Shown here: in pieces, positions 1 through 64,000 of the stretch
How the letters are laid out: every line of letters begins with the position of its first letter
Numbering within the stretch: the first letter of the stretch is position 1
Source: Ptychodera flava
Lineage: Eukaryota; Hemichordata; Enteropneusta; Ptychoderidae
Length of the DNA: 64,000 nucleotides
Direction of reading: 5' to 3'
NCBI RefSeq assembly: GCF_041260155.1
Contig: NC_091932.1
Location: 46,159,629-46,223,628 of the forward strand
Position numbers and translations under genes: made by a program
The notes under the pieces: generated by a model
What the model saw: the letters and a program-made list of their open reading frames with translations, nothing else
What the model was told of the DNA's origin: nothing
Database searches by the model: none

Positions 1-1240
1 GTCTAAAATGTGACCCTCCCCCTTGTCCGACATTCTAAAACTTGACCCTCCCCCAACTGCTGCGGTAATCTCCCCCGGAATAACTGAAACAGTATCAGCT
101 AATTTACATAACAGTTGGTTCAATTGTTATGTTAGGGACAAATTACAGAGGGGAGGGCTTGTGGTTTTGGAGGGACAGTCGCAATTTATCACGCAAGAAT
201 TTTTGAAGAGATATTTTATTTCATACATTTGCGGGAGGGTCACAATTTTTTGTGCAACTATAAGAAGGCAAGATTTTTGCTGATTTAGTGCTTCACTAAA
301 AAATATCAAATCATAATACATGGAGTCTATCAGGCAAACTATTGACAATTTCCCCCCCACAAAACATGCTATATCTGTATATTATTTATGTTTGATAAAG
401 TATTTAAATGTACTGTGCTTGAATTGGGAAGTAAAATGTGCATTCGCGTACAAGAAATTGATTTCTGAATTTCATCTAAAAAGTTGGTTCACTATCCATG
501 GTGTCTATGATGAAACTATGAATAGTATTTTCCAATACAAAAACAGGTAAATCTTTGCATTTTTGTACTCTTGATTACTGATATTAATGATCTTGATAAG
601 ACTAGAGTGGTTACAAGTCTATGGTTGTGTAAAAATTTGATTTTAGAATTTCACCAAAATGTTGATTCACTTTGCATGGCGGTCTATGATGAAACTATGA
701 TTAATTTTTTTTCCAATACAAAACTAGGTACATCTGTGCATGTATGTGCGCTTGATTATTTATATTAATGTTTGTGATTAAACTAGAGTGGTTATGGGTC
801 CATGGTTGTGCAAGAAATTTGATTTGGAATTTCACTGAAAAGTTGATTTACTGTATATGGGTAGTCTATGAGAGAACTATGCACAATTTTTTCCAATATA
901 AAACAGGCAAATCTTTGTATTTATGTACATTTGATAATTGATATACACTTTTCCACCTGTTGCATATGTTTTTGTCGCTTGTCTTTCATCAGTTGTAACT
1001 GTTCAAGTTGTTTAATGTAGGATACCACCGCATCTTCTTTGCTTGTGAAACTTGTGGATAATGTGTACGTATTTTGTTGGTGATTTCCTATTCAGGATTT
1101 AATATCGAACAGACAATCAAAGTTTTGGCCATAAAATCAGCTTCTGTCAAAAGTGACCCTCCCCCCAAGATAGGTTTATAAAAAGTGACCCTCCCCCTTG
1201 AACTGTTTTCTAAAAAGTGACCCTCGCCCGCTTCCCCCGC
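1..1240. repeat. Tandem array of about 180-bp units between clusters of a GTGACCCTCCCCC repeat
   Basis: Three to four copies of a 178-186-bp unit run from about 300 to 950; GTCTATGATGAAACTATG recurs near 502, 688 and 866. The motif A/GTGACCCTCCCCC occurs twice at 1-60 and three times at 1145-1235, in the same direction, framing the array. The element may extend left of the window. No coding potential is seen. Confidence 0.65.
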
Positions 1241-1960
1241 CCCCTGTTATTACTGAAGGCTCCCTAAATTGAACCAGCTTCGAGACTAAGGTAGTGTTGT
1301 GTTCTAGAACCTCGAAATGTTCGGCAAATTTCTACACCTCCTCATAGACCTTAAGGTCTATGACCTCCTGCTCTTTCGATTGTGGGATATGCAATGTTCA
1401 AAAACTCAACATCCTAAAAGCCATTTTCTCACCGAGGCATTGCTCTCGTGAGTAGAACTTTTAGGAGCCGTATAAGAATGTTATGTCAAGTTGGACGACT
1501 CCGTAGGCATGATGTGATGACAGTTTGTCTCGCACTTGATGATGAGTACGACTCTGAGCGAAAATACCTACTCAGTTCGTCCCTGGTTACTTGTGTCCTC
1601 AACAGCCGCATTATTGTTGTTGGTTTAGATTAGATGTAGTTGCAATAATTGCAGCCCACGGACCGTGCGCCAGTTTTATGTCGTCACGGCGTTGGTTGTG
1701 TTGTAGCGGTGGCCAGTAGGACTACAATTCCATCCGTAGAAAACGCGGAAATTTTGCACAGATCGACTGTGCCCAGAAACGATCGCAGAGTCTTCCCTTT
1801 ACCTCATGGAAATGTCACCATAGTCTAGCTGCCTGGTCATCAGCGATGCCATCTATGCTAACGACATTGTCAACAGTGTACAACTGTACATGTATACTTA
1901 AAACTGAAAAACAACGGTTAATAAAAGCTGAACGAAGCTTTCCTTCATACCCGCCGCGCT
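1241..1960. other. Non-coding stretch, nothing recognised
   Basis: Only short open frames without family resemblance; somewhat richer in CpG than the flanks. No repeat family seen elsewhere in the window. Confidence 0.4.
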
Positions 1961-2051
1961 AGCCCTGCGTACGATGCTGTGTGTTCCGCTACAGCTAATC
2001 GCCCCGCTCACGATTAGCTGTAGCGGAACACACAGCATCGTACGCAGGGCT
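1961..2051. repeat. Perfect 41-bp inverted repeat with 9-nt loop
   Basis: 1961-2001 is the exact reverse complement of 2011-2051, with loop CCCCGCTCA (2002-2010). It lies in a GC-rich patch and would form a long uninterrupted hairpin. It could be a recent fold-back, a small-RNA precursor or an assembly artefact. Confidence 0.9.
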
Positions 2052-2728
2052 ACCGCCGCGCCGCCATATCTTGCACGTTACCATGATGATCTCGCCCAAT
2101 GTGACCACAGACATGGGGACGGCAGACTACTGTCTATGAACTGTCGTTTTTCAGTCGAAAATACACACCGTCGACCATTTCCTTAGCGTAGATAGCATCG
2201 TATCCATCTCCATGTGATAAGAGAAAAATCGCCGCCCGTGCGACCCTTTCTCTTCACAACAAAATGTCCGCGTTTTCTTCAGCCCTGCGCCACATGTACA
2301 CAGCAAACATATCAGAAAAAGCCGAAGCACGGCCTGTTGGTTACTATTATTGCTGCTACTAGCGTCTTTCCTTCTACCGAAAGGACTGACTTGTCTAAAG
2401 CAATCTGCTGCTGGCCTTACTAACGCCACAGATGTCGTGGTACTGTTGAGAGTAGCGTGTCTCCCAGTACCAGCGCACGAACAGCTGGCGGCTATGACGG
2501 CGACTAGTGTTTTGCCCTTTAACTTAGTACATTTTCATGCTGTGATACGTCCATGGTTAAACTTCGGATGACAAAAACGTGAAATGAGATCAAGGGACTT
2601 GCTTTTAAGTACATATAGTACTGCAAATTTCACAATCTGCCTTACAAACTGAAATGATAGCGAACGCATATAACAGTATTTCACACAAACAGGAAAGTGA
2701 ACTTTCGGCGCTAGGCTAGGGAGATACA
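2052..2728. other. CpG-richer non-coding stretch
   Basis: Overlapping open frames exist on both strands but none begins with a convincing ATG or resembles a family. No promoter motif can be assigned. Confidence 0.3.
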
Positions 2729-3853
2729 TAAATTATGATAATGAGATAGATAAACATGTGAACACAATCAAATAAAAATTTTAACACTGAGAAAACGCTA
2801 TAAAAAGCTTTAAAAATGCGTGAACGAAATAAAAATGCCAACACAATATAAAAAAAAATGAAAGCAAAATGTGCGCACGAAATAGAAATGCAAACATTAT
2901 TAAGTAGAAATTCAAGCAAAATGGGTAAAAGAAAAATAATGTTTAAAAAATGACATTCTTTTTTCATTATGTTAACATTTTTATTTCGTTTTTTCATTTA
3001 GTTTGCATTTTTGTTGTACTGTGTTTGCATTTTTTGTCATTTTTAATTTTGTTTGCATTTTTATTTTATTATGTTAGCATTTTTATGTCATTCTTTCATT
3101 TTGTTCGCATTTTTATTACATTTTCTCATTTTGTTTACATTTTTATTTCATTATGTTACATTTTTTTCATTTTTAATTTTGTTTGCATTTTTATTTCATT
3201 ATGTTAGCATTTTTATGTTGTTCTTTCATTTTGTTTACATATTTATTTCATTATGTCTAGAAATGAAATGTAAATATATCATAATAAAAATGCAAACAAA
3301 ATAAGAAAAATGACATAAAGATGAAAACATAATATAAATATAATGCAAACAAAATGAAAGAATGAAATAAAAATGTAAACATAATATAATAAAAATGCAA
3401 ACAAAATAAAAGAACGAAATAAAAATGCAAACATAATATAATAAAAATGCAAACAAAATGAAAGAACGAAATAAAACTGCAAACATAATATAATAAAAAT
3501 GCAAACATAATATAATAAAAATGCAAACAAAATGAAAGAATGAAATAAAATGTAAACATAATATAATAAATGCAAACAAAATAAAAGAATGAAATAAAAA
3601 TTTAAACATAATATAATAAAAATGAAAACAAAATGAAAGAATGAAATAAAAATGTAAACATAATATAATAAAAATGCAAACAAAATGAAAGAATGAAATA
3701 AAAATGCAAACATAATATAATAAAAATGTAAAGATAACAAAATAAGAATGCAAACACAATGAGAAAACGAAATAAAGATGTTAATATAATAACATAAAAA
3801 TGCAAAGAAAATGACAAAATGTAATAATGTAAAGATAATAAAATAATGATAAC
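2729..3853. repeat. AT-rich array of about 24-bp units with two orientation flips
   Basis: Units built on ATAAAAATGCAAACAAAATG (with variants CATAATATAA and GAAAGAACGAA) run forward at about 2740-2945. They run as the reverse complement at 2950-3255 and forward again at 3262-3840. The long open frames here (up to 209 codons, Phe/Ile/His-rich) are products of the repeat, not genes. Confidence 0.85.
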
Positions 3854-6176
3854 ACAATTGTTTTGGCACTAATCTCACCCCATACAATCTTTCCTTGTTT
3901 GTAACCACTGTTGAGGGGGACCGTATGGTAACACAGCTGATGAAAGTTAAGTTGATTCAGTGGCCTAGCTCTTGAGTCAAACATTGTAAGTCTTGTCATT
4001 CTGTACAGTGTGTTATTTTGGATGTATTCAATATTGTTCATTGTCTTTCTTTTGCTTTTAGCATTAAAGCTGAAATCCCTCAATCTGACTAAAATATGTC
4101 AGGTCTTGTTGTCATTACTGAAAGTGGTTGTTTCTTCAGTTTTTGTCCATCTTTGTGTATTTAAACTCTGATCTTATGGACCTCGGGGATAAATGTTCAG
4201 ACTGAATTTTTTGCAATACTGTTTGACTCTATCACTTATGGGGGCTCACTTCATAGAGTTAACACAGGGGTGCAGCTATTTTAACTTAAAAATATTGGTA
4301 AATGTTAAGTAATTTGTTTCTCTAATACAAAACTTTGCATGGTGACCCCTGATATTTATTCTTAATTTGGTAAGAGAAATTGTTTCCTTGAGGAAAATTT
4401 GATTACAAGTTAACGTTTACATCTTTCAATTTCAATGTGCATTACTACCAGCACCTAAAATCTAAGGATTCAGTAAAGATTGGATGCACAGATATTTCTT
4501 CCCCTAGCTCTCACTTTTCTCTCATGGAAAGCATCCTCTAGTGATGACTATTTTTGTCTATTCAAAATGAAGAATGGATTTATCTCAATCTGACTGCATT
4601 TCTCAAACGTATCTATAAAATAAAAATCAAATGTGTTTTTGAAGGGAGAGGAGATATATTGATAGAAAATACAGTTCTTTATACAAAATATCACGGCAAG
4701 ATATCATCAAAAGGCTAGGTGAATTTCCACTGAATTCTGATGTTTTTCCCTGTAGTATTCTGATGTGTAGCAGGTGTAAGGAAGACTGGCAGCAGCAATA
4801 ACTATTGATCAAAGATGCTAGTCTTTTTAATCTCTCATTCATGGTCTTTCTTTTCAAGCTTTCTTTCCTAAATTAATAATTTTGTCTACCTATTAAAAGT
4901 ATGTCAGATCTTGCTGTTAATTACAAAAAGAGAAGATTGTTCAGCATTCTTCTTTTTATTTCAAGGTACGCTTCATCTGACATTGTGAGAGGTGAAAATT
5001 GGGCACCGTACCCGGCTCTGGTATTTTCTGCCTTCTCTCCACTGCCCCTTATGCTCTTCTTGGAGAGCGCCCTCTAGCGATGGCTATTCCGTTATATAAT
5101 TCTGAAAGAAGTGATGAAAACTTTCCAATGCATGTGACATATCACCGTACAAATGTCAATTTATTGCTCTCCTTATTCACAAGAGTTAAAACACACAACA
5201 CTAACAATTTAATATTTTGAATGGCAAGACATTAGTTAATAATCACACAAATTATAAAGGTCCTTTTTAAATTTGTTGTATTGTATAAAACTAGTTTGTA
5301 TATACACACAGCAGTCAGACTTTGTCAATTTGGACAGCACTCGGTAATTAATACTATTAAAATCTTCCTTAATTACATAGGTCATGTAGTGGTTTTACTT
5401 ATTATCAATCACAACATTTTCCCATCTTAAACAAAAATTAATATGCACACTTCGTATCTTCTAAGAAATATCATAATCTATTGAACTGTTGATTAGTATG
5501 CTCTTCAGTATGTCTCCTAACTCACAAAGTCTTTTGCATTGACTGCCCTGACACAAATAGGCAATACATATAAGATGTAAAATTCTATTGCATCATAGAT
5601 AAGTTTCTTTAGTCACTGGCACATCACTAATTTGCTACAAGTGCATTGTGACTTCTTCCTTACCAAATCTACCAATAGCATAGAATTGTCTCTTAATATT
5701 CCTATTAAAAGTTCAAAGTTAATTCATATTTTAAGATGCATAAGTATGTCAAGTACATTACGCACACTACTGTGCAGTTGGACAATCAAAACATTACGGG
5801 AAGGCTTCATTTACTTAGGAATACCCTACTTCCCTAGAGGATCAATTTCACAGACCTGCCTTTCCTACAATGGCACTACAATAGCACCAGCTGGATTAGA
5901 TAAACATAACAATGGAACATTCACACCTTGGGGATTAAAAGTCTTCTGTTTGTCACCAGAGTTGCTCAGGCAAGGACTCGGGTTTCAGGTACCATGCAAG
6001 TTAATACAGTCGTCCCCTAATGATAATTACTACCTTAAATAAAACAACAACACAAAATGCAATGTCTTTTCCTATCTAAAGGATTACTTTCTTGTGTCAT
6101 AAGACATATATTTTATGTTATTAAAAAGCAAGGTTGGAGTATTGATTTGTTGATCAACATTTCAGAATGTTCCGAT
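3854..6176. other. Intergenic, mostly unassigned; one family D MITE copy
   Basis: A diverged copy of the 'GCGCCTCG' family lies at about 4165-4455. The 136-codon open frame at 5632-6042 shows no domain. No gene is supported. Confidence 0.35.
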
Positions 6177-6502
6177 TAAAGGGACAAAGTCGGCCATTTT
6201 TCATGAATTTTGTTTGATACGAGATACTACTTATATTGTTTGACATGTTGAAAGATACTGAATGAATGGGTGATCATGCATATATTCGACCCCGGTTTTA
6301 GACACGATACATGAAATCATCGCGAAAATGAATGTCATGATCATTAATTCATTTTCATGATGGTTTCATTTAATTTGTCTAAAACCAGGGTCGAATATAT
6401 GCATGGTCACCCATTCATTATCGTTCAACATGTCAAACAATATAAGCAGTATCTTGCATCAAAACAAAAATTCATGAAAAATGGCCGACTTTGTCCCTTC
6501 AA
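6177..6502. mobile_element. Fold-back MITE (family G)
   Basis: A 326-bp near-perfect palindrome: arms of about 160 bp begin TTAAAGGGACAAAGTCGGCC and end in its reverse complement, meeting near 6340. The arms differ at a few positions, so it is not brand new. No coding capacity. Confidence 0.85.
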
Positions 6503-7451
6503 ACAATGACATACAGTGCATATGAAGATGAAAGGGCGTGTCTATCACATGACTGCATGGAGATGTCGATGAACAAGAGATCAGGAACTACAAGAGTTAA
6601 ACAAGAACGCCATATTTACCACCAGTTTTTGTTTCTATGGCAGAGAGGGAAAGAATGAATGATTTAGGTGCTACACTGTCAAAATGCAGTCTCCATAACA
6701 AAATGAACAGGTAAATTGTAAAAAGAAATTTTGTTAAAAGATAGTGGCTTTGTCATGTGTTGAAGAAGTAAAATTGACACATGAATCTACAAAATTTGAA
6801 GGTACAAAATTCAAATGTAAAAACTCAAATAACAATGTCAAAAACACCCTTGTTTTTAAAATACTTTGCAGAATAAGGGACACAAGGTGTACTAGCCCCA
6901 ATAGGGTATGTAATGGGCAAGTCAGGCATACTCCCTGAGTTCAATGCAACAATCCTTTGTGGATATACTAGCTGCTTTACTTGTGCTGATTTTTTCAATG
7001 AACTATTTTTCAACAATTCTGAAAAGTTTGTACCATTCAACAATGACTTATTGATAAAATTACACAAACAAAGACTTCATTCCTCAGATGATGACACACA
7101 TCTGATCCTTTTAAACTTTGACCTGCATCATCCTCAGATGATGTCGATGGCACCTGAAATGGTACAACAGGGATGTAACTCAGATTTTCCATATTTGCAG
7201 TCAGGAGTAGCATTTCAGAAAACCTTGTCTGATTCGTCTCATACTGATGAAAATTTTACATCAGTAACACAGTACTGGCTCCATACATGATAAAAAAACC
7301 TATTGACGAATATGAGTTGTGTCCACCTAACCCATCTAGCCTGTGAGCCATTGATACTACAGAATCAGGAGTTTAAAGAGAAAGTATGCCATCAGGATGC
7401 ATCATGGGAGTTATTGAAAGGGTAATCAATGTACTTAATATACAGACGATT
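6503..7451. other. Intergenic with an unsupported 125-codon open frame
   Basis: Frame 6913-7290 (plus) is open with an ATG but shows no family motif, signal peptide or splice context. Probably chance. Nothing else is recognised. Confidence 0.25.
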
Positions 7452-7783
7452 TTAAAGGGCCAGTAGCTGCAAGTTTTGATAATCTTTTCACTAATTTTTG
7501 TTTTTAGTGTTAACTGCGGTTCCTTGTTCTACTCCCCTAAGTATGTGGAGATACACAGTATTCAGTCTGTCAACTCAGTCCAAATGTGTGTAGACTGCAT
7601 TGTTATTGTTGACATGTGAATTTTGGTCAGGACTAGAATTCAAATGTAGACAATAAGAGCGCATTTTACATGTACAGTTAATATGTTGACAAGTTGTTCT
7701 TTCAACAAGAACTTGCAATTAACATAAACAAACAAAAAATCCATCAAAAGATACATCTACAGGCCCTCTAAACCACAATTGTA
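7452..7783 (+). mobile_element. MITE family E copy 1
   Basis: About 330 bp with inverted ends AAAGGGCCAGTAGCTG and CTACAGGCCCTCTAAA. The internal block CACAGTATTCAG...TCAACTCAG...GAATTTTGGTC is shared with the copies near 9070, 12870, 32919, 45130 and 62490. Confidence 0.7.
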
Positions 7784-8411
7784 CACTGTGAAATTGAAAC
7801 ATATAGCATTGCAAGAATAAGTATTTATACCAAACTATAGTCATATAGAAACTTCACTGAAAATTTAATATCAACAACCCAAAATATATAGTGGTAAACA
7901 TTTTGACCATGTTTTAACATTTACAAATGTAGGAAAGAGCATAATTGTTGTATATTCATGTGAAAATGTTCAGGTCTACATCATCACACAATGAATGCAT
8001 CAAGGTCAATAATACCATGTAACTGTGTAATTTTTTACCACAATACAACATCCTATTTCAATGAACATTTGTGTTAGCTATCATGCACCAAATTTACAGT
8101 ATTTCATAAAACTGTGACATCCTACCAGTAGATTTTGTCAGTTTTGAGGAACAAATGCCTGAAGTGCTAGAGCACTCATTTTTGCAAAATGTATCCATTT
8201 GCACTGTCAACATAGAATGATCATGACTTGTTCTAGGTGGTGGAAATTCATGTGTGTTAGCTCATACACTCTACGCCTACTTGGTGGACGAAACAATCTT
8301 ACAGAACAATGCGTCACCATACAAAGCTCATGAAGAGACTTGTAGCAAACTGTTCATATATTTGCAATAGCATACTTACATGTATGTACAGGATGTGATG
8401 TGTCATATTAA
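7784..8411. other. Intergenic AT-rich sequence
   Basis: No gene, RNA or repeat family recognised. Confidence 0.3.
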
Positions 8412-8617
8412 CCCTTTGAGTTCTGTAATTTTTCCAACAAAAATTTTACTGCCACATTTCACCAATTTTTATTAATTTTTATGAAATTTTTTGGACCAAA
8501 TGGACATCATATTTCATTAGCTCCAGTTTTCTATCAAAACTTTGGCAAAAATTTGAGAAAAATTGACTAGGGTATATTTTGTAAAGGGGAGAAAAAATGA
8601 CATTGGCGCTCAAAGGA
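8412..8617 (+). mobile_element. piggyBac-like MITE family C copy 1
   Basis: 206 bp between TTAA duplications (8408-8411 and 8618-8621). The ends CCCTTTGAG and CTCAAAGG are inverted. Shares its interior with 12329-12544 and 40036-40252. Confidence 0.75.
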
Positions 8618-8621
8618 TTAA

Positions 8622-9068
8622 TAATGCTAATCATCCTCAATGAGATACTATCATTGAATACATACATAATTTATAATAATTTGCATTCATGAATGTCATT
8701 GCATTGTACTTCAGACATGTACCTTGTGATCTAAAGACTACTCAGATTACCGGGATTTCCAGTCAGAATCTACACAGTACAACTTGACATAATAATTACC
8801 AATGGTAGTACAATCTATCATCAAATAATAAAATATCTTACTAACAACACAAATGAATAACATTTTCAGAAGTGTCTTTCTATGTTTCAAAATTTACATC
8901 AAAGTAATTAGAATAATGTATTTATCAACTCAGATAATAAATATTTAAAATTGTTTGCTTCTTACACCAAATTATACAACTGCAAAAAGAAAAGATACCT
9001 TACACATGATGGTTGCATAAAGACCTTAATTACTAAAAGACTACCCGAGGTATTTTTTTACTGTAGAC
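8622..9068. other. Intergenic AT-rich sequence
   Basis: Nothing recognised. Confidence 0.3.
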
Positions 9069-9705
9069 TTAAAGGCCAGTAGCTGTAACTTTTGATGGGT
9101 TTTTTTCATCATTGCTGTTTTTTATGTCATCTACAGTGTCTTGTCTTACTACTAAAAGCATTTCTAGATGCACAGTATTCAGCTTGTAAACTCAGCCTGT
9201 ACATGTGTACATTGTTGTTGCTGTCAAGTGAATTTTGGTCTGGACTTAAATTCAAATGTCAATAAGGACAGTGCATTGGACATGTTTTGATGCTGGATTG
9301 ACAATAGGGCTGTTCACATTTCACGTCACTGTTCTCACATTAATATGCAAAAATAACTATTTGTCCGCATTTTTAGATTACGCTTTTGAAAATTACGCAT
9401 GCAAAAACGGCGAAAATACATCTCAGTGGGCGACTGCTAGTGTAACAGTGAATACTAAAAAACATATTCACGACTCAGAGTACAAGCTGCCAAAACAGCC
9501 ATGTACGCAACATTGATAAAATTTGTCCGCATTTCAAGCTGTGTGTCCGATGTCGCGCGCGTACAGCTATATTTAGTAACAAACCTGTAACCGTGAACAG
9601 CGCTATTTAAACAGTCAGTGTTTTAACATGGGGAGTAGAATAAGGACTTGCAATCAACATACAAAATAAAAATGTAATCAAAAATTACAGTTACTGGATC
9701 TTTGA
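9069..9705 (+). mobile_element. MITE family E copy 2, interrupted by family F
   Basis: The left part starts TTAAAGGCCAGTAGCTG at 9069 and the right part ends ACAGTTACTGGATC near 9705. The middle is split by a separate element at 9307-9604. Confidence 0.7.
9307..9604. mobile_element. MITE family F copy 1
   Basis: About 298 bp with inverted ends GGGCTGTTCAC and GTGAACAGCGC. The interior GTGTCCGATGTCGC...CGTAC is shared with the copy ending at 44902. Nested within a family E MITE. Confidence 0.7.
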
Positions 9706-12032
9706 ACAAATGTATTGTACAAGCACTGACATGGTAACACAAGGTTGTATTTTTATGTCTTGTGTTGGCAGTCATAATGAGAATTTAATTTTTTTAAATT
9801 TGTTAATACATTTTTATAGTTGGTACACTCAACATACTTTTTTCATGAGTCCACTTATTTACTTTCCAGACACGCTATTACTTTTTTGCAGGAATTGTTG
9901 ACCACCTCGTCAAAAATGTAATGGTTCATCCGGAAAAAGGCGGTATCAAAATGCCTTCTCAACATTAACATTTTAAAGAGTTTCATACCGTCTCTTGATA
10001 GGGTCAAAAGGTCAACTGTACTGTCATGAGGTTATCAATGCAGCATAGAATCGTTTAACACTGTATCATTGCTGTGATCATCAGAAAATGATATATTGGC
10101 AATTGGAATCTTATATTTTGGTATTTTGAGCCCTTTACTTCATTCATATCAACATGGAAACAGATTATCATAAAGAATGAGATAAATTTGAAAAAGTTAA
10201 TGTTAAATACTGGATAGAACTGAATGTTTATCTTAGTGGGAGTGTGAAATCTACCTGAATCTGAATCCGAAAATGGCAAGCAATGTGAGATAAAGTCTGA
10301 TCTTTGCACCCCATTTCTACAGCCTGGCTGCATTGCTCATGAAAATAAGGTCAGGTATGGGCTTTTGTAAGCATGGCTGTCATTGGTCAATAGTACAAGC
10401 GCAGTGATTGCATTGAATATAATTACAACTTGGAGCAACCTAGATTTCATTTGCCCATTGAGTAATTTTACTACCTCCATGGTTTCCTGAACCAAGCATC
10501 CTATGTTGACGTTGAATGAAAAAACCATAGACGATAATTGTCATTATCATTTCACCACTAAATGCCATAATAGAAGTAAAGTGTGAGAAACTTTGAAGTG
10601 AAGCCGTGCTATTAACTTCAATGTTCGATGCTTCATCATTTAATTTCTAAGTTTGCCACAATACAAATGTGCTGATCACATGATATTGTCAGGTGACTGT
10701 GCTCACTAATATGCAGTCAAAATTCTGACTAAAATGGTGGCCCATGCCCTGACCCTAGTTTCATGAGCAGCACAGCCAGCGTTAGAAATGGGGTAGGGGA
10801 CCAGATAATGAATCTTAGTTTGCATGTATATTTATGTGAATTCAGAATCAGGCTACAAAACCTTTACTGATATTGAAGGTCAAAGAACATTAGACAATGT
10901 CAAAAAAGAGTTTATGAATGTAGCATGCCTGAATGCCAGGCCTCACTCTGGGAGAATTCAGGTTGTTTTTGTGAAACAAATGCCATTTGGATCTGATGTG
11001 CCACCCTGTATCAAGCAAATCTAACCCACATGCGTTTCTCGACATGCCGACAAATAAATGTATATAAATCTTGCGTTGTCATATGCAGAATGAATTAATA
11101 TTACTGCCAATTGTAGTGCGCATTTGATAATGAGATATACATGTCTTAATTTAGTGGACAGTTTGTTTCAAAATCTGTTTCTCAAAACATGACTGTATGG
11201 GTAGATTATTGGTAAAAAATCGAAAAGTATGGTTTGTATGATGTATATGTTAACAGTTTCCGCATTTACCATGGTGCGCTATATCTGTTTACCATGGTGC
11301 ATTATATCTGTCTGTTACTGTGACAATTACTGCATTTTAGATTTCAAAAGAGAAGTTTAGCAAACACACAGGATTAGTCTTTTTCCTAGTAGCCATGGGA
11401 GTGATCAGGGTTAGAGTCACAGTTATGGTACAGAGCTTAGAGACCTGACTTGAAGGAAAACTCAGTTCACAGTTATCAAAGGTTTGTGTCTTCTTTTGTG
11501 CTGTCAGAAATTGGTCAGAGCACGGAGGAATATGTATAGAGAGATGTTCTCACACATAACTCAATGGTCAGAGTAGCTGATGTTGGTTGATGTAGTATTT
11601 GATATAAATGTATGTAGACACTGTACATCAAACAATTTGTTTGTGCTCACAGACACAGTACCATGTACTGACAGAGTTTTCACAGACCTGTGCTTACACA
11701 GAGCTTTTCAACCCTTTTACCATCATTTTTTCATCAAAACCAATGATTATTGAACCTGCTTTACAGGGAACTAGGAGTGAAAAAATTAAAATGCTGGTTT
11801 TACAAACCATAGCTTGCTGTTTTAAAGTTTCCCACGCTCGATTGTTTTTGTTTTGTATAAACTCTACTTCTTGACACCAAATGGCATTCTACAGAAAAGT
11901 ACGCATTGTACATGTATTTGTAACTTAATTACAATATATGTACCCATGTTTATGGAAGTTACCATCAGAAAAGAACATTGCTGACAGTCTTCCAGAATGA
12001 GGCTGACTATTTTGACCAATCACACTGCACGT
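9706..12032. other. Intergenic, 3' flank of AGPAT5
   Basis: Includes the AGPAT5 3' UTR just below 12033. Short open frames only; nothing else assigned. Confidence 0.35.
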
Positions 12033-18602
<6,570 letters not shown>

Positions 18603-18885
18603 AGTTGTTAAATAAGAAAATGCGGGCTTCTTTCAAAACAGAGTACTGTAAGTTGCTATGCACGACCCACGTGTAGCGGTAGCGCGTACAAGCACGAACG
18701 GTGTCCTCTAGCCTCGATGTGAAATGTGAGAAAGGTCAAAGGTTAAAATGTGGTGGCGTTCGCATATTCTTAGCAATAATGGCTGCCCACTTATCGTGAA
18801 CACGCGGTCGCTCTTGGTGTAACAGTTTTGCTCAGTCGTCGTCCTTTACTGGTAAGTGTTGGATATTAGGGAAGGAGCTGTAAAG
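18603..18885. promoter_or_regulatory. Probable bidirectional promoter between AGPAT5 and RBM34
   Basis: Only 283 bp separate the AGPAT5 start codon (minus) from the RBM34 start codon (plus), so both transcription starts must lie in or near this gap. It is richer in CpG than its surroundings and has a CACGTG E-box at 18668-18673. A YY1-like AATAATGGCTGCC lies at about 18774-18786. No TATA box is evident, which is usual for housekeeping pairs. Inferred from layout. Confidence 0.6.
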
Positions 18886-20139
18886 ATGAAGAAGGCAAAG
18901 AACAGAACTAAACGGAATCAAAAAGGTAAACAGCATTCAAGTGGAAACGAAGACGTTCAATCTTCGTCCCAACAGTCCACAGCTCCGTTCGGTCAATATG
19001 CAGTAGGTGGCATCGCCAGCCTGGTTAGCAAGTCAACACACACTCCACGAGGTATTGGCATCAGCGAGAGGGCTTCGTCTACGAAATCGTCCAAGCTTGA
19101 ACAGCTGTTTGGTCAGTCACAACAGCCTTTCAACACTGTGATACCTTCCCCAAAAACAGCAAAGGCAGTGTCGAAAAACAAGCGCTCTAAAGCCTCTATC
19201 GACAATATCGAGCAAACTGAGATTGATCAGGTGGAAGGTAAACAAATCGTGAAAATTCCCGATTCTTCCCAACTGAAGTTAGGAAAATCGTCGAGGAGAA
19301 ACAAGTTAAAACAGAGCCAGGTGTTGCTTGACCGAGAACAGGGTCTCCGGAATGCCGAAAAGACATCGATTCCGACCAAGAGGAAGAAGAAACTAGATAA
19401 CAAGGATGACGACGAAATTGGCTTCGCCAAGCACAAGGAAAAGAAGGTAAAGCCATCCCCAAGAAACCAAGAACAAGATAGTAGAACCATATTTGTTGGT
19501 AATGTACCTGTTAGTATTACCAAGAAGGATATCATGAAGCTTTTTGGAAAGTTTGGTGAAATAGAAAGCATGCGACTGCGGTCAGCAGCTCCGAGCACCC
19601 TCAACTTGCCCAAGAAAGTCATTATGATACAGAAGGACTTTCACCCTGACCGGAGCGGTATGAACGTGTACGTGGTTTTCAAGGAAGAAAAGTCTGCCAG
19701 GAAAGCCCTGAAGTGTAATGGAAAGGAATTCCGAGGACACCACCTTCGAGTTGATCTTTCTTCAAACACAGATAGACATGACCACAGGCGATCCATCTTT
19801 GTGGGAAACCTTCCTTATGAAGTAGAAGAAGAAACTGTCAGGGGACATTTTGAACAGTGTGGCAGTGTTCAAAATGTAAGGCTTGTACGCGATGGTAAAA
19901 CCGGCATGGGTAAAGGGTTTGGATACGTGCTCTTTACTGAACCAAGTTCGGTAGAGTTTGCCCTGAAGCTGAACGAAAAACGCCTGAGTGGCAGACCTCT
20001 GAGGGTAAAGAGATCCGTAAAGAAGGAGAAAAAGAAAATGCCAAATCAGGCTGAAAGGAGAATTATGTACAGAGAACAGAAACGTGCAAAGTCTGCGTGG
20101 AGAGACAAAAAGAAAAAGAGAAAGATTCGTAAGACCTAA
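18886..20139 (+). CDS. RBM34: RBM34 / Nop12-like nucleolar RNA-binding protein, intronless
   Basis: Homologue of human RBM34 (about 430 aa) and, more distantly, yeast Nop12, a nucleolar factor of large-subunit rRNA maturation. The product is 417 aa from ATG 18886 (an A lies at -3). The frame is open 30 nt further upstream but has no ATG there. Residues 1-199 are a low-complexity Lys/Ser-rich tail with several basic nuclear-signal-like patches. RRM1 spans about 200-290 (RNP2 IFVGNV; RNP1-like NVYVVF) with the long loop typical of RBM34. RRM2 spans about 302-378 (RNP2 IFVGNLPY; RNP1 KGFGYVLF). A very basic C-terminal tail follows, rich in KKKKRK. The whole gene is one exon, whereas the human gene has many. 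No poly-A tract or flanking duplication marks it as a recent retrocopy. An ATTAAA hexamer at 20280-20285 may be the poly(A) signal. Confidence 0.95.
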   Translation: MKKAKNRTKRNQKGKQHSSGNEDVQSSSQQSTAPFGQYAVGGIASLVSKSTHTPRGIGISERASSTKSSKLEQLFGQSQQPFNTVIPSPKTAKAVSKNKRSKASIDNIEQTEIDQVEGKQIVKIPDSSQLKLGKSSRRNKLKQSQVLLDREQGLRNAEKTSIPTKRKKKLDNKDDDEIGFAKHKEKKVKPSPRNQEQDSRTIFVGNVPVSITKKDIMKLFGKFGEIESMRLRSAAPSTLNLPKKVIMIQKDFHPDRSGMNVYVVFKEEKSARKALKCNGKEFRGHHLRVDLSSNTDRHDHRRSIFVGNLPYEVEEETVRGHFEQCGSVQNVRLVRDGKTGMGKGFGYVLFTEPSSVEFALKLNEKRLSGRPLRVKRSVKKEKKKMPNQAERRIMYREQKRAKSAWRDKKKKRKIRKT

Positions 20140-22690
20140 ATGAAGAGATAAATAGTATGTTAAAGTAGAAAGTAGACAGCACGTTTGAATTCTACTGTTG
20201 TTATGTTTTGATCCGTATCAATTTTAGTACCCTTCACCATAAACAGTAGAGTGTTTCTCTAGTATGTCTCAACTTGCGAATTAAAACGTTATACTCTACA
20301 AACTCTCTGATTGGTTGATTGCTTATTGTGATGTGTGTTGAGAGGTGTACATTATCAGCCTACACATCGAGGTCGCCCACCAATTATATATTCAATGAGT
20401 TTTACTTTGGCTTCGTAGCCTGTTGAGTGTTAATTTATTTTGTGTATGTGCGTGTGTGTGCAGGGAAATACACGATAGAGATTTGTCAAGTGCTTGTTGT
20501 CCCTAGCATACCTTGAATGGCCATTTTTGTTAAAAACAGGACAGTAATTTCAGTAGAGTACCATCCTATAAAAACGTTACCTCCCCCTCTCCCCGCATGA
20601 TGATGATTTACGTTGGTCATGCCCATGTCTAAGTATCCACTACCTCTCAGCTTGGTGGATCAAGGCTAAGTAAACTGACGTAGCTGGTGATTATGCCAGC
20701 TTTCTCTTTGTAACGTAACTCGCAAGGCTGCTTTGCAACTTAGGGCTGTGTTCCATACAGTTAGCAGCCATGCAAATGAGTGATCGTGAAACTCAACCAG
20801 TGAACTGACCACCCTCTTCCTCATCAGAAAATAGAAAATAATTCTGTCAGCAGTTTTCATGATTCTTACATCACCTTACATCATGGTGTCTTGTTAATCA
20901 TGGTCCCTCTATCCCCGTGTATGAATCAAGGTTTTATTGCGGATTCTCTTGCCGTCAACTGTACAAGCAATTATACGAGTTCTCCTTAGCAGAGTTTGAC
21001 AAGTTTACAAAACACTGCATTATTTGCATATTCTGTTGCTGTGACAATACATTCTTTAGTATGGTTGTTAACATGTGAATATGTTGTTTAAAAAACAGGG
21101 GTGGCCCAACCCTCAAATTCCCTGTAGAGAACCCTCTACAATAATAATTGCCACCGAGACGATTTGCACAGTTCACATGACAAAGAGTTGAAGTTTAGTT
21201 CTTGATACCACCAAAATACTAAGTCCAAGAGTAAGATCTGAGGCTTGTCAAGAACATGGCCTCGGTATTTCAAGTTGATAACATGAGTGTTTCTTGATAT
21301 AATGTGTTATTCTTTTCTTTTGCCAGTCCAAAACGTCTAGGTATTTGTCGGCATAAAAATGAGTAAATTCCTAGCTTACCTTATTTGATAGCAAGATGAA
21401 AATTTCATACCAAATGTCGATTTTAGATCATGGCAGGAGGACTGCAATATCCCGGTAGCTTGTGTTGTGATAGACTCCATAGCTTGATTCGAAACTGAAT
21501 ACATACATTCTTATTTCTCGTTCTTTGTCATGAAACTTGTTGGTTGTAAACTCTGCTCACGTTAACGAAAGGTCGATATTTTCAAAATTCCATTTTCGTG
21601 CTTCACCTCTTTTCTGTGCTCATTCACCTGCTGTTTTTATAATGTTCGTACGTCAAGGATGTTGCAGGGATCGGGAGACATACTCTGCCGAGGTACACGT
21701 TTCGTCGAAATGATTAATTTTATATCAAATTTCATGTAAAGAGCAATCGTATGATAGTCCGACCCTTTGATATTAAGGTTTTGAATAGTTCTGCTTTGGC
21801 GATGATTCCATCGCAGGGTCTAGTGTTTGTAGTCTCCAACAGGTTCGAAAGTTCCCATAAAAGCTGGCAATTACATGAGATGTTGTTGTTGTTGTTGAGG
21901 CTAGGGCGCCCTCAACATTATGTCGGTGCCGATTATTACTCTTTATGGAATGAGACCAAGGCTAGCCATCATGATGAGGCGAAGAAATAAAGCATTGAGC
22001 GTTTCCTTTGGCTGTTGAAAGTAATAATGTTATCATGATTTGTCACAACGGATATCGAGAGCGAAGTGAAACCTTCCTATAGTTATCACTCGTGACAAGG
22101 TTGTTATTAAAGGACAATTTAAAACTTTAATGCATGTACATATAAAATTTCTGCAGCTTTATATATACAATAGTTTATTTGTTGTCGTGACCTGGAGCTG
22201 TTTTTATTTGTAAAGCTAACAGAATTGCAAGACGCTATTTAAGATAACCTGTACACAGACAGCACACAGGAAAGTAATGAACAATAATACTACACAGAGA
22301 TAGTAAGGGAGTAGCTATCACAGGCACTCATGTACTGACACAGTTCAAGCTTGTGTTGTAAGAATGCTTGATATGTTATAGTTATTTATCATAACCAATC
22401 AATGAATGTATGCTAGCTATCCCCGTTGAGTTGACCTAACTTTCTACAGCTTCTCTATTGTCATGTCGATGAAGATGATAACAACGTTATTATTTAACGT
22501 ATTTTAACGTTGATCATGGTACGAAGTCATCTTGGTCTTGGTGGATTCCGAAGACTGCACAGATTTAATATTATTAAGATTTAATATTCATCAACCTTCG
22601 CTTAGCTTGTCTTTATAAATGTGTTATTCAATGAAATATTGTAAACTGATTCAAAAGTGTAGGCTGTCCAACGCAGTGGAGCTCAACTGA
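20140..22690. other. Intergenic between RBM34 and the T-AR gene
   Basis: Begins with the RBM34 3' UTR. Apart from scattered short frames nothing is seen. Confidence 0.35.
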
Positions 22691-22880
22691 AGGTAGTATA
22701 CGCGCCTCGGAAGTAAAAGACTTAAACTTTTGCTCTAACTTTCCACAAGGAAACTTTCAACCATTCTCTTAAAAAATTAGATTCAAAGCATGGGTCACAA
22801 TGCAAAGTTTAGTACTGGAGAAACAAATTGCCTAAAATTTACCGATATTGGAAATTCAAAGCGTATTCTACCTGAACGAT
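22691..22880 (-). mobile_element. Family D MITE copy, reverse orientation
   Basis: Starts AAGGTAGTATACGCGCCTCGG and continues with the complement of the family interior (AGCATGGGTCACAATGCAAAG). The far end is diverged. Confidence 0.6.
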
Positions 22881-24145
22881 GAGAGAATCACTTGTATGGC
22901 ACCGAATCATCACCATCTAAGGTATTTGAAACGTCACTTCAGTGGATCCAAATATCGTGGACTCGGGAAACACTTTGCTCACTAATCTTCAAGGCAAAAT
23001 AAACTGATGACAGGAGCCTCTGGACAACAGGCAAGGAAATCATGACATCAGTTCTCTTCGTCTCATTGTTTCCTGTAAACATTTCCATCATATTCATTTC
23101 TTTAATATTTCTTTACTTCCATTTTCATGACTGTGTTGTGTTAAAGTCAAAGAAAGAATACTGAGTCAGGAAGTTGTCATTGAGGTCTAAGAAAGTGATA
23201 TTTCAGCGAGTGTTTGTCCATAAATGACGAAGGCGGACGATGTTGACGGAAGAAAAAAATCGGAAGAAAGAGTAAAAGTGGTATTGTTTGTATTTTTCGG
23301 TTTACTTCCTTTGATTTGCGAACCTTTAGTTTGCTTTTACTGATTCAACGTCAGCGCGTTAGTAGTGTCAGTTCAATAGATACTAAAATCAAAGAAAACA
23401 TTATGGCCTCTCACGAAATCGTTGAAAATGAGTCAGAGTATGAATAATCAAAATACATTTTTTTTTCAATCTGAATGCGAGGAATGGGCACACATCTGTG
23501 AAAAATGTGAAAAGGCTTCTGAAAAAAAATTGGTGATCAAAATATGTAAAAAGTCAGTTGCCATGTGGGTCTGCTGTCTCGCCACTGTTGAAAATATCCT
23601 TAGATATCTATTGCCAGGAAATCTCGTGTCATAAAAAAATCTTACTGGGTAAGCTAGTAAATCTCCGAAATACCTATGAAATTTTCCAGATAGGTATTTC
23701 TTTGTGTCTAGATAACAAAACATGTTTGGGAAGGGTCGGTGTACGGACTGTTCGTTTTTATTAGCGGCGTACGTCACCATCTTTGCTCGCCGTGTTCGTG
23801 TACACTTATGCAGTCGTAACTCGACTCTTGCGTCGACTGCGAGCTGAGTACGATCCTGACGACGCCTGCCATAAAATGACGGAATTACTACAGGTATTCG
23901 AAGTTATCACTTTTCAATCAAAGGATTGTCAGCAAGTTCAAACTTATCTATCGCTGACATCGTTGTCGTCATCACCACCACCGTCTTTGATCACTTCTTC
24001 CGCGGCGGAATAGCCCCTCTCATGATAGATAACATTCTGATATGAATGCTAGGTTTTGAAAAACATTCTTACTCAAACTGTCGTAGAAAACAGTCATGCA
24101 ACATTAAATTCTTCAAACTTGTGTCAGTCACGGGTTCCCTACAAA
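22881..24145. other. Intergenic, 3' flank of the T-AR gene
   Basis: The 76- and 70-codon frames on the plus strand lack ATG starts or motifs. Nothing assigned. Confidence 0.3.
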
Positions 24146-27047
24146 TCATGAATGTTCATTAACGTTCTCATTCCTATCAGTTTTGTCTTGTTGCTGTAGG
24201 TCTGTTGCCATGACAACGATCCTATAATTTGCAGGTCTAATATTGGCAAGTGGTTTGGTTTTCTTAAATTGTAGCGTTTTTAACTGTTCTGACGCATCCA
24301 ATGGTTTAAATCCTGCTTCTGCCGCACATTCCTGTATAAGCGGGTTTCCATGGAATCCAATGAGTCTCTTGTAACCATGGTGACGGGCAGTTTGTATACT
24401 CTCTGTAAGAAATTCACAACATATCTTGAATAGTAGAAAATAAAGTGAAGCAATAAAGGATTTCCACTTTGAAACTAAGCGATCTCATTACCGTTTAACG
24501 AGAAACGAACCAGAAACGGTTTCAAACATGGAAAATTTGCTGAGTTATTCCTCCTAGAAATCAGTCTGTGTCTGTGTGTCTGTGTTCGCTCTCAAAAGTA
24601 CATACATTTGAAGATAACTAACTACATGTCTTATATGAACCGTGTCAGTGTGAAGTTTGACAAATAGGCAGAATAGTACATCGTAATAAGAGGGACAATC
24701 AGGCTATAATCAGCAAGCAAATAGTGAAAATGACATGCTTCAAGAAGGACGTACTGCACGAATAGTAAAGGATTCATTAAGTTGTCAAGAGGGATGCACC
24801 ATTTTGGGGATTTAAAATCAACTTAGTCAGTACGGCATTGCCCTGCTGCAGAAGTACAAGTGACGAAATATATGTTTGTGCAGTAACTCCAGTAAATAAG
24901 AATGCCGATTTCATTGTAGGGCATAAAGGACGATTAGTTACTGGTATTATTCTTTCTTTCTCATTCAAAAAGGTATTCTCATACCTGATATTAATGATCT
25001 CTGAAGCGAGAGTTGAATGACCGGGTCTCCGATGATGTCCACGGCGGATAGGACTTGACATGCCACTAATCCAGAAGACGTTACCTCAAGGTTTTTCCTG
25101 TGTTTCATTTCAAGAGAAAACAGTGTTTGAAGGTAAGCACTCAACGGGAGGACAGGTATTCCCTCGTGACTTGGATGACACTGATAACAAAAGTCTGCGG
25201 ACAACATGACTCCTCTGACGTCACCACTTTCCCTGTGACGTATGAAAAATGAAAGCGAGTGACACTCGTAGTTGTTGAACAATTCCCTCAGCGCAGACGC
25301 AATGAAGACTTTCTTGTCCGCCTCTTCCAAGTCTGATGCCAACACGAAGGGTTCAACTTTGACGAGAAATCTTTGAGCAAAATCAAAAACTTTACTAAGT
25401 TCAAGTTCAGATGCACCGAGAAAGGAAACTACGTCATGATCACATGGAAGGTGTGTCCTGGTTACGTCACACGTTCTCTTCTTTTCTATTCCATACACTA
25501 GTTCATACGGAGTGTAATATTTCCGATGCATGCCAGCAACAACCTCACAAAGATTTGACGCTTCACAGAAATGCTCAAGTTCTATTTCATATCCTCGTTC
25601 ACGAAGTTTTCTGACGGCCACGGCTGCAGTCACTAAACAAGAAAAAGAAAGACACGTTATTTGTGGCCTGTACAGCATAAGTTAAAAGTGTTTCCATTCC
25701 GTGGATGAGGGAACTGAGACGCGGTTCTGTGATTTCATTTAAAACTTTACAAAATTGTTGACGCAGTATCTAAATTTTATGCAGCATTTCTGTACAATAA
25801 ACCGTATCCCATCTTACCTCAGTAATAGTATTTCGGTGAAGTTTACGGATGATTAACGAATAGCGACGGATGATATTGGCTTAATTACGTTAAACCACAG
25901 ACATATTGTCCTTCAATTGAATCATCATTTGTATATATTGAATCTAAGGTTTAACAATTATCTAACTATTTGAAAATCCCTTACAATTTTGGATAGGCGG
26001 AAGTGTCAAGGGAAATATGCGTTTGGAAAGCAGACATCACGTGATGGGTGAAGAATTATTATAGTTCGACTACACTGATTTGAACGTACTTTCCATAAAA
26101 GATTACCTTCAATGTCACGGATAGAATTGCTGTTTTATCACGCTATAATTAATATGCCTGACCTGTCCTGAGTCTGAGCGAAAACAACAGAAAGTTTGGT
26201 TTTTTTCTCAAACTTTACTCCAGAAAACTTTAAACACAGTCTCTTTGATGATCAAAAATACAATGGTCATCGCGCATATTTTTGGTTTGGGGAGGCAAAC
26301 TACATAAATTTACCGGTATTTGAAATTTAAAATAAACTTTGTTTACTATATGGGTAAAATTAAGCTTAAATTTTCGAATTTCACTCCCGCAACAAGCTAA
26401 AAAATTCGTATGCTCCATTCAACAGGCCTAGAAGTGAGTTTACTTACAGCATGAAACAGGAAAATTATCGTCATAAAATTAGTGTCCGAAAAAATGTCAC
26501 AGAGGCACGTTTTCTGCCATGAGTTTCAAATTACAGCAGGCAAATAAACGAACGAATAAGAAAGGATATGGTTAAAAATTAGAATTCTTAGCAATTACTT
26601 TTAAACTCTTGTACTTTTTAGTTGATAATGTGACCGAGTAGTATCTCTTTCTTATATTCAAAAACCAATACCCTGGCGTCCATCATAGGCATGTAGCATG
26701 ATGTAAGGCCGACAGTAATCAAATACGTGGGTCACGACATCAAAAATTTCATTGCTATTTTTCGCTACTAAAGAAAATTTACAGCAGTTTCACTTCTCAT
26801 TTCACTGATATTCGCTTGACGAAGTCACCCATTCTTGATGCTACATCTTACCCAAATTCCCGCCGATTTCAAAGAAATTATCCGTCAGGTCCAGGATGAA
26901 GAGATCACGTGCGTCCACAGCTTGCCGAACAACATCGAGGAGGACCCCTTCTGGTACACTCCCTTCCTTGCTTATAGCTCCATGACAGCCATTGGACAAT
27001 TCCTTCTCTCCTTCCGTACAAGCTGACGAAACTCCAGCGGACATCAT
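24146..27047 (-). CDS. Ebony-like carrier domain plus GNAT-fold (T-AR) protein, three coding exons, carrier serine replaced
   Basis: Coding exons 27047-26852, 25632-24985 and 24402-24146 (stop TGA) join in phase (GT-AG) to give 366 aa. Residues about 33-108 are a peptidyl/acyl carrier (T) domain: the FFEIGGN block at 58-64 is the core before the 4'-phosphopantetheine serine, followed by VRKLRERGYEIELEHF. Residue 65, where the serine should be, is Leu (TTG, 26855-26853). Residues about 160-366 look like a GNAT acyltransferase fold (FFIRHRESGDVRGVML, then ARHHGYKRLIGFHGNPLIQE). In Drosophila Ebony (A-T-AR), which couples beta-alanine to dopamine or histamine, the C-terminal AR domain has this fold, and T is joined to AR as here. 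The first coding exon starts after an AG at 27084, and a TGA in frame before the ATG argues against coding sequence further 5'. No full adenylation domain is seen upstream. Alternatives: a degenerating ebony paralogue, or a repurposed protein. Domain order is seen; the Ebony link is from remembered sequence. Confidence 0.8.
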
Positions 27048-27083
27048 GTGTCTATGTAGTTGTCCTTGTTTTCAAACCACTCC

Positions 27084-27244
27084 GCTGAAACACAATTTAT
27101 AATGAGTGTGAGAACAAATGGTCGTACATACCTAAGAGAACGTAACCGAATACCCGAGGGCGCTTGTCTTAATTGCTTGACCTCCTCTACAGGCCACGAC
27201 CTGCAGACATAGTTCAAAGTCCTCATCGAAGTCGTTGGCTCCAT
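27084..27244 (-). other. Possible 5' untranslated exon region of the T-AR gene
   Basis: A good acceptor (TGTGTTTCAG) ends at 27085, so the first coding exon has 37 nt of leader before the ATG pair. Just upstream a CTTAG/GTATGT donor sits at 27132/27131, which would leave a 47-nt intron, short for an animal. None of the three frames of the upstream piece joins openly to the carrier-domain frame, so it is read as untranslated or unrelated. Confidence 0.3.
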
Positions 27245-27469
27245 TCAGTTACTGTCTGTTAGCGCCGTGCATTAAAATTTTATACGACAGATTGATATGT
27301 TAATTATTACTCATGGTGACAGGAAAGATTACGGGTCGACAGAAAATTATAAGTAACACACACCTGTCTACCATGTGTTTGGCTGGGGTATTCAACTAGC
27401 AACCATGAACTCGTGATTTTAAACAAGCATCGTGCTCAGTCTTGTTACCAGAAGCACGTTTATAAAATA

Positions 27470-28722
27470 TATGCCTACACATGTCACCCAGCCATATTTT
27501 AGACACTAAGCTTAATATACAGAAAGCCAGGAGAACGATGTATTCACTTCTCGGATCTGGTCTACATGGTATCAACGGTCTAACTCCACTGGCCTCCTTC
27601 CACTTAATCAACACATACGTCTTACCCGTCCTACTGCATGGTACAGAAGTTTTCATCTTTAATAAGCTGCACATTTCCATTTTTGAAGATTTCTATAAAA
27701 GAATTCTCAAACAAATTCTTGGCCTACCGGACAGAGTGGCGGATCCTGCTCCATACATTATTCTTGGTGCACTTCCAATCGAAGCGTTAATACATCTTAG
27801 AAAATTCACCTTGCTACGTAATATTTGCGTGACTCCAAATAGTATTCTCTACGAGATTACAATCCGACAGGTTGTAATGCAAGGATTCTCTGCCAACAGC
27901 TGGTATGCTGATACTCGCTCATTGTTATCTAAATACAAATTACTTCTATACATCTTATCATGAAGAACAAGCCAACCAAGACTTATTGGAAAAATCTAGT
28001 AAAGAAAAGTATCTACAGTTACTGGTCAGATGTCCTTTACACACAATCACAGTTTTATTCATCATTGCGTTATCTTTCCACTAGAACACAACCAACACTT
28101 CATCCACACTCCTCAGTGACAACTGTTTCTTCTGCTGCCTACGATATTCGGACTGTCCCTATTCGTTTAAGACTCCTAACGGGAACATACACTCTTCAAA
28201 GCAACCGTTCAGTATTTAACCAGTATACAGTGAACCCAACTTGTCAGCTGTGCCTAGCTGCATCTGAAGATAGACAACACTTTATTTCATCCTGCAATAG
28301 TCTTCGTCACATCCGGACAAAATACATTGCGCTTTTACAGAGTAGCCTCTGTCATCGTTGTTACACTAACTTGACTGATCTGTGGTCCAATGAACATGCC
28401 TTGACCTGTTATATCCTGGAACCTACTTCAGTGCTTAATACAGCCAGCTGCGATTGTTTTTATAAACAGGAAAAGTACATTAGACAGTACCTATATGTGC
28501 TCAACAATGCAAGATTAGATATCTTAAATCGCTGAGAAGACACACCAGAATCCAGAATCCAGCATCAGGAATCCTGATAGCAGCAGTCTTCTTTTACCTT
28601 TTTATGTTCTTATTTGTGATGTATCTGTTTGTATTTGTTTGCTTTATCTTTACTCCACAGTGGAGGTGCTCCTATACAAAGGAGGGATTTATGCATACTG
28701 AACTGAACTGAACTGAACTGAT
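27470..28722 (+). mobile_element. 5'-truncated non-LTR retrotransposon (CR1/L2-like), C-terminal half of ORF2
   Basis: Two overlapping open stretches (27481-27963 and 27960-28535, one frame change between them) encode the region after the reverse transcriptase. They contain KARRTMYSLLGSGLHG, NTYVLPVLLHGTE, FYKRILKQILGLP and a CxLC...HF..SC zinc-knuckle-like motif near 28240-28310. The 3' end is a short tandem tail, (GAACT)n at 28700-28721, as in CR1/L2-type LINEs. The reverse transcriptase core and everything 5' of it are absent. The element lies opposite in strand to the T-AR gene and directly abuts the A3-like relic at 28723-28790. Confidence 0.8.
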
Positions 28723-28790
28723 GGCAGAACGAACGCCGATTCACCTGCAATGCCTGAGCGATCTTCATGGACTCCGGTACACCTGGCGAT
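28723..28790 (-). pseudogene. Possible relic of an adenylation-domain exon (A3 motif), cut by the LINE
   Basis: After a good acceptor (TTTTGATTCACAG, minus strand) an open stretch reads SPGVPESMKI then AQALQVNRRSF. This recalls the A3 core of NRPS adenylation domains of the Ebony type (S-T-G-V-P-K-x-V-x-I then N-R-L-x-F/W), with T to P and K to E changes at key places. It stops at the LINE tail. It lies upstream of the T-AR gene on the same strand, in the order expected for A-T-AR. The match is short and made by eye; chance similarity is possible. Confidence 0.3.
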
Positions 28791-31700
28791 CTGTGAATCA
28801 AAATCCCGCGAACTACTCGACAAACAGAATTCGACATAGCCTGCCAAAGTCTTCAAAAGTTTCGAAAATGATGAAGTGGACGCTTAACAAACAATGTGTT
28901 TGATTTTGAGTATTTGAAATAATGTACTTTGTATTGTATAAGTATGATGTCACCTTTCTATTTCGAACTTTACCCATGCATTCTTGAATAGGGGTCGAAG
29001 ACGAATGTGGCTTACCTTTAGTCTATCTGCACGAAAAGGAGACACTTCGATTGAGGAGAACAGTACTAAACACTACCCTCCTTGTCTTTGTTCTTACGCC
29101 TTCATGGTGTTTTCAGTGCCAAGTGATTATGTTGCGCTGCAACTTGAGCATTCTCTGATGGGTCGTAACTTCACAGTGAAGTACCATTAATCATTAAGGA
29201 GTGACACGCAGCCTTAATAAAAACAAAGACGAACTTTGTGAGCTCTTCAGTATTGTGAACAGCGACTGTTCACGGTGCTGTTAAATTGATGCCCTTCACA
29301 ACAAACAGTAGATTCTCTAACAGGTACTGACGGTTAATGTTTATGTATGTTTTGCCATCATTGTGAAAATACTGCGCATAGCTACCTATTCATTTATATC
29401 ACAAAGACCACAAATCTCGCCACTGTATGTGATGACCCCGATCAATCTGTCCTTGAACTATTTTAAGTTTGGCTTCAAGGGAAAAAAATACTTATACTCA
29501 CCTTTTTTATTCACCTGTTATTACAGACAAGTATAAGGCGAAGCAGTTTTAAAGGCGATTAAATTGTGTCTTATGCTTGTGACAACTCGTTTCGCGCGAC
29601 TAGAAAGGTCTTTCGTCAGACAGTTGCAGATGAATTAAAGGGGACTTGCACCAATTTACAGAACGTTCAGTTCACTCTGTTATCCGAAACCCGTATAATG
29701 AAGTACGCTGTATGATGGATGTACTCCACTCGGTATAAGACTGGATGTCCCGACTGTCCCGAGGCAGTGTGAACTATGGTTTCGAAACGCATGGAATTCT
29801 TGACAACCAAGCTGATGCTGAACGGTAGACAGAATACTTGCTGTCTTGCGCAGAATTGACACACACGGACGTGTGGATTGCCCTTATCAGCCTTATATCA
29901 TTTAATGAACTGTCTGTCCCGTGGGAATTTCGACGAGGCATAAATTTGACTGTGCGCGAGTCATTCATACCTGTCTAAGACTTAAATATCTCCTTTGAAT
30001 AATCTTTTGTCGTTTTTGACAGCTCTGATTTTAGTAAGCGACAGAGCTTTAGCTGTAAGGGTAAACCAGGCTTGCCGGGCAGCCTTCATTATTTTCTTGT
30101 CTGAATTAGATTTTACACAAATAGCTGTGAGGAATACTACAGGGGCGGTCAACAAAGCTTTGATTTTCAATAGGAAGTGTTCGCAACGTTGGAACTGGCT
30201 ACGTTGAAAACGCCGAGCGAACGGGTAGGAGAAGTATACATTTGTTTTCAGGGATTTTCCGATTGGAAGGGCAATTGACAGGGAAAAAGCAGTGGAGAAT
30301 TTTCCTTATGGATTGAGGGGGTGGGGAACACTGATGGGCGGCAGCCCGAGGAAGAAAATTTTCGAATCATTGAGAACAGCTTTCACTTTCTCATTCAGTT
30401 TTGAATTTCGTTCGTGTGCAATACGTGCAAAAGCAATTCTAGTGACTAAACCTGGAAATCGACTGGTTGGCTGACACCGAATAACAACCAGTACTTTAGT
30501 GAATACGACTCGAGCACACACACTCGGTACCACTGGCGACAATACTTCCGAAAAACGCCATATTTTTGACACATGGCAGACTGCCATTATCGTAATACAG
30601 TTATTTTAAGTACGTAGGGAAGTTGGCGTCAACAGGTTGCCAAGTACTTGACGGTATCACGACAGACTGACAACAAACGGACTTGTCTATGTTTGTATAA
30701 TAGACCACCTTGTTTGTGTACTTTTGAGCAGGACTTGATTCTTTGAGCAGTGTCGAGCCAAGGAATGTCGGAATTCTTATGGTAATACGCAACTGAAAAA
30801 TGGCATTTTGACACTTCGGTTCATACTTTTAACAGGGTTATTCTCCCTTGTAATCAATGATAAAATATCAAGGGTCAAGGGGTCATCATGCAGTACAAAG
30901 AGGGTCACCATCTTCATCAGGGGTCATCAAGCGAATATTTTAATAGCATTACCTTAAATAACATCTGTTCGGCATTCAAAATGGCCGATATTCTCTGTGT
31001 TGATTCTACTTGGAGAATACAATGTCCAATTTTCAGGAAAGAGCAAAAATACCGTAAACGTCTATTGTCCTTAGCGATGGGTACATTTGCCATTCAGTGT
31101 TATCGTCCAGCCTTAGCTCATCTTTCAATAGCGGTGACAAACGTGATCTTTTTTCGAAGAGGAGAGGCGTAAGCCCACCAACCTATATCTCCAGAAATTA
31201 AAACAGAGAAGTGTGAACTCTTGGGATAAACAGCAGCGACAAGACACGAATATAATAAATTGAGATTCCGCAAATCTGTCCCAGGGATGCATCGTGTTAT
31301 ATACTCGTACTTTACAAAGCGATAACTTGCTTTGCATGTATGCCCATTGCAATTTCCTGCAATTGTTCTCTGTCACAGAAGCATACAGACATGCGCAGTG
31401 TTTCCAAGCTCGGTTCGATCGCGCTGTAAGTTGAACAATATACACGAATGTTCGCAACCCGTACTTTGAGTCTTTGTTGATCTAGATAGAGTTTATAAAT
31501 GAAACGAATGCAAACAATATGTGAATAACCGAATATTTTGAACTCTCTATGGTAAGCATGATTTCATGTCAAGCTAACTTGATATACTTTTCACTCATGA
31601 CAACAGAAAACGTTCGTTGATACGAATCCTACTGTTTCCCTCCCATAATCAATCAAGGATAAAAATATAATCGGGTGCCAAACAATTTTTTTTGAAAAGA

Positions 31701-31869
31701 AGCAAGTGATATCAAATTTATATAATGGTAGGCCTATCTGAAATTCAAAATTGCCGCCATTTCCTCTAGTTTCATTCGATAGGAAAAGATACATGTTCGA
31801 TTTCAATAGAACCATTTCAAAATAGTCTGCATTTTGAATTTATATTTGTCATTCCAGATATCTGTTCCT
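28791..31869. other. Intergenic upstream of the T-AR gene
   Basis: Searched by eye for adenylation-domain motifs on the minus strand. Only very weak resemblances were found (near 29700-29870), which are not called. No gene is supported. Confidence 0.35.
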
Positions 31870-32400
31870 GAGAACGCGCCTCGGGGCAGATATTCGAACC
31901 CTCAAAATTTTACAATACTTTTTTTTGGTCGACCCCTTGCGGATCCTCATTTTGAAGTACATGCGTAGGAACTAAGGTTTCCATGACAATCGAGAATTTT
32001 GCTTTTCCTCATAGTTTAACACTGGAATGGCTGCCATTTTGAATTTCAAGTGTCAGAAAATACTGCATGGGTATTCTGTCTCTCCAGTACCAAATTTTGC
32101 AGTGAACACGATTGGAACTAAGTTCGGATAACTGGATGGTGAAGCAATGTCGGTTTCATCCGCAAATGTAAGCTCATGCTTTTCCTTTTAAATTATACAT
32201 ATGTTTTTATGAGTAAATTGTAATATTGCAATATTCAACTATAGGGTATCTAATACTTTTGAGAAATTTGAAAAATAAGAAGATCAAATTATCCCAAATT
32301 AGTTCCAATCGTGTTACTATGACCCCTGATTTGTTTTTTTATTTCTTAAGGGTATGGTGTTACGTTTTCCCGAGGAAAGTGAAATAATTACTAACCTTCC
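31870..32400 (+). mobile_element. MITE family D copy carrying a family A insertion
   Basis: Starts GCGCCTCGGGGCAGATATTCG. Its interior (ATGGCTGCCATTTTGAATTTC, ACCAAATTTTGCA) is split by 32105-32315, and its continuation (TATGACCCCTGATTT) follows. Confidence 0.65.
32105..32315. mobile_element. Family A MITE copy 1
   Basis: 211 bp with inverted ends AACACGATTGGAACTAA and TTAGTTCCAATCGTGTT. No coding capacity. Inserted in a family D MITE. Confidence 0.85.
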
Positions 32401-32918
32401 TACAGGACGAACTCGAGCATCACTATCTGGTAAGTTGCACTGAAATAAAAACATTGCTTGCTATTCTATTGATTTTAAAAATGCAGTTAAAACCGTCTTT
32501 ACAATCGACGAGGCATAGTGACTTTTGTTCTTGGATAGCCCTTTGCAATATCTTCATCGTGATTTATTCCTTAATTTTTAAAAATTGAAAATAACAATTT
32601 AGCTATTGCTCGTCTTGACCTGGCAGGACATCGGTACATATCCTTGATGGTGGCATCCTTAATGCATCCTCGCTGGATCATCGTATCAAACCAGTTTAAT
32701 CAGTTTCCTCAAAGGATTATGCAATAAATGAAGTGCAACGTTAAACCTAAAGTAATAAAGAATAGTGATACACTGTAAAGTAATCTCCTTTTTATTTGTG
32801 TCTTTCTTGTTCGAATTCTTGAATCAGCGATTTCTGTTGACCAAAGGATCGAATTGGCCATCATATGAAATTATTTAAAATCCATTCTCCTTGCGTAACA
32901 AAACCACCGTGACCAGCT

Positions 32919-33287
32919 TTAAAGGAACTGTAGTTGTAATTTTTGTTCATATTTTCATAATATTTATTCTCTGAAACACATGTTTTGTAAATATATTTCA
33001 TTCTTTTTACCAGGGTGCACTGCCATACAAAGAATTATCCTCGCAAACAGAACACGTTTGATAAAATGGGCAATGTTGTCGTTTACATATGAATTCTTGT
33101 CCGAATCAAAATTTAATTATCAACAATAACATTGGAAAGTGCACATGCACATACAGGCAGTATTGAAAAGTTGAATGTGGGGTATTTCAACATGGTTTTT
33201 GGAGTAGAATTACTGCAGTTTTTAGAACAGATTCATGACAAAAATGCTGCATAGTACCTGAAAAGGTAAGTCTATTGGAGCTTTAAT
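32919..33287 (+). mobile_element. MITE family E copy 4
   Basis: Ends TTTAAAGGAACTGTAGTTGTAA and CTATTGGAGCTTTAA. Diverged interior. Confidence 0.55.
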
Positions 33288-35679
33288 TCGTTCTGATGAT
33301 GAGTCCTGACAGGCTCTATGAACGATCTTCAAGCCCCCCCCCCATGATGTCAGTTTTGAAGGCGAACAGCAATTACGTCACTTAGTTCATGTTAGTAAAG
33401 CAAGCATAGTTTGATTACTCAGTCTGGAGAATGATGTAATATGTTTACTGACCTTTGACATGAACCAGAATAAGAAAAAAACGCAAAAACCTATAAAAAA
33501 TACTATTCTGTCCCAAAGTTGAAATCACTTATTACTGTGTTCGATATTCGTAGATCATAATCAATGTTTAGCTCTTGGATATGTATCTAGTTCTTAGTCA
33601 ATATTTTACGTGACTCAAAACTCGCTATGTACTTGCTGTGTATTGTAGCGACTGTAATTCTAATAACCCTATACATCAGACGTAATCGGTTGTTCAATCT
33701 CCGGGAACATGGTAACGTCCCCATTTTCTACTGTAAGGGCGGCTCAGAAGCAAACAAATGACCACAACTCAATGATTTTTACTCTAAATGTGTGCACATT
33801 CTCCGCCAGTAGAAACGTACGACAGTCTGTGGTTTCTTGATGTGAATGGAACCCATTACCCACAATGTAACACGCTTCCCGAATGCCTTTATTGCTCACA
33901 AACATGTTTAACCCTTCGGAACCGTGCTTCGAATACTTTTTGGGCAGCCTCAAGACGTTTTCACCACACTTAAAAATCTGCTGACGTAAAAATTGCCCCA
34001 GGGAACCGATGAATGGTAGGTTTTCAAAAGCGATATTAACAGAATTACGTGTAAGTATTCTTGATGTTATAAGTGAACAATGCTGCCTCTGTTCATCTTG
34101 CATTGTACTCACGCAGAGGGCGACATTACTGATCAGCGCACACACTTGTGGACACTTGCCGGTATCCTCTAATACTGACTGTTTGTTTAAGAATTTTAAA
34201 GAGACAAGAGACTGCTATTGTCCGTTTTCTCAACAAACGTCATGAATAGACTATTGTTATCTTTTCAGAGTCCATAGCGAGGTGATGAGGCAGACATTGT
34301 TGTGCTAGCAATATAACAAACTTCAATGGACGGAGTGGAAGGCTGTTTTTGTGATATCTTCATATTTTCATGGTCACAACAATGCCACTGTCTCATTGTT
34401 ACTGAGATTGACCTGAATTCACACTTGACGGTAAAAACTGCATGGCACTATCAGGAAAGTAGGTCATGAAACGGTAGAAGCAAGAACAGATAGTCAGATC
34501 TCAGTCTATAGTCTTCAAATTATTTGATCGTTTCATCAATTTATATCACATGTTATCTCCGAGTATGTAAATTCGTTTGTTCATAAATTCTGAAGGTGCA
34601 TTCGACATTGATATGAGGTATATGTTTTGTAGTGTAGTACGCAGGGATAGACGCTGTTGCCGTAGTCAGTAATCAAACCAAGGCTTTGTCCTTGTTGTAC
34701 TCGTAGCCTAGATACGACCATTCTCACACAAGTGCGGCGCACTCTATCATTCTAGTAAGTAGAATATAATATCGCTTTTTGCAAATATCATCTGTGCGAT
34801 AGTTATGATTGCCTATTCTCATAAAAATAAGGCAGACTGCACACTTTAACATCTCTGTGTACACATTGAGGTAAAATAGATACAACTATCTATTATGTTG
34901 TACATGTTGTCTGTTTTTTCCTCCGCATGTTGTTTTTGCTGACGAAATTATCGTTACGTGCCTGTTTTTGTACGAAATACATAATTTCTTGATTGTAATT
35001 CTAAATTAAGGAATTCACCATTAGATCTTTTCAGAGGGTGGTAGGAATGAGGATAAGCAACCTAAAATGTGGCATGTTCATAGCAGTAAACAAAACACAC
35101 TTACAGTGTTCTACTGGTTTTAGGGTTAGCTCTCCAGTCGTGCGCACCTAGATTTTGTAAACTTTACAAGGCTGAATTGTGTGTTTGAGTAATTCCACTC
35201 AGCACAACTTTACTCCTTTCAAATATTGACCAAGAGATCGAAATGGTCAATGTGAGACTCCAGGGAAAAAAATTGGCACATTTATTTAAGTTTATGAGAA
35301 CTTCATGAGAGCTGTAGAATGGTGTTGAAACTTTGGATCACAATTGAATGAAGTAACTCATTTATCTCAGTAATCGACTGCAAGGTTAACAGAGACTGCG
35401 AAGATTAACCGGTGGTTACTTCGCTTTGCCTTGCCCGCATCAAAAATGACACGAAGGGTCAGAGGTCAGGATGCAATGATGCAATGATTTATTTTGTCAC
35501 TGGGTATTCACACACGTAATTCAAACGATAGAAAAAAGCACATGCAATAGAGAAATACTCAGCCTAAGATCAACCAAAAATTACCATTGGATAACTTAAA
35601 TACGTGGTTCCTACAGTGACCATTTTTAGAAGACATGTATAGGAAATAAAGAAAAAGTTACGAACAATAAATCACCGTG
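33288..35679. other. Intergenic, nothing assigned
   Basis: A 133-codon minus frame (33744-34145) has a non-ATG start and no recognisable domain. No repeat family noted. Confidence 0.3.
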
Positions 35680-35891
35680 AACACGATTGGAACTAATTTA
35701 GGATAATTGGATTTTCATATTTTGCAAATTTCTCAAAAGTGTTAGCTGTCATATAGCTGAATATTTCAATATCGCAAATTACTAATAAAAACAAGTGTGT
35801 AATATAAAAAGAAAAGCAGATGAGATAACATTTGTACATTAAATCGACATGCATCACCACCCAATTATCCCAAATTAGTTCCTATCGTGTT
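35680..35891. mobile_element. Family A MITE copy 2
   Basis: 212 bp with ends AACACGATTGGAAC and GTTCCTATCGTGTT; same interior as the other copies, reverse orientation relative to copy 1. Confidence 0.85.
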
Positions 35892-36588
35892 CGTGGCAAT
35901 TGGTCGATACGTGGACCATATTCGTATCTTTTATGTAATTATAATAATGTGACTACATCATCATGTACGTATATATAGACTAAATAATGTTCGGCTGTTT
36001 GTATCAGTCATTTATGATAAATATTATATGGTAAAATGATACTCAACGATATCAAAACCCTTCAGATGCTAAAAGAAAATTTGTTATGGTTTTTAAAATT
36101 CAGCAACACGTAGAAAATACAATATGGTTGACACAACCGATACGTTGGCCTCCTCAATATGAGAAGAGCGCATTTCTGATAGACACGCACTTCTGATAGA
36201 CAGTAAAGTTAAACACACTCGTTCAGACCGACTCTTGACTTATAAAGTCTGACCTAGTCTACTGAAAACAGACGATGGCGTGACGTCATCAGCAGCAGCC
36301 GCAAGTAACAGACAGTCAATAGGTGGCGCGTATCTTGAATGATTATATCGTAAAAGTTAATAATTCATAAGAGAAGTTCTTGTATTTAACGGTCATTTTA
36401 GTTGCACTATGTTGTTATCTCTATTCTACAAGAAACAATATATTATTGCACAGACCACGTAACGCACCTCAGTCATGGTCTTTTAGACAACATTGCGGTA
36501 AATGCTTATTATGGAGTAAAATCTGCCATGTGCTAATCAAGGTAACTTGAAATTCCATTTACTACAAGAATCTTTTCGTATCTCTTTG

Positions 36589-36641
<53 letters not shown>

Positions 36642-37344
36642 ATACTGGAAACAGCAATAAGTCAACGGCAGCAGACTCATGCTGAGATTCCCGGATGTTG
36701 TAATGAACAGGGGCCAAACGTCTGAGAAACTGCATTTTCGGACTTTGCACAACATTAGAACAATAGGTTCACAAGGCGACAATTTAGAAGGGCCTAACAA
36801 GGCAGATCTGATGGCCAGCTTATCAACCATCAATAATGCAGTGGAGATACAGCGATTTAAATGGTAGGAGCGAGTAAAATAGACAGTTTTCAAAGCCGTG
36901 TAGAGAGGACTGGCTGTGTAAGCTGGCCATCTTCACTTCTAGTATATTAAACGTCCCGGCCGGCTGTGGCCGGCCGCCCATGGCATACATTAAGTCATAC
37001 ACATACAACGATTTTGTCGGGAGCTGCTCTGCAGAAAGAAAACTCAATCCCGATGAAATACTAACTTGTTTATGTGATATCAATATTTCATAATTACGAT
37101 TTATCATTTTTAATAATTATGAAAAAATATCATACTTTAGACTATTAATTTCCAGTTGGCATGTGGTGAGAAGTCATATTTACCATCCGCTTGATAAACT
37201 GCACATGTGGGTGTCCTCTATCTTTCCTAGCTTAATGGCGCCATATGATATTTTGACAATTCAATCATCCCTGATTTGGGTTATAGACAATATTTTGATC
37301 CGCAGCTGTAAGCACGGAAGTCATCGTTATGTTACAGAGTTCCC
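35892..37344. other. Intergenic with (CT)n microsatellite
   Basis: A CT run of about 25 units at 36590-36639. Otherwise nothing assigned. Confidence 0.4.
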
Positions 37345-38850
37345 CCAAAACAGAACCAGATATGAACTGAACATGCTCACGTGTTTCATTATATATTGCA
37401 GTTATGTATAAGTTTGAACCTTCGCCACATGTTTGCAACTTCATTGAAAGTGTTATGATCAACATAATGAATAATATTCACCACAGATTGATTCTAAAGC
37501 CAAGTGTACCGGTATATCCCCAATCAGGAAAGTTCATTAAAATATGCAAATTAGGAATTGACTGAAATGTTCACATTAAAATGCAAATTAGGAATTGGCT
37601 GAAGTAAAAATGTTAAATGACTTTCAATAATCTCGTATCATAATATCTTTAATGTACAAAGCAATTCGTCAACTTTGGTCTAGTCAAGACAGATAAATAT
37701 CCTTAATTAGGAAAGTTCATAACATTTGCAAATAAGGAATTGGCTAAATTAAAATTCTTAATGACTTTCAATGTTGTATCATTGTATCTTTAATGTATGT
37801 ACCAAGTTTCATCAAATTTGGTCTAGTCAATACAGATAAATATCCCTAATTAGGAAAATTATATTAAATATTCAAATTAGGAATTGGCTGAAGTAAAAAA
37901 GTTTAATGACTTTCAATAATATTGTTTTATAGTATCTTCAATATATGTAGCAAGATTCATCAACCTCAGTCGGGTCAATTCAGATATATATCCCTAATTA
38001 GTGAAGTTCATTAAATATGTAAATAGGGAATTGGCTGAAGTAAAACTGCTTAATGATTTTCAATAATGTTATATCATAGTATCTTCAATGTACATAGCAA
38101 GTTTCATCAACTTTGGTCAAGTCAATTCAATTCAGATATATATATCTAATTAGGAAAGTTTATTAAATATGCAAATAAGTATTTGGCTGAAGTAAAAATG
38201 CTTAATGACTTTCAAAAATATTAGATCATAGTATCTTTTATAATGTACAAAGCAAGTTTCATCAATTTTGGTCAAGTCAATTCAAATAAATATCCCTAAT
38301 TTCAAAAGTTCATTAAATATGCAAATTAAGAGTTTGATGAAGTAAAAATGCGTAATGACTTTCAATAATGTTAAATCATAGTATCTTCAATATACATACC
38401 AAGTTTTGTCAATTTTGATCAAGTCAAATCAGATATATATCCCTAATGAGGAAAGTTCATTAAATATGCAAATTATCCATTACCTTTTACGTCATCCCTT
38501 AATATCTTTCACAGCTGATATATCTTGGTGTGATCAACATTTGTAGCGAATCTCATCAAATTGTGTGCAGTCGTTGTCAATATATACCTGTTTTTTCTAA
38601 AATCATTAATTATGCAAATGAGCAAAAAGTAAGCAAGCCACACCCACCAAAAACTAATCAGTTCTTGCCATTTGCAAACTGAATCTATGTACCAGATTTG
38701 ATTCTGATCTGATGAGCCGTTTTTGAGATATCGAGCACACAGACAGACAGACAGACGGACAGACACACAGACAGAGACAGACAGACACACAGACAGACAG
38801 ACATCGCTGCGACATATGCTCACGTGTGTCAACACGTGAGCAAAAAAAAA
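37345..38850 (-). mobile_element. Palindrome-headed element H, copy A (Helentron/HINE-like)
   Basis: Reading on the minus strand: an A/T run, a hairpin GCTCACGTGT-tgac-ACACGTGAGC (38841-38818), a CTGT microsatellite (38812-38743) and a conserved segment of about 260 bp. Then six to seven tandem copies of a 149-bp unit (38475-37580), a unique tail and ACACGTGAGC (37384-37375). Similarity to copy B ends just beyond, after CAGTTCATATCTGG. No transposase. The architecture matches Helitron/Helentron-derived non-autonomous elements, by analogy. Confidence 0.8.
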
Positions 38851-39913
38851 GGACTGAGTGTAAAGTTGCAAATAGTCTGCTTAAATGGATGATAAATAAG
38901 GGTTGTGCGTAATGATCGACTGACTCTAATTTAATCTAAAATTGGACCAATTATTTATCAACAATAACCTTGAGCACTATACATATGCCAAATCTCATTT
39001 CGTATAAGAAATGATGCGATGTCTGAGTGGATCGTCGAGCAATGCTCACTTGTGCGTTGACATAAAAATAACAAAAAAGTGTGACAGCTAGCATGCATTG
39101 TGCTTTACAGTATGTGTTCCATTATGCCAGTCACAATTCGTTTCGTATGGACGATGAGAACCGCTTTCTGCATTAAATTGATGCAAATTAGAACAAAATA
39201 ATCGAAATGGTTACATAAAAGATGGAAATAATCCCACATCATCAACCAAAACAAAAAGAATTCACTCTTGATTGTACCACAAAAACATTACAAGGGTTAT
39301 ACCAGAACTGGCAATGCCACAGTCTGTCAGACTATGCTCTACATCACGCTTCGTTCATTCCCATCAGTAATCGCATATAGGCAGAAGAATTATTCAGTTG
39401 TGTGACCCATTGTCCTTGTTTTAAATGCAGAAAAAGGTAATTGTAAGAAGACAACCATAATCAATGACAGTCTGAAGTTTTGCCCCCGACAAGAAGTTTC
39501 AAAGATTTGTGGCACTTCATTCAAAAATGTTACCATGATGAGTGAGATAATTGATGTACGAGAACTTGTGATCACAATACACAGAACAAGATAACTTAGC
39601 GTAGGAAAAGAAGAAACAAACACTTATGGCGTTAACACAGTTAACGTCGTTTTAAAGCTTTTGCCAGATTTATGGTGAGTTTGTTCCAGCAGATGCCTCA
39701 ACATATAGCTTTGATGCTATTTACTTATTTAATGTTCTGAACGTCCTGATAAGGGTTCCAATCTTTCTCTATGCTGATATCACATGCAGGGTTCCACTGC
39801 AGATAACTTTGTCAATCTCAGTATTATGGCGTATTAGTGATGCTAATCATTCGATATCCCATCGGGAAGAATTAGACCGCCAAACTTGGAAGTGATGACC
39901 CTTTTTGTCAATC
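38851..39913. other. Intergenic, 3' flank of the CaaX gene
   Basis: Nothing recognised beyond the probable 3' UTR next to 39914. Confidence 0.3.
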
Positions 39914-42900
39914 CTAAAGAACGATGCACATCTTGGAAGAGCACTTGGATCTGTCATTGTCGTTGTCAAACTGGTAGCTGTAAACCTGTTGCGAAAAAGT
40001 AGAACAGAGTACATGCAGTCACATATCTAGAATTGTTGACCCTTTGAGTGCATTGATTTTTTTCCACCAAAATTTTAGCGCAACATTTAATGATATTTTT
40101 CTGTAATTAATTTAATAATTTTGGACTACATGGACATCATTTTTGTTTGGCTACAGTTTTTGATCAAAAGTTTGGGAAAATCTGAATAGAAAATTGACTG
40201 GATTATATTTTATAAAGGTGACAAAAATTGAATTTGGCACTGAGAGGGTAAATCATGAAATTGCTATGAGATTCACTCTCACGGAGAATAAGCACGGGAT
40301 GCGGAAGGGGAAAAGTTGTTCGTTTAAAACGTGTTGTCAAGGCAACACATCACCAGGCTGAGAGGTTATTCTTATTCCCAAAGTAGAATATGAAAAATCC
40401 GGATGTGGGGCTGAGAAGTATGATTTGGTTGCCTCCGAAGGTTTACCGATGAGTAGGTTAAAAGCATGTGGCAACGAGATAACAGTGATGGGTTCTGTGA
40501 TGCGGAGAGGGCAGGGGAAGCTTTAATAGGGATATGGGAAGACTAGTGAGCGGGAGAAATTTTTTTTTGAAAGGCTCGCGGGGGGGGGGGAGCGAACATG
40601 TTTCATTGTTCCCTCAACATTTTGCACTCAACGACATCAGAATAATATTATATTTACAATGTTGAAACACCTACAGTCAAGATTTACCAAAATCGGTTGG
40701 TTGGCTGCTACTAACTACAAATTCTCGGGTAGAATCGCCCGTATCAGTAGGTTTGAATGTACTCATGATATTTGGACCTGTTTGGAGTAGCTATAAAGGG
40801 ACACTGGATATATACCCTTCCATATTTAGAAGGGCCGGAATACAAATCTATATGCACTTTAACAGGTAGACTCCGGAGCTGCTATTCTGTGCACACTGCA
40901 TCAGCTGGACTTAAGGTTTCATTTGTGTGTTTGTTCTGTTCTACCAAGGTTCTTCTGTCTACGCTTTCTTGAACTTACCTCGCTGGACCTTTGCGTCCTG
41001 TGGCCAGATGGACCAGGTTCACCATCTATCGAAACATGCTTTGCATCAGGACCATTATACTTTTGTTGTTTCGCTGAAACAGTCTGTTCAACGTCGTCAA
41101 CACTTTTCGGACTCGATGTCACCTTTGCATCGGGACTTTTAAGCAGTAGTTTCCTTTCAGTATCCATGCTTCCCTCCGGAGAAAGTCGTCTTCGTCCACC
41201 TTTCATGGATATCAAATGGGATGAGGTGTTCGGTGGCTTCTTCTTAATACTCGGATGTTCATTCATACCATTCCCAGGATTTTCTTGTCTGAAGTCTCTC
41301 TGCAGGGTGTATTTCTTCAAATCAGACTGCAGTTCAGACATTGACAAGGAAGTGTCGAGTTCCCGGCTGCTGTCTGACGAGATTCTCCCTGACGGCAAGC
41401 TGCCTTGTCTCTTTTCCGACCTTGCCTTCTGTTGGCTTTCAACGCAATCCAACGAAGTAAGTCGGGCTTTGTTTTGCTTGCTCTTCCTCTGATGATTCGC
41501 GGGAGATTTAACGAACCGTCTCTGGTGGTGGGATTTTGACTTCTTATGCGACGGTGGGGTGGGGCGTACTCCTGTTTTGGTGCCTCTCGGATGATCTATA
41601 GCTATGTCCGTTTCTTCATCCCTAGTCACGTGTCCATTATTTTTATAGGGGGATTGCTTAATTATACCAGAGTAATAAGCCTCTCCTGCCATATGCATCT
41701 CTTCTGTGACACTACTATGCTGTATAGCCTGAACAATTATATCACTTTGGACTCCTTCTGTTGTATTCTCCTGCAAGTCCCTCCCCTTTCTTAAATCTTC
41801 ATCGTCACCATGGTCTCCATTTTGTGTTAATTTGAGTCCTCCGCATGTTGACTTTTCGAAACTTAGACTATCTTTCCTCCTGCGGAATGTTTCACTAGAA
41901 CTGTCCAAGTCTCCGTTTTCCTCTTTATGTTGTCCTGTAGAACATTTCCGAACTGCAGCACCGGAGTCTGAATGGCAACTTCTACGGTCTTCACGTGAGG
42001 ATTTCTGAGATATTTGGCAGCTTCTAGAATCACCTATCCCTCCAGTCTTACCAGGGTTTTGCCTTTTGCTATCATGTCCATTTGGCTCAGTGAAACTGCT
42101 TTCAACGTCAGTGAAGTTGAAGTTTTGTTCGATTTCCAGCAACATATCTTCAATTGAGTCTTCGGGAAGTGTATCCCTAGGATCAGTGCTTGTATCTTCT
42201 ATATAATCGACAATGTCTGAAGCAGCTTTCTGACCATTATCACCTACTTTCCTGTCAGTGTTTTCATTCTCTGTCTCCCCTGTTCGATATAATCCTATCC
42301 TGCCCCTTGCTGACTTAGGTCGCTCTGGTAGTGCATCCCTACACGTCAGCCAGTTTGGCTCACCCACCGAAGGGAAGTGGCTGACAACTTCTGATGCTTG
42401 TGCTGTGCTTTGATCCGGGACACAGCTGGCTGACATATCCATGCCATCAACCAGGCTTTGGAACTCCTTTGAAAACAGACTTATATTTTTTATTGTCTGT
42501 TCATTCTTCTTTACCGTGGGGTATCCTTTTCTCAGATCAATACTTTCTTCAACCAGTTTACTTTCAGTTCTCTCGCTTTGATGTCCTCTATGATCTGTAT
42601 CGGATTTATCATCAGACGTAGTCGACCTCCTCACATCATGATCTGGGTGATGCTTGTTCCAATTTTTTATTTTGTTCGCCGATTGGAAATTTCTGTTTTT
42701 GATCACTATTTTGTCGTGTTCAAGCTTATCCCGAGCATTGACTATGATGTCCATGGTATTGGCAGACAGTCTACCGGGTTTTACATATTCGTTACTGTAC
42801 TGAGCAGAAGGTAAATAGTTTCCTTCGCTTTGATTTGTACAAGCGCTGGAGGAACAATTGCTAGTAATAGTTGAACGTTCTCTTTCGCTGATATGTATTT

Positions 42901-44416
42901 CATTAGCTTTGCTACAGTTCCGCTCATCATCAGTATCTAAATCAACCAGATCAGAGCAAGGAGGAAAGGCTGAAGCCTTCTCATGTTTCTCAGCGTTTTT
43001 GCAGTCCCCCGGGCTGTCTGTTAATGCGAATTCTTTACCACCGTCGTCTTTAGGTAAACCTTCAACGAGTTCCTTAGTTGGAATACTCGTTTCCGCATTC
43101 GAAGACTCCTTATTGCCCTCTCCAATATCAAGGTTTGGTTCACATTTATCGATGTTGGATTTCTCGCCAGAATCTTGCTCATCTTGTAGATTTCTTTCCA
43201 CCACACTTCCGACGATTTGCAAATCTGGTGCATCTTTCAACATTTTCTCATTTGTTGTAGTGTTGGGCTCATTCACTACTTCCTTGATTCCATTAAAAGC
43301 ATAATTTTTTAAGCAAGCTTCCCCTTGGGTGTTTTCGCTGTCTTTTAATTGGATCTCCAGGGATAACATCTTCCTTTGTTCCGTTTTCTGCTCAATTAAA
43401 TCCGATGCTTGTCTAGATTCAGCTTCGTGATCATAGACCGATGAACTTCTTTCATTTTCGTCATCAGTGCTCGACTTTTTGTTCCCAGCTGATGCTATGT
43501 CATCGTTGATTGTGTTGTTTTCGACGCTGAGCTCATCACTTAAGTCCTTGACGGCGTTTTCAGTCGGTGTACAAGCCTTGTTTTCTTCTTGATCTGGGTT
43601 GCTCGCTCCGGTGTCGTTATTCATTGATCCTACTGATACACCTATTTTAATAAACAGTGTACTGCAGTGCCTAACCGAGTCTTTTTCAGCAATCGCATCA
43701 TCGTCTCCGTCATTCCCGTCGCCATCTTCCTCTGATAAATCATCACTTTGTGAACTTTCAGCGTATTTTTTGTGTACTTCACTATGGTCAGGTGTTTTAC
43801 CTCTCTCCGATGATCTGTTAAAACCGTTGTCCACTGTCGACACGTCCGGCTTGTCCTCACGAGCTGCTGTTCTGGTCGCATTCATCGTAGGGTGATCTTT
43901 ATTTTCGTGATTAAGAGGTTGTGAAACCCTCTCATCCGATTCTTCTTCAGACTGGTTGTCTGCGTCACTGCTGTCAAGAATTTCCTGTTTGTTTCCTTGG
44001 ATATCGATTGAAAGGAGAACGCTTTTGTCGTGAGGCGCTTCTGTCGTAATTTTAGATCGCTCCTGCTTTTGAATTTCACTTTTCAAGATATAGATACTCA
44101 TATCACTATCCTTAGACTCAGTACGAGATTCGTCGTTTTCATAATTGTCACGCGCTGATTGGTCTTCACCCTTTGTCAGATTTTCATTTTCCTTTACGGA
44201 ACCAGCAGACTGCTCGTCGGGCGTTACGCTAGCTGTTTGTCTACTCATACTAGAAGATGACCTTCTTTGCCGTGAATCTGTTGCCACAACACTCCCAATG
44301 ATATTCTCAACTATACTACCATCATGAGCGCTATTTACATCAATTCCAACATCTGTCATTGTCGGGAAAGACATGTTCTTCGCCTTGTTTTCTTTGGAAT
44401 AATTCATATTCTTCAT
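39914..44416 (-). CDS. Large acidic disordered protein with C-terminal CaaX box (two coding exons)
   Basis: Family not recognised. The main exon encodes 1146 residues (44416-40979) and ends at a perfect donor (GAG/GTAAGT). The last exon (39985-39914) follows an acceptor (TTTTCGCAACAG) in phase 0 and adds 23 residues ending SSKMCIVL and a TAG, so the product is 1169 aa. CIVL fits a CaaX prenylation box; a terminal Leu favours geranylgeranylation, implying membrane attachment. The rest is rich in Glu, Asp, Ser, Lys and Asn, with no hydrophobic segment or clear globular domain and Lys/Arg/His-rich patches in the C-terminal quarter (KKSKSHHQRR; SRKRRQK only if the intron is kept). Without splicing the frame would run 20 codons on to 40919 and lose the CaaX box. 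A TAA in frame upstream fixes the start. A 5'-UTR exon boundary lies at 44478 (TTTTTCTAATAG). Paralemmin-like proteins share the acidic-plus-CaaX layout, but no specific motif supports that name. Confidence 0.7.
40036..40252 (+). mobile_element. piggyBac-like MITE family C copy 3
   Basis: Starts TTGACCCTTTGAGTGC and ends GGCACTGAGAGGGTAAA; diverged from the TTAA consensus. Lies in the single coding intron of the CaaX gene. Confidence 0.65.
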
Positions 44417-44478
44417 TAAGTGATTTTATGTCATTGGCTGCTGCAGATTAGATCTTCAAATATCTAAGCTTCGTCCAG
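44417..44478 (-). other. 5' untranslated part of the CaaX-protein exon
   Basis: The polypyrimidine stretch and AG at 44480-44479 imply that this exon begins at 44478, after a 5'-UTR intron. An in-frame TAA lies 9 nt before the ATG. The upstream non-coding exon and promoter were not located. Confidence 0.5.
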
Positions 44479-44589
44479 CTATTAGAAAAAAATATAAATT
44501 CACATTCAGAATAATGTAAAAGTTGACGAAATTATTGCTTTGTTTTCCGATTCAAACTCGTCTGTACATGTATTTAATATTTACATAAC

Positions 44590-44902
44590 TGTTTATTTTT
44601 AACACAATGGAACTCCGGAATTGACTTCAATGTTATTTAATTAATATGCAAAGAAACCAAAGATACATATATTTCCGCACTTTTTGATTAAAATTTTTGA
44701 AATAATGTATGCTAGTATAACGAAAACACCACCGAGTAAGCGACTTCCATTCTTACAATACACGCTAAAATATATGTTTACAGCTCAGAATACAAGCAGT
44801 AACAACAGATGCGCATGACAAAACTAGTATTTCAAGCAGCAGTGTCCGATGTCGCTCGCGTGTTGCTATATTGAGTAACAGACCTGTGAACGCGAACAGC
44901 CC
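44590..44902. mobile_element. MITE family F copy 2
   Basis: The right end, GCGAACAGCCC, and the interior (GTGTCCGATGTCGCTCGCGTG) match 9307-9604. The left end is diverged, so the start is approximate. Confidence 0.55.
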
Positions 44903-45129
44903 TTTTCAATTTTTAGACGTCGAATACTGAAAAAATCTCTACGGGCCACTTTTCTCAATATGGTGGTATGCACGGAGTACGAAATACATGTTACGTTAAT
45001 TATTCTGTTCACCCCGATTTCCTGTAAATAGCTTCACTCTCACCATTTGATAACAACGGGTGTGGGCAAAACGTTTGGGGAATGGTTAAACATTTGAAGC
45101 TTCCGACTTAAGTTTGTATGATGTTGTTT
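44903..45129. other. Diverged family B-like remnant
   Basis: Around 45005-45092 a sequence like the mini-MITE B interior (GTTCACCCCGATTTCCTGTAAA...GGGCAAAAC) is recognisable but strongly diverged. Confidence 0.35.
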
Positions 45130-45512
45130 TTGTAGCTGTGATTATTGGATTATATGTTGGAGCATATCGCTGACGCCACAATACGGCCATGGCTGCAATT
45201 TTTGAATTATTTTTTCACTATTTTAATTCTACCAATTGCAAGTTTTTGTTCTTCTCAAAAAAGCACGTTGAAACATCAACTATTTAGCTCGTCAGCGTCT
45301 ACACTTGTAAAATGCTCTGTTATTGTTTACATTTCAATTCAATTCACATGTCAACAATAGCAAATGCATTCTACACATGTACAGGCTGAGATGATGAGCT
45401 TAATACTGTGTATCTCAACATGCTTTGTGGAGTAGAACAAGAAATTGCAATCGACATTAAAAGCAAAAATAGTGAAAAAACTCATTGAAATTTACAGCTA
45501 TTGACCATTTAA
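45130..45512 (+). mobile_element. MITE family E copy 5
   Basis: The left end is poor (TTTTTGTAGCTGTGA); the right end is ACAGCTATTGACCATTTAA. The interior AGAACAAGAAATTGCAATCGACAT-like block is shared. Confidence 0.55.
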
Positions 45513-47089
45513 CCTTTGATTTGTTTAAGTTTTCACGATAATAATGGATACTCACTTTTGCACATTTTTTGTAGTTTAAATTCAGTATTGCTGCGCTAAT
45601 CGGAAAGTGTTTTGGTCGATCAGGCCAAACACTTCTGCGTTTCCGATAACATACCGCCGGAAATTGGGGTGGGTAGGTAAGGGGATTTTTTATTTTTCAT
45701 TTTTGCCCGAGACTTATAAAATGTGGAAAACTTAGAAAATTTACTCGAAATTTTGCTGAAAATGCCATGAAAATGTCTAGGGTCGATTGGTTTTTTCTGC
45801 GTACCAGGTCGGTTCTGGAAACACATTATTTATTCGGCCTAAGTGTATATTCGAGAAAGTCATTCATTACAAACAGAAGAAAGCAATTAATAATGCCTTT
45901 CGTCTTGCCCGTTTTCTAAACCACCGCTGCACCGGAATTGGGATAATTACAAATAGCGTCATGTTGTTTATCGAATTACAAGAGATATATTTTTTCTGAA
46001 TATTATTGTTAGTTTATTTTTAATCATAGAAGTCATACGGACTCTACAACGACAGACAGAGGCGTATAAATTATACTATGTTTGCCAGAAATTCTATCCA
46101 TAGAAGCCAATTTACGCCAAAAAGTTTGCTATATTTAGTATTAATGAGCTACAACCATGGTGGAAGACTATACGCCCAGAAGGTATTTGACTGGTAAGTT
46201 TTCAATTACTATAATAGTCACTGCAAACCATACAATTTCTAGGACGGCTAAAAAGGGGCACATCCACCATTCGACCTCCCCGGGTCCTATAGACTTTGTA
46301 CAAGTCGGTGATTTAAAAAGATATAAATATTTACATCATTTTCTCCTGTGTCTCTTTTATTTCATACAAACCTATTTGAGATTTGGCGGCCCAAGTCAGG
46401 CTCCCCAGGCGATCGACCCCGTTACCTTTGAGTCTGCGCAGTAGTGAGTTAGTTTCTGAAGGATTCACCGGGTGAAACTCCCATCTATAGCGTTCACCCA
46501 CTCACATGTTTTAAATCGCATTCACCCCACTAACACGTTCACAAATTACAGACTTGAACCAAGTCTAGACCTCCCCCTGCCAATGACCAAAGATTATCGA
46601 CCGCAGTGACCCCAAGGTCGCTGCAAATCCGATCACCCTGATGAGATTTCTTTTCAGCCTGTTAATAAAAAAATAATGAAAGCCCTGGTTATGGATGATT
46701 TCGACCCCCCAACCCACTAAATATCCCTTCTTTCCGTTGTATAATAATTCGCCTTGAAAAATCTCTCCTATCTACTCTCCTCTATTCCTTAATTACAAGA
46801 TTGGCGCGAATAAATACGTTTGAAAACAAGTAAAGCGAGTAGTGCGACAGATTAATTGCGACGTTTCTTCCTCTCGTTCAAAGAGATATTCAATATCGAC
46901 CACAAGTCAACTCTCTCTGTTTTCTTTATTTGAAGTTTTGAGTTCAGCGTAAAGTGCAATTTCTAAATACCTGGTGGTGTGAACAATTCACGTCGCTTTT
47001 CGTTGACGCTTCATTATTGTTCAGACATTTTAACACACAGCTAACTTGAAATTACTAACCAGTGCTTCAATTCAGTGTTACAACATCGA
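45513..47089. other. Intergenic, nothing supported
   Basis: One ATG in perfect context (46157) with a nearby donor is noted under rejected items. No repeat family is assigned. Confidence 0.3.
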
Positions 47090-47093
47090 TTAA

Positions 47094-47177
47094 CCCTTTC
47101 ACCCCCAGTTCCCTGTATACAGGTCCAACTTTGCCATGGAAACAATGGATTTGGGACAAACCATTGTGGTGAAAGGG
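47094..47177 (+). mobile_element. piggyBac-like mini-MITE family B copy 2
   Basis: 84 bp between TTAA at 47090-47093 and 47178-47181, with the same inverted ends and interior as 15242-15326. Confidence 0.8.
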
Positions 47178-47179
47178 TT

Positions 47180-47521
47180 AAGGTAGAATGCCCCTCGGGA
47201 ACACGTAATCGAACTTACAAACATTTACAATACATTTTTGTGCTATCACTTGTAGGAGCTCATTTTGAAGCTCATGGTAAATAAAGTTTTCACAGGCTTA
47301 TCTTGTGAAAATCGAAATTTTCGTTTTCCGCCATACAGTTAACACAGCTATGGCGGCCATTTTGCATTTCAAATGTCGGGAAATATTGGGTAATTTTTGA
47401 CTCTCGTGCCAAATTTTGCATGGTCACCCCTGATTTTTATTCTTGATTTCGAAAGAGAATGAATTTAAAGTTTCATCGTGGAAGTTTGGGAAAAAGTTTA
47501 ACTTTGAGGCGCGAACTACCT
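47180..47521 (+). mobile_element. MITE family D copy
   Basis: Starts AAGGTAGAATGCCCCTCGGG directly beside the family B mini-MITE and ends GAGGCGCGAACTACC. Interior ATGGCGGCCATTTTGC and CATGGTCACCCCTGATTTTT. Confidence 0.75.
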
Positions 47522-48785
47522 GGAGTGCTATTGATTGCATTTCTACAGCAGATCTTATCTTGACCTAAAGAGGTCGTGAAAAGAATTTCGTGTGTGGTAT
47601 GTGCGTTGCAGTCGGGAAGATGGCTTGGAGGTTGTCGAAATCCGACAATTAGCTCCAAGGAGTGTTGTGAGCTGATACCCCACACTAAGACTTGATAACC
47701 TCGCTTCCTTGTCATCAATGACATTACAGAAGGAAAGTCAAGTACAGTAATATGTTTCATGCATCATGCTGGTGTGTTGTTGTTTACGAATCGTGTTGAT
47801 ATATCAGAGAAACGGAATGGCATTCAGAAAGTTGGCAGGCTGAGAATCAGCAGTAATTTCATATTCATACTAAATCTGCACCCCCCCAGGTTCTAGAATT
47901 TCCTGATACTGACTTATTTGGTTCATGCCTCATTTGGATCAATCTATTGAACGTTCTATCATTAAGTCAGCGACCAAACGCATTACTTTGATATGCACAT
48001 TAATCCAGACGTCTAACCATAGTGTGTAGCGCAATAACAAGAAGTGGCTATTAAACAATGTGGGAATTTTTTTATTTACTAAATTTGAACATTTTTCTCA
48101 CATGTTTGCAGTCATTCATATGCAGTTATTCACGGTCAGTATTAACGTTTACGTCACGACGGGTTATAGATTTGGTATGTGCCTGTATACAAGAATATGT
48201 GCAGCGCATATTTTGTTTGACAGCAAGATCAAACACTGTCACCCATTATGTCACAATTTTTTTATGTCTGGAGCGACTAACAGGCTAGTTCATTCTATGA
48301 AACCGATTTCTTTCGAAGTTTTCACAAAGATAAATTGTTATGGCATACGTAAATTAAAATATCCTTATTGGCTAAAGATTTGGTTACAATATTCCATTTC
48401 ATTCAAACTTGGTATCCGCACATTTCTGCGATGACATACATATGTACATCAAATTGTTTGTACGAGCCAAAATCATAGTATTTTTAAATTTTGGATTTTT
48501 TCTCTTGTTAAGGCATATTTATTAAGATATTCAACAAATCTTTTCGCTCTAATCTTGCACCAGTTCAGAGTACAATTCGTATACAGACACAATAGATAAC
48601 AGTATACATGTGTGGGCGTATTTGGAAGTCTTGCCACAGTGACAAGTATGATGTATTCTGTCTGTCATAATCAAATGATATTCACTGATGATACAAACAA
48701 AATACAGTTTCAAGGTGCAAGACCGCAACCTTGATACATTGACCTGCTCATCAGTGTGATTTAAGATATAGTGCAATCATGCCAA
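47522..48785. other. Intergenic, nothing supported
   Basis: Open frames up to 124 codons, none with motifs. Confidence 0.3.
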
Positions 48786-49180
48786 ATTTATCTTCAGATA
48801 GCAAGCGCCTCAGGGATGGATATCAGGGTCCCACATTTTTTACAATACTCATGCTCTTTCTGTCTACCGCTTATGGGAGGAGGGAGTTATTTCAAAGCTC
48901 GAGGAATAAGGAAAGTTTTTTCACCGTCTCGTTTTTCGTTTTGTTAGTGTTATTTTTTTATAGGAAATGTATTTTTTCTCTCTATAGACTTAGTGCGGGA
49001 AGGCGGCCATTTTGAATTTCAAATATCGGTAATTTAGGTAATTTGTTTTCTCCAGAACCATATTTTGCACTGTGATCCTTAATTTTTATTCTTGATTTCT
49101 GACGGGCACTGTATCAAGTTTCCCTGAGGTAAGATTGAGCAAAAATTTCAGTCTTTCAATCTCGAGTCGCACACTACTGT
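48786..49180 (+). mobile_element. MITE family D copy
   Basis: Left end AGCAAGCGCCTCAGGG and right end CGAGTCGCACACTACTG. The interior AAGGCGGCCATTTTGAATTT is shared. Confidence 0.65.
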
Positions 49181-51086
49181 AATTTTAATGTAAGTTTCCC
49201 TGACCAACGGGAGACTGAGTAAATCGCGATCGACGATGACTTATCGCACAAATGCATGTGACATGCGTGTCGCTTAGTAGCGACAAGTGAACGTGCACAG
49301 CACAGGGTTAGCCAAGTAGGTAAAATAACCAGTATTTTAAAATCCCTGTAAGAGATCCTGCAGAGCGCAGAAACCAAGGTTTTTGTGAAATGACAAAAAT
49401 GTAAAATCTACCCCCAGAAAGCTTTGCGTGGTTTATTATGTTAGATATTCACAATTCTTGAAGATTTCGTGTAAAAAACATGAGAAACTACTTCCAGACA
49501 AAATTGAGACAAAAATACTCAAATATATATTGCCAAACAAATGGACCCTGACCAGTTTTATGGAAAATGTGAAAACTGTATGAGTGCAGGGTTTCAAAGT
49601 CGGTCATTTTTTTCGCCGACCTCTGCAGAATTCTGCTGCGAATAAATTTATCAGTCCAGCTCGCTTGCCTAAGATACATCGCTACTCAAAATATGGCCAA
49701 GCAGTCATTGGTAGTCGATCAAAATGGCATGGGTAGGCATGGTTTCGCCTCAACGAGATGCAAATTTAATCAACAGGTGTTTTTTGTTTACAAGTTTTTA
49801 TTTGTCTTGTATACTGTGTCAGACAACTTGATAAAAACAATATCAATGACGTTTACAGCCGACCTTAAATGATTTGAATTAGTTAATCAGAACCGATATT
49901 AACATCGTTTTCATCACCTCTACCTGCCATGAGTGAGACCGATTGCTGTATATTCGGGCAAGTTAAGTTTTTGTTCAAAGAAAAATACGCTTTCTATTCC
50001 TCTTCAGTTCGTTGTTCAAGTGTAATTTCGACTCTCCCTTGTCGCTAGCATTATTTGTATTTTCTATTAAACGAATTCCAAATAGGATCAGCAATTATGG
50101 ACTGTGATATACTGTATCATGTAGGTGTTGTTATTCAGGTTGTTCAAATGGCGAAAAGTTTTTGAGTGATACCTTGCGGAGGACTTACCGAATTCAAGAC
50201 GTGATAATTTCGACTCTTCTTCATCGCTGTCCACCACAAAGATTAACGGTGTCCCTTTTTCATCTCAAGCTTGAAGTGAGTGAAGGTCATTATAGGCTCC
50301 ACAGCGAGGTTTTCCAGCTCAACGTGTCAGAACAATACGGACACTGCCGTTACCATGCCAACAATAGAACCACGTCACGTATCTGCTCAGTGGTTGCCAT
50401 GACATTGTATTCTTGGCTTTTTTTCCTTTGCAAAGCATGACATGCAATAGGTCGGCCAGAAAAGACATACTTACGAGATTAAAAAATAGGAATTGACCGT
50501 CATTTTTCATTTGTCAAAACAGTAAACATCGGCAGCGTGACGTGTTATATGATACTTAGATACCGTGACCATGCCAAATAACATTAAGAATGACACAGCG
50601 GTTCCGCTCTTCTGGACGCTGTTGTCAAGGGAGTCATCCAACTGCGTGGTCTCTGAAAGGCAAGTAGTCTAATCCTGAATATCTTCAGCCTATTGCCTGA
50701 ATCCTCTTATAATCCATTAGTTAATCACGACATCGGAAATTTGGCGGCTTTACACAAGATAAATGTTCCGTTTTTGCCTCCGCCATCTTTGCGTCCACAG
50801 CTGTTTAGGAAAACTGGGGAACTTGCTCGGACCTATTTTATCGAATTTTTTATATCTGAAGTTTCACTTATATCTCCTGAAAAGATTTCATTGTCATTTC
50901 TTTAAAAAAAAATTTATAATAGGTTTAAAATTTCTTCAAACCTTGACCTCGCAAAGAAGAATAGCAAACTTTCTCCGCTGAGATTCACACTTTTTGGAAA
51001 ACCTAAATTTTCGCCCATAATTGCGTTGTCATGAAGATGATTCGACGATGATGGTGATTTGCGACGATGGTAATGACGAAAATATG

Positions 51087-51123
<37 letters not shown>

Positions 51124-51408
51124 GATGCTATTGCTGTCGTTTCGTTGTTGTCATATTTGTTGTAATGAAATCTACTTTACAACGATTACTCGGAGTCGAG
51201 GCCTGAGCACTTCCGCTCCGGTAGCGTGTACCTTTACATCAAGAAATGACTTAATTGCACCACGAACAAAGCAGACACACCATTACAGGAGTTTGGCTTC
51301 CTTATTCCCTGCGGCAAATGATCTGGAAAATTCAGGAGACACGATTTCGCCCGGTAAAATTGAATGAGCCATCTTATGGCTTGGGTGCGTCCCTTTGTTA
51401 TTTATTAC
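49181..51408. other. Intergenic with a (GTT)n run
   Basis: GTT microsatellite at 51087-51123. Possible but phase-incompatible minus-strand exons near 50.2-50.65 kb are listed under rejected items. Confidence 0.3.
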
Positions 51409-51637
51409 AAAGACATCTTGTGTAGGACCAAATGCTGGTTTTCAAAAGTACAAGGGACATTGATTTAGAAACCATTTTTGTTGAAAAGACATCTTGTGTA
51501 GGACCAAATGCTGGTTTCAAAAGTACAAGGGACAGTGATTTAGAAACCATTTTTGTTGAAAAGACATCTTGTGTAGGACCAAATGCTGGTTTTCAAAAGT
51601 ACAAGGACAGTGATTTAGAAAACAGTTTTATTGAAAG
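51409..51637 (+). repeat. Three tandem copies of a 75-76-bp unit
   Basis: Units start at 51409, 51485 and 51560 with AAAGACATCTTG. Lengths of 76 and 75 keep one frame open over most of the array, giving a 25-residue peptide repeat. No known motif. Confidence 0.85.
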
Positions 51638-52729
51638 AGCTCCCAAAACTTCAGTTGTTGCTGAAGCATGTTACACTATGGACCCTATGTTTAATTAGTA
51701 TCTATGGTCAAACAAACCAATTAAAAGTATCTATTAACTTTTTACAGAAAAGAGGAAGAACTAAAAAAACGAAAAATACGGTTCCGTTTCCATTCCAGCT
51801 ATTTAAAATTATGTCTCCGAGCGCTCGATTCGTTTGGAAAAGATTACGTCACACAATTCTTACAAGCTGAGTCCACAAGTGTTGATGACCATAACGCCAA
51901 GCCATCGCGCGTTAGTGCATCAATCATCTAATTGTCTCTTACCAAAGTGCTAATTTTAACATTGATAGTGCATCATTCCCTGATATTTTTGTACAAGATG
52001 TGCAAGAGTTGTTCCTATTTATGAGGATCTGGTAATGTTAATGAAAAATCCAACTGCAGACCAATTTCAATCTTACCAGCTATTTCAAAATCATGTTCAT
52101 TTTTATTTTCATAAGTTTTTGACTGATAGAAGTTTGTATGAGAAGCAGTCAGGTTTCAGAAAACACCACCCGTGTCAAACAGCTCTACTACGTATTCGTG
52201 ACGATTTATTAGGAAATATAATTATCGTGTCTCTGCAGTCCCTTTCTAAAGCGTTCGATCTTGTTGATCACGGCATTCTTCTTAAAAAATTGTCCCTATT
52301 TGGGCTGCAAGGTAAAAATTTAAACAGCTTCAAATCTTACTTATCTGGTCGTTCACAGATTGTCTGTCACAGGGGTAAGATCTTAGAAAACCAAAACGTT
52401 ATGGTTATTGTGCCACTAGGCTTAAAACTTGGTCCTTTGCTCTTTACAATTTTCATTATCCCTAACTTGTATAGATTTACTTGGACATGTACGCCGATGA
52501 CCAGTTCAGTACCTAGGATCTTCAAAGTAATGATTACACGATACATTTCAGAATTCGTTGGTACAACATAGACTTTATTTTTCGATAGACAAGCTTGACA
52601 GGTGCCATCGCGCAAGATACGCTGCTCCCATGGTCTTAATGTCTTGGTCCCTTGTTGATCGTTCTGTCCTGTTTGTTGTATCTTCTGCACTTTGTTTGCT
52701 ATCATCCTCTCTCGTATTGCCTTTCCTCT

Positions 52730-52773
52730 AGGCACAGACAAATAGAGAGACTGTCTATCTATTTGTCTGTGCT
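52730..52773. repeat. Perfect short hairpin
   Basis: GCACAGACAAATAG is followed after about 12 nt by its exact complement CTATTTGTCTGTGC. It lies between LINE blocks and may mark the end of a small insertion. Confidence 0.75.
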
Positions 52774-53351
52774 CTAGGTCTGCTGTATTCCTCCCCCATA
52801 TTTTTTTAGAATGAGATTTTAAACGTTATCTTTAAGATGTGAGTTGATCATACGATTGACACGAATGAAAGATTTAATAATACATCCAAACATAAACATC
52901 AATGAAGGTCTTGATATAAATAAATTTACACGTCACAATTAATATTCAAACGTCACTGTGACACGTTCAAACCCATCACGTGAAATTCTCATGTTCCTTC
53001 ATTAAGTGCTGACTACGTTCATCATTCTTAGTATAATTCAAAATTATTTTTATTTTCGGCTAGGCTTCATAAACATCCTTTGTCAAGCGTAATTAGCGTT
53101 ATCGTGTATTTGTCGCAAATATGGTTTGTATTCATATGGACTTATAGAACTGAGATCTTGTTGTTTTAATTAATAATTTTCCAAGTGTCTATGACGGCAG
53201 TTTCATTAATACAACCTTTATTTGAGATAAACTATCTCAGTCACAAGATGCAGACTAGACTCGAATCAGTGGTGAAAAATTAAACTTTGTTATAAATGAT
53301 ACACTGAAGTATTGCTAATGTTAACTTTGAGAAGCTAGTGTAACTCTTGAT

Positions 53352-53890
53352 AAGGAGCCGTCGATAATAAAAGCTGAAGCACGGCAAACGTAATTCTTTC
53401 GTTTGGGGGGAGGGGGGGGGGGGGGTAAAAGCTCATTTCGTTTTGTGTGCGTCAAAATCGCATAAGGATTTTCATCTATTGTTTTCGAAGTGCGATTGCA
53501 ATGCTACCTTTACGTTCATCGAGAACAGAATGACTACAAAATGTGGACACAAAAAGACATCGAAAAGACATAAATGTGAAATAAAAACTTGTGTGCTTAT
53601 TCAACGTGAAACATGTACGTGAAACATTTTCCTACGTGCGATATACATTAAAATGTTCTGTGTTTTAAAAAGTGAAACTCGTAAAGTGGAGGTTTATTAA
53701 TTAATGTGCACTTCCGGTATTTTTTCATGGGCGTGCGGATTGGAGAGGTGCGTGTGGGTTTGTCAGAAACGGTATCATAATACGAAATTGATTTCGCATA
53801 AGAACTTTCGTTTTGAGGGGGGGGGGGGCTTCAAGTAAAACGAAGGAATAAAGTTTCTTGTGCGCCAGCTTTAATTATCGACGGCCCCTT
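53352..53890. mobile_element. Inverted-repeat MITE (family L) inside the LINE
   Basis: About 538 bp with imperfect inverted ends of 50-60 bp: left AAGGAGCCGTCGATAATAAA, right TTTAATTATCGACGGCCCC. Both inner flanks carry G-runs (53405-53426 and 53816-53829). No coding capacity. Confidence 0.75.
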
Positions 53891-54631
53891 TAAAAGTTGG
53901 TTTCTTTGGGTAAGCACATTGACAACTTATGTGCAACGTCGAATCAAAGAAGGTTTACGTAGACGTCTACAAAAATGTATTCCCTCTCATCTTCAAATGA
54001 TCTTGCACTATGGTTAAGTCCAATCTGCAATCGACTTCTGTTGCGTTGTTTGAGGAAACGCAACCATGAAAATATTTTACAAAATGCAGAAAAGGGCACT
54101 AAGAGTCATTCCTAATGCCGACCTTGACATTTCGAGTAATTACATTTATAAAACGGCCGATATTTTCACTGTAAAACAACTTGAACGCATTTTGTTTTTC
54201 ACTTGTAATTTAGCCTTTGAATATTTCGAGAATGCTATTCCAACGTATATTGCTAGCATGTTTGTGAATGTCCATACAGTGTCCTACACGTGCTTCTGTC
54301 ACGGGTAAACTGAGTCTGGTCAGAGACCACGATTTTCAATTCACTGCCAGAGAATCTTCAATGTGGCCCAAGTCTTGCCAATTTTGAAACCCAACTTAAG
54401 CATTTTTTAAAAACAATATTGACAAATAGCTGTTTTTTATTATAATGTTTATTTTGTTGCTGCTCATTATTTTATGACATGATTTTTTTCCATACTTTGT
54501 AGTGTTTTTATTCTAAAGTTTTTCCGATTGGTACAGCTTTGTAAGAACTTTCATAGAACCTAATGGAAGGTTACGGCCAAATCGGGAAACTCACTCAATT
54601 TGTGTCAGTAAATGGGCCATCCTTTAATGTG

Positions 54632-54777
54632 AATAAATGAATGAATGAATGTATGAATGAATGAATGATTGAATGAATGAATGAATGAATGAATGAATGA
54701 ATGAATGAATGAATGAATGAATGAATGAATGAATGAATGAATGAATGAATAGATAAATAAGTAAATAAATAAATAAA
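54632..54777. repeat. (GAAT)n microsatellite
   Basis: About 30 GAAT units changing to (AAAT)n at the right. Probably grown from the 3' tail of the LINE at 51.7-54.6 kb. Confidence 0.95.
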
Positions 54778-55685
54778 GTCCATCTTCATTTTTACTCGAT
54801 TGGAACTAGTGTAACTTTTTATTAATTGCCACCTTCAGCGACCAAAGGAACCAGCACACGAAACAATGTGATGTGACGAGTGATCCGTAACATAACGAAT
54901 GAAGCTGTTAGCAATACTCCGTAGCTTTAATCTCCAAACGGATGCAGAACGGATCTTCTGAACACCCGGATATCTATCGCAATCATAAGAAATCATCGAT
55001 TGCAAATTAAGGTAGGATATACAAGTTTAGATGGTAGACTTCTAATATTTGTTATAGAAGACAAGCCACAAACCCATGAGACACTCTGCAACTAGTCTAG
55101 ACTATTTCTATCGTCAATTTCTACGGTTTCTACAGTAGAACAAATATTGTCCGTCAACATGCCCCATCGTGATAAACCTCAGGCCTCTTTACGGCAACAG
55201 CTTGGCGCTACTCCCAAAGAGGCCGAGGTCCGCAGAGTGGAAATCATGCTCTGGCTCGTGAGAATGGCATGCCCTAAAGAAATGAGATTAGTCGGTCAGG
55301 AGCTTTCAAACAAATCCAGCAAACTTTAGTAAAATCATGTTTAGGGTCTTCTCTTGACTGCGCAATTGGGCAAATTGCGCATTTCGAGCCATTTTCTGAG
55401 CGGAGGTCAATAAAAAAAGATGTATCTTCTCATTTCCACTTTGGTCTCTTTATTAATGATTATTAGCTTACATTTACAGAATATTTTGACAATTGACTGA
55501 ATCGAATCTTACTGTTTTCTTTTCGAATGAAACAAAGTTTGACAGATAAGCTCGCACCTTTCTGTTTATCTAATTTGTTATTCAAGTTTTTAAGTTTAAA
55601 AAATGGAAAGTTAAAATCTATGTATACTTTGGTGTACGGCTGGCTGGATGGATCCGAGTCGATGTGTGAGTGTGTGTATTATATA
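54778..55685 (+). other. Intergenic with a 56-codon open frame (55159-55329)
   Basis: The small frame (MPHRDKPQASLRQQLGATPK and on) ends in a Leu/Arg/Cys pattern, VEIMLWLVRMACPKEMRLVG, faintly like the N-terminal helix pair of ZCCHC14/SMAUG-type proteins. It has no splice sites around it and may be chance or an orphan fragment. A TSD copy, ATTATATA, ends at 55685. Confidence 0.2.
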
Positions 55686-56172
55686 CCCGGCGGTGGCAGT
55701 CCCCGGGTTGGTGGGTACCCATGCTTGTTACCCAAGTTTGAAAAGTACCCCCTTTCCTAGAATATTTCTGAGAAAAACACCCCCTATTTAGGGCAAATCT
55801 AGGAGAAATTAGCTGTAAAAAACATACCCTTATTTTCGAAATCTAGGAGGTTAGTATGTTGACTTCCAGGGTTGACCCTGGAGGTTGACTTTGTATACAT
55901 GTACATACATCACAAATGTTTGTCCTCACCTGATTTTAGTCACATTCATACACAATCATCTAGAGTGACATGTGAGACTAGACCAGATTTAGTGTCCTAG
56001 GGAGATTATGAAAGGACTACCCCTAATCTCGGAGGTTACTGTAAAAAAGTACCCCTTTTTCTCGATTTCACGGACCTAGAATCTCCGAGATGACTGAAGA
56101 AAAACACCCCCTTTTCCGTGAATTTGGTAACGCGCATGGGTACCCACCAACCCGGGGACTGCCACCACCGGG
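55686..56172. mobile_element. 487-bp inverted-repeat element J with 8-bp target duplication
   Basis: The inverted ends of about 38 bp start CCCGGCGGTGGCAGTCCCCG, and the other end closes CTGCCACCACCGGG. ATTATATA flanks both sides (55678-55685 and 56173-56180). The interior repeats blocks like AAAAACACCCCC in both orientations. An 8-bp duplication suits hAT-type transposition, by analogy. Confidence 0.88.
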
Positions 56173-56180
56173 ATTATATA

Positions 56181-56694
56181 TTATAGCCCAAACATGGGAC
56201 TTTGTGCCTGAGGGTAGGTGACCATTTGCCCGACGTAAGGAGGGCAAATGGTCTCCTGCCCCGAGGGTACATAGTCCCTTGTTTGGGCTATAATGTTTTT
56301 ATTACATGCCTCTCTTACTCAGTTTGCACCAACAATATTTACGTTCATTGGCAAATTATAGTCAAATGCTTTATTTTCATTTTAGACGAAAAACGGTTAA
56401 AAATAGAACCATTTTCATCATCGAATGGCGCATTGATATATTTAAACTACTGTTATGCGGTTTATCAATATTTTTATGCGAAAATTTCAAAAAAAAACCC
56501 CGGATTTTCTGTGCAAAACATGAAATTTCAAGACTTTTACATCCAAAAGTTTTCAAGTTGAAAATAGTTCCGGTTCACTTTCAGTCCCGTGATGACTATG
56601 CGGCCCGCGACGTCATCGGCGAGTTACCGTTGAATCCTATGGAGCGCGCGACACTCGATGTACGAGGCATGTAATAATTATGTTTGGGTTATAA
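56181..56694. mobile_element. Palindrome-headed element K
   Basis: The left end is an imperfect hairpin with about 51-nt arms (56183-56292; TATAGCCCAAACA outside, CCATTTGCCC inside). The right end is a single inverted copy of the outer part, TGTTTGGGTTATAA (56681-56694). The GC-richer interior has no recognised product. Confidence 0.65.
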
Positions 56695-56842
56695 GAGAAG
56701 GGAGGAGAACAAGTCACACGGAATCAAAGTCCTCTCACAAGCATGGTGATTTAACCCTGATGTTCCTGCACACTGTTGAAAATTAACTTTATGTCATTAC
56801 TGTATAAAAGATAAAAACGACATTAAACAAGTTGTAAGACCA

Positions 56843-57141
56843 ATGAAATCTCTCGGTACGTGTCATGTATTAATATCGATACTAAAATATGGGAACTACT
56901 TACAATAAGGGAACAGCTAAATATTAATAATATTCTACAATTCCAATTTTTGTGCTACAATTAGTAAAGAGGTAATATGCTACAAACTGAACGGTATAGT
57001 GTGAATTGAAAACTATTACAATAAAACCAGTTAAATCCACAGTGTTCATATCATAGATGAATGGTGATAACAATTACATATTCAAAAAGTAAACCATAAT
57101 GTATTAAAGTAACAACATAATTGTATCCTTCAGTTTTATTA
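56843..57141 (+). repeat. Tandem duplication, unit 1, part X
   Basis: Begins near CTCTCGGTACGTGTCATG and is about 95% like 59736-60016. Followed by an inserted element and then part Y of the same unit. Confidence 0.85.
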
Positions 57142-57142
57142 T

Positions 57143-59045
57143 TACCTTCTCGTGTCTATTTATAGACAGAGAAGGTATTAGAGTTGAAAACCAATATGCT
57201 GCTGTCAAGAACTTCCGTCTGTCAAGACTTCCGTCTGTCAAGATCCGTTGACGTCATGCCATTGTGATGGGTCATATCATAAACTGGTGGGGGTGTTCAT
57301 GGCTCAGGTTGAGGTGTGGGAGAACGATTTTGAGCTATGATAAAAATCAAAAGGGACTTAGCGGCATAGCCACAGTGTTAAGCCTTTCTCCAAGGTTTCT
57401 TAGTTGACTACAATCTATTACAGACTACTGAGCTGACGTTAGGGGTACTCACTTTGTGTTTGCTCACTCTGTGAGCGCTAGTGTTTGGTACTGAGTTGCG
57501 TGGATATCCCCTCATGGCCTCACGTGATCTGGGCCTGTTGCATAATCTGCAGAGATGATCATATGCCTCCGAGTCTGAAAACTGTCATTGTGTAAGCCTG
57601 TCGGCATTTTCCTTGCATTTTTTCTCATTTAATTTTGCAAAATATCGGCGAGTACCTCAATATTTCAAGATAACCCTTTCTTCCCAATCCTTTCCTGGAG
57701 TTTCAGAGTCATATGAACGAAAATGAGTGAAAGTTTTAGACAGGAAAATCGGACGTCGGCCATGTTCAATGTTTACAATACAATCAGAAGTTTACGTGGA
57801 GGAATTAACAACAAACACAGGAGTGTTCATGATGCCCGCCCTCTAGAGGCAGACCCTCCTATATGAAGTACCACATTTGATGCTTGTGGAAAGCTTGACC
57901 ACACTATGGAGCATTTAAACTTTTAGAAAATGACAAACTGAATAAGAAGGTATTCAGAAAATGTCAAATACTGAGGAAAAATGCACAAATATTCAAATAA
58001 ACAGGTTAACTGATTGGTCAGCTATAAAAACAATGAAAATGTTTATGATCAAAAGTTTTTGAGATGCGCACATTTTAACAAATACAGAAATTATTAACAT
58101 TATAAATATAAGACCAAACTATTTCTTCAGGGATGGGACAGTTTGGAAATGAGGGGTGAGAGACCAAGGCACTCCTATTGCTGCATGTGGATGCAGCCAC
58201 ACCATTTCATTTACAGCATACTTATTCACTGTGTTGTGTTCAAGTTCCATATTGTACTGACTGTCATACAAGGATAACATAAGCAAATCAAATCAAATTA
58301 GAAAAGGATCAATGCTGTTGTGTGGATTTTGCTGAACATGGCTGATATTTCGCCCTATATATTTGGTATCCAGCAAAGGCATATTTTGATGTAAAGTCAA
58401 AATTAACACTACATTGCTGACAATATATTTTACCGTTTCTGCATGAATTTTTCTTTTTTAAACTATAGTATATTAGTACTTCAAACAGATTAACAGTTAT
58501 CGTGATGTCAACCCATAATTTTACATCACAAAGACTGTAATTCTGCCAATTTTTTTTTGTTTTTCAGTCATTTTATAAATTTTGCACTGCACAAGATGAT
58601 TGAACAAATTGCAATGTTTGAATTTGTAAACTCAAAGAATAAAAATCCTTTGGTCACAAATTAAATTATTTTTTGAAAAGAAATTTACTCTTAAACACTT
58701 TTAGCATATATTCTTTACACGGTCATGTATTTCAAGGAAAATATGCCTATTAAAAACAGTAATTTCTTCACTTTCAATTTTTTTTCAATACTATGACAAT
58801 TATCAGCCATGAGGTTATACAAACACAAGACCAGATAAGCGTTTTTCATCATTTCCACAGGACTCTTTGGAAAATCCATTAAAAACAGTTAAAAGTGACT
58901 GGAAATGATCACTTGGTATACATTTAATTTACAGATGCCAGGTTGTGTATTTCACATGCACTCAGGTCAGTAAGGAAGTGCGTCATCACTATTTTGGACT
59001 TTTAACAACCAATTACCTGACCTGGCCACACATTAGAGAAGGTGC
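57143..59045. mobile_element. Palindrome-headed element I splitting duplication unit 1
   Basis: The left end is a 35-bp near-perfect palindrome (TACCTTCTC...GAGAAGGTA, 57143-57177), followed by a repeated CTTCCGTCTGTCAAGA block. The right end carries one inverted copy, AGAGAAGGT (59035-59043). Its absence from unit 2, where X runs straight into Y, shows it as an insertion. About 1.9 kb, no coding capacity seen. Confidence 0.65.
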
Positions 59046-59060
59046 AGCGTCATTGACGGT

Positions 59061-59735
59061 ATTTTTACATCTTGCTAAACTCTGTACGGATCTGCATTTG
59101 TATTGACAAACACGATATGAACTATTTTGAGATAATTGGATGGTGAAGTAATGTTGATTTAATCTACAAATGTGATCTCGTCTGCTTTTCTTTTTACATT
59201 ACACACTTGTTTTTATAAGAAATTTTTATTATTGCAACATTCAACTATCTGGCACCTAAAACTTGTGAGAAATTTAACGATTATGAAAATCCAATTATCC
59301 CAAATAAGTTCAAATCGTGTTTGACACCATTTACAAATATTAATATATTTAAAGTATGATGATAATGGCCATATTAGTATGTTCAACAAAATATTCAAAC
59401 TTTTATTGATACAAGGTGAAAATTCGGAAGCTAATACTCAATTCTAAAAATGCTAATTAAACTAAATTTTGAATGTAACTTCTTGAACTTAAACAACAGA
59501 AATCTTCATCATATAATAATCGAAATTACTCACACCAAAATCTATCATTATACCACTGCCAATCTTCGAAAGAAAGCTGTAATTAAGTTATCAACCATAA
59601 TCGAATTTACTTTGTTCTAAATACATGTACTACATTACTTGTATCGTTAAAAATATTACGAGGTTATCACTACGGATACGTAAATCATTGAATCGAGAAA
59701 GGCTGCTAACATACAGAACACACGATAAAAACCCG
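59061..59735 (+). repeat. Tandem duplication, unit 1, part Y (contains family A copy 3)
   Basis: Matches 60225-60772 from GCTAAACTCTGTACGGATCT to GATAAAAACCCGAAA, apart from the 213-bp MITE insertion and indels. Confidence 0.85.
59109..59321. mobile_element. Family A MITE copy 3, with target duplication TGACA
   Basis: 213 bp with inverted ends AACACGAT and ATCGTGTT. TGACA lies at 59104-59108 and 59322-59326. The uninserted site TATTGACACCATTTAC is kept in unit 2 near 60267. Confidence 0.88.
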
Positions 59736-60224
59736 AAATCTCTCGGTACGTGTCATGTATAAATATCAATACTAAAATATGGGAACTACTTACAATAAGG
59801 GAACAGCTAGCTATTAATAATATTCTTCAATTCCAATTTTTGTATTACAATTAGTAAAGAGGTAATATGCTACAAACTGAACGGTATCGTAAAACTATTA
59901 CAATAAAACCAGTTAAATCCATAGTGTTCATATCATAGATGAATGGTGATAACAATGACAAATTCAAAAAGTGAACCATAATGTATTAAAGTAACAACAT
60001 AATTCTATCCTTCAGTAACACGATGAGAACTTATTTGGGATAATTGGATTTTCATATTTTTAAAATTTCACAAAAGTGTTAGGTGCCAGATAGTTGAATG
60101 TTGCAATAATGCAAATTAATCATAAAACAAGTGTGTAATGTAGAAAGAAAAGCAGATGAGATTAAAATAATCGGCATTACTTCACTATCCAATTATCCCA
60201 AAATTAGTTCCAATCGTGTTCAGT
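59736..60224 (+). repeat. Tandem duplication, unit 2, part X (with family A copy 4 at its end)
   Basis: 59736-60016 repeats 56843-57141. The X-Y junction is then split by the MITE at 60017-60220. Confidence 0.85.
60017..60220. mobile_element. Family A MITE copy 4, with target duplication (T)CAGT
   Basis: 204 bp with ends AACACGAT and ATCGTGTT. CAGT lies on both sides (60013-60016 and 60221-60224), or TCAGT if the last T is shared. The empty site CCTTCAGTTTTAT is in unit 1 at about 57128. Confidence 0.88.
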
Positions 60225-60772
60225 TTTACTACATCTGGCTAAACTCTGTGCGGATCTGTATTTGTATTGACACCATTTACAAATATTAATATCTTAAAAG
60301 TATGATGATGTAATGGCCACATTAACATGTATGTACGTTCAACAAAATATTCAAACCTTTAGTGATACAAGGTGAAAATTCGGAAGCTAATACTCAATGC
60401 TAATAATGCTAATTAAACAAAAATTTGAATGTAACTGCTTGAACTTAACTTGAACTTAAACAACAGAAATCTTCAACACATAATAATCGAAATTACTCAC
60501 ACCAAAATCTGTCAGTATAGGCCTATCACTGCCAACAATTCAAGTTAAATGCGATTAAATCTCTTAACGTACTTAACTTGCATTACAAGATACTTCGAAA
60601 GAAAGCTATAATTAAGTCATCAACCATAATCGAATTTACTTTGTTCAAAATACATGTACTACATTACTTGCATCGTTGAAAATATAACGAGGTTATCACT
60701 ACGGATACGTAAATTATTGACTCGAGAAAAGCTGCCAACAAACAGAACACAAGATAAAAACCCGAAAGCGGC
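60225..60772 (+). repeat. Tandem duplication, unit 2, part Y
   Basis: Copy of 59061-59735 without the MITE, with a 30-60-bp indel near 60540-60590. Confidence 0.85.
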
Positions 60773-60836
60773 AAACGAGAGAGATTATGGCTGTGACAGC
60801 CCAAAATATTTAAATATTTACCAATATATTCCAAAT

Positions 60837-62737
60837 TAAAGATCCATTAGCTGTAACTTTGGTCATTTTTTTTGCTCACGTGTTTACACACGTGAGCATA
60901 TGTCGCAGCGATGTCTGTCTGTCTGTCTGACTGTGTGTCCGTGTGTCTGTCTGTCTGTCTGTCTATCTGTTGGTCCGACATCTCAAAAACGGCTTATCAG
61001 ATCAGAATCAAATCTGGTACATATATTCAGTTAGCAAATGGCAAGAACTGATTAGTTTTTGGTGGGTGTGGCTTGCATACTTTTTGCTTATTTGCATAAT
61101 TAATGATTTTAGAAAAAACGGATATTCATTAAAAACGACTACGCACAATTTGATGAGATTTGCTACAAATGTTGATCACACCAAGATATATCAGCAGTGG
61201 GAGCCATTAAGGGGTGACATGAAAGAGAGTTGCTAATTTGCATATTGAATGAACTTTCCTAATTAGCGATATATGTCTGATTTGACTTGATCAAAATCGA
61301 CCAAACTTGGTATGTATATTAAAGATACTATGATTTAACATTATTGAAAGTCATTAAGCGTTTTAACTGCAGCCAATTCCTAATTTACATATTTAATGAA
61401 CTTTGCTAATTAGAGATATATATTTAAATTGACTGTACCAAAGTTGATGAAACTTGCTACATGTATTGAAGCTACTATGATACAACATTTTTGAAAGTCA
61501 TTAAGCATTTTTACTCCAGCCAATTCCGAATTTGCATATTTAATAAACTTTCCAAATTAGGGATATATATCTGAATTAACTTGATTGTAGTTGTTGAAAC
61601 TTGCTATATACATCAAAGATACTGTGATATAATATTATTGAAAATCAAAGAACATTTTTACTTCAGCCAATTCCTAATTTGCATATTAAATGAATTTTCA
61701 TAATTAGGGATATTTATCTGAATTGACTTGATCAAAATTGATGAAACTTGCTCTGTACATTAAAGACACTATAATACAATATTATTGAAAGTCATTAAGC
61801 ATTTTCTCTTCAGCCAATTCCTAATTTGCATATTAAATGAACTTTTCTAATTAGAGATATATATCTGAATCAACTTGACCAAAGTTGACAAAACTTGCTA
61901 CATATATTACAGATACCATGATACAACATTGTTGAAAATCATTAAGCATTTTTACTTAAGCCAATTCCTAATTTACATATTTAATGACCTTTGCTTATTA
62001 GGGATATATACTGGATTTACTTGATCAAAGTTGGCAAAACATGCTTATGTACATTGATGATTATACCTGGTTAAAACAATATCAAAAGTCATTTCACATT
62101 TTCATGTCAGCTAATTTATAATTTGCATGTCTAATGAGCGTTCACAGCTCGGCATATATGGCTTGAAGGACTTGGCCAACGGTAATTACACTTGCTATAT
62201 AAAGTGGTGATACAATGACAGCAGTAAAAGAACTTTGATATTTGTATTTCAGCTAATTACATATTTGTATACTTCATGACCTAATCGGCGGTGATTATTG
62301 TTCATTACGTTGATCATAATATTTTCAATGAAGTTGCAAACATGTGGCAAAGGTTAAAATTTACACATAACTGCAATATATAATGCAACACGTGAGCATT
62401 TTCAGTTCATATCTGGTTATTTTGTTTGTTCTGTGTATCATCAGCAGTTTCTGGTTTGAATCCCTGAACCATGGAGAAATTCCTAATATTTAGCTCATAA
62501 ATATACCCTATACGAGTATAATCTGCATTGTTATTGTTTAAATTTTGTATTCTAGTCCAGACCTGAATGCAAAATTTCAACAATAACAATGGTCATTTCA
62601 CATACACAGGCTGTGTTGGCAAGCAGGACATCGTGCATTGGTCATGATGATCGAATTATAGTAAAATTCTGTTGTTGATACATTGAAAAAGAGTAGTGAA
62701 AAATTAGTCAAAAGTTACAGCTAATGTCCCTTTAATT
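60837..62737 (+). mobile_element. MITE family E copy 6, split by element H copy B
   Basis: Left arm TTAAAGATCCATTAGCTGTAAC (60836-60864); right arm AAAGTTACAGCTAATGTCCC (about 62715-62737). Everything from about 60865 to 62410 is the inserted element. Confidence 0.7.
60865..62412 (+). mobile_element. Palindrome-headed element H, copy B (Helentron/HINE-like)
   Basis: T-run, hairpin GCTCACGTGT-ttac-ACACGTGAGC (60874-60897), CTGT microsatellite (60911-60966) and a conserved segment with an open frame shared with copy A. Then about six 149-bp tandem units (61235-62125), a tail and ACACGTGAGC (62388-62397). Opposite orientation to copy A. Confidence 0.8.
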
Positions 62738-62838
62738 TAAAGATAAGAGTTAGAAAACATAAAGCAGACTGTGCCCATACTGTACAGTGTTACAAATTAG
62801 CGTAACTATCGGTGATCCAGTTGCTGCAAAAAGATATG

Positions 62839-63050
62839 AGCACGATTGGAACTAATTTGGGATAATTGGATGGTGAAGTAATGTCGATTTATCTGTAAAT
62901 GTAAGATTTGCTTTTCTTTTTTAGTTACACACTTGTTTTTATGAGTAATTTGTATTATTGCAACATTTAGCAATACGGCTCCTAACACTTTCGAGAAATA
63001 AAAAAAAAATGTGAAGATCCAATTATCCCAAATTAGTTCCAATACTGTTT
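62839..63050. mobile_element. Family A MITE copy 5
   Basis: About 212 bp with ends AGCACGATTGGAAC and GTTCCAATACTGTT, both slightly diverged. Interior as in the other copies. Confidence 0.8.
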
Positions 63051-63668
63051 ATGGGAGAAACCTTTGAGAAAAAACATTTCCTTTCGTAGCAATAATTTGA
63101 CAAAGTGTTCGTCATGTATATTTCGTACAGTGAATTCACTTTAACGTCGCCATGCAATTTGATATATGTGCTTTGAAACGTGATTTACATGTTTTCAAAT
63201 TAAAATGGCCTTTCCTGCTTACACAAAGTTGATGGGCACAAGTCTTTGAATCAAAAGTATAATTGAATGGCATTTGTAAATCTCTACATACGATGGAACT
63301 GGAGTACTCGACATCATGTACAAATCATTTAACCTATGACCCTTTGCAATTCACGTATGTAAACTTTATTATAAATCCGTTCGAACTGCGGCTTTGTTTC
63401 ACCTCATTAGGAATATGCCTCGTTTTTTTACAATTGGTCATCTTTACATATTCTCGTCATTTACATTTTGCCCTCGTTCGACAACTTTTGTCTAATAAAC
63501 ACAATTTCGTATATGATTCTTATTTTCAAATCGAGTATAAATTGTTTGTCACGTTGCCATAATGTTTTCAGCTTTGCGTTGGTGATCACGATTTGTCATT
63601 TGACTTTTCATTTTACCAGTAATTTACTTTTCGATCTGAGGAACTGTGACGTCTTGCCTGATCTAATT
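63051..63668. other. Intergenic, 3' flank of the receptor-tail gene
   Basis: A 99-codon plus-strand frame at 63263-63562 shows one hydrophobic stretch (LVFLQLVIF) but no family. Nothing else assigned. Confidence 0.3.
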
Positions 63669-64000
63669 TCATGTAAAGGTTTCATACACATGTTCAGGGG
63701 CCCTTGTATCAGATGAGGCAGAGGTGTATGTTGAATCACCCGTTTCCATCGCATTTGCATTTTCATAGATGTGCGTTTGTGAAAGTTGATCAGATATTTC
63801 TTGAGGCTTTATATATCCATCAGGTGTTTCCTCTCGATTTGTTACATCAGCGCCCTCATTTTTCTTGACAGTGGTATTCGAATAAACAATGCTATCATTG
63901 CCTTTTTCGCTATCGTGTCGACTTTTGAATCTGAACGTAAGGTTTGATTTTTGTTCGTGACATTTATCTTTTTCACTGGTGCGTTTCCTTTTAACAGCTG
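63669..64000 (-). CDS. C-terminal cytoplasmic tail of a probable receptor (partial, runs off the window)
   Basis: An open frame enters from the window end and codes 109 residues before a TGA at 63671-63669; the 5' part lies beyond 64000. It starts with a basic stretch (KRKRTSEKDK), as just inside a membrane, then a polar disordered tail with regularly spaced tyrosines: IVYSNTTV, DGYIKPQEI, HIYENANAM and EHVYETFT. YSNT and YENA fit the Y-x-N Grb2 SH2 consensus. Such tails are typical of single-pass receptors (LRR, Ig or EGF ectodomains) in invertebrate deuterostomes. The ectodomain is not visible, so the family is unknown. The exon is probably the last one. Confidence 0.7.
   Translation of the reverse strand, partial: AVKRKRTSEKDKCHEQKSNLTFRFKSRHDSEKGNDSIVYSNTTVKKNEGADVTNREETPDGYIKPQEISDQLSQTHIYENANAMETGDSTYTSASSDTRAPEHVYETFT

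Follow-up and report, generated by a model that had tools for sequence, protein, structure and literature searches.

A three-exon gene with an unbroken frame

In the window, the 64-kb stretch of Ptychodera flava DNA analysed here, three minus-strand exons (27047-26852, 25632-24985 and 24402-24146) join in phase into a frame of 366 codons. The first exon (26852-27047) holds the ATG start, about 30 N-terminal residues and the first half of a carrier (T) domain up to GGN-L65; codon 65, a TTG for leucine in the column of the phosphopantetheine serine, lies at its end (26853-26855, minus strand), before the phase-1 donor GTAAGA. Intron 1 (25633-26851, minus strand; 1219 bases, GTAAGA...TTTAG, phase 1) leads to exon 2 (24985-25632), which encodes the remaining T domain and most of a GNAT-like half, and intron 2 (24403-24984, minus strand; 582 bases, GTATGA...TTACAG) leads to exon 3 (24146-24402), with the stop codon and the C-terminal GNAT-like part, the one that matches the GNAT A654L and the Ebony AR domain. 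The three in-phase exons and the 366-residue product had been proposed in an earlier note made from the sequence, and both were borne out, with coordinates, phases and GT-AG splice sites confirmed. An in-frame TGA (27072-27074, minus strand) is the ninth codon ahead of the ATG, and because a splice acceptor, GTGTTTCAG (its G at 27085, minus strand), lies just upstream of this TGA, the ATG exon probably includes a 5' untranslated part. Past the stop codon, an AATAAA at 23757-23762 (minus strand) is the sole AATAAA or ATTAAA in the 845 bases scanned. No frame damage was seen in the 366 codons, and no repeats of at least 25 bases were found in 23000-30000.

The stretch left open around exon 2 far exceeds the length expected by chance. 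It runs for 238 codons (24968-25681, including a few residues encoded by intron sequence at either end), and among 60 simulated 64-kb sequences (Markov-1) none reached this length, the longest having 178 codons. In a codon-usage test trained on two ORFs only, the chosen frame was the best sense frame in each of the three exons and was outscored by one antisense frame each of exon 1 and exon 2; for exon 2 in the chosen frame, 13 of 2000 non-coding stretches did at least as well.

Several other genes and open frames share the window. An intact plus-strand ORF of 427 residues (18856-20136), which we take to be RBM34-like, encodes RNA recognition motifs (RRM_1, E 5.3e-33). Two minus-strand stretches at 17626-17793 and 13382-13504 appear to be parts of a single acyltransferase gene that is split, with matches to PF01553 (E 6.6e-6) and PF16076 (E 5.3e-12), respectively. 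A 1168-codon minus-strand ORF (40922-44425), acidic and of low complexity by eye, had no Pfam match at E≤0.01. Close upstream of the three-exon gene, two overlapping plus-strand ORFs (27466-28532) resemble a retrotransposon tail by eye and gave no Pfam match.

A carrier domain with leucine in the serine column

The T domain occupies residues ~34-100 of the product. Its Pfam match to PP-binding (PF00550), over residues 44-97, reached E 0.0021 and 18.7 bits, under the gathering score of 20.8, though the pairwise and tblastn matches are clear. The closest comparison is with Drosophila Ebony, a beta-alanyl amine synthetase of A-T-AR layout whose AR domain has a solved structure, 6dym. BLASTP against the Ebony carrier, in a provisional sequence, gave E 1e-9 with 19 of 44 residues identical and no gaps, and since this gap-free alignment spans the junction at residue 65/66, it supports the splice between exons 1 and 2. 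Independently of this provisional Ebony sequence, PDB carriers matched the full-length product weakly (AusA, E 0.037). Five bacterial NRPS carriers (L001-L005) matched it by tblastn with E 4e-7 to 8e-6 among the candidate stretches. The five were obtained from prokaryote and virus collections with patterns drawn from the product-Ebony alignment and confirmed by tblastn, and they are the relatives among 587 candidate stretches listed; by eye, all are ordinary bacterial NRPSs. They resemble the window carrier in an FFEIGG(N/D)-type motif and in 16-18 identities over 41-54 columns, and differ from it in that all five have the serine and continue, by eye, into condensation-type NRPS sequence, not into a GNAT. 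The Ebony-carrier BLASTP and the bacterial tblastn matches together uphold the T domain of the earlier note.

The serine of the GGxS motif expected in a PF00550 carrier is replaced by Leu65. In the aligned column, serine is found in all six other carriers (Ebony and the five bacterial ones) and leucine in the window protein only; the bacterial pieces had been cut at the GGxS motif, but the serine is there in the uncut translations as well. The FFEIGGN motif beside Leu65 is intact. The loss of the carrier serine that had been noted before therefore holds, both at codon 65 and in the aligned column, as does the observation that TTG is one transition away from a serine codon, at a would-be CpG. 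On the sequence as it stands, Leu65 should be unable to accept a phosphopantetheine arm, which would leave the protein unable to load its own substrate.

Could serine be present after all? No contiguous GGxS-type motif that a serine-restoring splice form might use occurs in any frame of intron 1, and the six frames of the window contain no other contiguous carrier motif of this type apart from a chance GGSS at position 51; the scan sees contiguous motifs and would overlook one that an intron interrupts. Alternatively, Leu65 could be an allele or a sequencing or assembly error in a species that normally has serine, in which case the carrier-AR protein would be loaded in trans. The single transition at a would-be CpG fits such an origin, as does the mild CpG depletion of the window (observed/expected 0.75). 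Sequencing and assembly errors of this kind are rare, however, and the change would have to strike the single essential codon, which leaves this explanation unlikely.

The carrier by itself does not make the gene an Ebony, given how similarly it scores with bacterial carriers: the window carrier scores 100 against Ebony and 75-95 against the five bacterial NRPS carriers, and the Ebony carrier scores 106 with the bacterial carrier L002, above its 100 with the window carrier.

A divergent second half

The second half of the product had no Pfam match at E≤10. When its last 162 residues (about 190-351) were searched against 177,635 PDB sequences, the single match at E≤10 was the Chlorella virus GNAT A654L (3qb8), with E 0.053 for an alignment of 77 residues that covers the C-terminal core of the GNAT. 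With the full-length query A654L was found at E 0.12, and two CheX chains gave chance-level matches to residues 103-198 (E 0.72 and 0.78). A profile of the product-Ebony alignment retrieved from the PDB Ebony itself, which was part of the input, then carriers only and no GNAT.

Comparison with the AR domain of Ebony gave mixed results. The AR sequence used is identical to chain 6dym over 214 residues. BLASTP between the two AR halves was not significant, and neither was a local shuffle test, whose score was equalled by 633 of 2000 shuffles; a lower gap cost brought this to 17 of 2000, but in a different register. The hhalign score was likewise not significant, being equalled by 12 of 200 local and 120 of 200 global shuffles. 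Within a band anchored on the carrier alignment, on the other hand, two blocks could be matched: ASALRELFNNYECHSLSFF... of the window protein with SDILNDIWNVLVERDLSFV... of the Ebony AR, and DPVIQLSLQ...NPLIQ...KPL with NPRENIACM...SPLTQ...KTL. These two, the best ungapped blocks, come in the same order in both proteins, and their summed score was equalled by 8 of 2000 shuffles (50 of 2000 for the best block alone). As the band was fixed after the alignment had been seen and several statistics were tried, we regard the block test as moderate evidence for AR homology and not as proof. Global alignment to the Ebony AR gave a z of 3.2 (0 of 500 shuffles), with only the C-terminal block in the register of the band, and MAFFT aligned both blocks together. 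E159 of the product, in VEPF, might correspond to E696, a presumed catalytic glutamate of the Ebony AR; MAFFT places a different glutamate opposite E696, so we draw nothing from E159.

The predicted structure of the 238-residue open stretch had a pLDDT of 31.6 and gave no usable model, and no relatives of this stretch were confirmed in the prokaryote and virus collections (38 and 1 candidate stretches, respectively). The earlier note had described a GNAT half open for more than 200 codons and well formed; the open length stands, at 238 codons, and the well-formed fold is not established by a weak sequence match and this pLDDT, so the observation is confirmed in part only. We regard the second half as a probable, divergent GNAT domain. 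That it is specifically an Ebony AR-type GNAT is weakly supported, with the colinear blocks (8 of 2000) and the z of 3.2 on one side and, on the other, BLASTP, the local shuffle test and hhalign, all not significant, and the lack of a Pfam match.

These results also bear on whether the gene belongs near Ebony at all. A carrier-like domain might be fused with a GNAT from a different family, such as the arylalkylamine N-acyltransferases. In keeping with this, Ebony is only slightly ahead of the bacterial NRPS carriers in similarity to the window T domain and the Ebony carrier is nearer to L002, the AR half alone reaches no significance, and its sole PDB match is a virus GNAT. Yet both AR blocks follow the order seen in Ebony, at a spacing anchored on the T domain, and a GxG loop is absent at the aligned place in both the window protein and Ebony. 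We consider a GNAT of another family decidedly unlikely; the gene looks instead to encode a T plus GNAT-like (AR) protein that is free-standing and probably of Ebony descent.

An apparently free-standing gene

An Ebony-type synthetase has an adenylation domain before a carrier with a phosphopantetheine serine. Here the carrier is present with Leu65 in that column, and no adenylation domain was found ahead of it. In the 37 kb upstream (minus strand 27001-64000, three frames), no AMP-binding match was found with Pfam at E≤0.05 or 0.1, and Pfam found no adenylation domain on the minus strand at 9144-24144 or on the plus strand at 27001-42001. The rest of the window (plus strand 1-27000 and 42002-64000, minus strand 1-9143) was covered by tblastn and motif patterns, with Pfam on some of ten long ORFs taken from the 536 of at least 45 residues. 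The best tblastn match of the Ebony A domain, in a provisional sequence, over the whole window had E 0.59, and the adenylation motif patterns gave one chance A7-like match. As a positive control, Pfam scanning picked up the acyltransferase gene nearby through two pieces, 56 and 41 residues long.

The gene looks free-standing, as had been claimed, because of the in-frame TGA nine codons ahead of the ATG and the lack of an adenylation domain upstream in the window. With a stop just ahead of the ATG, moreover, the ATG exon appears to be a real first exon and not a recently severed internal one. The alternative is an incomplete gene model, in which a far-upstream part encoding the A domain is spliced into the ATG exon past its 5' end. 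There is a splice acceptor just before this exon, and the view ends at 64 kb. Against it are the in-frame TGA between acceptor and ATG, the 37 kb upstream in which no adenylation domain was found and the intervening 1168-codon ORF on the same strand, and we consider it very improbable.

Acyl-donor route and fate of the gene

Neither the acyl-CoA P-loop pattern [RQ]xxGx[GA] nor even Gx[GA] occurs anywhere in the 366 residues. At the place of the P-loop, the window protein reads VIQLSLQ, A654L reads VTGKGLA and the Ebony AR reads NPRENIACM. The Ebony AR differs from the window protein in carrying [RQ]xxGx[GA] strings elsewhere (RIIGTA and RPFGDA). Since Leu65 offers no phosphopantetheine site and the GNAT half has no P-loop glycines, no route to an acyl donor of its own is visible; the protein seems to be without both the phosphopantetheine site and the usual grip on acyl-CoA.

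The reading that we favour, with a probability of roughly 0.4, is that of a retained protein with a changed role. The frame would owe its preservation to a GNAT half that still binds amines, a putative activity, and this half could accept an aminoacyl thioester from the charged carrier of another enzyme or act non-catalytically; the unprimed T domain may serve as a fold or docking piece. A more specific form of this proposal, which we think unlikely, is a split, trans-fed Ebony system in which a retained, phosphopantetheine-free pseudo-carrier is fused to an Ebony-type amide-forming GNAT, with the donor coming from another enzyme's charged carrier, or with amines sensed without catalysis.

Close to retention in odds, and a real possibility, is that the gene is a pseudogene at an early stage, a partial Ebony-type copy from which first the A half and later the carrier serine disappeared, the remaining frame being as yet unbroken. 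A single substitution removing the key residue beside an intact FFEIGGN is what such decay would leave; an adenylation partner was not found in the window, there is no P-loop as a fallback, and one altered residue in an intact frame is also expected of a very young pseudogene. Decay is less easily squared with 366 open codons free of visible frame damage, GT-AG splice sites, a poly(A) signal and a real-looking 5' end. A retained, uncharged stand-alone carrier-AR protein would be of interest in two respects. First, it would show how such enzymes are dismantled and reused or, should the gene be decaying, how they die. Second, it would test whether an Ebony-type AR domain takes its donor from another protein.

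Relation to known enzymes

To judge from its sequence, the product is most likely related to Ebony-type A-T-AR synthetases, as a shortened form. It shares with Ebony the order of T and then a putative AR, two colinear similar blocks and the lack of a GxG loop at the aligned place, and the spacings are comparable, with 130 residues from GGN to LSF against 116 in Ebony, and 239 against 221 to the NPLIQ/SPLTQ block. It differs in having no A domain and a leucine in the carrier-serine column, in an identity of 23% over T plus AR with the AR part not significant by BLASTP, and in holding none of the [RQ]xxGx[GA] strings found elsewhere in the Ebony AR. AASDH (ACSF4-U26), which we take to be the animal beta-alanine-activating enzyme with a layout of A-T plus PQQ-type repeats, is similar as an animal beta-alanine enzyme with a carrier domain. 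Pfam found neither an A domain nor PQQ-type repeats in the window product, which sets it apart from AASDH.

Ebony-type enzymes had been called little described outside arthropods, a view now outdated by PMC11214079 and PMC10531068. The flatworm Ebony-like NRPSs (schistosome Sm-nrps and planarian nrps) are Ebony-like enzymes outside arthropods, as the window protein would be, and differ from it in that the flatworm product depends on a working synthetase: the planarian nrps is needed for beta-alanyl-tryptamine, which is reported as a schistosome signal and is linked there to Sm-nrps (PMC11214079). The same source links beta-alanyl amines in flies with pigmentation and the recycling of transmitters, and in flatworms with reproductive signalling (PMC11214079). 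Ebony-clade A domains are reported for annelids, priapulids, hemichordates, nemerteans, cnidarians and Branchiostoma (PMC10531068). Neither a T-AR protein standing alone nor an Ebony-type carrier lacking its serine turned up in the partial literature covered on Ebony outside insects and on unprimed carriers, and PMC8072286 and PMC9151784 added nothing decisive.

Other features of the window

Rfam scans at gathering thresholds and tRNA scans of the window returned nothing. A simple repeat at 36474-36659 (minus strand), which reads as ER repeats, gave a DUF3915 match under the gathering score that is probably spurious. A repetitive stretch at 3238-3956 (minus strand) translates, by eye, into repeats of an F/I/C/Y-rich unit, and a reverse transcriptase fragment lies on the plus strand at 51984-52568 (RVT_1, E 7.6e-9).
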